Part shown: piece by piece, positions 1 to 37,442 of the stretch
Numbering within the stretch: position 1 is the first letter of the stretch
Layout: each line of letters begins with the position of its first letter
IMG/VR virus record: IMGVR_UViG_3300042564_006302
Coordinates: 1 to 37,442 of that record
From: a virus
Direction: 5' to 3' (one strand)
DNA: 37,442 nt
The notes under the pieces: model-generated
What the model was told of the DNA's origin: nothing
Database searches by the model: none
What the model saw: the letters and a program-made list of their open reading frames with translations, nothing else
Position numbers and translations under genes: made by a program

Positions 1-970
1 TTGTAAGAGAAGAGCAACCACTAAACATACTATTCATATCAGTAACAGCCCCTGTATTGAATAACGGTACAGTTGTAAGAGAAGTACAACTATTAAACAT
101 ACTATTCATACTAGTAACAGCTGCTGTATTAAACAGTGGTACAGTTGTAAGAGAAGTACAACTATTAAACATAGTACTCGTGAATTGCACAGCCCCTGTA
201 TTGAATAGTGGTACACTTGTAAGAGAAGTACAACTAAAAAACATACTACCCATATTAGTAACAGCTGCTGTATTGAATAGTGGTACAGTTGTAAGAGAAG
301 TACAACTACTAAACATACTAACCATATTAGTAACAGCTGCTGTATTGAATAGTGGTACAGTTGTAAGAGAAGTACAACTACTAAACATACTAACCATATT
401 AGTAACAGCTATTGTATTAAAAAGCGGTACACTTGTAAGAGAAGTACAACTAAAAAACATACTACCCATACTAGTAACAGCTGCTGTATTGAATAGTGGT
501 ACACTTGTAAGTGATCTACAGCTAAAAAACATTCCTTCTGGTGGAATATTACCTCCCATAGTAGTAACATTTTGCGTGTTAAATAATGGTACAGTCTGAA
601 GACGGGAACAAGAGGCAAACATACTATTCATATTAGTAACAGCCCCTGTATTGAATAGTGGAACACTTGTAAGAGAAGAGCAACCACTAAACATAGAACT
701 CATATTAGTAACAGCTGCTGTATTAAACAGTGGTACGCTTGTAAGAGAAGTACAACTACTAAACATACTATTCATACTAGTAACAGCTGCTGTATTAAAC
801 AGTGGTACAGTTGTAAGAGAAGTACAACTACTAAACATACCACTCATAGTAGTAACAGCCCCTGTATTGAATAATGGTACAGTATTAAGAGACCTGCAAT
901 TATTAAACATACTAGTCATATTAGTAACACTTCCTGTATCAGACAATGATACACTTATAAGACTAGAACA
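1..970 (-). repeat. Tandem 69-bp repeats (about 14 copies) encoding DUF285-type LRR units
   Basis: The block with core gtaagagaagtacaac recurs every 69 bases from the left edge to about position 970. It is the reverse complement of codons for the SCTSLT part of each 23-residue repeat. Copies are nearly identical in the middle of the array and degrade toward 970. One unit near 520-560 is longer and adds residues reading GNIPPEGMFF. High identity suggests recent expansion or ongoing recombination. Confidence 0.9.
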
Positions 971-1663
971 ACCACTAAATGCACTTGTCATATTAGTAAC
1001 GTTAGTAGTACCGCTGAGGGATATATTTTTTAATGAAACTAAATTTGCAAATGAATTAGTTAAGTCAGTTAATAATCCCATATTAACTCCAGTAAAACTA
1101 ACTAAATTTTTACAAAAAGCCAAAGAAGCGGTTGCATTACCAAGAGTTAAACCTGTTAAACTTGGGCAAGATAAAACTATTTCTAATATAGGAGATGAAT
1201 CGGGAAATGTAGATCCCGTTAATGCATATTTTTGGTTAAAGTCTACACTTGTTATATTTTGACCAGCTTGAGGAGTAATGACTACAACTGCCATTTTATA
1301 ACCATCACTTGTAACGGTGGCATTTAAATCTGGGTCGGTATAAGAGTATTCATGTTGAGCTTTAACACCAGATGCAACATTTTCTGTTACACCATCACCC
1401 CAATCAACTGTATATGCTCCAGATATTGTAAAAGCGAGAAAGTTAGATTGTTGCGGAAACACTGGCATCAACAAAGCTATTTTTTGCTCTGAAGATATTA
1501 TAGTCGGCATTGTTAGCCAATCAGCTGGACGTGTCCAAGTGCTTGATGTTGAGCTAGTAGGTGATGGTTGTTTAATACGCAGTCGATCAAATCTATCCTT
1601 TTTAAAAAAAGAAGACTTACGTGAGACTAACGGTCCAACTTTATTTCCGTAACGAATACTCAT
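1..1663 (-). CDS. BspA-like leucine-rich repeat tail/adhesion protein (3' end beyond window)
   Basis: The minus-strand frame is open from an ATG at 1663 to the window edge (554 codons, no stop), so the protein is truncated here. Residues from about 70 contain a DWGDG motif, as in PKD-like domains that precede repeats in BspA-type surface proteins. From about residue 230 on there are 23-residue repeats of the form VPLFNTxAVTNMxSMFxxCxSLT, the DUF285/BspA leucine-rich repeat. The gene starts one base after the stop of the preceding structural gene, in a tail-fibre operon. By position and architecture I infer a distal tail or receptor-binding protein. The plus-strand open frames over the repeats are shadows. 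Confidence 0.85.
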   Translation of the reverse strand, partial: MSIRYGNKVGPLVSRKSSFFKKDRFDRLRIKQPSPTSSTSSTWTRPADWLTMPTIISSEQKIALLMPVFPQQSNFLAFTISGAYTVDWGDGVTENVASGVKAQHEYSYTDPDLNATVTSDGYKMAVVVITPQAGQNITSVDFNQKYALTGSTFPDSSPILEIVLSCPSLTGLTLGNATASLAFCKNLVSFTGVNMGLLTDLTNSFANLVSLKNISLSGTTNVTNMTSAFSGCSSLISVSLSDTGSVTNMTSMFNNCRSLNTVPLFNTGAVTTMSGMFSSCTSLTTVPLFNTAAVTSMNSMFSSCTSLTSVPLFNTAAVTNMSSMFSGCSSLTSVPLFNTGAVTNMNSMFASCSRLQTVPLFNTQNVTTMGGNIPPEGMFFSCRSLTSVPLFNTAAVTSMGSMFFSCTSLTSVPLFNTIAVTNMVSMFSSCTSLTTVPLFNTAAVTNMVSMFSSCTSLTTVPLFNTAAVTNMGSMFFSCTSLTSVPLFNTGAVQFTSTMFNSCTSLTTVPLFNTAAVTSMNSMFNSCTSLTTVPLFNTGAVTDMNSMFSGCSSLT

Positions 1664-1664
1664 A

Positions 1665-2030
1665 TTAACTTATTCTATTCACATATCCAAAAATATTAAT
1701 CCCACTTGCAACACTAGCATTGCCATAAATTGAAGATCCTGCAGTTCCGTTTCCCTTTAATATCAAACCAGGGCAGATTAATGTATTTCCAGCATAAGCC
1801 TCAATAACACCTTCAAATAAAATATCAGTTGAAAAATCAGTTCCTCCATACAATACATTTAATGTAATATCTGCTGCTGTAGAATTTGTAGCATACAACC
1901 ATACCTCGTCCATTATATCTGATGAGGCTTGTGTAGTGTGTATTGTCGTAGTGTTAGCACCACTGGCAGCTATAACAATAGACTTGCCATTTGTGCTTTG
2001 CGATAATAATTGCTTTGTATATGTTGCCAT
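1665..2030 (-). CDS. Small virion-associated protein, unknown function
   Basis: A 121-residue protein starting MATYTKQLL. It is rich in Ser, Thr, Ala and Gly and probably all beta, with features such as LYATNSTAADITLNVLYGG and AYAGNTLICPGLILKGNG. This composition is common in small phage structural (tail or decoration) proteins. It sits between the fibre gene and the LRR adhesin, one base before the latter, so it is probably a baseplate or fibre accessory component. No catalytic motif is visible. The product is assigned by context only. Confidence 0.75.
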   Translation of the reverse strand: MATYTKQLLSQSTNGKSIVIAASGANTTTIHTTQASSDIMDEVWLYATNSTAADITLNVLYGGTDFSTDILFEGVIEAYAGNTLICPGLILKGNGTAGSSIYGNASVASGINIFGYVNRIS

Positions 2031-2047
2031 GATTTTATTTATTTTTT

Positions 2048-3253
2048 TTATAAAAAGATTGAAAGACCTATAATTGTATTTGAGTTTTCTACTAAAGAGT
2101 TTATTTGAGTTTGTAATTCACCACTTATTCCAGTTACATAAGTTTGAGTAGCATAAGAGGATAAATCGACTCCAGTAATAAACCCACTAGGATTAGAATT
2201 TGCGTAAAATTGTCCAGTTTGAGAATTAGTAATAAAATTACCAGTTTCTGATTTTAAAGCAAAATTTCCTGTCGCACTGTTTAGTGTAGAAATTTGTGCT
2301 TGTAAACCTCCACTTATTCCAGTTACTTCTTCATAAGAAGCAATAGTATCCAAGGTGCTTAAATCACTTGCTCTAGTTGCAATGCCAAATTTAAATTTGT
2401 CAGAATGATCAAAACCAATAATTGCGCCAGAATCATTAATTCCACTAAGTCCAGATCCAGTAATGAAGAAAATACCACCATCAACTGCCCCACCAGTTAA
2501 GTTAAGTAGTAAATAATTACTTGCTACATTCGTATTAGTTGTATTTATTATTGTTTCAAGACCTGTAACGTATAAATTATTAATGTATACTTTATCGTGG
2601 AAAGTTTTGTCTCCGAGAATTGTTTCTGTACCTGTTGTATTTACATATCTAGATTCAGATTCTGTTTTTGTGTAGTAGTTGCCAGAGAATGATAAATCGA
2701 CTCCAGTAATGTAACCTGAAGGATTGGAGCGTGGATAAAATACTCCAGTTTGAGTGTCGGTAATAAAATTACCAGTTTGACTAGTTAAAACATAAGATCC
2801 TGTAGCATTATTAAGTGTTGTGATTTGGTTTTGGAGACTACCACTTATTCCTGTAACATAGCCAGTGGCGGCATAACCGCTTGGATTGGTTCTTGGATAA
2901 AAAGAACCTGTTTGATTATTAAGGCTAGTGATTTGAGTTTGAAGATTACCGCTAACCCCAGTTACATAACCAGTTGCAGTATAACCACTTGGATTACTAG
3001 ATGAATAAAACTGCCCAGTTTCACTTGGGCGAACTACATCACCAGTAGTTAAATTAAAATATTGTCCAGAAGAAAGATGATAAAACTGATTTCCAGAACC
3101 ACCTTGTAATCCACCTAAAAGATTATGAGCTAATTCGTCGCTGCCACCAGACTGATGAGTAACCGAATGATTAATAAGACCTTGATTTAAAGTAATAGGA
3201 TTAATACTTACGTTTTGATCTGGGGTAATATTTATAGTAATTTGGTCACTCAT
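2048..3253 (-). CDS. Repetitive tail fibre protein
   Basis: A 401-residue protein with degenerate repeats of the type NPSGYxxTGYVTGxSGxLQxQI, interleaved with TGQFYxxSNPSG and TGNFITxxQTG segments. Such fibrous repeats, with short heptad-like SGxLQxQITxLN stretches, are typical of trimeric phage tail fibres. Residues about 205-290 contain a non-repeat block (ETILGDKTFHDKVYINNLYVTG), which resembles a fibre head or linker domain. It follows the BppU-like gene with a 1-base gap and is presumably co-transcribed with it. The fibre role is inferred from repeats and context. Confidence 0.8.
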   Translation of the reverse strand: MSDQITINITPDQNVSINPITLNQGLINHSVTHQSGGSDELAHNLLGGLQGGSGNQFYHLSSGQYFNLTTGDVVRPSETGQFYSSSNPSGYTATGYVTGVSGNLQTQITSLNNQTGSFYPRTNPSGYAATGYVTGISGSLQNQITTLNNATGSYVLTSQTGNFITDTQTGVFYPRSNPSGYITGVDLSFSGNYYTKTESESRYVNTTGTETILGDKTFHDKVYINNLYVTGLETIINTTNTNVASNYLLLNLTGGAVDGGIFFITGSGLSGINDSGAIIGFDHSDKFKFGIATRASDLSTLDTIASYEEVTGISGGLQAQISTLNSATGNFALKSETGNFITNSQTGQFYANSNPSGFITGVDLSSYATQTYVTGISGELQTQINSLVENSNTIIGLSIFL

Positions 3254-3254
3254 A

Positions 3255-3590
3255 TCAATATGATGTTATATTTTTAATCAAATTAACTGGCCCATATAAT
3301 AATTTATCTGGACATTCTGATTCTTTATTAGCATATAAATCCCAACTACAAGGACTTAAATCAATTGCTTCTGTTTGAGTTGCATTAAGACTAATTTTTG
3401 CGATACCACTTGGTACGCTAAGAATTTCTGTTTGAAAAGTAGCTTGTAAAGCGTCATCAAAATTTCTGCGAATTTGACCAGTAAGAGTAACTCCGCTTAA
3501 ATTATAAACACTATTATTTTTTTGTATTGTTAGTGTTAAATTAAAACATGAACGTTGTTCAATAGTTATTCCAGTATATGCAGCACTCAT
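3255..3590 (-). CDS. BppU-like baseplate/tail protein
   Basis: About 111 residues. The pattern ITIEQRSCFNLTLTIQ then YNLSGVTLTGQIRRNF matches the small beta-sandwich found at the N-terminus of phage baseplate upper (BppU-type) proteins, whose usual form is IEQGxTF...DLTGYTxRxQIR. The ATG at 3590 is preferred over the TTG three bases upstream, because ATG is the normal start and GTGTAA lies 15 nt before it. First gene of the fibre operon. Likely a connector between tail tip and fibres, inferred from family resemblance. Confidence 0.7.
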   Translation of the reverse strand: MSAAYTGITIEQRSCFNLTLTIQKNNSVYNLSGVTLTGQIRRNFDDALQATFQTEILSVPSGIAKISLNATQTEAIDLSPCSWDLYANKESECPDKLLYGPVNLIKNITSY

Positions 3591-3599
3591 CAAAGACTA

Positions 3600-3605
3600 T
3601 TACAC
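3600..3605 (-). promoter_or_regulatory. GTGTAA late-promoter-like element before the fibre operon
   Basis: GTGTAA lies 15 nt before the ATG at 3590 on the minus strand and includes the stop codon of the SET gene. It is one of nine copies with the same spacing to a start codon. Confidence 0.5.
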
Positions 3606-4007
3606 CCAATCTACCTCTTCTGGAAGATATTTACACGTCAGTTCTTCACCAATTTCAATATTTTTAATGGCATAATACGTATCTGTCTCTAAATGATGAT
3701 ATAAATTAGGTTCTTCAGAATGATTTACATAATAAGATGGGCTAATTTTATTCACTGGGCAATCTATCCAAAATCCATGTTCATTGTGGTTGCACATTTG
3801 TTTAATGTAGCGACTTATATTTTGCTCAATTCCTTCAATCTCAAACCACTGAATAAATTTATTCGTATTTGTAGTGAATACAATATCTTCTTTTTCAATT
3901 TCACTCATTGCAAAAACCCCAACTCCAGCATTATTAATTTTACTTGGGGCAAGTTTTACAATAGTCTTATCAAAGAGTTCCTGTAGTATTTGGTTTCTGA
4001 GGCTCAT
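3600..4007 (-). CDS. SET-domain protein (putative protein lysine methyltransferase)
   Basis: A 135-residue protein covering a compact SET domain. The motif NNAGVGVFA near residue 26 matches the SET-N G-x-G entry, NHSEEPN near residue 95 matches the NHSxxPN AdoMet/lysine-site motif, and IEIGEELTCKY near residue 118 matches the GEELxxxY motif. Zinc-binding pre- and post-SET cysteines are absent. Members of this family transfer methyl groups from AdoMet to lysine side chains. The start overlaps the upstream gene by 38 bases. Substrate unknown; location in the fibre operon suggests a virion or host surface protein, but that is inference. Confidence 0.75.
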   Translation of the reverse strand: MSLRNQILQELFDKTIVKLAPSKINNAGVGVFAMSEIEKEDIVFTTNTNKFIQWFEIEGIEQNISRYIKQMCNHNEHGFWIDCPVNKISPSYYVNHSEEPNLYHHLETDTYYAIKNIEIGEELTCKYLPEEVDWV

Positions 4008-4623
4008 TTGTAAATTCTGTCATGTAGCTATAATCAGTGTATTGAACTCTTTTGTTTTCAACACTATATACAGTTAAATCTATTTTGTATCCTGGGTTTT
4101 TATCAATTGGAGTATCGACCCAAGCGTCATCGTGCCAAATGATCCTATTGTTTGGATAAGCATAAAAATTACCATTATCCATTTTAAACAGGTGGGCGCA
4201 TTTATGTTCGGGTGTTTCAGAGAAATTTGTGTCAAGTATTGCTTTATTTTCCCAACCCCAATCTAAAGTAAACATATATTCACCCCATTCCTTTTGCCCC
4301 TTTGGATTGATGAGTTTAGCCTTTAATCCTTTTAATCTTGTTCTTACTTGGACATCAACATATGGACTAAAACAATCCCAATACATCGCATGTTCTAGTG
4401 GCACTGGATCGCACTCTTTCCAACAAAAAGCGGTAATTGGGCGACGAGTCCAGTTTACTCCATTTGTTAAAAATGCTTCAAAAAGTGGAACTCTTTTTTC
4501 AATTGAAGCTACAGAATGAACATCGCATGAAGTATATTCCCCATGTCCTTTTTCATGATTAAAAAGATACTCATTTCTTATTAAACAAGTAATAGTAGGA
4601 ATATTGTGATTAAGATAAGACAC
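3970..4623 (-). CDS. Conserved phage-type hypothetical protein
   Basis: A 217-residue soluble protein starting with GTG at 4623. It is rich in Trp, Cys and His (for example GEYTSCDVHSVAS, NGVNWTRRPITAFCW, HKCAHLFKMDNG, IIWHDDAW). I do not recognise the family. No signal peptide or membrane segment is visible. It is the first gene of a minus-strand unit continuing into the SET gene and is preceded by GTGTAA 14 nt before the start. Co-transcription with the SET gene and fibres suggests a late, virion-related role. An enzyme or a 2OG oxygenase-like fold is possible, but no clear metal triad can be assigned. Confidence 0.7.
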   Translation of the reverse strand: MSYLNHNIPTITCLIRNEYLFNHEKGHGEYTSCDVHSVASIEKRVPLFEAFLTNGVNWTRRPITAFCWKECDPVPLEHAMYWDCFSPYVDVQVRTRLKGLKAKLINPKGQKEWGEYMFTLDWGWENKAILDTNFSETPEHKCAHLFKMDNGNFYAYPNNRIIWHDDAWVDTPIDKNPGYKIDLTVYSVENKRVQYTDYSYMTEFTNEPQKPNTTGTL

Positions 4624-4631
4624 TATTAATT

Positions 4632-4637
4632 TTACAC
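4632..4637 (-). promoter_or_regulatory. GTGTAA late-promoter-like element
   Basis: GTGTAA on the minus strand, 14 nt before the GTG start at 4623; the continuation TAAAAT resembles a -10 box. No -35 element is visible. It lies in the 51-base divergent gap to the plus-strand cargo operon. Confidence 0.5.
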
Positions 4638-4674
4638 AAAAACAATAGAAATCTACTTTTTAAAATTTAGTATC

Positions 4675-5154
4675 ATGCATATGTTTACGCTATATAAGCC
4701 AAATTCTAAAAACACTGGATGTGCTTTTTCATTTAAAATTGGGGTTCATGGGAAAGATAAAGAACCCTGCATTTATGTTAATGCAATTCAACAACACTCT
4801 TGGAATGAAAAAACTAGAAATGGTTCATTTTCTGAAAATGCCAAGAATCCAGATAAGACTATTACTTTTAAATTAAATGAAATTGAAGCTGCGGGATTAA
4901 TTTATGCAGTTTCCGAATATGTCGAGTATAAGGCTTTTCATTCTTACGAAGAGAATAAAACAACAATTAACTTTAAACCATATTCTAAGCAGGATGGCAC
5001 AAAGGCATTTTCTCTTAGCGTAGTAAAGAATTCAGCTCTTAAATTTGGCATTGGTTTTGAAATGTCTGAAGCTTATCTACTCAAAGCCTTTTGTGAAAAG
5101 GTTCTTGATGAATTGTTTGAATATCGTATTAATAGCCAAAAACAAAATAACTAA
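4675..5154 (+). CDS. Small conserved protein, possible single-strand nucleic acid binder
   Basis: A 159-residue protein. Segments such as CAFSFKIGVHGKDKEPCIYV, AIQQHSWNEKTRNGSF and KTTINFKPYSKQDG alternate short beta strands with charged loops, followed by an amphipathic C-terminal helix. This strand-then-helix order is compatible with a PC4/whirly-type ssDNA-binding fold, but I cannot confirm it. An in-frame ATG at 4681 is an alternative start. First gene of the plus-strand cargo operon, two bases before the glycosyltransferase. Function left open. Confidence 0.7.
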   Translation: MHMFTLYKPNSKNTGCAFSFKIGVHGKDKEPCIYVNAIQQHSWNEKTRNGSFSENAKNPDKTITFKLNEIEAAGLIYAVSEYVEYKAFHSYEENKTTINFKPYSKQDGTKAFSLSVVKNSALKFGIGFEMSEAYLLKAFCEKVLDELFEYRINSQKQNN

Positions 5155-5156
5155 TC

Positions 5157-7046
5157 ATGCGTAAAAAAACAGTACTAATTCATAGTAATTTTTGCCGAGC
5201 TTTTACTGGTTTTGGTAAAAATAAAAAAAATATTTTACGTTATCTTTTTAAAACTGGAAAATACAATATTGTAGAATTAGCTAATGGAATGCATTGGAAT
5301 GATCCAGTCACCCAATTCGTTCCTTGGAAATGTTATGGCTCACTTCCAGATCAACAAAAATTATCTCAAATTACTGACCCAACACAACAAAGAGCGGCGG
5401 GTTATGGGGCTGAAATGATTGATCATGCAATTAAGGAAATTAAACCTGATGTTTATTTAGGAATAGAAGATATTTGGGCCTTTCAAGGATTTTATAACAA
5501 GCCTTGGTGGGATAAAATTAATTCGATGGTCTGGACCACCCTTGATAGTCTTCCGATCTTAACTGAAGCAGTTGACTCTGCGCCAAAAATTAAACATTAT
5601 TATGTTTGGGCATCTTTTGCAGAAAAGGCTATGAAAGAAATGGGTTATGATCATGTAAAAACTTTGCGCGGCAGTTTAGAGACTGAAACATTTTACAGAT
5701 TTGATGAAATTAAAAGAAAAGTTTTAAGAAGTAATCATGGATTATCTAATGAATTTATTATTGGTTTTGTTTTTAGAAATCAATTAAGAAAAAGCGTTCC
5801 TAATATTTTAGATGGATTTAAGCTTTTTAAACAGGATGTTCCAAATGCAAAACTTCTTTTACATACGCATTGGTCTGAGGGTTGGGATATTCCAAGACTT
5901 TTAGAAGAAAAAGAAATTAATCCAAATGATATTCTTACTACTTATTTTTGCAAAGCGTGTGAATCTTATGAGATTAGGCCATTTACTGGTCAAGAACAAA
6001 ATTGTAGAAAATGTGGTTCTGAAAAAACAGTCAACACAACTAACATTGGACATGGCGTTTCGGAAGAACAATTAAATGAAATTTATAATTTAATGGATGT
6101 TTATTGTCATCCATTTACTAGTGGTGGACAAGAAATACCAATTCAAGAAGCAAAACTAACTGAATTAATTACTCTGGCTACAGATTATTCTTGCGGCGAA
6201 GATTACTGTCATGAAGATAGTGGTGGCTTACCATTGTCTTGGGCTGAGTATAGAGAACCTGGCACTCAATTTATTAAAGCTTCAACATATCCAGAAAGCA
6301 TTCATCAACAATTGCTTAGAGTATACAATATGAACCAAGATGAAAAAGAATCTTGGGGCAAAAGAGCAAGACAATTTGTTATTGATAATTGTTCAATTGA
6401 AGTTATCGGTAAACAACTTGAAGAGATTATTGATTCAATGCCAGAAGTTGATTTTGATTTTGAATTTGATGGACCGTTAAGAAATCCTGATTATACACCT
6501 CAAAAGCAATTTACTGACGCTTCTGAATTTGTTATTGATTTATATGAAAACATTTTATGTGAAAAAGCCGATAAGAATACTTCTGGAGTAAAACATTGGA
6601 TTAAAATGTTGCAAAATGGTTTAAAACCAGAAGATTTAGTTAATCATTTTAAAAATGTCGCAAGACAAACAATGCCGCAAAAACCAATTGATTTTGCTGA
6701 TATCTTAGATAAAGATGATGAAGGCAAGAGAATTGCAGTTGTAGTACCTCAATCAGAAACTGATGTGCTGCTGATAAACGGATTGACTAAAAATCTAAAG
6801 AAGCAATATCCACAACATAATATTTATATCATAACTCAACCTCAATATTTTGAATATATTGAAGATAATGTTAATATACATAAATGCATTGCATACGCAC
6901 CATCTATTGACAATCCAATGGTATTAGAGGGGGCTGGGTTGCACAAAGGATATTTTGATTTAGCGTTCTTCCCAACTTACAACACACAAAGGCATTTAAA
7001 TTACATGCACAACGGAAAAGATAAAACACAATTCACATTAGTATGA
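5157..7046 (+). CDS. GT4 glycosyltransferase with zinc ribbon, DUF4214 and N-terminal half of a GT9 domain
   Basis: A 629-residue multidomain protein. Residues about 1-430 form a GT-B (GT4-like) glycosyltransferase; FTSGGQEIPIQEAKLTE near residue 320 is the donor-binding acidic motif. A zinc-ribbon-like insertion has cysteines at about 265/268 and 283/286. Residues about 455-505 (FVIDLYENILCEKADKNTSG) match DUF4214. Residues about 525-629 (IAVVVPQSETDVLLINGLTK) look like the N-terminal Rossmann half of a GT9 heptosyltransferase, which then stops. The missing GT9 half is encoded by the next gene, starting in an ATGA overlap. Likely modifies host glycans, virion proteins or DNA; the target is unknown. 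Confidence 0.8.
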   Translation: MRKKTVLIHSNFCRAFTGFGKNKKNILRYLFKTGKYNIVELANGMHWNDPVTQFVPWKCYGSLPDQQKLSQITDPTQQRAAGYGAEMIDHAIKEIKPDVYLGIEDIWAFQGFYNKPWWDKINSMVWTTLDSLPILTEAVDSAPKIKHYYVWASFAEKAMKEMGYDHVKTLRGSLETETFYRFDEIKRKVLRSNHGLSNEFIIGFVFRNQLRKSVPNILDGFKLFKQDVPNAKLLLHTHWSEGWDIPRLLEEKEINPNDILTTYFCKACESYEIRPFTGQEQNCRKCGSEKTVNTTNIGHGVSEEQLNEIYNLMDVYCHPFTSGGQEIPIQEAKLTELITLATDYSCGEDYCHEDSGGLPLSWAEYREPGTQFIKASTYPESIHQQLLRVYNMNQDEKESWGKRARQFVIDNCSIEVIGKQLEEIIDSMPEVDFDFEFDGPLRNPDYTPQKQFTDASEFVIDLYENILCEKADKNTSGVKHWIKMLQNGLKPEDLVNHFKNVARQTMPQKPIDFADILDKDDEGKRIAVVVPQSETDVLLINGLTKNLKKQYPQHNIYIITQPQYFEYIEDNVNIHKCIAYAPSIDNPMVLEGAGLHKGYFDLAFFPTYNTQRHLNYMHNGKDKTQFTLV

Positions 7047-8209
7047 GTCACTTAGTAGAAGAATACGCGAAAAATCTTGGAGTCAAAATTGCAAAGCCAA
7101 CTGTAGCAAAGCATTTTTACCCATTATTAGCAGATAAATATATTACAGTTTATTCCGAGCATTCAACTGAATCTAAAAAGTATCAACACTTTAATATTGT
7201 TTTTGATTTAATTAAAAATTCTTTAGGTAAATCTGGTATTAAAGTTGTGCAAATTGGGGCAAAGGAGAATACTATTATCCCTAATATTGATGCTTGTTAT
7301 GGAGATTTAACATTTAAGCAAAATGCTTATATTTTATCAAAGTCTTTATTACACATTGGTACAGATAATGTTTTTTCTCATTATGTAAGCAGTATTAATA
7401 TACCATTAATTTCTATTTTTGGAAATATTTACCCTAAAGTTTCTGATGGATTTTGGTCAGCGAAAGATAGGAAGGTTAATATAGAATCACCATGGAAAGA
7501 AAAACCATGTTTAAATTTAGTTGATCCAGAAAATGCTATTAATAAAATCAAACCTGAAATTATAGCACAATCTATTTTAGATCAATTAAAGATTAACAGT
7601 AAAGTTAATATTAAAACAGTACATCTTGGAGCTTCTTTTAAAGATAAAATTATGGAAGTAGTCCCGAATTTCTTTCAACCATATCAAGAACTCAAAGATC
7701 AATTGATTTATCTTAGATTAGATTATGGTTTTGATGCCAATTCCTTTATGCAATGGTGTCAGTGGTCAAATGTTTCAATTATTTCTGATAAACTCATTCC
7801 ATTGAATATTTTAGATCAAATTCATTCTAGAGTTAAAAATATTTCATTTATTATTGGCGAAAATACCCATTTAGATGATTTTTATATTAAAAATTTAAAA
7901 TCTAAAAAAATAAATTTTCAAATTCTAGTTAAAGATCAGAATTTAATTCCAGAAATTCAAGAAAAATATTTTGAAGTTCAAGTTCGTCCATATAAAACCC
8001 TTAAAAAAGAAGATCTGACCGAACAGCTAATTAATATTAATAATACATTTTTTACTTCTGGCAAAACCATTTTATCTAATGAAAAAAGATATCCCAGTAA
8101 ATACCATTGGCAAAAAGATGAAAATATTATTGACAAAAATCTAAATATGGTAGATGATGATGTCTTCTACGAAGAACTAAACCATTATTTTATATATGAG
8201 CGAATCTAA
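7043..8209 (+). CDS. C-terminal half of a GT9 glycosyltransferase plus extra domain
   Basis: A 388-residue protein. It starts in the middle of a GT9 fold (SHLVEEYAKNLGV), and residues about 105-128 carry HIGTDNVFSHYVSS and IPLISIFG, the GT9 nucleotide-sugar site normally written GxDSGxxHxA...PxxxlFG. Residues about 195-388 form a second, unrecognised alpha/beta region. Its start overlaps the upstream stop by ATGA, in the -1 frame relative to it. The two proteins probably assemble into one active GT9, or the split is a frameshift. Translational coupling is expected because no Shine-Dalgarno is seen. Confidence 0.75.
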   Translation: MSHLVEEYAKNLGVKIAKPTVAKHFYPLLADKYITVYSEHSTESKKYQHFNIVFDLIKNSLGKSGIKVVQIGAKENTIIPNIDACYGDLTFKQNAYILSKSLLHIGTDNVFSHYVSSINIPLISIFGNIYPKVSDGFWSAKDRKVNIESPWKEKPCLNLVDPENAINKIKPEIIAQSILDQLKINSKVNIKTVHLGASFKDKIMEVVPNFFQPYQELKDQLIYLRLDYGFDANSFMQWCQWSNVSIISDKLIPLNILDQIHSRVKNISFIIGENTHLDDFYIKNLKSKKINFQILVKDQNLIPEIQEKYFEVQVRPYKTLKKEDLTEQLININNTFFTSGKTILSNEKRYPSKYHWQKDENIIDKNLNMVDDDVFYEELNHYFIYERI

Positions 8210-8957
8210 AAAAACAACTCCATTTGAAAAGTACAAGCGAAATGAACACGGACTTCTTGATGGAGTTAATTATGAATTTAATGAAGATGGTTCAATTAAC
8301 TGGAGGACAATGATTAAACCAGAATTCCTTTATCCAAATAAAGATTGGTTCGAAGGAAGAAGACAGCAGGTTCCAACTTCTACTGAAGGCTTAAATGATA
8401 AACAGCTACTCATTATGTTGGGTGGTATTAAAGAATTAGCTAAATTACGTGGATTTACTGATGTGGCATACGAAGTGTCTCACATTAAAGAAGATTATGT
8501 AGTAGCAAAGTGTCAAATTACTTGGATTGGAAATTATGAAACAAATGATAAATCTGTTCTTTTCGAAGATGTAGCTAATGCAACTATCGAAAATACTGAT
8601 GATTTTTGTATTAAATTTTTAGAGACAATTGCATGTAATCGCGCATTTGTTCGTTGTGTTCGTAACTTTTTGAATATTCATATCGTTGGTGCGGATGAAA
8701 TTGATAAATCAAAAAATAGAGTTATTGATCTTGGAGATATGCTTGTATCAACAGCAATCCCAGTAACTCCACAGGGAGCCTTAGAAAAAGCAGTAAATGA
8801 AAAACTTAAAATCAATTCATTTGATGGTTTCAAAGAACATTTGAGAGCGCTCTGGACATCGGAAGCTTATAGAAATCAAGAAGCTAAAAATTGGGAATCA
8901 TTTAAGGATGTCCCCGCTAAAGAATCTAGAATTTTATTGAAGATAATTAATTCATAA
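8196..8957 (+). CDS. Possible Rad52/ERF-like recombination protein
   Basis: A 253-residue protein. The middle reads AKCQITWIGNYETNDKSVLF, then FEDVANATIENTD, then ETIACNRAFVRCVRNFLNI. The order (a strand pair, an A-x-A-x-xEN loop, then a helix with an NRAFVRxVRN motif) resembles the Rad52-like single-strand annealing family pattern ending in TRAxxRALR. The C-terminal 60 residues look like a helical module. If right, it would anneal ssDNA during phage recombination, though it sits in an operon of glycan-type genes. It overlaps the upstream gene by 14 bases. Assignment tentative; the gene itself is clear. Confidence 0.7.
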   Translation: MSESKKTTPFEKYKRNEHGLLDGVNYEFNEDGSINWRTMIKPEFLYPNKDWFEGRRQQVPTSTEGLNDKQLLIMLGGIKELAKLRGFTDVAYEVSHIKEDYVVAKCQITWIGNYETNDKSVLFEDVANATIENTDDFCIKFLETIACNRAFVRCVRNFLNIHIVGADEIDKSKNRVIDLGDMLVSTAIPVTPQGALEKAVNEKLKINSFDGFKEHLRALWTSEAYRNQEAKNWESFKDVPAKESRILLKIINS

Positions 8958-10027
8958 TGAATTTAAAAAATTTATTAAAAAATAGATTTTATGTTTATCC
9001 TGGTAAAGAATTTATTATTCAGGATGAGAGTTTCTCTATTGTAGAAAATATTTTTAAAGATGCCAACTTTAATTTTCAAATAGAAAATAATGTTGAGCTT
9101 TTGGATTCAAATTATGAATACGATATTTATAAATTTAATATCGGGGAACATAAATATGTTTTAAAATATTCATTAAATGACTCTGATCAGTTGTTAAAAA
9201 ATGAATTTAATTTAATAACTGATATAAATAGTAACTTATTACAAACTCCAATTAAAAATAATTCTTTTAAATATGGAGACTATATTTCGTATTCAATTTA
9301 TTCATTTGAAGAAGAGATTTCTTTAAAGGAAAATGGTAATTCTTATTTTGTTAATAACAATGAATTGTTCTTCGATTGTCTTTCTCATATAAATGAAAAC
9401 CCCATTTCAAAATATAATATAGAAGATTTCTTTATTAATTTTTTTAATAATCATAAAATAGAAAATTTAATATTGCACGATATTGATGCAATAAAAAACG
9501 ATATTGATCTTGATATTATTAGTAATTTACTTAAAAACACAAAGGATGAAATAAAATTCTTTTTATCTGAAGTTAAAAATTATAATAAATCTTTATGTCA
9601 TGGTAATTTAATAAATTCTAGCATTTTATGTGGAGAAGATTATTTTAAATTTATAAATTTTACCAATTCATTTAATGCGCATGAGTATTATGATTTGTGT
9701 GATGTTTTTTTTAATTTAAAAATTCCAAATTCGCATGAAAAAGACTATTTCTTTAATTTTTTAAAGTATAAAGGAGTAAATTTTGAACCTAAAGAGTGGG
9801 AATTATATAAAAATTATTATAATATAATAATTAGAAAAAGGTTAATTGAATATATATTTGCTTTAATTTATGAAAAATATCTATTGTTTTTTAATAGACC
9901 GATTAAAATATATTCTATAGTGAGTGATTTTTCTTTAAGTTTTGATCATTTTATGAAAATACCTTCTTTTAAAAATAATTGTAAATATATAATTAATTTA
10001 TATAGCTCATTAATATTACAACAATGA
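8957..10027 (+). CDS. Degenerate aminoglycoside-phosphotransferase-like (pseudokinase) protein
   Basis: A 356-residue, very Asn/Ile/Lys-rich protein. KYVLKYSLND near residue 70 resembles the ATP-lysine strand. LCHGNLINSSIL near residue 215 aligns with the APH catalytic loop HGDLHxxNIL, and FINFTNSF near residue 232 aligns with the metal-binding FIDxE motif. Both key aspartates are replaced by asparagine, so catalysis would be impaired or unusual. Start and stop are coupled to both neighbours (TAATG and ATGA overlaps). It may be a scaffold or sugar/choline-type kinase relative acting with the glycosyltransferases; that is inference. Confidence 0.7.
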   Translation: MNLKNLLKNRFYVYPGKEFIIQDESFSIVENIFKDANFNFQIENNVELLDSNYEYDIYKFNIGEHKYVLKYSLNDSDQLLKNEFNLITDINSNLLQTPIKNNSFKYGDYISYSIYSFEEEISLKENGNSYFVNNNELFFDCLSHINENPISKYNIEDFFINFFNNHKIENLILHDIDAIKNDIDLDIISNLLKNTKDEIKFFLSEVKNYNKSLCHGNLINSSILCGEDYFKFINFTNSFNAHEYYDLCDVFFNLKIPNSHEKDYFFNFLKYKGVNFEPKEWELYKNYYNIIIRKRLIEYIFALIYEKYLLFFNRPIKIYSIVSDFSLSFDHFMKIPSFKNNCKYIINLYSSLILQQ

Positions 10028-10485
10028 ATTCAATTAAAAGAATAGTTAATCCTGATGAATTTAATTTAGTAATTGATGATCTAAATGATCTGTTTTATGA
10101 TGAAAATTTTAAAAATGGACATATTTTCTTGGAGCATGATAAAGAATCAATTAAAAATTACTTTTCCAATCAAATTATTTTAAATTGGGATTTTTTTGTT
10201 TGGGCAAATTTTAATGGTGAAAGATATGATGGGATGATTGCTTTTGTAAATGAAAAAAGCGTTAAATTTAATTGTAAGTTGTTTTCTGAATACCTATGGC
10301 TTTCTAAAAATCCAAAAATTGGATATCGTTTATTTAGAGCGGCTATTAAATTTGCGCGCGAAAAAGAGTATAAATATATATTAATGTCAACTGTTACGCA
10401 GCACCCAAAACATGAAAAAGTTAAAAATTTTTATAAAAAATTAGGTTTTTTAAAAGATACTGAAACTTATATAGCAAAATTATGA
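10024..10485 (+). CDS. GNAT-family N-acetyltransferase-like protein
   Basis: A 153-residue protein with the GNAT layout. An internal strand pair (DFFVWANFNGERYDGMIAFV) is followed by PKIGYRLFRAAIKFAREKEY, which fits the acetyl-CoA pyrophosphate loop and helix, and the C-terminal FYKKLGFLKDTETYIAKL is the classic GNAT ending. It would transfer an acetyl group from acetyl-CoA to an amine. In this operon a sugar or protein target is plausible. It overlaps both neighbours by four bases (ATGA), so expression should be coupled. Substrate unknown. Confidence 0.75.
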   Translation: MNSIKRIVNPDEFNLVIDDLNDLFYDENFKNGHIFLEHDKESIKNYFSNQIILNWDFFVWANFNGERYDGMIAFVNEKSVKFNCKLFSEYLWLSKNPKIGYRLFRAAIKFAREKEYKYILMSTVTQHPKHEKVKNFYKKLGFLKDTETYIAKL

Positions 10486-10694
10486 ATAATAAAATCGTTA
10501 AAAAAATAAGAAAAATAATCCCTCCTACTAATGAAATTAATAGAAGAAATTATCAAAGGGCTAAAGAAAAATATAAATCTTTATCCAAAGAAGCTAGACC
10601 TATTTTTATTGAAGAATTATCTAAATTATTTAATTCACATGGCAGTTCTTTGAATCCTAAAGAATCCAGTAGGTTCGACATTAATAACATTTAA
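10482..10694 (+). CDS. Small basic hypothetical protein at the end of the cargo operon
   Basis: A 70-residue Lys/Arg-rich protein starting in an ATGA overlap with the GNAT gene. RRNYQRAKEKYKSLSKEARP followed by IFIEELSKLF is probably helical. Its last 20 codons overlap the 3' end of the convergent minus-strand tail gene by 60 bases. The overlap could mean the stop is real but divergent, or that the ORF is partly fortuitous; coupling favours a real gene. No function can be assigned. Confidence 0.55.
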   Translation: MNNKIVKKIRKIIPPTNEINRRNYQRAKEKYKSLSKEARPIFIEELSKLFNSHGSSLNPKESSRFDINNI

Positions 10695-11774
10695 ATATAT
10701 ATAAGAAAATGTATTCTCTATAGAGTATTCAATACCTATATCATTATTAATTGCATATTCACTAATGAATACTCCAGATCTATCTTTATTACTTGAATCG
10801 CTAATAGTTACTTTTAAATCTGATGATGTAACTGATCCATAAGCATCTATTATTTGAGTGGTGTAAGATACTGTTTTATAATTATATTTTTCGAAAATAT
10901 CAATTGTATATTTATCTTTTGTTGGTATTTCTCCACTAATTGATTCTGTTTTAGCTATTTCAAAATTAGTTGGATCAGTAGCGCTAATCACTGTATTAAC
11001 ACCAGTATCAATAGTTTGTGTAATATAGACATCAGTTATGTAAAATGGTTCTCCAGATCCCATTTTTGAATAAGGCACTATTGCAAAATTATATGGAGTA
11101 TTGTATTCAAAATTAGATTTTTTATCAAACTTTATATTATTTAAATCTATAAACTCTATTAAACTATTAGTTTGAAATAAATTATCAAAAATTAATTGTG
11201 GCAAAGTTGATGTTTCAGATTTTACAGCGTAAAATTCCATTTTATCTAATTTTGTATACTTAGGATCATTCTCTAAAGAAATATTAAAATTAACATATTC
11301 TTCAATTTTACTTATTGACTCTCCAGTTCCAGAAGGGTCTGTTGGATAATTTTTATATCCAACTCCATCAATTACTTTAACTCCAGAGATTTTTGGAACA
11401 TTTCCATACGTATAATATTCAAGAGTAAATATTTCAGGATTAAAGTTATTGCTTACATTAGCTCTAATTCCAAAATCTTTTTGATACAAACCAAATATAG
11501 ATATATTTTCATTTTCATTAAATGAAAATGCGGTACTCGCAGATGTAATATATTCTGGTAAAATTGTATTTCCATTTATATCTAAAATATCAAAAGTAAC
11601 AGCTTTTATAAATGGATTACTTCTAAATGATTGTGTATTTTCTATTAAATTATTTTTGTTATCAAACAAAGAAAAATAAAAAGATACATCTTTATTTAGA
11701 TGAACACCACTTCCAACTGCTATTGCATTTAGATCTCCAGTATTAGAATTATAATTTGATTCAAATTCAAACAT
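10635..11774 (-). CDS. Tail protein encoded after the J homologue
   Basis: A 379-residue protein, mostly beta, rich in Asn, Ser, Thr and aromatic residues. It has fibronectin-like spacing (PKISGVKVIDGVGYKNYP, YNTPYNFAIVPYSKMGSGEP, ITDVYITQTIDTG). It starts 14 bases after the J-like gene and has no promoter of its own, so it is probably translated from the tail-tip transcript. Likely a tail-tip or receptor-binding accessory subunit. No enzymatic motif seen. The 3' end overlaps the convergent cargo operon by 60 bases. Confidence 0.75.
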   Translation of the reverse strand: MFEFESNYNSNTGDLNAIAVGSGVHLNKDVSFYFSLFDNKNNLIENTQSFRSNPFIKAVTFDILDINGNTILPEYITSASTAFSFNENENISIFGLYQKDFGIRANVSNNFNPEIFTLEYYTYGNVPKISGVKVIDGVGYKNYPTDPSGTGESISKIEEYVNFNISLENDPKYTKLDKMEFYAVKSETSTLPQLIFDNLFQTNSLIEFIDLNNIKFDKKSNFEYNTPYNFAIVPYSKMGSGEPFYITDVYITQTIDTGVNTVISATDPTNFEIAKTESISGEIPTKDKYTIDIFEKYNYKTVSYTTQIIDAYGSVTSSDLKVTISDSSNKDRSGVFISEYAINNDIGIEYSIENTFSYIYLNVINVEPTGFFRIQRTAM

Positions 11775-11788
11775 ATTAATTTTTTAAT

Positions 11789-14700
11789 TTAAATTATCAC
11801 AACATTTTCAACTACAGGTTTTGATAAATCACCTGGGTTTGCATTTTCATATCCTATAAAGTATTTAGCTATTGAAAATTGCGAGTTATATTTTAATGGA
11901 TTTCGAGAAATAACTTGCACTTTGAATGTCCATAAACCTTGATCATTTAATCCTGAGTAATATACTCTATATGGCCCTGAACCTTGATTTGAAGAATCAA
12001 TAACTTGTTCATTATAATATCCTATATTTGGATTTTCTAATATAGTTGAATAAACTAAATTTTGTTCTCCATTTGGTGGAAACCACTCTCCATTTAAAGT
12101 AAAGTTTAAATTATTTTTTGTTATATTTAATGCTGTTTTAGTTGGTTGTTCGTATCCATCAATTACTTTAAATAACAAAGAGTTGTATTGTTCTTGAGCA
12201 TTTTCAATATATACATCATTTTCTATTGTCAACCATTTTCCGCTATCATATTTTGATCCAACGAGACTATACTCATTTGGGCTATTTTCTCTAATAGATA
12301 TTACTTTATAAATTTGATCTTCTGTATTATTTACTTGGAATCTATATGTTGAACCCTGTTCAACTATATTTAATAAATTTAAATTAAAATTATTATTATC
12401 TAAATACACAATAGATCCATTTCTTATTTCTGTATCAGAATATAATGCTGAATAACCAGATACTGCATACGTAGTTATTTGTCTATTATTTTGAGTTCTT
12501 ATTTCATCATCATGAATACCTCCATAATTTGGAGAACCTTGTAATACTCCAGTCCAATTAGTTCCACTATAAACAAAAGTTGGAGATGCTTGTTGCAAAG
12601 TTCCTCTTTTAGTAAGACTGGTATTTAAAAATGCATTAACACTAGAAATATTTTGGATACCTCCTGTAGTTATTTCAGAAATGTATTGTCTATTAATAGT
12701 TGAAAATGGTCCACTTGTAGACATAATCCAACCAGTAAGACTCAAATCATAATACCAACAGTTATTTTTATCACCTGTGTGTCGGTAGACAGCGTGTTGA
12801 TATCCACTGATTTTACTCGTATCTAATGAATCATATTGTGTAGAGTAATGTGAGAATTGATAAACTTTATTAGATGTATGACCTAAATTTCCATTAGAAA
12901 TTTGAAATTTATCAATTCTTTGTCTTATAGCATCACTTGATTTACTTAACTCTGCAGCTGTTTTATATCCAGTCGGGGTATAAATAGTAATTTTAGCATT
13001 TGATCCAAAAGCCTGTGTGTCAACTATTCCATCTAATGTGATTGTTTTATTAGTCACATCAACATCAAGTATTCTGCCGTAATTAGCAGTTCTACTTTTC
13101 ATTTCATCTTCAACAATAATTAAATCCCCAGGTCTACATAATAATGCTTCTGGTCCACTTGTAAACTCAATGCCTTGATTTTCTCTAGTTGTTTGCCATA
13201 TTGCGTGTTGACCTATTCTTCTTGCCATCGACTTTGATGTTACACCAAATGTATTAATAGTAGTTTTAGCATAGCCTCTATACCTAATGTCATCTTCATC
13301 TTTAACTACTTCTATTTTTGTTTTAAAATTATCCAATTTATCTACATAAGCAACTTCTACAATATTAAAAGATTCATCTTTTTTATTGTTTGTGTAATTA
13401 AAAAATCCATCTTTAACATTAGAATTTGTAAATAATGCAATTGGTTCACGAGGCCTATCATCACTAAAATGTAATTCAGAATTAGAAAAGAAAATATTAC
13501 CTCTAAATAAATTTGCTATCATGTTAATAGCGTCAAATATTTTTGTTGATTCATTAAACATTGCGTTACATGAAAATCTTGGTTCAAGACCTCCACGAAG
13601 ATCTTTTACGCCAATAAAAAGACCATCATCATCTACAGCATCACAATATCTTCCTATTTTATATATTTCCCAAATATTAATAGCAGAATCTTCTAAATAT
13701 TGCCCCAATCCATATCTATCATTTGTTAATATATCATACAAAATCCAAGCTGGGTTATCTGTCCAACCAAGTTTAAATTTTCCATTCCAATCTCCCTTGT
13801 AAACTAATTTATCATTAAGTTTTGCATTATTGTATTTTTCTATTGAACTATAATACCTTTTATCTTTTTTAAATAGTTGATCACTCAGTGGATAATAATT
13901 TTCTGGTATTGCTATTTTTTTCAACCTACAATCATAACTTCTATTTGGTATTGAAGTAAAATTTCTAGCATCTATTTTAGTTCCAACAACAGCAGAAAAT
14001 GGGTATGAAAAATTAAATGGAACAACTTCTGTTACTTTATTTACATAAACCTCTCTTTTTAAAGCAATTGAATTTGTTTCTGCAGATACTTTATATATTT
14101 TTACATATCTTTTGCCTCCAGAGGATGTTTCATCATTACTTATGGGTGGTAATGTTATTTTTTTAGATGGATTATTATCATTTAAATTTGTAGGACTAGC
14201 GACAAATGGACCTTTACTTATATAAGCACCCTTTTCTTCATAAAATTTATTTTCATTATTACCTAAATCAATTATAACGGGAGACTCAACTATGCCAATT
14301 ATTTTATATTCTCTACTCTCATTAGCTTGAAACGTTTTATTTATTACCTTGCCAGTTTCAATCATTACATGGCAGATTGCTGGTATTTTTGTGCCAGGTT
14401 GATCATTTGTAGCTTTATCATCTGTTGCTGATGCTCCTCCATCAGTAATTGATAGTCTCAAAGTATTTGTAATAATATCTGTTAATTGTTTAATTTCAAT
14501 TGTAACAATAATTTCACTAACGTCTGGATTTTCAATGTAGTATGTATAAGGAATAGAGTCTTCATTAAACATATCTAAAGCATTATGAAAATTAGTTTGT
14601 TGAGGAGTTACTACACCACCAATTCTTTTTTGATACCTTCTAAGATCTAACCCGCCTTCTGATCTAGATTTTAACAACAAGTCTGGAATACCGCCTTCTT

Positions 14701-16954
14701 CATCGGCAGGTGGCAGTTGTGGTGCTACAGCCCTATAATTTCTATAATGATCCGCAACAGGTGTATCTAATAAAAGTCTATTTGGAGCAAATTTTCTCAC
14801 TTGTCCAACACTTCTAAATGGGCCTGTTAATTTATAGTTTGCGTCAATATCAATATGTGTATTATTAAAAAATGCAAGAGGTTTTTGATTTTCTTCTCCA
14901 TTTCTAAATTCACATAATACGTTATTAAAGTTATATTTATTTATTGATGGTTGAAAAAATGCCCTTGAGAATTTCAAACTAAAACTAGATCTTAAAATAT
15001 CAGTTAGTCCTGTACTTAATGTTGTTTTATGTATATTAATAATATTTTGTACATCATATTTTGTTTGAGCTGCCCATGCTCCGAGAGCAGTTATTAAATT
15101 AGAGAGTAAATCTTTTCTAGATCCAGAAATATCTATTGCAGAATTTAATTCATCGCCAGGAACATTATCTACATTCCACGATATTTGCGGTATTGTTGCG
15201 TTAGATCCTGCAAAAGATATTGCAATAAATCCATACACTCTACCAGTAAATGAATTTGCACTGTCTACTTCTGGTATTACACATGTAAATATATAATCAT
15301 TTTCATATGCAGCCATTTTATCAATATAAAAAGATGCCTCTGAATCTTCATCATTTACTGTTTTATCTGCAGTTGAAGCTCCACTCTTCAGTATGGATAA
15401 AGGCGCATTTCTTACGCCGATTGATAGTATTAATAATGGTTGTGTAATTAAATCATAATCTCTAAATGTTTTATTTAAATTTGACGGCACAGGCAAACCT
15501 GATTCACTTAATGATTCTGTTATTTTTTTTTGCTCTATTAGCTTAATTTTACCTAGTATTTTATTTATATAGTTTTGTTCAAATCGAGGGACTGAAGGAA
15601 GTAAATTATTTAAATAAATTTTCCAAGCTTGAATATTATAACTTACACCTTCAGCAAAAGCAGTATCACGTCTTAAATGAAGTTGTAATAGATCTGAATT
15701 AACAGCTCTCCACCATGGTGAACCTGAAGTAGTCATTCTTTGTACTTGGCTCTTTGATGCCATTTCATCTAATGTTCCATATCTAAAATCAATTTCTTGT
15801 GTACCATTATAAGGTTGCCAATCAAATTTAATTGATTTTTGAACTTCTTGTTTTTGTTCAATTTGCGCTTCAATTTTAGCAATTTTATTAAAGTTGCCAA
15901 GCTTTTCTAATTGCTTAGTTAATGCTTTTATTTGTTCATTATAGTTTTTTATTCTTTTTTCAGAAGCGTCTATTTCTTTATCTTTATTTTTTCTATTTTG
16001 CTTTTGTTTTTTAGGTATAGCAGCAAGTTCTGCATTTAACCTATTTAAAGTCTGTTGTTCAGCATCTCGTTGTATAATTACATTATTTCTCTGAGCTTCT
16101 TTCCCATCAATATCTAATGCTGCAATTTCTTTATCTAATTTAGCAAGTTGAGCATTTAATTGTTTTAATCTACCCTTAGAATTATTTATTTCTTTTTCTT
16201 TAGCATCGCGGGCTTTTTTATTAGCTTTGTTATTAGGTAGTGCAGCGAGTTGCGCATTTAACGTATTTAAAACCCCTTGTTCAGCATCTCTTTGTGCAAC
16301 TACTCCACCTCTTGAGGCACTTTTATCACTATATTTTTGTTGATTGATTACTTCTAAATCATCTAATTTATTAACTTGTGCTTGTAGTTTATTTATTTCT
16401 TTTCCAATTTTATTAAATTTCTCATGTAAACCATCAGCTCTAATATTTGAATAATTTTCAACAATTGATGCAATTGTTCCTATATTTTCAGATTGATGTG
16501 TACCAGGAATTTGTTGTGTTTTATATTTTTTTCTCCATAGATCCAATGCATCTTGCGATATAATTTCTCTTTTATTTGTCGGACTAAATACATTTCCTAA
16601 AAAATTAGTTAATGGAGTAAAAAAAGCATTTGTATTAGCAACATCACTAAATGGATTTGATGCTACTGAAGATGATCCTACATTATCAACTGAACTTATT
16701 GGTGTATTATCAAAATAAATACCTTGTAGTATATTTACATCTGTAAGTTTTTCACCCCCCTCATTAACTAAACCTTCAATTGGTCCATCGCAAATTAAAT
16801 CAACTATTTCAGCCGAAGAGTATGATGGATAAGTTTTATAATTACCATATATAGGTGGTTCTAATCTTGGTGGATCTGGTGGTGGACCAGGATTAGGGGA
16901 TTTTGGTTTTTTACCAGCACCCATTAATGATATTTTTTTAATAAAATGTTTCAT
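11789..16954 (-). CDS. J: Tip attachment protein J homologue (central tail fibre/host specificity)
   Basis: A 1721-residue protein. The N-terminus has a proline-rich stretch (KPKSPNPGPPPDPPRLEPP), then SSAEIVDLICDGPIEGLV, the hallmark of lambda J-type proteins (xxDLIxEGPIxGL). Residues about 175-375 are a long charged coiled coil with an internal duplication. WTDNPAWILYDILTNDRYG and the region through RPGDLIIVEDE match the conserved J core with its phage-tail beta domains. The C-terminal part is beta-rich and probably contacts the receptor. Lambda J is about 1130 residues, so this version is enlarged. It overlaps the I homologue by one base (TAATG). Confidence 0.92.
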   Translation of the reverse strand: MKHFIKKISLMGAGKKPKSPNPGPPPDPPRLEPPIYGNYKTYPSYSSAEIVDLICDGPIEGLVNEGGEKLTDVNILQGIYFDNTPISSVDNVGSSSVASNPFSDVANTNAFFTPLTNFLGNVFSPTNKREIISQDALDLWRKKYKTQQIPGTHQSENIGTIASIVENYSNIRADGLHEKFNKIGKEINKLQAQVNKLDDLEVINQQKYSDKSASRGGVVAQRDAEQGVLNTLNAQLAALPNNKANKKARDAKEKEINNSKGRLKQLNAQLAKLDKEIAALDIDGKEAQRNNVIIQRDAEQQTLNRLNAELAAIPKKQKQNRKNKDKEIDASEKRIKNYNEQIKALTKQLEKLGNFNKIAKIEAQIEQKQEVQKSIKFDWQPYNGTQEIDFRYGTLDEMASKSQVQRMTTSGSPWWRAVNSDLLQLHLRRDTAFAEGVSYNIQAWKIYLNNLLPSVPRFEQNYINKILGKIKLIEQKKITESLSESGLPVPSNLNKTFRDYDLITQPLLILSIGVRNAPLSILKSGASTADKTVNDEDSEASFYIDKMAAYENDYIFTCVIPEVDSANSFTGRVYGFIAISFAGSNATIPQISWNVDNVPGDELNSAIDISGSRKDLLSNLITALGAWAAQTKYDVQNIINIHKTTLSTGLTDILRSSFSLKFSRAFFQPSINKYNFNNVLCEFRNGEENQKPLAFFNNTHIDIDANYKLTGPFRSVGQVRKFAPNRLLLDTPVADHYRNYRAVAPQLPPADEEGGIPDLLLKSRSEGGLDLRRYQKRIGGVVTPQQTNFHNALDMFNEDSIPYTYYIENPDVSEIIVTIEIKQLTDIITNTLRLSITDGGASATDDKATNDQPGTKIPAICHVMIETGKVINKTFQANESREYKIIGIVESPVIIDLGNNENKFYEEKGAYISKGPFVASPTNLNDNNPSKKITLPPISNDETSSGGKRYVKIYKVSAETNSIALKREVYVNKVTEVVPFNFSYPFSAVVGTKIDARNFTSIPNRSYDCRLKKIAIPENYYPLSDQLFKKDKRYYSSIEKYNNAKLNDKLVYKGDWNGKFKLGWTDNPAWILYDILTNDRYGLGQYLEDSAINIWEIYKIGRYCDAVDDDGLFIGVKDLRGGLEPRFSCNAMFNESTKIFDAINMIANLFRGNIFFSNSELHFSDDRPREPIALFTNSNVKDGFFNYTNNKKDESFNIVEVAYVDKLDNFKTKIEVVKDEDDIRYRGYAKTTINTFGVTSKSMARRIGQHAIWQTTRENQGIEFTSGPEALLCRPGDLIIVEDEMKSRTANYGRILDVDVTNKTITLDGIVDTQAFGSNAKITIYTPTGYKTAAELSKSSDAIRQRIDKFQISNGNLGHTSNKVYQFSHYSTQYDSLDTSKISGYQHAVYRHTGDKNNCWYYDLSLTGWIMSTSGPFSTINRQYISEITTGGIQNISSVNAFLNTSLTKRGTLQQASPTFVYSGTNWTGVLQGSPNYGGIHDDEIRTQNNRQITTYAVSGYSALYSDTEIRNGSIVYLDNNNFNLNLLNIVEQGSTYRFQVNNTEDQIYKVISIRENSPNEYSLVGSKYDSGKWLTIENDVYIENAQEQYNSLLFKVIDGYEQPTKTALNITKNNLNFTLNGEWFPPNGEQNLVYSTILENPNIGYYNEQVIDSSNQGSGPYRVYYSGLNDQGLWTFKVQVISRNPLKYNSQFSIAKYFIGYENANPGDLSKPVVENVVII
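15870..16310 (-). repeat. Tandem duplication inside the J coiled coil
   Basis: Two blocks about 230 bases apart encode similar heptad segments: QRDAEQGVLNTLNAQLAALP and QRDAEQQTLNRLNAELAAIP, each followed by a Lys/Asn-rich linker and further heptads. Boundaries are approximate. It looks like a duplication that lengthened the coil. Confidence 0.6.
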
Positions 16955-17712
16955 TATTCGTTGTCTCTTTGATTTAATCTACTTTCAATTGTTGACCAGT
17001 CTGTAGTTGATGATGCTTCTACATTTGGATTTTCTGCTGATAAAATGGGTTTTGTCCAATCTTCTGGAGAACCACTTTGTATATCAGCTCTTGCATAATT
17101 AGACGCTTTTACAGTAGTAGATCTAATATTCATTGGATAGGATTTTACAGTTGATTGAATTATGAGCGAACCAACTCTTAATCTTCCATAACCAACAGGT
17201 ACGACTGATCCTTGTGTTGCCGTATTAGTTGTAGTATTAAAAGAAAATGATTGATCTATTGAAGATGCTGTTCCAACTACTTGCTCTGGAGTTTTAACAC
17301 CACTACCGCCTCCACGTTTACCAAGCATTGCTTGCACACCAGCACTTAAAAGCCCAATTCCGACACTAATCCATATAGCAGCAACAGCTGGAGCTAATCC
17401 TCCAAATATACCAACGCCTAAAGCTATAGCGCCCACAGCAGCAACAACGACTCCCTGACCAATGATTGCTGGAACGATATCGATTTGTTTTGGTGGTCTC
17501 TCCAATTCTTCAGGAGTTAGATTTTTTATATTTTTATTATTTACAATAAGCGAGAAATTTAAACCCTCATGAGATAATTCATATAATCTTTTACGAAACC
17601 TCTCTCTACTACAAGTAATTGCATCAATAAATTCCTTTGGTTTCCTTAGTTTTATTTCAAACTTTTCTCCAAATTCAAATTTTAAAATACCATGTAAATT
17701 AATTGTTGTCAT
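16954..17712 (-). CDS. I: Tail assembly protein I homologue
   Basis: A 252-residue protein. Residues about 1-80 form a ubiquitin-like beta-grasp domain (INLHGILKFEFGEKFEIKLR). Residues about 85-135 are a Gly/Ala/Val-rich hydrophobic stretch (GVVVAAVGAIALGVGIFGG), and SVVPVGYGRLRVGSLIIQS is the conserved C-terminal motif of lambda gpI-type proteins. Known members help assemble the tail tip and are not abundant in the virion. It lies between the K and J homologues as in lambda, overlapping K by 14 bases. Confidence 0.85.
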   Translation of the reverse strand: MTTINLHGILKFEFGEKFEIKLRKPKEFIDAITCSRERFRKRLYELSHEGLNFSLIVNNKNIKNLTPEELERPPKQIDIVPAIIGQGVVVAAVGAIALGVGIFGGLAPAVAAIWISVGIGLLSAGVQAMLGKRGGGSGVKTPEQVVGTASSIDQSFSFNTTTNTATQGSVVPVGYGRLRVGSLIIQSTVKSYPMNIRSTTVKASNYARADIQSGSPEDWTKPILSAENPNVEASSTTDWSTIESRLNQRDNE

Positions 17713-18115
17713 ATTTTTTCTTAAAGTTTGTAGTTCTTTTTATATTATAATCTTTATTTTGAGGTTCATAAAGATTAAATTTTCTTGTATTTAGTGAAAA
17801 AACTAAAAATGGTACACAGCTTAATTCTGACATTTTTATATCAAATTCTGAAAAACTTTCATCTCCAACAATATGACTATGAAAAACGGCTATTATATCA
17901 TAATCATTTTTAAATTTTAAATAATTATTTGGGTCTATTAAAAAATAATCACTTACATTTTTTGCAAGATTTTTTTCAATATGGGCAACATAAGTTTTTT
18001 CATTAGTATCAAATCCTATAAAACCACAAATTTCAGCATTTAAATTAAAATCCGCATGTTGAATTATAAATTCTTTTATTTTACTTAATGATTTATTTTT
18101 AATTTTAGTTTCCAT
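17699..18115 (-). CDS. JAMM/MPN metallopeptidase-like tail protein (K homologue, N-terminal part only)
   Basis: About 138 residues from the ATG at 18115, which overlaps the L-like stop by 11 bases; an upstream ATG at 18148 is possible. AEICGFIGF supplies the glutamate, and FHSHIVGDESFSEFD is the JAMM zinc motif HxH-(x)n-S-x-x-D. Lambda gpK has this domain followed by an NlpC/P60 peptidase. Here the second domain is absent. The protein probably cleaves a tail component or peptidoglycan cross-link at the tip. Position between the L and I homologues supports the assignment. Confidence 0.8.
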   Translation of the reverse strand: METKIKNKSLSKIKEFIIQHADFNLNAEICGFIGFDTNEKTYVAHIEKNLAKNVSDYFLIDPNNYLKFKNDYDIIAVFHSHIVGDESFSEFDIKMSELSCVPFLVFSLNTRKFNLYEPQNKDYNIKRTTNFKKKYDNN

Positions 18116-21100
18116 ATCCGTATCCGTATGTTCCTGGAAATCCACCAAATGGTAAATAATAATTTGGTGTTTTTGAATAAGTTAAATTTCTATTTATGCT
18201 GGTTTGATAAGTTTGTACTAAATTAGTTGTAGATATACCAACTCCTGTTATGATAATATCTTTTTCCACACCTCCATTTGACCACTTACCAGTTTCACTT
18301 CTCCATTTATAAGATCCATTTCTTTCACTTAAAACTCCAGTATGATTATCTTGCCACCACCCAATAAGACCACTAGTAATATTTAATCCTGGTCTTTCTA
18401 AAGGTAGTTCAGAAAATTTTCTTGGTAGTTTTGCAATTGAAGGGCTAGAAAACATATCATTGGGCAATGTTCTTTTTAACCATTGTTTTTCTGTCTCTGC
18501 GAGTTCTCTATCCCAAATAGCTAGTCCATGATAATTTATTGGCGAGGTATAACTATTTCCTCTAGTGTCATTTGCATTAACTGTTGTATATACCTTGATT
18601 GTCATGGGTCTTTCAAGAATATAAGATCTTATAACATTTGGATTCCACGAATTTGGATCATTTGGCAAATCATTCCATGCAAAACCTACTCCATCACTAG
18701 TTTGATATACATGAGCATAATGTTCTCCTGGTAGTGTAGAACCTGGAAGAGTTGCATTATTTGGTTCAACTGCTGGCGCTACCCTATTCCAATTATGATA
18801 TAAACCACTAACTGCACCACCTATTGTGCCATTTCCTGTATAAAATAATGTTCCATCTACCCATCTCCAGTCTCCTTCTTTTACTGAATCTGTTGCACCT
18901 ATCCAACAACGAGTGGTCGCCATTAGTGATGAATGTCGATTAGTTACTGTAGACCAGTCTGTTGAATTTTTTGGACAAAATAATCTACCAGCTCTTGCTT
19001 CAGCATCTGCCTTAGCATTTGTCCATATCCAGTTTGTTGGACTAGTTATGATTTCTGATGTTGGAATTGTATTATTAACATTACGGCTTCTATAAATTAC
19101 TCTGACAAAATAAACAAAATCAGTAGATGTGTTAGTAAAAGAGTAAATGGTTCCGCCCAATACAATATCTTCATATGGATATATGAACTCAATATAATCT
19201 CCAACTTTCCAAGAATTAAAATTTACATCTGGATGTTCTGCTTTTTTGAAATTTAAGCTAAATGCTTGAAATATATCACCAATATTATATGCGTTAAAAA
19301 CAACATTTTCTACAAATTTTTTAAATTCACTAATTAACGTTAATCCTTTTGGAGCATTAAAACCATTTTTATTAACTGTTGTAGCTGTAGGGTTTACTAT
19401 TTGATTATACCACCAATCAGTTATTCCTAATCTAAATTTTGTCGAATAATCAGGATCTCCAGGGAATTTATCATGATTTTTTTGATGTAAAAAGTGCGAA
19501 AATGTAAATTTTTCATTTGTTGCTAATGTATATTCACTAGAATTTTCTCCATCAGTATTAATTAATGATATTTTAATTTTACCGCCAGCGCTTTGGGTAT
19601 TTTTACCCTCCATTAAAAGCAGATTATAATTATTTGTTCCTTTTTTGATTGAATTTGGTGTGCTTATCCATTTAAGATCACTTAATTGAATATTAGTTTG
19701 ATTTTCAAACATCCAAGGATATTCAATAATATAACCATCACCCCAACTATCCACTCCATCATCCCATTTTTTATAACTAGGAAATCCTGCAACACTAAAT
19801 CTATCATTACCATACATGTACATATAGTCTTGACCAGGTTGTGCAACAACTCTTACTCCAGCGGCATTAACGCCATCATTTGGTTCTTGAAATGTCGGGC
19901 TTATATTGCTAGGTATTGATTCCCAGTTTTGATAACCCTGTTTAACATATTCGCCATTAATCCATCTAAATGTACCTTCTTTAGCTACATCATTGCCACC
20001 AATTAATTTATAACCATTAAAAATAGGAACAATATTATTTTTTTCTAAAGTGTTTAAAACAGCTAATCTACCACCAAGTGATTGCGCTTCAGTAGATGCT
20101 GCAGCCCAAGATATAAGCGCTGGCTTTTCTATTACACCAAATCTATTAGTAGTTGTTGTTCTTGGGCTTGAGTTTGCAGTTACTTTTATTTTTACTTTTA
20201 TTAATGAATTATCTGCAGTATCAGCAGTAACAAATGGACGATGCCTTTTTTCAAGAAGAGATGTTGTTATTGGTTTTTGAATTGTATTTTCATTTATAAA
20301 TCCAAGACCTTCCATAACAGAAGTTCTGGTATTATCTGAATTGGTAAATGATTTAGAATACATTGGACTGTTAGAAACATTAATTTCAGTTACAATCCCT
20401 TCTAAACTATGAGTTTTATAATATCCTTTTATAAAATCACCAGTTTTCCAAGCGCCGATTTCTTGATTAAAAAACAATAATTCTTTTATATCTCCAATTT
20501 TTATTTCAGATAAATCAATTGAATTGCGACTTCCCTCGTAAACCTCATAACTATCATTATAAAAACCATTTGTATATGCACTTCTATTCAACGATCCAAT
20601 TTCTTCAAATCTTGTAGTTGTTGTATTTGGGTTTTGAGTTACAGTGCTAAATGCTTGTACAAATTTATCATAATGTGTATAATATAATAATCCACCACCC
20701 CAATAAGCTCCTGTTTTTAAAGTTGTTAAAACTGTATGAACAGAATTTGTAATATTACTTGGAGCAGTAATCCATGTTGCTATAGTAAAATCTTTATCTA
20801 TATATGTAGATAAAGATTGATCTTGTTGTAAAAATTTAAGACCATTAATTGATGGGCTTGTATTTGATGATGCTAAACCTGAAGTATTTAAATATTTTTC
20901 ATCTATTTGATAAACATCACTGACAGTTTTATTAAAAGTTTCTTTATTAAATCTTTTTTTGCACGCTGTTAAATTTTTTGCACATTCATCTTTTTGCCAA
21001 TATATAGAACTATATTTTGACCATGGAGAGTTGCTTTGATCTGAAGAATGATTTTTTATACATACATGATAAGTTTCTTGATATTTACTGGTTTTTTGTC

Positions 21101-21842
21101 CATAAATTGGCGTTAAGTTTATTCTTTTATCAATGGTCCAAACCATATCACCACTTTTATAACTTTCTCCATTAAACCATTGTAAAAAATTATATTGATC
21201 CTGTTGAATAAAATTAATAATACTAGTGTTATTAATATTTAATTTATTATTATCTTTATCAAATAATTCAGCACCTTCATATCTACAACCAAAACCCCTA
21301 TAATTAAAGCTACAATAATTTGATAAAATTAATCTATTATTTAATGTAGCACCATCAATATCTAAAGCTGTTGTTAATTCAAATTCTACAAATAATCTAT
21401 TTTCTGCTGTTTTTTGCGCTACAATATAAGTATCATTACTTATTTCAGCCGACATGTCAGATTCTCCCCATGGATTTCCTCCATCGAAATTATCATCATC
21501 CAAAAATTTAACAAAAGTTCTTTTTCTGACTAATCTAGCGTATTGTAAATCTTTATTATTAGCTAAAATATCAGTAACAATAAAATCTTTATTTGATATT
21601 CTAATTTTAGGTCTTACAAGTCTATTATTTGTAGATAACTCAAAACCTTCTGTTTCAACTGGCATTGGTAAATATTCAGTACCCTGCCATATTATTGGTT
21701 GTTGAAAATTAGAACCTGGATGAAAAGCTAAAAACAAACCTTCTTTATCAACAATATTGAAATAAAGCAGATAAAAATCTAATATAGCAGAAGGTTGAAA
21801 CTCAACCAAACTTCTAGCTACTTTATCTTGACCTTTCCCCAT
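18105..21842 (-). CDS. Minor tail protein L homologue with two C-type-lectin-like domains
   Basis: A 1245-residue protein. Residues about 1-200 match lambda gpL (FHPGSNFQQPIIWQGTEYLP, ETEGFELS, RPKIRISN, RTFVKFLDD). Cysteines near 180, 187, 285 and 292 (NYCSFNYRGFGC, DECAKNLTACKKRF) fit the four-cysteine iron-sulfur site of gpL. Extra domains follow: a LamG-like segment near 330-450, a C-type-lectin-like domain at about 567-707 (ISWAAASTEAQSLGGRLAVL, GGNDVAKEGTFRWINGEY, QEPNDG), a second at about 937-1077 (WIGATDSVKEGDWRWVDGTL, VEPNNA) and a LamG-like C-terminus. gpL is usually about 230 residues. Likely host surface-binding additions. Confidence 0.88.
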   Translation of the reverse strand: MGKGQDKVARSLVEFQPSAILDFYLLYFNIVDKEGLFLAFHPGSNFQQPIIWQGTEYLPMPVETEGFELSTNNRLVRPKIRISNKDFIVTDILANNKDLQYARLVRKRTFVKFLDDDNFDGGNPWGESDMSAEISNDTYIVAQKTAENRLFVEFELTTALDIDGATLNNRLILSNYCSFNYRGFGCRYEGAELFDKDNNKLNINNTSIINFIQQDQYNFLQWFNGESYKSGDMVWTIDKRINLTPIYGQKTSKYQETYHVCIKNHSSDQSNSPWSKYSSIYWQKDECAKNLTACKKRFNKETFNKTVSDVYQIDEKYLNTSGLASSNTSPSINGLKFLQQDQSLSTYIDKDFTIATWITAPSNITNSVHTVLTTLKTGAYWGGGLLYYTHYDKFVQAFSTVTQNPNTTTTRFEEIGSLNRSAYTNGFYNDSYEVYEGSRNSIDLSEIKIGDIKELLFFNQEIGAWKTGDFIKGYYKTHSLEGIVTEINVSNSPMYSKSFTNSDNTRTSVMEGLGFINENTIQKPITTSLLEKRHRPFVTADTADNSLIKVKIKVTANSSPRTTTTNRFGVIEKPALISWAAASTEAQSLGGRLAVLNTLEKNNIVPIFNGYKLIGGNDVAKEGTFRWINGEYVKQGYQNWESIPSNISPTFQEPNDGVNAAGVRVVAQPGQDYMYMYGNDRFSVAGFPSYKKWDDGVDSWGDGYIIEYPWMFENQTNIQLSDLKWISTPNSIKKGTNNYNLLLMEGKNTQSAGGKIKISLINTDGENSSEYTLATNEKFTFSHFLHQKNHDKFPGDPDYSTKFRLGITDWWYNQIVNPTATTVNKNGFNAPKGLTLISEFKKFVENVVFNAYNIGDIFQAFSLNFKKAEHPDVNFNSWKVGDYIEFIYPYEDIVLGGTIYSFTNTSTDFVYFVRVIYRSRNVNNTIPTSEIITSPTNWIWTNAKADAEARAGRLFCPKNSTDWSTVTNRHSSLMATTRCWIGATDSVKEGDWRWVDGTLFYTGNGTIGGAVSGLYHNWNRVAPAVEPNNATLPGSTLPGEHYAHVYQTSDGVGFAWNDLPNDPNSWNPNVIRSYILERPMTIKVYTTVNANDTRGNSYTSPINYHGLAIWDRELAETEKQWLKRTLPNDMFSSPSIAKLPRKFSELPLERPGLNITSGLIGWWQDNHTGVLSERNGSYKWRSETGKWSNGGVEKDIIITGVGISTTNLVQTYQTSINRNLTYSKTPNYYLPFGGFPGTYGYGYGN

Positions 21843-21850
21843 ATCTTATG

Positions 21851-21856
21851 TTACAC
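21851..21856 (-). promoter_or_regulatory. GTGTAA late-promoter-like element before the tail-tip operon
   Basis: GTGTAA on the minus strand, 14 nt before the ATG at 21842. The continuation TAACAT could act as a -10 box. It lies in the 36-base divergent gap that also serves the plus-strand gene at 21879, which has TATAAT at 21862-21867. Confidence 0.55.
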
Positions 21857-21878
21857 TTTTTTATAATAAAAACTAGAA

Positions 21879-22340
21879 ATGAAATTTAAATTAATAAAAG
21901 AGCCTTCGGAAGAATTATTTAATCTTTTTAAGCTTTATTGCTTAGAATCAAAGCCATTTGATTTTTGCGAACTCCCATCAATGCAAATGAGAATTTTTAA
22001 AATAAAAGAATATTTTAATAATTTATTTAAAAATTGTGATTGCTTTATTGTTTTTAAGGATGACCAAATTGTTGGTTTTATTGTCATTGAAAAAGAAAAT
22101 GAAGTTGGTGAAATAATTATTGCAATTGGATTTCATGCTAAAATAAGCTTTAAACAAATTTCTCAATATTTTGCTGATTTTAGAAAATTTTATAAAGAAC
22201 AAAATCCCCAAATAAAAATATTTATTGGTGAAATTTATCGCACTCACAAGCCAGATTCTTATTTAAAATTCATTAAAAGATACATGAAACCCTCAAAAAT
22301 AGATCTTGACGGGGAGAGGATTATGGTGTATTTTGATTGA
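21879..22340 (+). CDS. GNAT-like hypothetical protein
   Basis: A 153-residue protein. CFIVFKDDQIVGFIVIEKEN then VGEIIIAIGFHAKISFKQIS resembles the central strands of a GNAT acetyltransferase. The usual Q/RxxGxG/A acetyl-CoA loop is not clear, so activity is doubtful. Divergent from the tail-tip operon with a shared 36-base intergenic region. The next gene begins one base after its stop. Could instead be an unrelated alpha/beta protein. Confidence 0.6.
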   Translation: MKFKLIKEPSEELFNLFKLYCLESKPFDFCELPSMQMRIFKIKEYFNNLFKNCDCFIVFKDDQIVGFIVIEKENEVGEIIIAIGFHAKISFKQISQYFADFRKFYKEQNPQIKIFIGEIYRTHKPDSYLKFIKRYMKPSKIDLDGERIMVYFD

Positions 22341-22341
22341 G

Positions 22342-22857
22342 ATGTTCTATAGAAATAAGTACGACAAAACTGGAGAATCTTCCGAAATGGGAGAATCTGC
22401 CGAATTACAATTTAAAAAAATAGCCGAAAAACTTGGTAATCAAGTCATAGATGCTACTTTTAGAGAACAAATTAGCCACATTGACTTTCACATTCTCAAT
22501 AAAAAAGGTGAAAAATATACTGTCGATGTAAAGTCGAGAAAAAAAATCAAAAGAAAAGATAATAATGTCGATGACGAAGTTATTTGGATTGAATTTAAAA
22601 ACGTTCAAGGTAAAAATGGATGGATCTATGGAGCAGCAAATTTCATCGCATTCGAAAGAGAAAATTCTTTTTTAATCGTGAGTCGTCCAGCATTGGCGAA
22701 ATTCTGTGAAAAAATTGTTGACTTGAAACAAATTAATGTTAATGTCAAATATCCTCTTTATACAGGATACCAAAGATACGGAAGACAAGATCTCCTTTCT
22801 TTGATTAAAATAGAAGATATTACAAACAACTTAAAACACATTATATGGGAAAAATAA
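22342..22857 (+). CDS. PD-(D/E)XK nuclease-like protein
   Basis: About 171 residues from the ATG at 22342, chosen because it follows the previous stop by one base; a start at 22306 would overlap that gene. SHIDFHILNKKGEKYTVDVK contains an aspartate, then a strand with VDVKS, the D...(D/E)xK arrangement of restriction-like nucleases and Holliday resolvases. An acidic N-terminal helix (ESAELQFKKIAEKLG) precedes it. It may cut DNA or be an inactive relative. Its end overlaps the next gene by 13 bases. Confidence 0.65.
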   Translation: MFYRNKYDKTGESSEMGESAELQFKKIAEKLGNQVIDATFREQISHIDFHILNKKGEKYTVDVKSRKKIKRKDNNVDDEVIWIEFKNVQGKNGWIYGAANFIAFERENSFLIVSRPALAKFCEKIVDLKQINVNVKYPLYTGYQRYGRQDLLSLIKIEDITNNLKHIIWEK

Positions 22858-23099
22858 CAAAAAGCTGTAAGGTCATTGGAGTAAATGATGCATTTAAAGA
22901 TTTACAGGGAGAGCGAGATGATGAATTTATTTTGATTAATATTTCTGATTCAGTCCACAATCTCACCTTCAAAGGTAAAGAATATCTTTTTGATATTAAA
23001 GGCTGTATCTTTACAAAAGAGGAAACAATTCTTTTGACTGGTTTTCTCAGCGATAACACTAATCAAGTTGGTAAGATAGCATTCGAACTTTTTAACTAA
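22845..23099 (+). CDS. Small hypothetical protein
   Basis: An 84-residue protein (MGKITKSCKVIGVNDAFKDL), acidic, probably a small beta barrel or alpha/beta fold. It begins inside the end of the nuclease-like gene, suggesting coupled translation. I do not recognise a family. The antisense frame over it has no supporting context. Confidence 0.65.
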   Translation: MGKITKSCKVIGVNDAFKDLQGERDDEFILINISDSVHNLTFKGKEYLFDIKGCIFTKEETILLTGFLSDNTNQVGKIAFELFN

Positions 23100-23100
23100 A

Positions 23101-23169
23101 ATGAACTGGGGCGTATTAATTTATTCATTTTTTCTTATAATTCTTCAGATTTTTGTTTATAATAGTTAA
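23101..23169 (+). CDS. 22-residue hydrophobic peptide (putative)
   Basis: The ATG directly follows the previous stop by one base and encodes MNWGVLIYSFFLIILQIFVY plus two residues, a single membrane helix. It is one of two hydrophobic mini-ORFs in a row. It may be a real small membrane peptide or chance; no ribosome binding site is visible. Confidence 0.35.
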   Translation: MNWGVLIYSFFLIILQIFVYNS

Positions 23170-23171
23170 AC

Positions 23172-23321
23172 ATGATTTTCTACATGATCATATTTTTGTG
23201 CTTGACTCTTTTTCTAATGGAGTCTATCATTGATACAATTCAAAAGCAAAAACAACATGAGTGCAAAATTAGAAAAAACTACTACCAATACTCAGGTACA
23301 TTCAATCAAAAGAGCCATTGA
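23172..23321 (+). CDS. 49-residue small membrane protein (putative), overlapping the next gene
   Basis: The frame starts MIFYMIIFLCLTLFLMESII, a membrane helix, then turns basic (QKQKQHECKIRKNYYQ). Its last 65 bases overlap the gene at 23257 in another frame, so it may end within real coding DNA by chance. Kept at low confidence because it follows another hydrophobic mini-ORF closely. Confidence 0.3.
   Translation: MIFYMIIFLCLTLFLMESIIDTIQKQKQHECKIRKNYYQYSGTFNQKSH
23202..23230 (+). promoter_or_regulatory. Sigma70-like promoter for the 23257 gene set
   Basis: TTGACT at 23202-23207 and TATCAT at 23225-23230, spacer 17. It lies about 25 bases before the ATG at 23257. Confidence 0.45.
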
Positions 23322-23535
23322 AAAAACAAACAGCGCCCAACTTGATGCGCTGTGGGCAGTCCTTAAATATAAGGAAATCGGTATTTATCGAAAAATTCAA
23401 TGTATCAGTGATATCTTGAATATTTCATTTGATGAAATGGTCAATGAACTACCTCAGAGTGAAGGTCGCTTGCTTGATAAGCAAACAAGGAAAATCATTC
23501 ATAATGCTCTAATTGAGAGATCTAACAATAAATAA
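23257..23535 (+). CDS. Small hypothetical helical protein
   Basis: 92 residues from the ATG at 23257 (MSAKLEKTTTNTQVHSIKRA); an upstream ATG at 23230 would lie in the promoter's -10 box, so it is not preferred. Predicted mostly helical with charged faces (AQLDALWAVLKYKEIGIYRK, ISDILNISFDEMVNELPQ). May be a small regulator or DNA-associated protein. No family recognised. Confidence 0.65.
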   Translation: MSAKLEKTTTNTQVHSIKRAIEKTNSAQLDALWAVLKYKEIGIYRKIQCISDILNISFDEMVNELPQSEGRLLDKQTRKIIHNALIERSNNK

Positions 23536-23546
23536 TAAACATAAAA

Positions 23547-23747
23547 ATGACACAAAATAAAGAAGTGGTGTATCGCGTATACGATAATAAAAACAGTTAT
23601 CAACAATCATATAGCTCCCAGCTAGACAAAGCTTTTAATTGGGCTAGAGATTGTGCGAATAGAACCAATGGGACAGTTCATGAGGTAACTCTTGAAGAAG
23701 GTAAAGAAGTTTCATCGAAGGTTATTTACGACAAAACTACTAAATGA
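23547..23747 (+). CDS. Small hypothetical protein
   Basis: 66 residues (MTQNKEVVYRVYDNKNSYQQ), with a beta-alpha-beta look (SQLDKAFNWARDCANRTNGT). The stop overlaps the next ATG by four bases. Function unknown. Confidence 0.65.
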   Translation: MTQNKEVVYRVYDNKNSYQQSYSSQLDKAFNWARDCANRTNGTVHEVTLEEGKEVSSKVIYDKTTK

Positions 23748-23968
23748 AAATTAGCGGCGAGTTAGATATAAAATTATCTGATGAATCTAAAAAAGAAGTT
23801 TTTTACACTTTAATGTGGGAGAAATTTGGATTTCATAAAGATTATTTTATTGAAGGTTCTAGTGTTTATGAAATGAGGCCAAATGGAGTTGGACAAGAAC
23901 CTTACTTCCTCAAAAAAGCTAGTCCGTTGCAAATGTGTATTTTTGAAATATTTAAACAATTAAAATGA
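23744..23968 (+). CDS. Small hypothetical protein
   Basis: 74 residues (MKISGELDIKLSDESKKEVF), containing WEKFGFHKDYFIEGSSVYEM. It overlaps its neighbours by four bases on each side, so it is translationally coupled to ThyX. Function unknown. Confidence 0.65.
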   Translation: MKISGELDIKLSDESKKEVFYTLMWEKFGFHKDYFIEGSSVYEMRPNGVGQEPYFLKKASPLQMCIFEIFKQLK

Positions 23969-24615
23969 TTAAAGTCGAATTTATTGACAAAATGGGATCA
24001 GATATTTCTGTGGTTAATGCCGCAAGAGTTTCTTTCAATAAGAAATCTGATTTTAATGAAGACGGAAGCTTCAAAGAGGGTGATGAAAAACTTATTGCTT
24101 TTTTGGCAAGAGAAAATCATTGGACTCCATTTGGTCACGCTTCACTTTCTTTTCATATTAAAGCGCCAATCTTTGTTGCTAGACAACTAGTAAAACATAC
24201 AGTAGGGCTTATATGGAATGAAGTTAGTCGCCGCTATGTAGATTCAGAACCAGAAATCTTTTATCCAGATAATTGGCGTAAAAAGAATGAAGATAAAAAA
24301 CAAGGATCTCATGAAGATCAATTTGTACATGTATCTTTTGGAGATGACTGTAGCATTTACGCAAGCTGTGAAATTGCAGTAGCAACTTATAAAAGTCTTC
24401 TTGCCGCTGGCGTTTGCGCCGAACAAGCTAGAATGGTTTTGCCACAATCTACTATGACAGAATGGTATTGGTCTGGTTCCCTTCACGCCTTTGCTCGTAT
24501 TTGTAATTTGCGTTGCAAGAAGGATACTCAAAAAGAAACTAGAGATGTCGCAAATCAAATTGATGAAATCGCTAAAGAACATTTTCCTGTTAGTTGGAAA
24601 TATTTGAGACAATGA
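23965..24615 (+). CDS. thyX: Flavin-dependent thymidylate synthase ThyX
   Basis: A 216-residue protein of ThyX length. Residues about 73-92 contain RQLVKHTVGLIWNEVSRRYV, matching the ThyX signature RHRxxSxNExSxRY. ENHWTPFGHASLSFHIKAP and LPQSTMTEWYWSGSLHAF are further conserved blocks. The enzyme makes dTMP from dUMP using methylene-tetrahydrofolate and FAD, supporting phage DNA synthesis. Coupled by ATGA overlaps upstream and downstream. The antisense frame over it is a shadow. Confidence 0.93.
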   Translation: MIKVEFIDKMGSDISVVNAARVSFNKKSDFNEDGSFKEGDEKLIAFLARENHWTPFGHASLSFHIKAPIFVARQLVKHTVGLIWNEVSRRYVDSEPEIFYPDNWRKKNEDKKQGSHEDQFVHVSFGDDCSIYASCEIAVATYKSLLAAGVCAEQARMVLPQSTMTEWYWSGSLHAFARICNLRCKKDTQKETRDVANQIDEIAKEHFPVSWKYLRQ

Positions 24616-25184
24616 ATATTGTAACATCGCAATGTAAAACAACACTTTTGCTTAATAATGCTTGGCAACCAATCAATGCTATTACAGCAAGAGCAGCATT
24701 CTCACATTTGTTGAAGGGTCATATTACTGCGCTTGATAAAAACAATAATGTTTTTCATTCTTTAGAGAGATGGAATAAAGATGCTGAATTTTATGAAGAT
24801 CAACCTGTATTGAGAAGTGCTAAAGGTGTTTGGCCTATTCCAACTGTTATTATCGTAACGAGTAAATTTTTTCGTCGCCCAAGGAAAAAGAAATTGACTA
24901 CCTTGGAGATGGCAAAGATTTATAACTTTACTTGCCAGTATTGTTTAAATAAATTTAAAATCGCTGATTTAACAATTGATCACATCAACCCCAAAAGTAA
25001 AGGGGGGACTGATGATCATGAAAATAGAACATTGGCATGTAAACCTTGCAATACAAGAAAGGCTAGTAAGTTTCCATTTTTTAATGTTAAAAATGAACCA
25101 GTTGCTGCGCCAGAAATTCCTGCTTTAATGTTAAACACAAGTAAGGTTAGAGAAGAGTGGGAATATTTTTTGGGTTCTGTGTAA
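24612..25184 (+). CDS. HNH endonuclease-family protein
   Basis: 190 residues from the ATG at 24612, which overlaps the ThyX stop by ATGA; an upstream ATG at 24594 is less likely. The C-terminal half has CQYC, then DHINPKSKGGTDDHENRTLA, then CKPC, the zinc-stabilised HNH/McrA fold. The N-terminal half (TLLLNNAWQPINAITARAAF, VWPIPTVIIV) matches the domain often found before HNH in stand-alone phage HNH proteins. Likely a DNA nuclease, for example in host DNA cutting, packaging or homing. Confidence 0.85.
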   Translation: MNIVTSQCKTTLLLNNAWQPINAITARAAFSHLLKGHITALDKNNNVFHSLERWNKDAEFYEDQPVLRSAKGVWPIPTVIIVTSKFFRRPRKKKLTTLEMAKIYNFTCQYCLNKFKIADLTIDHINPKSKGGTDDHENRTLACKPCNTRKASKFPFFNVKNEPVAAPEIPALMLNTSKVREEWEYFLGSV

Positions 25185-25191
25185 ATCTATG

Positions 25192-25219
25192 TTGACAAAA
25201 ACACAAATTTGATTAAAAT
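25192..25219 (+). promoter_or_regulatory. Sigma70-like promoter for the tRNA array
   Basis: TTGACA at 25192-25197, 16-base spacer, TAAAAT at 25214-25219. Transcription should start near 25226, about 75 bases before the first tRNA. Confidence 0.7.
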
Positions 25220-25225
25220 AAAAAT

Positions 25226-25300
25226 TGAGGGTAGTAAACACCAGAAGTTACTAAGGTCCGAAAGGGAGATTGGGTTGAGATAAACCTACTAATTTTTAAT
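25226..25300 (+). other. Structured leader of the tRNA array
   Basis: No ORF. TAGTAA and TTACTA form a 6-bp hairpin at about 25232-25254, and GGTT/AACC a second hairpin near 25275-25288. No canonical tRNA could be folded. It may be a processed leader or an unusual RNA. Confidence 0.35.
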
Positions 25301-25378
25301 CGCGGGTCAACCAGTAGTAGTGCTGGATCTGTCTCATAAGCAGAAGTAGTTTCGGTGCAATTCCGAAACCCGCAACCA
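25301..25378 (+). tRNA. tRNA-fMet (CAT), initiator type
   Basis: The acceptor strands CGCGGGT and ACCCGCA pair except for a C1:A72 mismatch, the hallmark of bacterial initiator tRNA, and the 3' end is ACCA. The anticodon loop is CTCATAA with a 5-bp stem (TCTGT/GCAGA). The three consecutive G:C pairs normal for initiators are missing, the D-loop lacks GG and the T-loop is TGCAATT, so it is divergent. The C1:A72 mismatch favours initiator over elongator. Confidence 0.75.
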
Positions 25379-25386
25379 ATTTTTAT

Positions 25387-25472
25387 GGGTAGATACCCAA
25401 GTGGCTAAAGGGGGCAGACTGTAAATCTGCTGATGTATGTCTACGTTGGTTCGAATCCAACTCTGCCCACCA
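25387..25472 (+). tRNA. tRNA-Tyr (GTA)
   Basis: GGGTAGA pairs with TCTGCCC, anticodon arm GCAGA-CTGTAAA-TCTGC, long variable arm, T-loop TTCGAAT, encoded ACCA. Canonical class II tRNA. Confidence 0.92.
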
Positions 25473-25478
25473 TATTAT

Positions 25479-25578
25479 CAATGTATAGTGTAGTGGCAGC
25501 ACACCCCAAGCAAAGGGCTTCTTATCCGATAGGATAGGCGGTAATGCCGTGGCGATGGTTCGATTCCATCTACATTGT
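25479..25578 (+). tRNA. tRNA-like gene with a long internal insertion, identity uncertain
   Basis: CAATGTA pairs perfectly with TACATTG; the D-arm (GTGT/GCAC) and T-arm (GATGG-TTCGATT-CCATC) are good; CCA is not encoded. Between them lie about 50 bases. A best anticodon arm is CCCC-AAGCAAA-GGG (GCA, Cys) with A at position 33, followed by about 34 bases holding two hairpins (CTTATCC-GATA-GGATAGG and CGG-TAATG-CCG). U73 agrees with Cys. It could contain an intron-like insert or be a decoy. Confidence 0.5.
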
Positions 25579-25587
25579 TCAATTTTC

Positions 25588-25661
25588 GCGGGATTTGTAT
25601 AATGGTAATACGCCATCCTTCCAAGTTGGAGTCATCAGTTCGATTCTGATATCCCGCACCA
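25588..25661 (+). tRNA. tRNA-Gly (TCC)
   Basis: GCGGGAT pairs with ATCCCGC, anticodon loop CTTCCAA with one T-T mismatch in its stem, T-loop TTCGATT, encoded ACCA. Confidence 0.9.
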
Positions 25662-25665
25662 TTTT

Positions 25666-25745
25666 TGCCAATCAAGAGGACAAGGGGCTTCATGCCCCGT
25701 ATGAGTAAGCCATACGGAGGCCAAAAATCTACTCTTGATTTGGCA
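25666..25745 (+). ncRNA. Three-way-junction structured RNA, unassigned
   Basis: TGCCAATCAAGAG at 25666 pairs with CTCTTGATTTGGCA at 25732 (13 bp with one bulge). Inside are the hairpins GGGGC-TTCAT-GCCCC (25684-25698) and GTATG-AGTAAGC-CATAC (25699-25715). TTTTCTTTCTT follows, so it could also terminate the first tRNA transcript. It does not fold as a tRNA. Confidence 0.5.
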
Positions 25746-25754
25746 TTTTCTTTC

Positions 25755-25782
25755 TTGACTTCTTCCGACAAAGCTGTATAAT
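25755..25782 (+). promoter_or_regulatory. Sigma70-like promoter giving a leaderless mRNA
   Basis: TTGACT at 25755-25760, 16-base spacer, TATAAT at 25777-25782. The ATG at 25789 is six bases further on, at the expected transcription start. Confidence 0.75.
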
Positions 25783-25788
25783 CATGAT

Positions 25789-26322
25789 ATGAACAATATG
25801 AACAGACGCAGTTTTCTACCTCTTTTGTCGGCCCTGCCATTTCTTGGCCATTGCAAATTCAATAATTCGTTTATAAAAATCCCTTCGGAGATCAATCTTT
25901 TCGAATTCCAAAAAGAAATTGTTAGTTTGGTCGAAAGAAATAACAAGTGTTTATTTTGGATGTCTAGGGGGTCTTCAAAAACCTTTCTTCTCAGTATTAT
26001 GACGGGTCTGCCGAAGGAAGTATTGGTTAAACTCACAATAATGGGTTCCAAAATGCCAATCAAAGCACATGGGATTCATTTTTATGATGAAATCAACGAC
26101 GAACTTATTAAAGACAAACACGATAAAATCATTGTTTTGTCCAGCCTCAAAGAAAATGAAGAATTAAACCATAAAATTAATTCTCTTGATTGGGATGTAA
26201 TAAAAATTATCCCGTATAACAAACTTGGCGTAAAGCTTTATTATGACCAATATCTTATAGAACAAGCTGCCAGCTCAATGAGCAAAAGACAATTTGAGAG
26301 AGAATTCTTGTGCAAGATTTAA
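25789..26322 (+). CDS. Terminase-like ATPase fragment with a Tat/lipoprotein-like N-terminus
   Basis: A 177-residue protein. The N-terminus MNNMNRRSFLPLLSALPFLG is followed by HC and looks like a twin-arginine or lipoprotein signal. Residues about 38-65 (LFEFQKEIVSLVERNNKCLF then MSRGSSKTFLLS) resemble the adenine motif and a degenerate Walker A (SSKT instead of SGKT) of large terminases. The ending SMSKRQFEREFLCKI resembles the terminase motif just before the nuclease domain. A second ATPase motif is not clear. It may be a truncated terminase paralogue reused for another task. Confidence 0.65.
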   Translation: MNNMNRRSFLPLLSALPFLGHCKFNNSFIKIPSEINLFEFQKEIVSLVERNNKCLFWMSRGSSKTFLLSIMTGLPKEVLVKLTIMGSKMPIKAHGIHFYDEINDELIKDKHDKIIVLSSLKENEELNHKINSLDWDVIKIIPYNKLGVKLYYDQYLIEQAASSMSKRQFEREFLCKI

Positions 26323-26331
26323 TATACAAAC

Positions 26332-26438
26332 GAGTGGCGCTTGAAAGTCAAACATTAGACGGCTCTGGACGTTCCGACGTAAACTGGATAACTCATTCTG
26401 TTTTGAAGCCTCATAATAGCGAGAATTCCCGCTCACCA
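26332..26438 (+). other. Candidate tRNA-like RNA with an ACCA end, not foldable as a normal tRNA
   Basis: GAGTGG at 26332 pairs with CCGCTC at 26429 (one G-T), directly followed by ACCA. Internal helices include TTGA-AAG-TCAA, GGCT/AGCC enclosing ACGT-TCCG-ACGT, and ATTCT/AGAAT. No standard D, anticodon and T arms could be assigned. No ORF covers it. Confidence 0.35.
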
Positions 26439-26639
26439 ATTTTTCCCTGCCATTGTGGGCGATGATCCTACAATGAGCATTAAGGCTAAAGGCGGGTTAG
26501 CAACCCGATGATGCTAAATGTAATCCGACACACATTAAAGTAGGCTTGGAGTCGCTACCAAGATGAAATAGTCACTGTGTTTCTTCAAATTGGTCAAAGC
26601 TCCGCTTGGCTAATTAATCGGTAGTGGGGAAAACACTTT
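26439..26639 (+). other. Non-coding structured region
   Basis: No credible ORF. CATTGTGGG/CCTACAATG forms a 9-bp hairpin (26451-26475); AGCAT/ATGCT (26476-26515) encloses GGGTT-AGC-AACCC; CTTGG/CCAAG (26545-26562) encloses AGTCGCTA and precedes AGTCAC. A similar hairpin plus AGTCAC recurs at 26742. Unassigned. Confidence 0.5.
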
Positions 26640-26708
26640 GCGAGAGGGATCATACGGAGATCGCTAGGCCCATAGTCTAGAGTGGAGGTTAAATTCCTTC
26701 CCCTCGCA
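26640..26708 (+). tRNA. tRNA with CAT anticodon (Met or lysidine-type Ile)
   Basis: GCGAGAG pairs with CCCTCGC with one mismatch; D-arm GATC-ATACGGA-GATC; anticodon arm CTAGG-CCCATAG-TCTAG (C33 instead of U33); T-arm GGAGG-TTAAATT-CCTTC; three-base variable loop. CCA is not encoded. It is the second of three CAT tRNAs here, so an Ile-CAT role is possible. Confidence 0.6.
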
Positions 26709-26820
26709 ATTCGTATTCATACGCGATAAAGTATGACGTTGCTAGGAGCGGTTCCCTAGATAGTCACAGCCCTTGATGAGTCGTAGGCCGAAATGCTATG
26801 GGCAAATCATTTTCTATGTT
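26709..26820 (+). other. Non-coding structured region
   Basis: No ORF. Hairpins CATAC/GTATG (26718-26735) and CTAGG/CCTAG (26742-26759, loop AGCGGTTC), then AGATAGTCACAG and GCCC/GGGC enclosing TTGATGAG...CGAAA. The second hairpin with AGTCAC repeats the pattern at 26536-26575. Confidence 0.45.
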
Positions 26821-26960
26821 TTTTCTATTGTGGTCTTTATCGCCCGAAGTATGTTGGGAAAGCAGATTGGAAATCTCCGACGAGCGTCTACTAGCAGAAA
26901 AGTGACAGAAGGATAAACGAGTGGTGTCTTTAAGACCAAAGCTTCTTCAGCAATAGAAAG
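26821..26960 (+). other. 140-nt RNA element closed by a 10-bp stem
   Basis: TTTTCTATTG at 26821 pairs with CAATAGAAAG at 26951 (one T-G). Inside are AGATT-GGA-AATCT, GAC-GAGC-GTC and GTCT-TTA-AGAC hairpins. TTGGAAA could be a Ser-GGA anticodon loop, but I find no T-arm. It shares AAACGAGTGG (26915-26924) with 26328-26337. Confidence 0.4.
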
Positions 26961-26970
26961 TATTTTTAAT

Positions 26971-27045
26971 TCCCAGTAACGCACAGGGAGTGCGGCCCGC
27001 CTGTTAAGCGGTGTGAGTTTGGATCGTTGCCAAAACTGGGAGCCA
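26971..27045 (+). tRNA. tRNA-Asn (GTT) with unusual T-loop
   Basis: TCCCAGT pairs with ACTGGGA, then GCCA. Anticodon loop CTGTTAA. D-arm GCAC-AGGGA-GTGC has a five-base loop, and the T-loop is ATCGTTG instead of TTCRANY. Confidence 0.75.
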
Positions 27046-27052
27046 TTTTTTT

Positions 27053-27123
27053 GCCCCTATAGTTTAACGGTAAAATAAATCACTTGTAATGATTAGACCT
27101 GTGTTCAATTCACAGTGGGGGCT
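27053..27123 (+). tRNA. tRNA-Thr (TGT)
   Basis: GCCCCTA pairs with TGGGGGC; anticodon arm AATCA-CTTGTAA-TGATT; T-arm CTGTG-TTCAATT-CACAG. CCA is not encoded. Confidence 0.88.
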
Positions 27124-27134
27124 TTTAATTTTAG

Positions 27135-27209
27135 CGGATATAGGCCGACTGGGAAGGCACTTACTTTGGGAGTAAGACTAGGTAAATTCGATTTTTACAT
27201 ATCCGACCA
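27135..27209 (+). tRNA. tRNA-Pro (TGG)
   Basis: CGGATAT pairs with ATATCCG (C1:G72, usual for Pro); anticodon arm CTTAC-TTTGGGA-GTAAG; T-arm GTAAA-TTCGATT-TTTAC; ACCA encoded. Confidence 0.9.
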
Positions 27210-27213
27210 TTTT

Positions 27214-27287
27214 CGCACGTTGGCAGAGAAGTCATGCAGTGGTCTGCAAAACCGCATAGTCCAGAGCGTTACTGGAACGTGCGTCCA
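27214..27287 (+). tRNA. tRNA-Cys (GCA) with non-canonical elbow
   Basis: CGCACGT pairs with ACGTGCG, then TCCA (U73 as in Cys). Anticodon arm GTGGT-CTGCAAA-ACCGC. The D-loop AGAAGTCA lacks GG and the T-loop is AGCGTTA. Confidence 0.82.
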
Positions 27288-27289
27288 AA

Positions 27290-27361
27290 GGGGAGTTAGC
27301 TCAGTGGTAGAGCGTTTCGTTTACACCGAATTTGTCGGGGGTTCGAATCCCTCACTCCCTA
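27290..27361 (+). tRNA. tRNA-Val (TAC)
   Basis: GGGGAGT pairs with ACTCCCT (G1-U72); D-arm GCTC/GAGC; anticodon loop TTTACAC; T-loop TTCGAAT. CCA is not encoded. It ends four bases before the convergent structural gene. Confidence 0.88.
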
Positions 27362-27364
27362 TTT

Positions 27365-28696
27365 TTATCTACTTATTTCTTCCCAGTCAATAGAGCCATG
27401 AACAAGCTCACCATTAGTACTAGCTGTTACCACAAGTGTAAGTTCATACGGTGTGCTAGTAAATGAGTTTCTTTCAAGTTGAAATTTAAATAAGGCTTCT
27501 TTAAGAATATCTATAGTAGTTGATGCCTGTGTATTAGACGTTAAGTAGCCTGATGCCAGTGTTCTTCCACCTGTAATGCCTGTAGCATCTAATTTATATT
27601 CTACAGAAGAATTAGCGCCAGCACTAATCCAAGTACCGCTACCACCTGTTGTTGTACCACTGGCTATCACTGACCATTCATATATTCCTGTAGCTACACC
27701 CATAACAGATATAGCTGTAAGTATAGCAATTGCATCGAGTCTGCCTGATTTGAGTCTTATAGTAGCTACAGGATATAAAACACCTGCTGTAGTAAGTCCT
27801 TTTGGTGCTGTAATTGTAGTACCGATAGCTTGTTGCAATCCTCTCAATTCATATCCGCCTTCTGAAATCACAGAAGAACAAATTTGTTTTAATATACTAT
27901 TGCCAGAAGTTGCGGCAGTATTTGATATTTCATATCTCAGCGGCAAAGAAGCTGTAGTAATATAAGTAGAAGTAATAATGTTAGCGTGATGAAAAGTATG
28001 ACAAAGAATAAATTGTCCGTTAATAACAAATCCCATTCTTACTGAACCAACTCCCAACCATTCAAAATCCATCCATAAAATTTGAGCCTTAGCGATATCT
28101 AAAGTAAAACCAGAAGCGCCAGTTCCGTCTAATTTGTCTCCATTCCACTCTGCTTGAGATACTCTTGTTTCTTTAATTGGTGTACCATCAACCAAACTAC
28201 GTTCGACAAAACTCAAAACAGAACCATCGAGTTCTAAATACATTCCATTATCAGCACCATAGTAACCTACTCTTTGTCTTAAACCAGTTTTTGCTGGTGA
28301 CATTACAAAAGTATTTAAATTTAATAATGATTTTCCTGGTTGATAAGCAAAAACTTTTGTTGTTTCTCTAGTAACGAATGAACCAGAAGCGTTTGTTACA
28401 GTCAAATCAACCAATCCTTGATTTTGATTAAAAGAACCACTACCACTAACACCACTAGCAGTAGACCAAAGACCATTGTCAGCATACCTATGACTTGAAT
28501 CAAATAAAGTTAATGGAGAAGAAATTCTCATGCGACCAAACGCATCAAAAGCAGTAGAACTAGCAGAATTGGCAAAACTTAAATCGCTTTGCTCTAAGGG
28601 TCTGTATACATCGTTTGCGCGATCATATATACAAGGAATTTGTCCTGCTGTATGCGACAATTGACCAAGGTTTTGGAAAGTATACAGATCTGCCAT
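27365..28696 (-). CDS. Virion structural protein (FDAFGRMR/TLFDS type)
   Basis: A 443-residue protein. The N-terminal part carries STAFDAFGRMRISSPLTLFD, a block I recognise from widespread uncharacterised phage structural proteins. The rest is Gly/Ser/Thr-rich, beta-type sequence (GYYGADNGMYLELDGSVLSF, QILWMDFEWLGVGSVRMGF), probably a tail or capsid-surface component. It is isolated on the minus strand between tRNA groups and has its own GTGTAA element, so it is probably a late gene. The plus-strand frames inside it are shadows. Confidence 0.75.
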   Translation of the reverse strand: MADLYTFQNLGQLSHTAGQIPCIYDRANDVYRPLEQSDLSFANSASSTAFDAFGRMRISSPLTLFDSSHRYADNGLWSTASGVSGSGSFNQNQGLVDLTVTNASGSFVTRETTKVFAYQPGKSLLNLNTFVMSPAKTGLRQRVGYYGADNGMYLELDGSVLSFVERSLVDGTPIKETRVSQAEWNGDKLDGTGASGFTLDIAKAQILWMDFEWLGVGSVRMGFVINGQFILCHTFHHANIITSTYITTASLPLRYEISNTAATSGNSILKQICSSVISEGGYELRGLQQAIGTTITAPKGLTTAGVLYPVATIRLKSGRLDAIAILTAISVMGVATGIYEWSVIASGTTTGGSGTWISAGANSSVEYKLDATGITGGRTLASGYLTSNTQASTTIDILKEALFKFQLERNSFTSTPYELTLVVTASTNGELVHGSIDWEEISR

Positions 28697-28704
28697 CCAT
28701 TTAT

Positions 28705-28710
28705 TTACAC
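28705..28710 (-). promoter_or_regulatory. GTGTAA late-promoter-like element
   Basis: Minus strand, 14 nt before the ATG at 28696, in the gap to the next tRNA promoter. Confidence 0.55.
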
Positions 28711-28740
28711 TTTTAATTCGAAAACTTTCTGAAATTTATC

Positions 28741-28768
28741 TTGACCCCAAGTGAATGTGTGTTATACT
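28741..28768 (+). promoter_or_regulatory. Sigma70-like promoter before tRNA-Leu
   Basis: TTGACC at 28741-28746, 16-base spacer, TATACT at 28763-28768; start expected near 28775, twelve bases before the tRNA. Confidence 0.7.
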
Positions 28769-28786
28769 AATTTCACAGTCGAGAAT

Positions 28787-28864
28787 GCGCGGGTAGTCCA
28801 ACTGGTAGGAGACAAGTGACTTAAAATCACTACAGTATGGGTTCGAATCCCATTCCGCGCACCA
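28787..28864 (+). tRNA. tRNA-Leu (TAA) with a short variable loop
   Basis: GCGCGGG pairs with TCCGCGC; anticodon arm AGTGA-CTTAAAA-TCACT; T-arm ATGGG-TTCGAAT-CCCAT; ACCA encoded. Only about five bases lie between anticodon and T stems, whereas Leu tRNAs normally have a long variable arm. Confidence 0.82.
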
Positions 28865-28866
28865 AT

Positions 28867-29295
28867 TCACTTCTTTTTCCTACCTCTCCAAGTAGGAGTT
28901 TGAGCGTGACAATTACAGCAAAGTAATTTTAAATTCGATAGTTCATTATTGGTTCTATTACCATCAACATGTTCAATCTCAAGAGGTATTAATTGATTTA
29001 ACCAATGTGTATTATTGCAATTTTCACAACAGTGTCCTCTCTCTTTAATTATATGAGGTTTCATTCTAACTGCTCTTGTATAATCTCCCCAATTTTTTAA
29101 TTGTTGACCTTTATTCCAACCTTGCCCAGTCCAATGATTGCAATTTAAATTTAATCTTTGTAACTTTTTTTTCATATTATCATAATTTCCTCCAGTGCAA
29201 TTTAAATTTAATTTTTTTAATAACTGACGCATGGAAGAAACTTCTTTACAATATTTAATAATATCTTCATCTGTATAATTTTTGTATTGACGCAT
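28867..29295 (-). CDS. HNH homing-type endonuclease
   Basis: A 142-residue protein. The C-terminal 50 residues have CCENC, then LEIEHVDGNRTNNELSNLKL with LCCNCHAQT, a compact zinc-HNH domain typical of free-standing phage homing endonucleases. The basic N-terminal 80 residues (SMRQLLKKLNLNC and KKLQRLNLNC repeated) probably bind DNA. It lies between tRNAs on the opposite strand, a common place for homing genes, and has a GTGTAA element 14 nt before its ATG. Confidence 0.85.
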   Translation of the reverse strand: MRQYKNYTDEDIIKYCKEVSSMRQLLKKLNLNCTGGNYDNMKKKLQRLNLNCNHWTGQGWNKGQQLKNWGDYTRAVRMKPHIIKERGHCCENCNNTHWLNQLIPLEIEHVDGNRTNNELSNLKLLCCNCHAQTPTWRGRKKK

Positions 29296-29303
29296 ATGAT
29301 TAT

Positions 29304-29309
29304 TTACAC
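29304..29309 (-). promoter_or_regulatory. GTGTAA late-promoter-like element
   Basis: Minus strand, 14 nt before the HNH start at 29295. Confidence 0.55.
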
Positions 29310-29356
29310 TATATTAGGCAAACAAAGCGGTAAATTCTAATACGTTTTCAAAAATT

Positions 29357-29431
29357 CCCCTTGAAGCTCAGAAGTCGAGCGGCGGTCTCATAAACCGTAG
29401 GAAGCAGGAGCGTTACCTGTCGGGGGGACCA
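29357..29431 (+). tRNA. tRNA-Met (CAT), elongator type, non-canonical elbow
   Basis: CCCCTTG pairs with CGGGGGG (two T-G pairs), then ACCA. D-arm GCTC-AGAAGTC-GAGC, anticodon arm GCGGT-CTCATAA-ACCGT, T-arm GCAGG-AGCGTTA-CCTGT. D- and T-loops match those of tRNA-Cys and deviate from consensus. Confidence 0.8.
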
Positions 29432-29444
29432 CTTTCAAAATAAA

Positions 29445-29517
29445 TCTCCGTTAACTCAATCGGTAGAGTACTCTCTTTATAAGGGAGAAGTTACTGGTTC
29501 AAGCCCAGTACGGAGAA
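29445..29517 (+). tRNA. tRNA-Ile (TAT)
   Basis: TCTCCGT pairs with ACGGAGA; anticodon arm CTCTC-TTTATAA-GGGAG; T-arm ACTGG-TTCAAGC-CCAGT. CCA is not encoded. Reads AUA, a frequent codon in AT-rich phage genes. Confidence 0.88.
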
Positions 29518-29533
29518 TTCTTTTTCCAATGAC

Positions 29534-29698
29534 ATGAAAATAACAATCGAAATCAACGGACAAACATTTGAAGCAGAGGGTGATTATATCCCTACTGTTT
29601 TGGATAAAGTTTTGCATGAGGCGGGAGTCCTTGAAGAAGAAGAGAATGTTTTTTTTCTAGACAAAGGTCAGCAAAAGAATTATTATAGGTATTGTTAA
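29534..29698 (+). CDS. 54-residue acidic hypothetical protein
   Basis: The frame MKITIEINGQTFEAEGDYIP continues to FLDKGQQKNYYRYC. It has a beta-hairpin-like start and an acidic helix (VLDKVLHEAGVLEEEE). It lies between two tRNAs with no Shine-Dalgarno and ends two bases before tRNA-Ser. Codon use looks like the neighbours. Function unknown. Confidence 0.6.
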   Translation: MKITIEINGQTFEAEGDYIPTVLDKVLHEAGVLEEEENVFFLDKGQQKNYYRYC

Positions 29699-29700
29699 AT

Positions 29701-29791
29701 GGGTAGATGGCTGAGTTGGTCTAAGGCGCTCGACTTGAAATCGAGAGAGGTTTAATCGCCTCCGTGGGTTCGAATCCTACTCTACCCGCCA
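29701..29791 (+). tRNA. tRNA-Ser (TGA)
   Basis: GGGTAGA pairs with TCTACCC; anticodon arm CTCGA-CTTGAAA-TCGAG; long variable arm; T-loop TTCGAAT; GCCA encoded. Confidence 0.92.
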
Positions 29792-29798
29792 ATTTTTA

Positions 29799-29804
29799 GT
29801 GTAA
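29799..29804 (+). promoter_or_regulatory. GTGTAA element with longer spacing
   Basis: GTGTAA followed by a TATAAA-like stretch; the ATG at 29826 is 27 nt from its first base, unlike the 14-15 nt seen at the other nine sites. Confidence 0.35.
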
Positions 29805-29825
29805 TAATATAAAATAGACAAAACG

Positions 29826-30041
29826 ATGCCTTTACCAAAACCAAAGAACAAAGAAAAGAGAAGCGACTTTATTGGTCGTTGTGTATCTGAAGTAGCAAAA
29901 GATCCAAAGTTTAAAGATAATAAACAGCGTGTCGCAATTTGCTATACCCAGTTTAAAGAAGCAAAAGCTTCTGCGGATGGTGTTGTTTCTTTGGCGAATG
30001 ATGACGAGATGCTTTTATTTTCAGATAAGCTTAGTGAATAA
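29826..30041 (+). CDS. Small conserved phage protein (PKPKxxE...NKQRVAICY type)
   Basis: 71 residues. PLPKPKNKEKRSDFIGRCVS then DNKQRVAICYTQF is a motif combination I recognise from many phage proteins, often at the N-terminus of capsid- or prohead-associated proteins. Here it stands alone with an acidic tail. Function unknown. It ends four bases before the tmRNA-like RNA. Confidence 0.7.
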   Translation: MPLPKPKNKEKRSDFIGRCVSEVAKDPKFKDNKQRVAICYTQFKEAKASADGVVSLANDDEMLLFSDKLSE

Positions 30042-30045
30042 ATAA

Positions 30046-30113
30046 GGGTGCGATTATTGGTTTCGACATGACGCTTGTCGTGGAATGAGGTTCGATCCCT
30101 CACGCATCCACCA
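30046..30113 (+). ncRNA. tmRNA-like RNA lacking the mRNA-like domain
   Basis: A 68-nt RNA. GGGTGCG pairs with CGCATCC and ACCA follows; the third pair is G3-U70, the alanine identity shared by tRNA-Ala and tmRNA. Right after the 5' acceptor strand comes ATTATTGGTTTCGACA, close to the tmRNA 5' signature (GATTCTGGATTCGAC in E. coli, GGTTTCGACAG in cyanobacteria). The T-arm is TGAGG-TTCGATC-CCTCA. Instead of pseudoknots and tag reading frame there is one hairpin, CGACA-TGACGCT-TGTCG. An odd tRNA with anticodon ACG, G33 and no D-stem is the alternative. Confidence 0.6.
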
Positions 30114-30115
30114 TT

Positions 30116-30205
30116 GGTGAGATGGCTGAGTGGTTTAAAGCACTCCCTTGCTAAGGGAACGTAGCAGAAATGTTACCAAGGGTTCAAATCCCTTTCTCAC
30201 CGCCA
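30116..30205 (+). tRNA. tRNA-Ser (GCT)
   Basis: GGTGAGA pairs with TCTCACC; anticodon arm TCCC-TTGCTAA-GGGA; long variable arm; T-loop TTCAAAT; GCCA encoded. Confidence 0.92.
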
Positions 30206-30207
30206 TT

Positions 30208-30435
30208 TTAATTTCCTATATATCTAAAACCAGCATCATATGGACCAATAAATAATCCAGTTGGTTGATTTAATCTATCTATTTTTCTGTTATATTCACG
30301 AATTAGATGGTCATTAAAATCTTCTTTATTTTGAATATTATTATATAAATTAATTATACCAGTTTTATAATTATTCCAAACTCCACTATCTAAAGAAAAA
30401 TTAGAATGAATTTCTGATTGTAAAATACGAGGCAT
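30208..30435 (-). CDS. Small hypothetical protein, divergent from the endolysin
   Basis: 75 residues (MPRILQSEIHSNFSLDSGVW...), with a helical middle (NIQNKEDFNDHLIREYNRKI) and the end GLFIGPYDAGFRYIGN. Preceded by GTGTAA 15 nt before the ATG, so probably a late gene. No family recognised. Confidence 0.65.
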   Translation of the reverse strand: MPRILQSEIHSNFSLDSGVWNNYKTGIINLYNNIQNKEDFNDHLIREYNRKIDRLNQPTGLFIGPYDAGFRYIGN

Positions 30436-30444
30436 TTAATTTAA

Positions 30445-30450
30445 TTACAC
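30445..30450 (-). promoter_or_regulatory. GTGTAA late-promoter-like element (minus arm of a divergent pair)
   Basis: 15 nt before the ATG at 30435; only seven bases separate it from the plus-strand copy. Confidence 0.55.
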
Positions 30451-30457
30451 AGAAATG

Positions 30458-30463
30458 GTGTAA
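30458..30463 (+). promoter_or_regulatory. GTGTAA late-promoter-like element (plus arm of a divergent pair)
   Basis: 14 nt before the endolysin ATG at 30472; the continuation TAATAT resembles a -10 box. Confidence 0.6.
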
Positions 30464-30471
30464 TATAAAAT

Positions 30472-31101
30472 ATGGAATTTAAAGGAAAGTCAGATTTAGT
30501 AAAAAAAGTCCAAAAATCTTTAGGTTTAAAAGTAGATGGAGAGGACGGACCAATGACATGGAATGCGATATTAAATAAATTAGGTATAGTTTCATCAGAT
30601 GAAACCGAAACAAAAAAAGGAACTCTTGCCGAAAAACTTGTTGCTTTAGCAAGAAAAGAAGTTGGCGTTGAAGAAATCAATGGAACTAATTGTGGTCCTA
30701 GAGTTAATGAATACAAATCTGCTACTTGGTTAGATTCAACAAAATCATGGCCATGGTGTGCCGCTTTTATTTGCTGGTTATTTAGAGAAGCTATGAAAGA
30801 TGGCAAATATAGTTTCAAAAGACCCCAAACAGCAGGTGCATATGATTTTGAAAACTGGTGCAGAGAGCAAGATACAAATGTTCTTTTAAAGAAACCTCAT
30901 GGTGGAGACATTAAAGCGGGAGATATTGTTATCTTTACTTTTTCTCATATTGGTTTAGCAATTAGCGGACCAGATGAGTCTGGTTATGTTACAACTATTG
31001 AAGGAAATACTGATGGTGCTGGATCTCGTGAAGGTGGCGCAGTTTTAATTAAGAAACGTAAACTTTCTTCGATTAGAAGTAGAATTCGTGTTTTAGTTTA
31101 G
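30472..31101 (+). CDS. Endolysin: peptidoglycan-binding domain plus CHAP domain
   Basis: A 209-residue protein. Residues about 5-38 (KSDLVKKVQKSLGLKVDGED then GPMTWNAILNKLG) form a peptidoglycan-binding type 1 domain. Residues about 55-205 are a CHAP amidase/endopeptidase: the catalytic cysteine is C96 in SWPWCAAFICWLF, the histidine H159 in FTFSHIGLAI, and EGNTDGAG the acidic motif. It should cut cell-wall peptide bonds at lysis. There is no signal peptide, so a holin or similar is needed; small membrane proteins follow. The antisense frame is a shadow. Confidence 0.9.
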   Translation: MEFKGKSDLVKKVQKSLGLKVDGEDGPMTWNAILNKLGIVSSDETETKKGTLAEKLVALARKEVGVEEINGTNCGPRVNEYKSATWLDSTKSWPWCAAFICWLFREAMKDGKYSFKRPQTAGAYDFENWCREQDTNVLLKKPHGGDIKAGDIVIFTFSHIGLAISGPDESGYVTTIEGNTDGAGSREGGAVLIKKRKLSSIRSRIRVLV

Positions 31102-31106
31102 TGTAA
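31101..31106 (+). promoter_or_regulatory. GTGTAA late-promoter-like element
   Basis: 15 nt before the ATG at 31116; its first base is the last base of the endolysin stop codon. Confidence 0.5.
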
Positions 31107-31115
31107 ACTAAAATT

Positions 31116-31268
31116 ATGATCGAATTAATTCTAGCACTAATTATAGGGTATTTTTTGGGTTTTTTTCATCGTAGAGGTATAGAAGCTAGAAGACGAGAGA
31201 AAATAAAAGATCTTTTAAATGAATTAAAAGCCAGGGCTAGAAAAAATAGATCTGAAAAAAACATTTGA
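31116..31268 (+). CDS. Small membrane protein with basic cytoplasmic tail (possible lysis factor)
   Basis: 50 residues. MIELILALIIGYFLGFF is one membrane helix; the rest (HRRGIEARRREKIKDLLNEL and on) is a strongly basic amphipathic helix. This layout, right after the endolysin and under its own GTGTAA element, fits a pinholin, spanin-like or accessory lysis protein. No signature motif, so function is inferred from position. Confidence 0.6.
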   Translation: MIELILALIIGYFLGFFHRRGIEARRREKIKDLLNELKARARKNRSEKNI

Positions 31269-31292
31269 CAGGGGTTGTATTTGTGTTATCAT
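31265..31292 (+). promoter_or_regulatory. Sigma70-like promoter giving a leaderless mRNA
   Basis: TTGACA at 31265-31270, 16-base spacer, TATCAT at 31287-31292; the ATG at 31299 is six bases on. TTGACA overlaps the previous stop codon. Confidence 0.7.
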
Positions 31293-31298
31293 TAATTG

Positions 31299-31667
31299 AT
31301 GAACGCAAAAACCTTAATTTTCACATTCATGTTGATTTGCGGCAATTTATTCGCAAGTAATACTGTCGCAAGAGTCACTTATTATTGGGGATGTACAAAC
31401 ACATCAACTGGAAATAAACCAATTTCTGGCAAAACAATTGCAGTTGATCCAAAAGTTATTCCTTATGGATCAAAGATTTCTATCCCACAAATGGGGAAAA
31501 CTTTTATAGCTCATGACACAGGAAGCGCAGTTAAATCTCGTTTAGCTTCAAGAAAACATGGACGAAATAATATTGTTGTTGACATCTTTTGTTATTCGGA
31601 AGCTCAAGCTCGACAGTATATTAAAAAATATCCAATGTTCATGCCAATTAAAATCATTAAAAAATGA
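31299..31667 (+). CDS. Secreted 3D-domain (double-psi beta-barrel) protein
   Basis: 122 residues from the ATG at 31299; a TTG one codon upstream is not preferred. A signal peptide (KTLIFTFMLICGNLFAS) is followed by VTYYWGC, GKTIAVDPKVIPYGSKISIP and IAHDTGSAVK, the 3D domain seen in MltA-type and resuscitation-factor-like wall hydrolases. DTG and DIF aspartates are conserved. Probably acts on or binds peptidoglycan in the periplasm or cell wall. Its stop overlaps the next start (ATGA). Confidence 0.8.
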   Translation: MNAKTLIFTFMLICGNLFASNTVARVTYYWGCTNTSTGNKPISGKTIAVDPKVIPYGSKISIPQMGKTFIAHDTGSAVKSRLASRKHGRNNIVVDIFCYSEAQARQYIKKYPMFMPIKIIKK

Positions 31668-31816
31668 ACTTTGAAGATATAGTAGTTTTTTTAGCTTTTA
31701 TTCTTTACTTAATCGTGGGGGTAAGCTACCTTATTAAAGGTGAATATGCTTGGTCACTTGTATGGATGAGTTATTCAGTAGCAAATTTAGGATTAATTTT
31801 AGCAGCAAATAAATAA
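31664..31816 (+). CDS. Small two-helix membrane protein
   Basis: 50 residues: MNFEDIVVFLAFILYLIVGV forms one helix, and SLVWMSYSVANLGLILAAN a second, linked by KGEYAW. Coupled to the 3D gene by a four-base overlap. It may be holin-like; no defining motif is known to me. Confidence 0.6.
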   Translation: MNFEDIVVFLAFILYLIVGVSYLIKGEYAWSLVWMSYSVANLGLILAANK

Positions 31817-31817
31817 A

Positions 31818-32534
31818 ATGGGTATGTTTGATTATATAAGAGTAGGAACAACTCTACCAGAGTTGCCAGATGCGGTTATCTCTCATTGGGGAGATAAAGT
31901 AAGTGATATTGCCTTTCAAACGAAAGACACACCAAACCAAGCAATGTCAACCTATAGGATCGATGGTGCTGGTCAATTATGGATTGAAAAAACAGAAGGT
32001 CATTGGGAAGAAGGGAAAGCTGTACCAGATGACGCAAGTATAGGTGATAGGTTAGCGGCAATGGGTAAGTTTGTCGTTGATCAAAAATGGTATGAACAAG
32101 AAGATTATACAGGTTCTATTAATTTTTATGAAAGTTATAGTCATCCAGAGTATCATGAAATTGATGGCGCTCATATTAATGATGATTGGATGCGTTTTGA
32201 GTATGGTTGGATTGAATATCGTGCGCTCTTTAAAAATGGAAAGTTAATTTGTGATATTGAACTTATTGAGCTTAAAGAACCTAAGAAACTTTCTGATGAA
32301 GAACTGCAAGAACGTAAATCTGAAAATAAAAAAAGAAGAGAGGAAACAGAAATCTCATTAAAGGAAAATCGTAAAAAACATCCCACAGCAGAACAAAAAC
32401 TTATTGATAATATTGATAGAGAATGTAGAGTTGCCGAAACAATTATGGATGAGAATGATCTCGATCACGCTTTGAGTAATATTAGAATTTTGATTAAAGA
32501 ATATAGACAAAAACATGATAGATGGTATGAATAA
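31818..32534 (+). CDS. Conserved hypothetical protein (MGMFDYI family)
   Basis: A 238-residue protein. The start MGMFDYIRVGTTLPELPDAV and the Gly/Trp-rich middle (IDGAGQLWIEKTEGHWEEG) recall a widespread phage family with this opening. Residues from about 150 on are a charged coiled coil (KLSDEELQERKSENKKRREE). Function unknown. Starts one base after the previous stop. Confidence 0.75.
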   Translation: MGMFDYIRVGTTLPELPDAVISHWGDKVSDIAFQTKDTPNQAMSTYRIDGAGQLWIEKTEGHWEEGKAVPDDASIGDRLAAMGKFVVDQKWYEQEDYTGSINFYESYSHPEYHEIDGAHINDDWMRFEYGWIEYRALFKNGKLICDIELIELKEPKKLSDEELQERKSENKKRREETEISLKENRKKHPTAEQKLIDNIDRECRVAETIMDENDLDHALSNIRILIKEYRQKHDRWYE

Positions 32535-32730
32535 ATTAAATCAACAGCACCAAGAAAAACTTGAAATCGCACGACAATCAGTCATCGAACTTCAAAAACA
32601 AGAAACTATAATTTACGATAATCTTACGGAAGAAATTGGCGAGGATAATGATTGGATTTATGATTATATCTTCAATTGCGCCGAAGAAAACGAATATACA
32701 AATATAGTTAGAAATCAAATTTTCGAATAA
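32527..32730 (+). CDS. Small acidic hypothetical protein
   Basis: 67 residues from the ATG at 32527, which overlaps the previous stop by eight bases; an ATG at 32515 is possible. It opens with a coiled-coil helix (NQQHQEKLEIARQSVIELQK) and ends acidic (TEEIGEDNDWIYDYIF). Function unknown. Confidence 0.6.
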   Translation: MNKLNQQHQEKLEIARQSVIELQKQETIIYDNLTEEIGEDNDWIYDYIFNCAEENEYTNIVRNQIFE

Positions 32731-32733
32731 TTT

Positions 32734-32865
32734 ATGTTAAAAACAGGACAAAAAGCAACAGAAAAAAGTGGTAAAAAACGCAAGGGAATTCATGCTAAAA
32801 GCAAGACTTCTCATTTGAAGCAGTCTAAAAACTATAAAAAACGCTATCGAGGACAGGGAAAATAG
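32734..32865 (+). CDS. Small basic protein of the HAKxKTSxxKxSKNYKKxYRGQG type
   Basis: 43 residues, about 40% Lys/Arg. KGIHAKSKTSHLKQSKNYKK then RYRGQGK is a motif I recognise from small proteins of many phages. Nucleic-acid or ribosome binding is plausible from charge but unproven. Three bases after the previous stop. Confidence 0.65.
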   Translation: MLKTGQKATEKSGKKRKGIHAKSKTSHLKQSKNYKKRYRGQGK

Positions 32866-32870
32866 TGTAA
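32865..32870 (+). promoter_or_regulatory. GTGTAA late-promoter-like element
   Basis: 14 nt before the ATG at 32879; the continuation TAATATAAT includes TATAAT. Its first base is the last base of the upstream stop. Confidence 0.6.
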
Positions 32871-32878
32871 TATAATTT

Positions 32879-33085
32879 ATGAACTTTGAATTCATAACAC
32901 AATTAGTCATACCAGTATTACAAGCCCATCCTTATTTTGGCGTTTTTACTGCAGTTGTTACTTTAGCTTCAACTATTGCCGCACTTACTCCAACTCCTAA
33001 AAAGGGTAGTAAACTTGGCGTTGCATATAAATTTATTGATATTCTTGCTTTGAATGTTGGTAAAGCTAAAGACAAAGGAGAATAA
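32879..33085 (+). CDS. Small membrane protein (holin-like candidate)
   Basis: 68 residues. QLVIPVLQAHPYFGVFTAVV to TLASTIAAL gives one or two membrane helices, followed by TPTPKKGSKLGVAYKFIDIL and ALNVGKAKDKGE. The last block is found in small phage membrane proteins. Its own GTGTAA element makes it a late gene, consistent with a holin, but no sequence proof. The region after its stop (33086-33128) is A/C-rich and holds nothing else I can support. Confidence 0.6.
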   Translation: MNFEFITQLVIPVLQAHPYFGVFTAVVTLASTIAALTPTPKKGSKLGVAYKFIDILALNVGKAKDKGE

Positions 33086-33130
33086 AAAAAACCAATAAAA
33101 ACTAAAAACCCTCAAAAACCAAAAAAAACC

Positions 33131-33158
33131 TTGACTGCCGAAATTATTTGAATATAAT
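33131..33158 (+). promoter_or_regulatory. Sigma70-like promoter giving a leaderless mRNA
   Basis: TTGACT at 33131-33136, 16-base spacer, TATAAT at 33153-33158; the ATG at 33165 is six bases on. Confidence 0.75.
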
Positions 33159-33164
33159 GGACGC

Positions 33165-33290
33165 ATGACAGAAGAAATCGATAGACTTGAAGGAGCGTTT
33201 GACCGTTTGCAAGATCAATATGCCGCACTGCGGGAAGATGTTGAAAACATGATTGCAGTACTTCAAGGTCTAATTGGAGAGGAAGAATAA
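33165..33290 (+). CDS. 41-residue acidic coiled-coil protein
   Basis: MTEEIDRLEGAFDRLQDQYA is one continuous amphipathic helix with heptad leucines, ending in GLIGEEE. It is bracketed by a strong promoter and a terminator, a one-gene transcription unit, which supports a real and highly expressed small protein. It could bind and modulate a host protein; function unknown. Confidence 0.7.
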   Translation: MTEEIDRLEGAFDRLQDQYAALREDVENMIAVLQGLIGEEE

Positions 33291-33295
33291 TAATT

Positions 33296-33322
33296 AAACC
33301 CCACCGAAAGGTGGGGTTTTTT
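33296..33322 (+). terminator. Rho-independent terminator
   Basis: AAACCCCACC-GAAA-GGTGGGGTTT followed by TTT: a perfect 10-bp stem with a GNRA loop, six bases after the previous stop. Confidence 0.92.
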
Positions 33323-33335
33323 AATCAATAAAATT

Positions 33336-33545
33336 ATGACTACTTATTATCTAAGAGAAAAAAATACTGCTGGTAAAGAAATTACAATTGATTTTGGCGA
33401 TTCTTTTGATTCGATTAATCAAAGATTTCAAAATTATTGCTCTAATTTCCCACAAAATAAATATAAAATTCTTAAAAAAGAAACTGTGACTTCAGTCGTT
33501 AAAGAATCTGAGGATTATAGACAGTCTTTATTTTCTTTTGTTTAA
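33336..33545 (+). CDS. Small hypothetical protein
   Basis: 69 residues (MTTYYLREKNTAGKEITIDF then SFDSINQRFQNYC), with a beta-hairpin start and a helix. It follows the terminator by 13 bases with no clear promoter, so read-through may express it. Function unknown. Confidence 0.6.
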   Translation: MTTYYLREKNTAGKEITIDFGDSFDSINQRFQNYCSNFPQNKYKILKKETVTSVVKESEDYRQSLFSFV

Positions 33546-33611
33546 AATCTGCAGTATAGGTCGAGCTAGACTTGACTTGTTGCGAAAAATTCAAACAGGG
33601 TCAAAAAAATC

Positions 33612-33639
33612 TTGACCCCAACCATATTTGCTGTAAACT
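33612..33639 (+). promoter_or_regulatory. Sigma70-like promoter of the rIIA-like gene
   Basis: TTGACC at 33612-33617, 16-base spacer, TAAACT at 33634-33639; the ATG at 33649 leaves a leader of only a few bases. Confidence 0.65.
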
Positions 33640-33648
33640 GATTTCACT

Positions 33649-35541
33649 ATGAAAACTGCCGCTATTGCTTCCCCAATTATTGCATCAGAAAACATGGAGA
33701 GTTCCGTAATGGGAATGGACTCCGTTGGTATGGATCTTGCAACGTATTTTATGCGTGATAAGATTTATTCAAACAAGATTCGCGCAGTTGTGCGTGAGTA
33801 TTTGTGTAATGCCGTTGATGAACACGCTAAATTCAATGTAACTCAACCTGTTCAAGTTGGATTGCATTCTAAAAACAATGAAGTTGTTTTCTATGTTCGT
33901 GACTACGCTAAAGGTCTTGATGAAAATGGTGTGAGAAATATTTTTGGAATGTATTTCCGCAGTACAAAATCAAAATCAAATGATTCGATTGGTGGTTTCG
34001 GAGTTGGTTCAAAAGCAGGTCATTGCTATAATGATACTTTCTTTGTGACTTCTTTCTTTGAAGGTAAGAAGAGTACTTATACTTGTATGCTTGGTGCTGG
34101 TGATTCTGGTGTTCCAGTTGGTCATATTTATAAAGTTGACGAATGTGATACTGATGAAACTGGATTAGAAGTTTCGGTTCCTGTTAAGTATGGTGATTAT
34201 ACTTCTTTTGAAGAAGAAATTGAATCATTTGTTTGGTTCTCGCCAAATAGTATTGAAGCTCAAATTTTCAATCGTGAAATTTACTCTAATTATCCATCAG
34301 TTAAATCAATTGAGGTTGATCAATTTAAAATTAATCTTGTAGAGAAAGCTAAAAGCACACATCGTTATACTGAGTGCATTGTTCAAATGGGTGGAGTTGG
34401 CTACGATATTATTCAATTTAATGATTTTGATTTTAATGTTAAAGGCAATCACTGCCTCGTTGTCGATGTTCCGATTGGTTCAATGACCATTCCGATTAGT
34501 CGTGAATCTTTTGAGAAAACACCTCAAAACAAAATTGTTATTGATCAAATTAAAAAGATTATTCAAGATCTTGCTGATAAAGATTTAGCGCAGTTTAAAA
34601 CTAAAAGTGTTAATGATCTTCTTGAAGACGCTCTTGCTGGTTTGACTAATGGCTCTTATGAAGGAGAAATGTTTTCGTGCCGCAAATCAAGTCTTTTTAA
34701 AGATGTTTGGTCTGTAGTTAGCAATACTGGCAGAATCTTTGATTCTGATGTTACAAAGAAAGATAGCAAATCAATCCTTGTGACAATTCCAGATAATCAT
34801 AACTCTTCTTATTGGAGAGCTAAGGTAAAAGATTTTGCAAAAGATAAGAATGAAAATTATTATATCGTTTGTGAAAGTAAGTTGCTACTTAAAGACATAG
34901 ACGGAGAAAAACTTTCTAATGCTTTGGAGATTCTTCCAGCAAAAAAAATCAAATACCCCAGACAAAAGAAAAGCAATACTTCTTTTGCGGTATACGAAAT
35001 GCATGGTAGAAAAATTGGAGAACTAAACCCTCTTGAGCTTCACAATCATGCTCGCGCATATAGAGGTCTTCCACTCGCAAGCGACGAAAATGAAGCAAGG
35101 GAACAGAATGAAGAGTATTTCTCTGACCTTGAAAAATGCGATATCGAATCTTTCACTATCAGTTTAAAGAGTGGATCTCACCGATGCTATAGGTGCAATT
35201 CAACATCTCTTATTAAAGAAATGAAAGAGTTGGGTTGGTTGGATTTCACCTCAGCAGAATGCAAAGAACTTCGGAGTAAACTTCAGAAACTTAAAGAAGA
35301 AAAATATCAGAAAAATTGCGTAATTAATGGTGCTAAAAAGTCATGGCTAGTCTTTTCTGAAAAAACAGAAAGAAGAATTAAAGAATATAAAAACGCCAAA
35401 CGCTTGCAGGATCTGTGGGACAAAATTGATAAAGAAGATTCGACTCGCTCAAAGATTATTAAATCTTTTAATAGTGGATCTTATTATTCTTGCCCCAAGT
35501 ATTCTCGCGTCGAATTTAGAACCATCATGAAGTTGAAATAA
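33649..35541 (+). CDS. rIIA: rIIA-like GHKL ATPase protein
   Basis: A 630-residue protein. REYLCNAVDEH near residue 49 is the N-box, VRDYAKGLDENG near 86 the G1 box and GGFGVGSKAGH near 117 the G2 box of the GHKL ATPase fold, as in T4 rIIA. A transducer-like middle and a helical, basic C-terminus follow. T4 rIIA/rIIB protect against exclusion by lambda Rex and are membrane-associated; the mechanism here is unknown. The next gene is the rIIB partner, as in T4-like phages. Confidence 0.88.
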   Translation: MKTAAIASPIIASENMESSVMGMDSVGMDLATYFMRDKIYSNKIRAVVREYLCNAVDEHAKFNVTQPVQVGLHSKNNEVVFYVRDYAKGLDENGVRNIFGMYFRSTKSKSNDSIGGFGVGSKAGHCYNDTFFVTSFFEGKKSTYTCMLGAGDSGVPVGHIYKVDECDTDETGLEVSVPVKYGDYTSFEEEIESFVWFSPNSIEAQIFNREIYSNYPSVKSIEVDQFKINLVEKAKSTHRYTECIVQMGGVGYDIIQFNDFDFNVKGNHCLVVDVPIGSMTIPISRESFEKTPQNKIVIDQIKKIIQDLADKDLAQFKTKSVNDLLEDALAGLTNGSYEGEMFSCRKSSLFKDVWSVVSNTGRIFDSDVTKKDSKSILVTIPDNHNSSYWRAKVKDFAKDKNENYYIVCESKLLLKDIDGEKLSNALEILPAKKIKYPRQKKSNTSFAVYEMHGRKIGELNPLELHNHARAYRGLPLASDENEAREQNEEYFSDLEKCDIESFTISLKSGSHRCYRCNSTSLIKEMKELGWLDFTSAECKELRSKLQKLKEEKYQKNCVINGAKKSWLVFSEKTERRIKEYKNAKRLQDLWDKIDKEDSTRSKIIKSFNSGSYYSCPKYSRVEFRTIMKLK

Positions 35542-35544
35542 TCA

Positions 35545-35573
35545 TTGACAAAAATATCAATCTAACTTATTAT
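35545..35573 (+). promoter_or_regulatory. Sigma70-like promoter of the rIIB-like gene
   Basis: TTGACA at 35545-35550, 17-base spacer, TATTAT at 35568-35573; nine bases separate it from the ATG at 35583. Confidence 0.55.
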
Positions 35574-35582
35574 AAATAGTAT

Positions 35583-36572
35583 ATGAAGTACATCATTAAT
35601 GCCGCTGGAATCGTGTTCTTTCATCAGAACAAACCAATTAAAATTGACAAATCATCGCCCCAATATTTGCGTATTGTGAAGGCTTTTGACTTGCCAGAAA
35701 GTGAACAAGAACAAGCAATTGTTGAAATCTTGGATCAAACCGCAGGTAACTTTGAACGAGATGGATTTAAAATCACTCCAGATGAAGTCATCTATAACAA
35801 TGAAGTAATGCCGCGAGCATTGGCAGATAAGATTCGTGCAATCGCACAAGAAGGTTTGCCAGTTTCTATTTTTGCAAAATTCTGGGATAATCTTCAACTT
35901 AATCCTTCTGCAAATTCTGTTCGTGAGCTTTATGATTTCCTTGCCTATAAGGAGCTTCCAATTACTGAAGATGGATGCTTTCTCGCTTATAAAGGATTGA
36001 CTAAAGATGGTTGGTCAATCTCTGGAAACAAAGAAACAAAAGTTCTTAAAGGCAAGGTTGATAATGCTGGTAGAATCTTTAATGGTCTAAACGAAGAAAT
36101 TGAAGTTCGTCGTTGGGATGTAGACGACAATCGTCAAAATGGTTGCTCTTATGGACTCCATGTTGGGTCACTTGATTATGCACAAGGTTTTGCCCAAGGA
36201 CAAGTTGTTGTCGTAAAGGTTAATCCAAAAGATGTTGTTAGTGTTCCAGAGGATTGTGGTTGCCAAAAGTGCAGGGTCTGTGCTTATAAAGTAGTTGATG
36301 TTTTCTCAAAAGAAATTGAATGCCCTGTTTGTGATGAATGCGGTGATGAAATTCTTAATGATGATCAAATTGAATATACTGAATTTGAAACGCGAATCGA
36401 CAACTATATTCGTAAGAAGTATGAACAGGAATATGATCTCGTATCTGTTCGTGCAATCCAAAACTCTTTTTCTCCAGAGTATCCATCAAAGGTTCGTGTG
36501 CTTGATGCACTAAATACCCTTGGTTATACTTGGATTAAAGATGAAGATGGGAATGAGCAAGTTCTCGTCTAA
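35583..36572 (+). CDS. rIIB: rIIB-like protein
   Basis: A 329-residue protein. NPSANSVRELYDFLAYKELP, ITEDGCFLAYKGL, CSYGLHVGSLDYA and VKVNPKDVVSVPED form the conserved rIIB core. Several cysteines (CGCQKCRVC, then CPVCDECGDE) suggest an added zinc-binding loop before a C-terminal helical domain. T4 rIIB works with rIIA in superinfection and lysis-related phenotypes. Its own promoter and a strong downstream terminator frame it. Confidence 0.88.
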   Translation: MKYIINAAGIVFFHQNKPIKIDKSSPQYLRIVKAFDLPESEQEQAIVEILDQTAGNFERDGFKITPDEVIYNNEVMPRALADKIRAIAQEGLPVSIFAKFWDNLQLNPSANSVRELYDFLAYKELPITEDGCFLAYKGLTKDGWSISGNKETKVLKGKVDNAGRIFNGLNEEIEVRRWDVDDNRQNGCSYGLHVGSLDYAQGFAQGQVVVVKVNPKDVVSVPEDCGCQKCRVCAYKVVDVFSKEIECPVCDECGDEILNDDQIEYTEFETRIDNYIRKKYEQEYDLVSVRAIQNSFSPEYPSKVRVLDALNTLGYTWIKDEDGNEQVLV

Positions 36573-36590
36573 CAATGGCGGTGGCAATAA

Positions 36591-36628
36591 GCAGGAGGGG
36601 TTGGGGAACCCCTCCTGCACATCTTTTT
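36591..36628 (+). terminator. Rho-independent terminator after rIIB
   Basis: GCAGGAGGGG-TTGGGGAA-CCCCTCCTGC, a perfect 10-bp GC-rich stem, followed by ACATCTTTTT. It lies directly before the thioredoxin start. Confidence 0.88.
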
Positions 36629-36632
36629 AAGT

Positions 36633-36965
36633 ATGGCTAAAAACGATATCACAGGAGACGAAATTAAATCAAAAGCCCTTTCTAAACAGGGAAGGGAAAA
36701 CTACGACTCTATTTTTAGAAAAAAACAAATGAAACCAAATTATAAATTAGCAAGCGCAAGTTGGTGTGGACCATGTTCAGCATTGAAATCTCGTATCGCA
36801 AAAGAAGGTCTTTCTGTTGAGATTGAAGATATGGATGACAATCCAGACTTTTTTAAGGATTTTAATATTAAATCTGTACCGCAATTAGTTGTTTTTAAAG
36901 AAGATTCTTTTGAGCTTGTTTCTGGATCTGAAGAGATTATTAAATTTATCAAAGAAAACCAATGA
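36633..36965 (+). CDS. Thioredoxin/glutaredoxin-like protein
   Basis: A 110-residue protein. ASWCGPCSALKSRI places the active CGPC at residues 45-48, and SVPQLVVFKED supplies the cis-proline loop. The N-terminal 40 residues (NDITGDEIKSKALSKQGREN) are an additional charged segment. It could reduce phage ribonucleotide reductase or other disulfides in the cytoplasm. ATGA overlap with the next gene. Confidence 0.88.
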   Translation: MAKNDITGDEIKSKALSKQGRENYDSIFRKKQMKPNYKLASASWCGPCSALKSRIAKEGLSVEIEDMDDNPDFFKDFNIKSVPQLVVFKEDSFELVSGSEEIIKFIKENQ

Positions 36966-37198
36966 GCGAATACGAAGGTTTACTTAAAATGGATGGTTAT
37001 GATGACTGTCTTGTCGGTGTAGTTGAAAGATTCGGAGGGGATTCTTATTTTATCTATGATAAAGAATTAGTTCTTGAAAAACTCCAGAAAGATGGTATGT
37101 CTTATGAAGAAGCACTTGAGTATTATGAATTCAATCAATTAGGTGCTTATGTTGGAGAAAGGACTCCAGCATTTTTAATTAGAGATTATGAACTATAA
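36962..37198 (+). CDS. Small conserved phage protein (VERFGG...AYVGERTPAF type)
   Basis: 78 residues. DDCLVGVVERFGGDSYFIYD, then GMSYEEALEYYEFNQLGAYV and GERTPAFL form a pattern I recognise from many phage proteins of unknown function. Coupled to the thioredoxin gene by four bases. Confidence 0.75.
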   Translation: MSEYEGLLKMDGYDDCLVGVVERFGGDSYFIYDKELVLEKLQKDGMSYEEALEYYEFNQLGAYVGERTPAFLIRDYEL

Positions 37199-37209
37199 CC
37201 TTTTTTAAT

Positions 37210-37442
37210 ATGATTAAAAGAATATTTCAAGATTTAGATGAGTGTATCTTGCATACATATGTAAACAGCATGCCGCCTACCGAGTATGTTGAGTTTATAC
37301 TCAGTGAAGACATGCATACCTATCGTACGATGATTCGTCCGTGCGCAAAGCGCCTCTTTGAATACTACAACAGTGTCGTAGGCAAAGAAAATGTTTATAT
37401 TCTTACAAGCGCAACTCGTGACTATGCTGAAAGCTTGAATCG
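37210..37442 (+). CDS. HAD-like phosphatase/nucleotidase (5' part; runs off the right edge)
   Basis: 77 codons to the window end without a stop. MIKRIFQDLDECIL contains the HAD motif I (DxD; D8 and D10), and VYILTSATRDYAE is a motif II-like strand with T/S. Probably a phosphatase or 5'(3')-nucleotidase for deoxynucleotides, but the cap and motifs III/IV are outside the window. Confidence 0.72.
   Translation, partial: MIKRIFQDLDECILHTYVNSMPPTEYVEFILSEDMHTYRTMIRPCAKRLFEYYNSVVGKENVYILTSATRDYAESLN

Follow-up and report, generated by a model that had tools for sequence, protein, structure and literature searches.

How does a tail-tip protein of the phage lambda L type come to carry C-type lectin domains (CTLDs), and what would they do there? 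CTLDs of the type marked by EPN and WND motifs are known chiefly from animals and from some bacteria, and the question is raised by a 37,442-nucleotide sequence (IMG/VR record IMGVR_UViG_3300042564_006302; the whole stretch is referred to as the window) that was recovered from an environmental sample and belongs to a virus infecting bacteria. An earlier note on this DNA had proposed that one of its genes encodes an L-type protein extended by a large region with two lectin-like domains and LamG-like segments, and that host recognition may have moved into the L position.

A lambda-type hub gene in its usual neighbourhood

Positions 18105–21842 of the window form, on the minus strand, a single uninterrupted open reading frame of 1245 amino acids, the plus strand being rich in stop codons there. 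The identification of its product as an L-like tail-tip hub is borne out by the Pfam family Phage_tail_L (PF05100), which matches N-terminal residues 38–202 (E 1.8e-40), by the minor tail protein family phrog_18 (E 2e-46) and by lambda gpL structures (8iyk and others; phmmer E 1.1e-21 to 8iyk_L). The gene order L-K-I-J is present as in lambda, with all of these genes on the minus strand: a K-like protein with a JAB domain only (17699–18148; Prok-JAB E 4.8e-7, phrog_30 E 1.3e-19), whose gene overlaps the 3' end of the L gene, an I-like tail assembly protein (16954–17712; phrog_32 E 1.9e-32) and a 1721-residue J-like central fibre/hub protein (11789–16954; phrog_31 central tail fiber J, E 4.9e-104; PF13550 E 3.4e-21). 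Also on this strand lies a post-J protein (10635–11774), whose homologue in a related phage, L034, bears a CTLD of its own; fibre-type proteins are found at 2048–3253, with DUF285 repeats at 2–1663. Because two full-length homologues of the window's L (72% and 69% identity), located on other metagenome contigs, have an identical architecture, the gene is not an assembly chimera.

The protein begins with an HDI (attachment) domain (residues 1–176; 21315–21842, minus strand as for all L features below; domain name from PMC10721106), which is 93–94% identical between close relatives with a dN of about 0.04. It is followed by the first half of a [4Fe-4S]-type site, Cys177 and Cys186 (Cx8C; 21285–21314), equivalent to lambda Cys173/Cys182, while the second half, Cys287 and Cys294 (Cx6C; 20961–20984), is equivalent to Cys205/Cys212; all four cysteines are invariant across the aligned related L proteins. 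At the other end lies a conserved C-terminal tail, YYLPFGGFPGTYGYGYGN (18108–18161), whose PFGGFPG motif (residues 1231–1237) has counterparts that terminate ordinary L proteins (NFGGFLS in lambda, LPFGGFPG in S-H1 and L338C, and also PFGGFPG in S-CBS4). The likeness to lambda gpL thus extends from the HDI domain through the Cx8C and Cx6C cysteines to the FGGF-type tail and the K, I and J genes beyond it; unlike the 1245-residue protein of the window, however, gpL has only 232 residues, no domain between its second and third cysteines, and a short linker between the fourth cysteine and FGGF.

Two insertions in the iron-sulfur domain

Insert 1 (residues ~199–284; 20991–21248) interrupts the iron-sulfur domain with about 85 residues between Cys186 and Cys287, the second and third cysteines. 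Its CBM5/12-like character is suggested by a W..G..Y..GD pattern kept in 12 relatives and by PF02839, which matches the insert in five of 12 relatives (best E 0.0012) and leaves the window's own copy unmatched. An oligosaccharide-binding domain occupies the same position, between the cysteine pairs, in the hubs of RcGTA (Rcc01696) and of the roseophage R4C (PMC7296036, PMC10276861); the present insert differs in looking CBM5/12-like, and the second, much larger insertion described below has no counterpart in those hubs, whose clip domain has about 30 residues.

Insert 2 comprises ~930 extra residues between Cys294 and the PFGGFPG tail. The large lectin-bearing region of the earlier note is therefore present, but it is an insertion and not an appendage, since it is followed by the FGGFPG motif with which ordinary L proteins end. 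A scaffold in three parts (residues ~300–445, 20508–20945; ~711–865, 19248–19712; ~1081–1227, 18162–18602) alternates with two cassettes, of which the first consists of a WKxGDxI beta module and CTLD1 (residues ~446–710; 19713–20507) and the second of a WKVGDYI module and CTLD2 (residues ~866–1080; 18603–19247). In the related protein L020, which has the block without CTLDs and flanks collinear with those of the window, the first scaffold part is collinear as far as window residue 359, residues 739–782 align with L020 residues 456–497 and the last part aligns with residues 511–668, whereas both cassettes are missing: just 80 amino acids oppose window residues 360–738, and just 13 oppose residues 783–1087. 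The last scaffold part is also recognizable by profile in distant relatives (hhalign probability 97.9, E 4.5e-13).

Other relatives complete a natural series: in L024 the site is empty and there is no block; L005, L007, L009, L010 and L016–L018 combine the block with a galactose-binding-like domain and have no CTLD; and the window, L001 and L002 carry the block with two CTLD cassettes. Among 80 S-H1-like L proteins, a selection that favours uninserted ones, the Cys4-FGGF spacing is 10–19 residues in all 45 that could be parsed. Homologues of the insert were not found in cultured phages. The first scaffold part is LamG-like by motif only, and the LamG-like segments of the earlier note were not confirmed: Pfam's Laminin_G_3 does not match the scaffold, a search of its profile against the PDB found no LamG chain, and comparison by hhalign with 24 bacterial LamG domains gave no significant match, the similarity being weak and confined to a local stretch around the FTIATWI strand (P 0.012). 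AlphaFold2 (AF2) applied to residues 296–1245 with a three-sequence alignment gave a pLDDT of 27 and no usable model.

Both lectin domains belong to the canonical family

CTLD1 (residues 567–710; 19713–20144) contains EPN at 653–655, Gln671 and WDD at 693–695; CTLD2 (residues ~936–1080; 18603–19037) contains EPN at 1026–1028, Glu1040 and WND at 1056–1058. Pfam's Lectin_C is detected in two stretches of the protein (E 4.8e-8, above the Pfam cut-off), and an alignment of 32 CTLDs from phages and bacteria further supports membership of the family. Structure prediction, which had been suggested as a check of residues 567–707, recovered the lectin fold: the AF2 model of CTLD1, with pLDDT blocks mostly of 84–95 and one loop at 57–72, matches mincle (Foldseek E 1.5e-7), collectin-11 (VIA Z 16.4, rmsd 1.9 over 115 residues), and mannose-binding protein and collectins (Z 15–16). 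The hits in both fold searches, PDB and viral, fell on the CTLD part, with the preceding beta module outside them. Both are thus genuine C-type lectin domains, in keeping with the earlier note, CTLD1 by sequence and model and CTLD2 by sequence. In CTLD1 a glutamine, Gln671, takes the usual position of a Glu calcium ligand and D-D replaces the N-D of WND. The disulfides of animal CTLDs are missing, CTLD1 having no cysteine and CTLD2 just Cys956 and Cys979; this is not decisive because most of the aligned bacterial CTLDs are also without them.

Many animal CTLDs do not bind sugar. It might be argued on this ground, and from the conservation of the scaffold block even where L020 has no CTLDs, that the inserts are mainly structural, binding other tail proteins or stabilizing the tip by means of a lectin fold without sugar binding. 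We consider this very unlikely: in three phages both CTLDs retain the EPN and WND/WDD motifs despite large divergence (CTLD2 identity is only about 60%), and the alternative modules found at these sites are also of sugar-binding type.

In a tree, CTLD1 clusters with CTLDs that other phage tail proteins carry (support 97/94). CTLD2 falls apart from it, although the deep forks are weak, and a recent duplication of one from the other is not supported; the modules that precede the two domains look related (hhalign P 1.6e-5, 27 columns). A search of cultured phages returned no homologue of the window's CTLD1, and the sole matches to the CTLD of a related phage were in Flavobacterium immuto phages. 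The 'lectin C-type domain-containing protein' of these phages (vB_FspM_immuto) and the bacterial relatives, mostly from Planctomycetota and Verrucomicrobiota, belong to the same canonical CTLD family, but their CTLDs are carried by proteins other than an L-type hub. Planctomycetota and Verrucomicrobiota are associated with polysaccharide-rich habitats, so that the CTLDs and the block could instead bind surrounding glycans, such as extracellular matrix or algal or biofilm polysaccharide, and keep the phage near its hosts. Such a role seems unlikely for CTLDs located at the tail tip and not on the capsid, and the modules of precedent hubs and Dit proteins bind host cells (PMC7291167).

Variation and the seat of host recognition

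The C-type lectin fold is shared with phage adhesion proteins diversified by diversity-generating retroelements (DGRs), namely Mtd of BPP-1 and the tentaclins (PMC10743442), and Mtd had been invoked as a precedent. No reverse transcriptase (RVT_1) was detected in the window or in the records of eight relatives, which may be fragments, and no direct repeat of at least 40 nt joins the CTLD region to elsewhere in the window; in the sequences searched, these absences speak against a DGR-diversified lectin. The comparison with Mtd is consequently limited to the fold, the present domains being canonical EPN/WND CTLDs with bacterial and phage relatives, set within a hub.

Synonymous divergence is similar along the gene, with a dN of about 0.04 for the core versus about 0.14–0.53 for the inserts. 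Between close relatives, where variation had been proposed as a check, no other lectin or module insert varies as little as CTLD1, contrary to expectation for a hypervariable receptor-binding domain. These observations bear on the idea that L has taken over receptor recognition from J and that the L-borne CTLDs are the primary binders that set host range. The inserts are indeed large, modular and exchangeable and sit on the tip's outer face, and L, I and J are more divergent than the nearby nuclease and ThyX genes. CTLD1, however, is 76–78% identical between phages whose J proteins are about 60% identical, and no diversifying element was found. With the J-like, post-J and fibre-type genes all still present, a shift of host recognition into L is not supported; we regard it as improbable.

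A probable adhesive hub

Our preferred reading, which we hold to be probable, is that L is a siphophage-like hub made 'adhesive' by carbohydrate-binding modules at two tolerated sites on the outward side of its iron-sulfur domain. To judge from the sequence, the hub has kept its HDI domain, four-cysteine site and FGGFPG tail, with a CBM5/12-like module separating the cysteine pairs and a large, presumably beta-type block before the tail holding the two module-plus-CTLD cassettes at two separate places. Since the iron-sulfur domain of gpL lies on the exterior of the trimeric tip (PMC10721106), domains inserted in it should be exposed, and an L trimer like that of lambda would set six CTLDs round the tip together with three CBM-like modules. 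The EPN and WND/WDD motifs suggest that the CTLDs bind mannose-, GlcNAc- or fucose-type sugars in a calcium-dependent manner, candidate ligands being LPS, capsule or other surface glycans; such binding may provide reversible adsorption and orient the tip, leaving later steps to J and other tail proteins. Against this reading stand Gln671 and the D-D of CTLD1, the lack of special variability in that domain between relatives, and the fact that CTLDs also have protein, lipid and ice among their ligands. The CTLD-bearing hub thus probably helps the tail to stick to host-surface sugars, and host-surface adhesion is the most economical reading for L-borne CTLDs.

By analogy, the inserts are most likely carbohydrate-binding decorations of a trimeric hub that work like the 'evolved Dits' of siphophages of Gram-positive bacteria, in which carbohydrate-binding modules are nested in peripheral-domain loops of a tail-tip protein and have been shown to bind the host (PMC7291167), although there the carrier is Dit and not an L hub, and the module families differ. 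The CTLD borne by the post-J tail protein of L034 offers a supporting parallel. A bolder proposal, that the Cys4-FGGFPG stretch is a general docking site for swapped, nested glycan-binding modules in one group of uncultured phages, and that here two calcium-dependent lectins set host range instead of J or side fibres, strikes us as doubtful.

In summary, lectins are familiar in phage adhesion, but their L position and nested arrangement look new. The locus adds a second tolerated insertion site to the lambda-type hub, with natural examples that are empty, carry the block only, or carry block and lectins; it offers one concrete route to the hypervariability already noted for the C-terminal region of gpL (PMC13243795), and it places canonical EPN/WND-type C-type lectins in a phage tail tip.

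Identity and neighbourhood of the L-like hub gene

P0001, the L-like tail-tip hub protein of 1245 residues, is encoded by a single minus-strand open reading frame (21842 to 18105). The Pfam domain Phage_tail_L covers residues 38-202 (E 1.8e-40), and Lectin_C scores over the Pfam cut-off (E 4.8e-8) in two stretches, in agreement with the lambda L-type protein carrying two C-type-lectin-like domains described in an earlier note. PHROGs assigns the protein to minor tail protein families (E 2e-46), and among solved structures it is closest to tail tip protein L of lambda and an F2-pyocin hub protein. It is not an assembly artefact: the same architecture recurs over the full length in proteins of two further metagenome contigs (72% and 69% identity).

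Downstream on the same strand follow K-like, I-like and J-like genes. The K-like protein (17699-18148) has a JAB domain only, without the NlpC/P60 part, and its gene starts 44 nt before L ends, an overlap also present in the close relatives L001 and L002 and in the phage L020. L is the first gene of its strand, with a divergent GNAT-like gene (weak match) upstream; unlike in lambda, no M- or H-like gene lies next to it. The N-terminal region of the J-like protein (11789-16954) is long and, unlike what is expected of lambda J, contains coiled-coil-like repeats, seen at about 16008-16303 as a direct repeat of 74 nt whose copies are 80% identical and lie 222 nt apart.

Two insertion sites around the iron-sulfur cysteines

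Cys177, Cys186, Cys287 and Cys294, retained across the aligned related L proteins, are spaced like the lambda iron-sulfur ligands 173, 182, 205 and 212, with about 85 additional residues (insert 1) between Cys2 and Cys3. Insert 1 shows a W..G..Y..GD pattern; a CBM5/12 profile matches it in 5 of 12 relatives (best E 0.0012), the window's own copy not being among them. The hubs of RcGTA and roseophage R4C likewise carry an extra domain, which binds oligosaccharides, at this position (PMC7296036, PMC10276861). The first site is in use by other phages too: in the L proteins of the cultured cyanophages S-2L (L073 2824-4131) and S-CBS4 (L074 2863-4260), Cys2 and Cys3 are separated by about 180 and 260 residues, which bear no obvious likeness to insert 1.

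P0001 ends in LPFGGFPGTYGYGYGN. In L of lambda, S-H1, S-CBS4, L338C and pJN2-26 an FGGF-type motif follows a few residues past Cys4, and in 45 further L proteins (those parsable, a biased sample) the distance is 10-19 residues. Since ordinary L has FGGF so soon after Cys4, the large extension of P0001 is an insert between Cys294 and the tail, rather than a run of residues appended after the iron-sulfur domain, as first described.

Relatives show this second site empty or partly filled. The distant relative L024 retains insert 1 and has only a short linker from Cys4 to a YGGFPG tail. L020, whose phage has flanking genes similar to the window's (nuclease gene 91% identical), is a 670-residue L protein without CTLD (C-type lectin domain), collinear with P0001 in three blocks (P0001 1-359, 739-782 and 1088-1244 with L020 1-375, 456-497 and 511-668). 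The intervening gaps measure 379 residues versus 80 and 305 versus 13; each holds one CTLD, so the inserted block itself carries two separate insertions, one per CTLD, of about 290-300 residues. Seven other relatives (L005, L007, L009, L010, L016-L018) have a block without CTLD, homologous to the end of the P0001 block (hhalign probability 97.9, E 4.5e-13), and an extra region ahead of it that in some is similar to a galactose-binding domain (DUF7402, slightly below the Pfam cut-off with a best E of 6.1e-6).

The two lectin domains

Aligned with each other, 32 CTLDs from the window, L001 and L002, other phage contigs and bacterial genomes (mostly Planctomycetota and Verrucomicrobiota) show the core typical of the domain, including EPN-type and WND-type motifs. 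With this alignment, AF2 modelled cassette 1 with blocks at 84-95 across most of the CTLD and one loop at 57-72, a prediction not independent of sequence similarity because the bacterial sequences aid it. The top Foldseek match of the CTLD1 model is mincle (E 1.5e-7); VIA-align superposes it on collectin-11 (Z 16.4, rmsd 1.9, 115 residues) and similarly on mannose-binding protein. The lectin fold that structure prediction was expected to reveal was thus recovered for CTLD1, CTLD2 being recognised through sequence matches only.

CTLD1 carries EPN 653-655, Gln671 and WDD 693-695, and CTLD2 carries EPN 1026-1028, Glu1040 and WND 1056-1058, the latter two positions being Gln and WDD in L001 and L002. 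Each CTLD is preceded by a WKxGDxI module, the two modules being alike over 27 columns. In the tree, CTLD1 clusters (support 97/94) with CTLDs carried by tail proteins of other phages, and CTLD2 is placed apart, with weak deep forks. One of these phages, the related L034 (3677-6118, together with L033), has its CTLD in an N-terminal extension of its counterpart to the window's post-J tail protein; this CTLD is among the nearest relatives of CTLD1. On a 68-kb phage contig, L035, a tail protein (2948-4966) with a phrog_5939 match in its N-terminal part contains a canonical CTLD, and a second CTLD gene lies at 25138-25446.

Carbohydrate-binding modules nested into tail-tip proteins are known in principle, canonical CTLDs are annotated in Flavobacterium immuto phages, and DGR-type C-lec proteins have been described (PMC10743442). 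The literature searched describes no CTLD in the L position and no insertion that separates Cys4 from the FGGF tail, and no cultured phage with the P0001 insert was found in the collections searched.

Divergence among close relatives

Among the window, L001 and L002, dN is about 0.04 in the N-terminal HDI domain versus 0.14-0.53 in the inserts, at comparable synonymous difference. Most divergent are the modules before CTLD2 and CTLD1, CTLD2 and insert 1, a pattern that fits exposed domains under relaxed constraint or changing selection. CTLD1 (76-78% identity) is among the best-conserved insert parts, and the variation does not mark the CTLDs out as a hypervariable receptor-binding surface. 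A reverse transcriptase was looked for in the window and in the records of eight relatives without a hit, and the window yielded no template-variable repeat either.

Other features of the window

An open-ended minus-strand ORF (2-1663, 554 residues; DUF285, Pfam E 7.1e-61), in which a 72-nt repeat occurs 13 times, encodes a BspA-like repeat protein, possibly a fibre or adhesin, that continues past the contig end. A SET-domain protein (3600-4007, E 6.1e-11) is encoded on the strand of the fibre-type genes. The virion structural protein at 27365-28696 (minus strand, phrog_1645) has counterparts with 64-66% identity in T4-like cyanophages, S-RIM12 and S-RIM50 among them. The window phage has a lambda-like tail tip, and this gene looks horizontally shared.

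Proposed role in host recognition

In lambda, the iron-sulfur domain of the gpL trimer faces outwards at the tip (PMC10721106); if L is arranged likewise here, its three copies would surround the tip with six CTLDs and three CBM-like modules. Since the phage retains J, post-J and fibre-type genes, a shift of host recognition into the L position, with L replacing J in determining host range, is possible but lacks support. In other phages, the sugar-binding modules of hub and Dit proteins are believed, and partly shown, to bind host cells (PMC7291167, PMC7296036, PMC10276861), and we infer that P0001 probably binds host surface glycans in a calcium-dependent manner, aiding adsorption.

Follow-up and report, generated by a model that had tools for sequence, protein, structure and literature searches.

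The tRNA array and its first gene

The DNA analysed here (the window) is an entire virus record, IMG/VR IMGVR_UViG_3300042564_006302, of 37,442 nucleotides (37.4 kb), and is probably a fragment. Its genes include RIIA, RIIB, a thymidylate synthase and structural genes, one of which is similar at the DNA level to cyanophages. ARAGORN reports 11 tRNAs across 25301-30205, and the first of them is a tRNA-Met(CAT) with boundaries exactly at 25301 and 25378. Besides this initiator-type gene, three tRNAs of the window have an altered elbow (Asn, Cys and a second CAU tRNA; Table 1). The Cys tRNA escaped both ARAGORN and Rfam, and it has 14 near-identical copies in related contigs (98.6-100%). The second CAU tRNA is a candidate elongator Met or Ile2 tRNA, and a better one than the gene at 25301.

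Table 1. Features of the window and their positions
Feature	Positions	Strand	Evidence and remarks
Window	1-37,442		Entire virus record
Open frames built of near-repeats	57-1262	+	LNSGTVVREVQL...; perhaps antisense to a gene rich in repeats on the opposite strand
Initiator-type tRNA-Met(CAU)	25301-25378	+	ARAGORN, cloverleaf, fold, homolog alignment; C1:A72, encoded CCA, no U8
D-loop of the 25301 tRNA	25315-25322	+	Cloverleaf, alignment; UAGUAGUG, without G18G19
Anticodon arm of the 25301 tRNA	25328-25344	+	U29:A41, G30:C40, U31.G39; anticodon at 25335-25337
T-loop of the 25301 tRNA	25356-25362	+	UGCAAUU; G55 at 25357
tRNA-like gene, 100 nt	25479-25578	+	Rfam tRNA, 40 bits; loop AAGCAAA, two additional variable-region hairpins; copies 87-91% identical in L040 and L024
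Non-coding segment	26427-26973	+	85-94% identity across 8 related contigs, above that of flanking DNA; possibly an undescribed structured RNA
Weak tRNA match inside this segment	26640-26708		29.4 bits, loop CCCATAG; no other Rfam family
Hammerhead-core resemblance	about 26776		Judged by eye
tRNA-Asn(GUU)	26971-27045	+	ARAGORN, structural scan; T-loop AUCGUUG: A54:U58, U55 kept, GG D-loop
tRNA-Cys(GCA), U73	27214-27287	+	Structural scan; D-loop AGAAGUC, T-loop AGCGUUA: A18:G55, A54:U58
Second CAU tRNA, C1:G72	29357-29431	+	D-loop AGAAGUC, T-loop AGCGUUA (A18, G55, A54, U58)
Mini-tmRNA, 68 nt	30046-30113	+	tmRNA tRNA-like domain without mRNA-like domain; Rfam tmRNA, E 9e-17

The array also holds a mini-tmRNA, which has G3:U70 and UUCGAC and in which the message is replaced by a hairpin with a 4-nt loop. 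It is found as well in L085-L125, L039 and L069, and its pattern matches 43 IMG/VR loci, 41 of them with 7/7 acceptor and 5/5 T-stem pairs; the relatives L068 and L022 have a full tmRNA. According to the accessible text of two papers (PMC4131195, PMC11915505), phage DS6A has a tmRNA that lacks the CDS, and tmRNA is inhibited by a molecule of similar kind, which may act by titrating SmpB. CDS-less tmRNAs look widespread in phages.

The acceptor stem of the tRNA at 25301 (CGCGGGU/ACCCGCA) begins with C1:A72, continues with G2:C71, C3:G70 and G4:C69, and is accompanied by A73 and an encoded ACCA. The linker consists of three bases, CAA, with C8 instead of U8. The D stem (CCAG/CUGG) is without the A11:U24 pair, which is present in the alleles L024 and L027b, and A18G19 were placed at 25319-25320 by comparison with the D-loop of homologs. 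The anticodon stem UCUGU/GCAGA carries the loop CUCAUAA; the variable loop is AGUAGU and the T stem UUCGG/CCGAA. At the elbow, A18 and G55 replace G18 and U55, and G19, C56, U54 and A58 are retained. The sequence-only reading had described the C1:A72 mismatch and the CTCATAA loop, both of which we find by ARAGORN and in the cloverleaf. It had also described an anticodon stem without the three G:C pairs of initiators. The consecutive triple is indeed missing, but the middle pair, G30:C40, is kept. The elbow had not been remarked: the lack of U8, the D-loop without G18G19, the T-loop UGCAAUU, and the like changes in other tRNAs of the array.

This tRNA is real and not a chance cloverleaf. Its minimum free energy is -26.9, whereas shuffles average -16.1 (z -3.7), and none of 200 shuffles equals it. 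It scores 35.2 in our structural scan (cut-off 24), where each of five Markov-simulated regions had at most one match above 24, the best at 26.3. The real region gave 15 matches above 24, and the one at 28336 (25.1) is noise. The Rfam tRNA model does not report the gene at E values up to 5.

Initiator identity and relatives

G2:C71, C3:G70 and G4:C69 are determinants for the formylase, A11:U24 in the D stem is a feature of bacterial initiators, and a CTCATAA loop is found in tRNA-Ile2 as well. Compared with bacterial tRNA-fMet, the phage tRNA has the same C1:A72, formylase determinants, A73, CTCATAA loop and G30:C40. It differs in having U29:A41 and U31.G39 instead of G:C, in C8, in the three-base linker, and in A18 and G55.

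We divided the unique CTCATAA tRNAs from the collected loci by their 1:72 pair, counting U:A as weak if GCG follows. Among the 34 initiator-like tRNAs, C3:G70 occurs in all, and G2:C71 and G30:C40 in 33 each, whereas the remaining 57 have C3:G70 in 14 cases and G30:C40 in 26. G31:C39 is present in only 11 of the 34 and G29:C41 in 6; a missing G:C triple with the middle pair kept is thus usual for phage-type initiators. Position 39 is other than C in 23 of them, and is G in the gene at 25301. Normal U55 is found in 18.

Four loci (L127, L128, L130 and L131) carry a gene identical to that of the window; three further loci that matched the initiator search are chance matches. The window shares C1:A72 with all nine aligned homologs. 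Between the alleles of the nine-sequence alignment, both strands of the acceptor, D, anticodon and T stems vary, with compensation, while C1, the anticodon loop, G30:C40 and U31.G39 are invariant. The alleles L043, L084, L068, L039 and L027a have the D-loop UAGUGGUG and the T-loop UUCGACU in place of the two loops of the window (Table 1), and the change of G18 to A accompanies that of U55 to G. Since U55 is common among the initiators and close relatives hold a canonical-elbow allele, phage initiation does not depend on the elbow switch. We do not propose a clean cassette swap at the initiator gene between the window and L039, a close relative, as an alignment shows that the DNA just upstream differs too. 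A blastn search with the initiator, the Cys gene and the mini-tmRNA gave no match in 50,697 phage records, BLAST being a blunt tool for single diverged tRNAs.

Taken with the acceptor stem, the counts among CTCATAA tRNAs indicate that the tRNA at 25301 is very probably of initiator identity (tRNA-fMet type), as the sequence-only reading had proposed. We infer that in infected cells the tRNA would receive Met, undergo formylation and serve in initiation.

Covariation at the elbow across phage-type arrays

The bases G18, G19, U54, U55, C56 and A58 are regarded as near-universal in tRNAs, and are built into tRNA finders, modification models and the design of orthogonal tRNAs. A pattern containing both altered loops matched 73 IMG/VR loci, 28 of which have at least 14 of 21 stem positions paired; the other 45, with at most 11, have no cloverleaf and were dropped. 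With the T-loop AGCGTTA fixed and the D-loop free, the pattern matched at least 120 IMG/VR loci and 67 loci in GTDB contigs. Among the matches listed, at least 221 cloverleaves have the AGCGUUA T-loop (138 of them viral, the other 83 from genome contigs), and they carry many anticodons.

Next to these pattern searches we used an elbow-blind scan, which requires C56, G53:C61, U33, CCA and good stems and leaves positions 18, 54, 55 and 58 free. Applied to the window and the collected loci, it found 1,576 unique tRNAs. Most of these loci had been chosen by rewired motifs, mini-tmRNAs or the initiator, and a further sample was chosen by a canonical T-arm: among the matches listed, 118 new loci, 96 of them with tRNAs in the scan, and 430 unique tRNAs. 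In this sample 386 of the 430 tRNAs are fully canonical, all 14 tRNAs with G55/C56 have an AG D-loop, and 16 of the 96 tRNA-bearing loci hold at least one rewired tRNA.

With this sample added there were 1,994 tRNAs, which fall into 1,273 clusters when grouped at 75% identity with the elbow left out. Clusters with U55 have a GG D-loop in 962 cases, AG in 6 and neither in 1. Clusters with G55 have AG in 252, GG in 38 and neither in 2, and C55 or A55 accounts for 12 clusters. The association of U or G at 55 with GG or AG has a Fisher p of 1e-213. The 38 clusters of G55 with GG were assigned by a simple rule, and in most of them AG lies beside GG. Positions 54:58 are U:A in 1,020 clusters, A:U in 153, G:G in 40, C:A in 30, A:A in 24, C:C in 3 and other in 3. 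In all 108 clusters that combine A54:U58 with G55, base 60 is A, whereas 872 of the 889 canonical clusters have a pyrimidine there.

A strict-geometry scan in which C56 is not required gave 1,008 tRNAs. Those with UC at 55-56 have GG in 721 cases and AG in 2, and those with GC have AG in 217, GA in 13 and GG in 4. Those with UU have a G18A19-type loop in 14 cases (GA 6, GAA 8) and GG in 1; the other rows are small. The UU tRNAs indicate that the outer elbow pair, 19:56, switches as well, from G:C to A:U, and this pair is Watson-Crick in nearly all strict-geometry tRNAs. The 38 clusters of G55 with GG, the 6 of U55 with AG and the 13 GC tRNAs with a GA D-loop are exceptions that count against the 18:55 rule. 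Nevertheless, the rewired elbow is very likely real and covarying, and the covariation points to A18:G55 and to the replacement pairs at 54:58. The tRNA at 25301, with A18, G55 and an intact cloverleaf, fits this set.

The rewired tRNAs also keep their discriminators. For 502 of 599, the base at this position is the one commonest among canonical tRNAs with that anticodon (label shuffles give a mean of 244 and a maximum of 280), while canonical tRNAs themselves have their commonest discriminator in 1,126 of 1,298. All 14 rewired tRNAs with an Ala anticodon have G3:U70.

Rewired tRNAs occur in known phages. Pseudomonas phage 16Q has a tRNA-Ile (AGCGUUA) and a tRNA-Pro (AGCGUAA) of this kind, and Enterococcus phage VRE9_1 a tRNA-Glu (UGCAAAU). 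Relatives of the 16Q Ile gene lie in 9 more records (KIL1 to KIL5, KIL3b, two RefSeq copies and UNO-G1W1), where no feature is annotated, and relatives of the VRE9_1 Glu gene lie in six; both are gene-level matches. A megablast of the 14 kb of L161 gave short matches only, in known phages, at tRNA-Tyr or in unannotated DNA, and blastn of the Lys tRNA of L134 gave nothing beyond a 20-base match inside an integrase gene.

Bacterial genomes served as controls. Of 194 genomes from the phylum of the GTDB contig L274, 7 (L274's own among them) match the AGCGTTA pattern, and a host-core origin of these tRNAs was rejected on this count. In 39 genomes of the phylum the UGC pattern has 13 matches, 6 of them clustered on the contig of L274, against 11 for the reversed control, and the canonical pattern matches 38 of the 39, with 2 to 56 matches each. 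These near-background counts indicate that in that phylum the rewired tRNAs are accessory and array-borne, and not core. Titles of Verrucomicrobiota type, counted by eye, belong to 46 of the 67 GTDB loci with AGCGTTA. We scanned 14 of the 67 with ARAGORN, and 12 contain tRNAs, mostly in dense arrays, which we took as a sign of presumably mobile or phage DNA. In the contigs with Verrucomicrobiota-type titles (among L252-L318), the rewired tRNAs lie in dense arrays, for example 17 tRNAs in 8 kb in L309, and the arrays are candidate prophages, misbinned phages or other mobile elements.

Reasons for the rewiring and its significance

Overall, we give a probability of about 0.5 to the reading that the tRNA at 25301 is a working phage initiator and a member of a large set of rewired-elbow tRNAs in phage-type arrays. 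The changes would be concerted: A18:G55 for G18:U55, A19:U56 for G19:C56, and A:U, G:G, C:A or A:A for U54:A58. The phage would bring an initiator of its own whose construction leaves host elbow factors either unneeded or unable to act on it. The rewiring would have been selected because readers of U54, U55, A58 and G18 no longer act on these tRNAs or are no longer needed by them. Candidate readers would be the modification enzymes TrmA, TruB, TrmI and TrmH, or tRNases that recognise the elbow. TrmA, TruB, TrmH and TrmI act on U54, U55, G18 and A58, respectively, and each of the elbow switches removes such a target. That evasion of, or independence from, host elbow factors is the reason for the rewiring is a tentative proposal, which we hold more weakly than the initiator function.

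The rewired elbow could instead have arisen by neutral drift in compensatory steps, which would be tolerated since phages need their tRNAs for a short time only, and the initiator would then be a spare that adds to the host pool. The coexistence of canonical and rewired alleles at related loci, and inside the same arrays, speaks for drift. However, the same few solutions recur on unrelated stems and anticodons, as with the AGCGUUA loop and the constant A60 described above, and host-type genomes hardly show them; we regard drift as rather unlikely.

The pressure might also bear on the anticodon stem, with the initiator escaping VapC-type tRNases that cut the anticodon stem-loop of tRNA-fMet and the elbow being secondary. 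In several bacteria, VapC toxins cleave tRNA-fMet at the junction of the anticodon stem and loop (accessible text of PMC8522696), and evasion of tRNases by phage tRNAs through anticodon-loop changes has already been proposed (accessible text of PMC10264068). The bases found at position 39 would agree with such an escape, but it leaves the rewired elbows of tRNAs with other anticodons unexplained, and the anticodon loop at 25301 is itself unchanged, so we consider it quite doubtful.

It is very unlikely that the tRNA at 25301 is a decayed or an elongator/Ile2-type tRNA and no initiator. The low Rfam score, the missing U8, the odd loops, the lack of A11:U24 (kept by L024 and L027b) and the sharing of CTCATAA with tRNA-Ile2 would suit that reading. 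Against it stand the four identical copies elsewhere, an acceptor stem of initiator kind, unlike the 57 other CTCATAA tRNAs, and the presence at 29357 of the better elongator/Ile2 candidate. Decay into a pseudogene was rejected on the compensated stems and the kept discriminator bases.

Finally, the sequence-only reading had linked the tRNA to leaderless phage genes, which an extra initiator would favour, and this is highly improbable: among 25 starts, SD-like motifs occur at 0 (1.0 expected, p = 0.36) and TANNNT at -6/-7 occurs at 5 (2.4 expected, p = 0.086), counts that point in the proposed direction but do not differ clearly from composition-matched shuffles, so that neither leaderless genes in the window nor their link to the tRNA is supported.

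Elbow variants have reportedly been obtained in laboratory selections by the Steinberg group. Phage tRNAs and clusters of them are already known (PMC6409571, accessible text). The present set resembles the phage tRNAs proposed to evade anticodon nucleases in that the change falls at sites that host enzymes read, but that proposal concerns the anticodon loop, and the accessible text of PMC10264068 is without the terms T-loop, D-loop and elbow. Natural replacement of U54:A58 is known from eukaryotic tRNA-Ala and initiator, which have A54/A58 (accessible text of PMC7566577 and PMC7912444). There, however, the replacements are purine-purine pairs only, and A18:G55 is absent; the same text of PMC7566577 states that purine 54:58 pairs are absent from bacterial and archaeal tRNAs. 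Natural non-canonical elbows are also found in tRNA-Pyl and in mitochondrial tRNAs without G18G19 or TPsiC (PMC7609411, accessible text), but in these the arm sizes are changed or the contact is lost, whereas the phage set has a cloverleaf of normal size and a covarying replacement contact. Our literature search, with thin coverage of subscription papers, found no report of natural tRNAs with A18:G55, A54:U58 or G54:G58, and the set has apparently gone unremarked in print.

The concerted replacements that occur naturally in cultivable phages demonstrate that the elbow is open to change as one unit, and the rewired tRNAs offer ready material for asking which host factors truly need a canonical elbow. 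Because finders overlook rewired genes (the Cys gene by ARAGORN and Rfam, the initiator by Rfam), counts of phage tRNAs would be too low. It is possible, though we think it unlikely, that phage arrays form a parallel tRNA set with a switched elbow code, in which three or more contacts are replaced in concert and which hosts are unable to modify or recognise at the elbow. If so, phage translation, including initiation, would run partly on tRNAs immune to tRNases and quality control that read the elbow, and phage tRNAs would be chemically separable from those of the host. Why phages carry tRNAs at all, a question of long standing, becomes testable at a new site.
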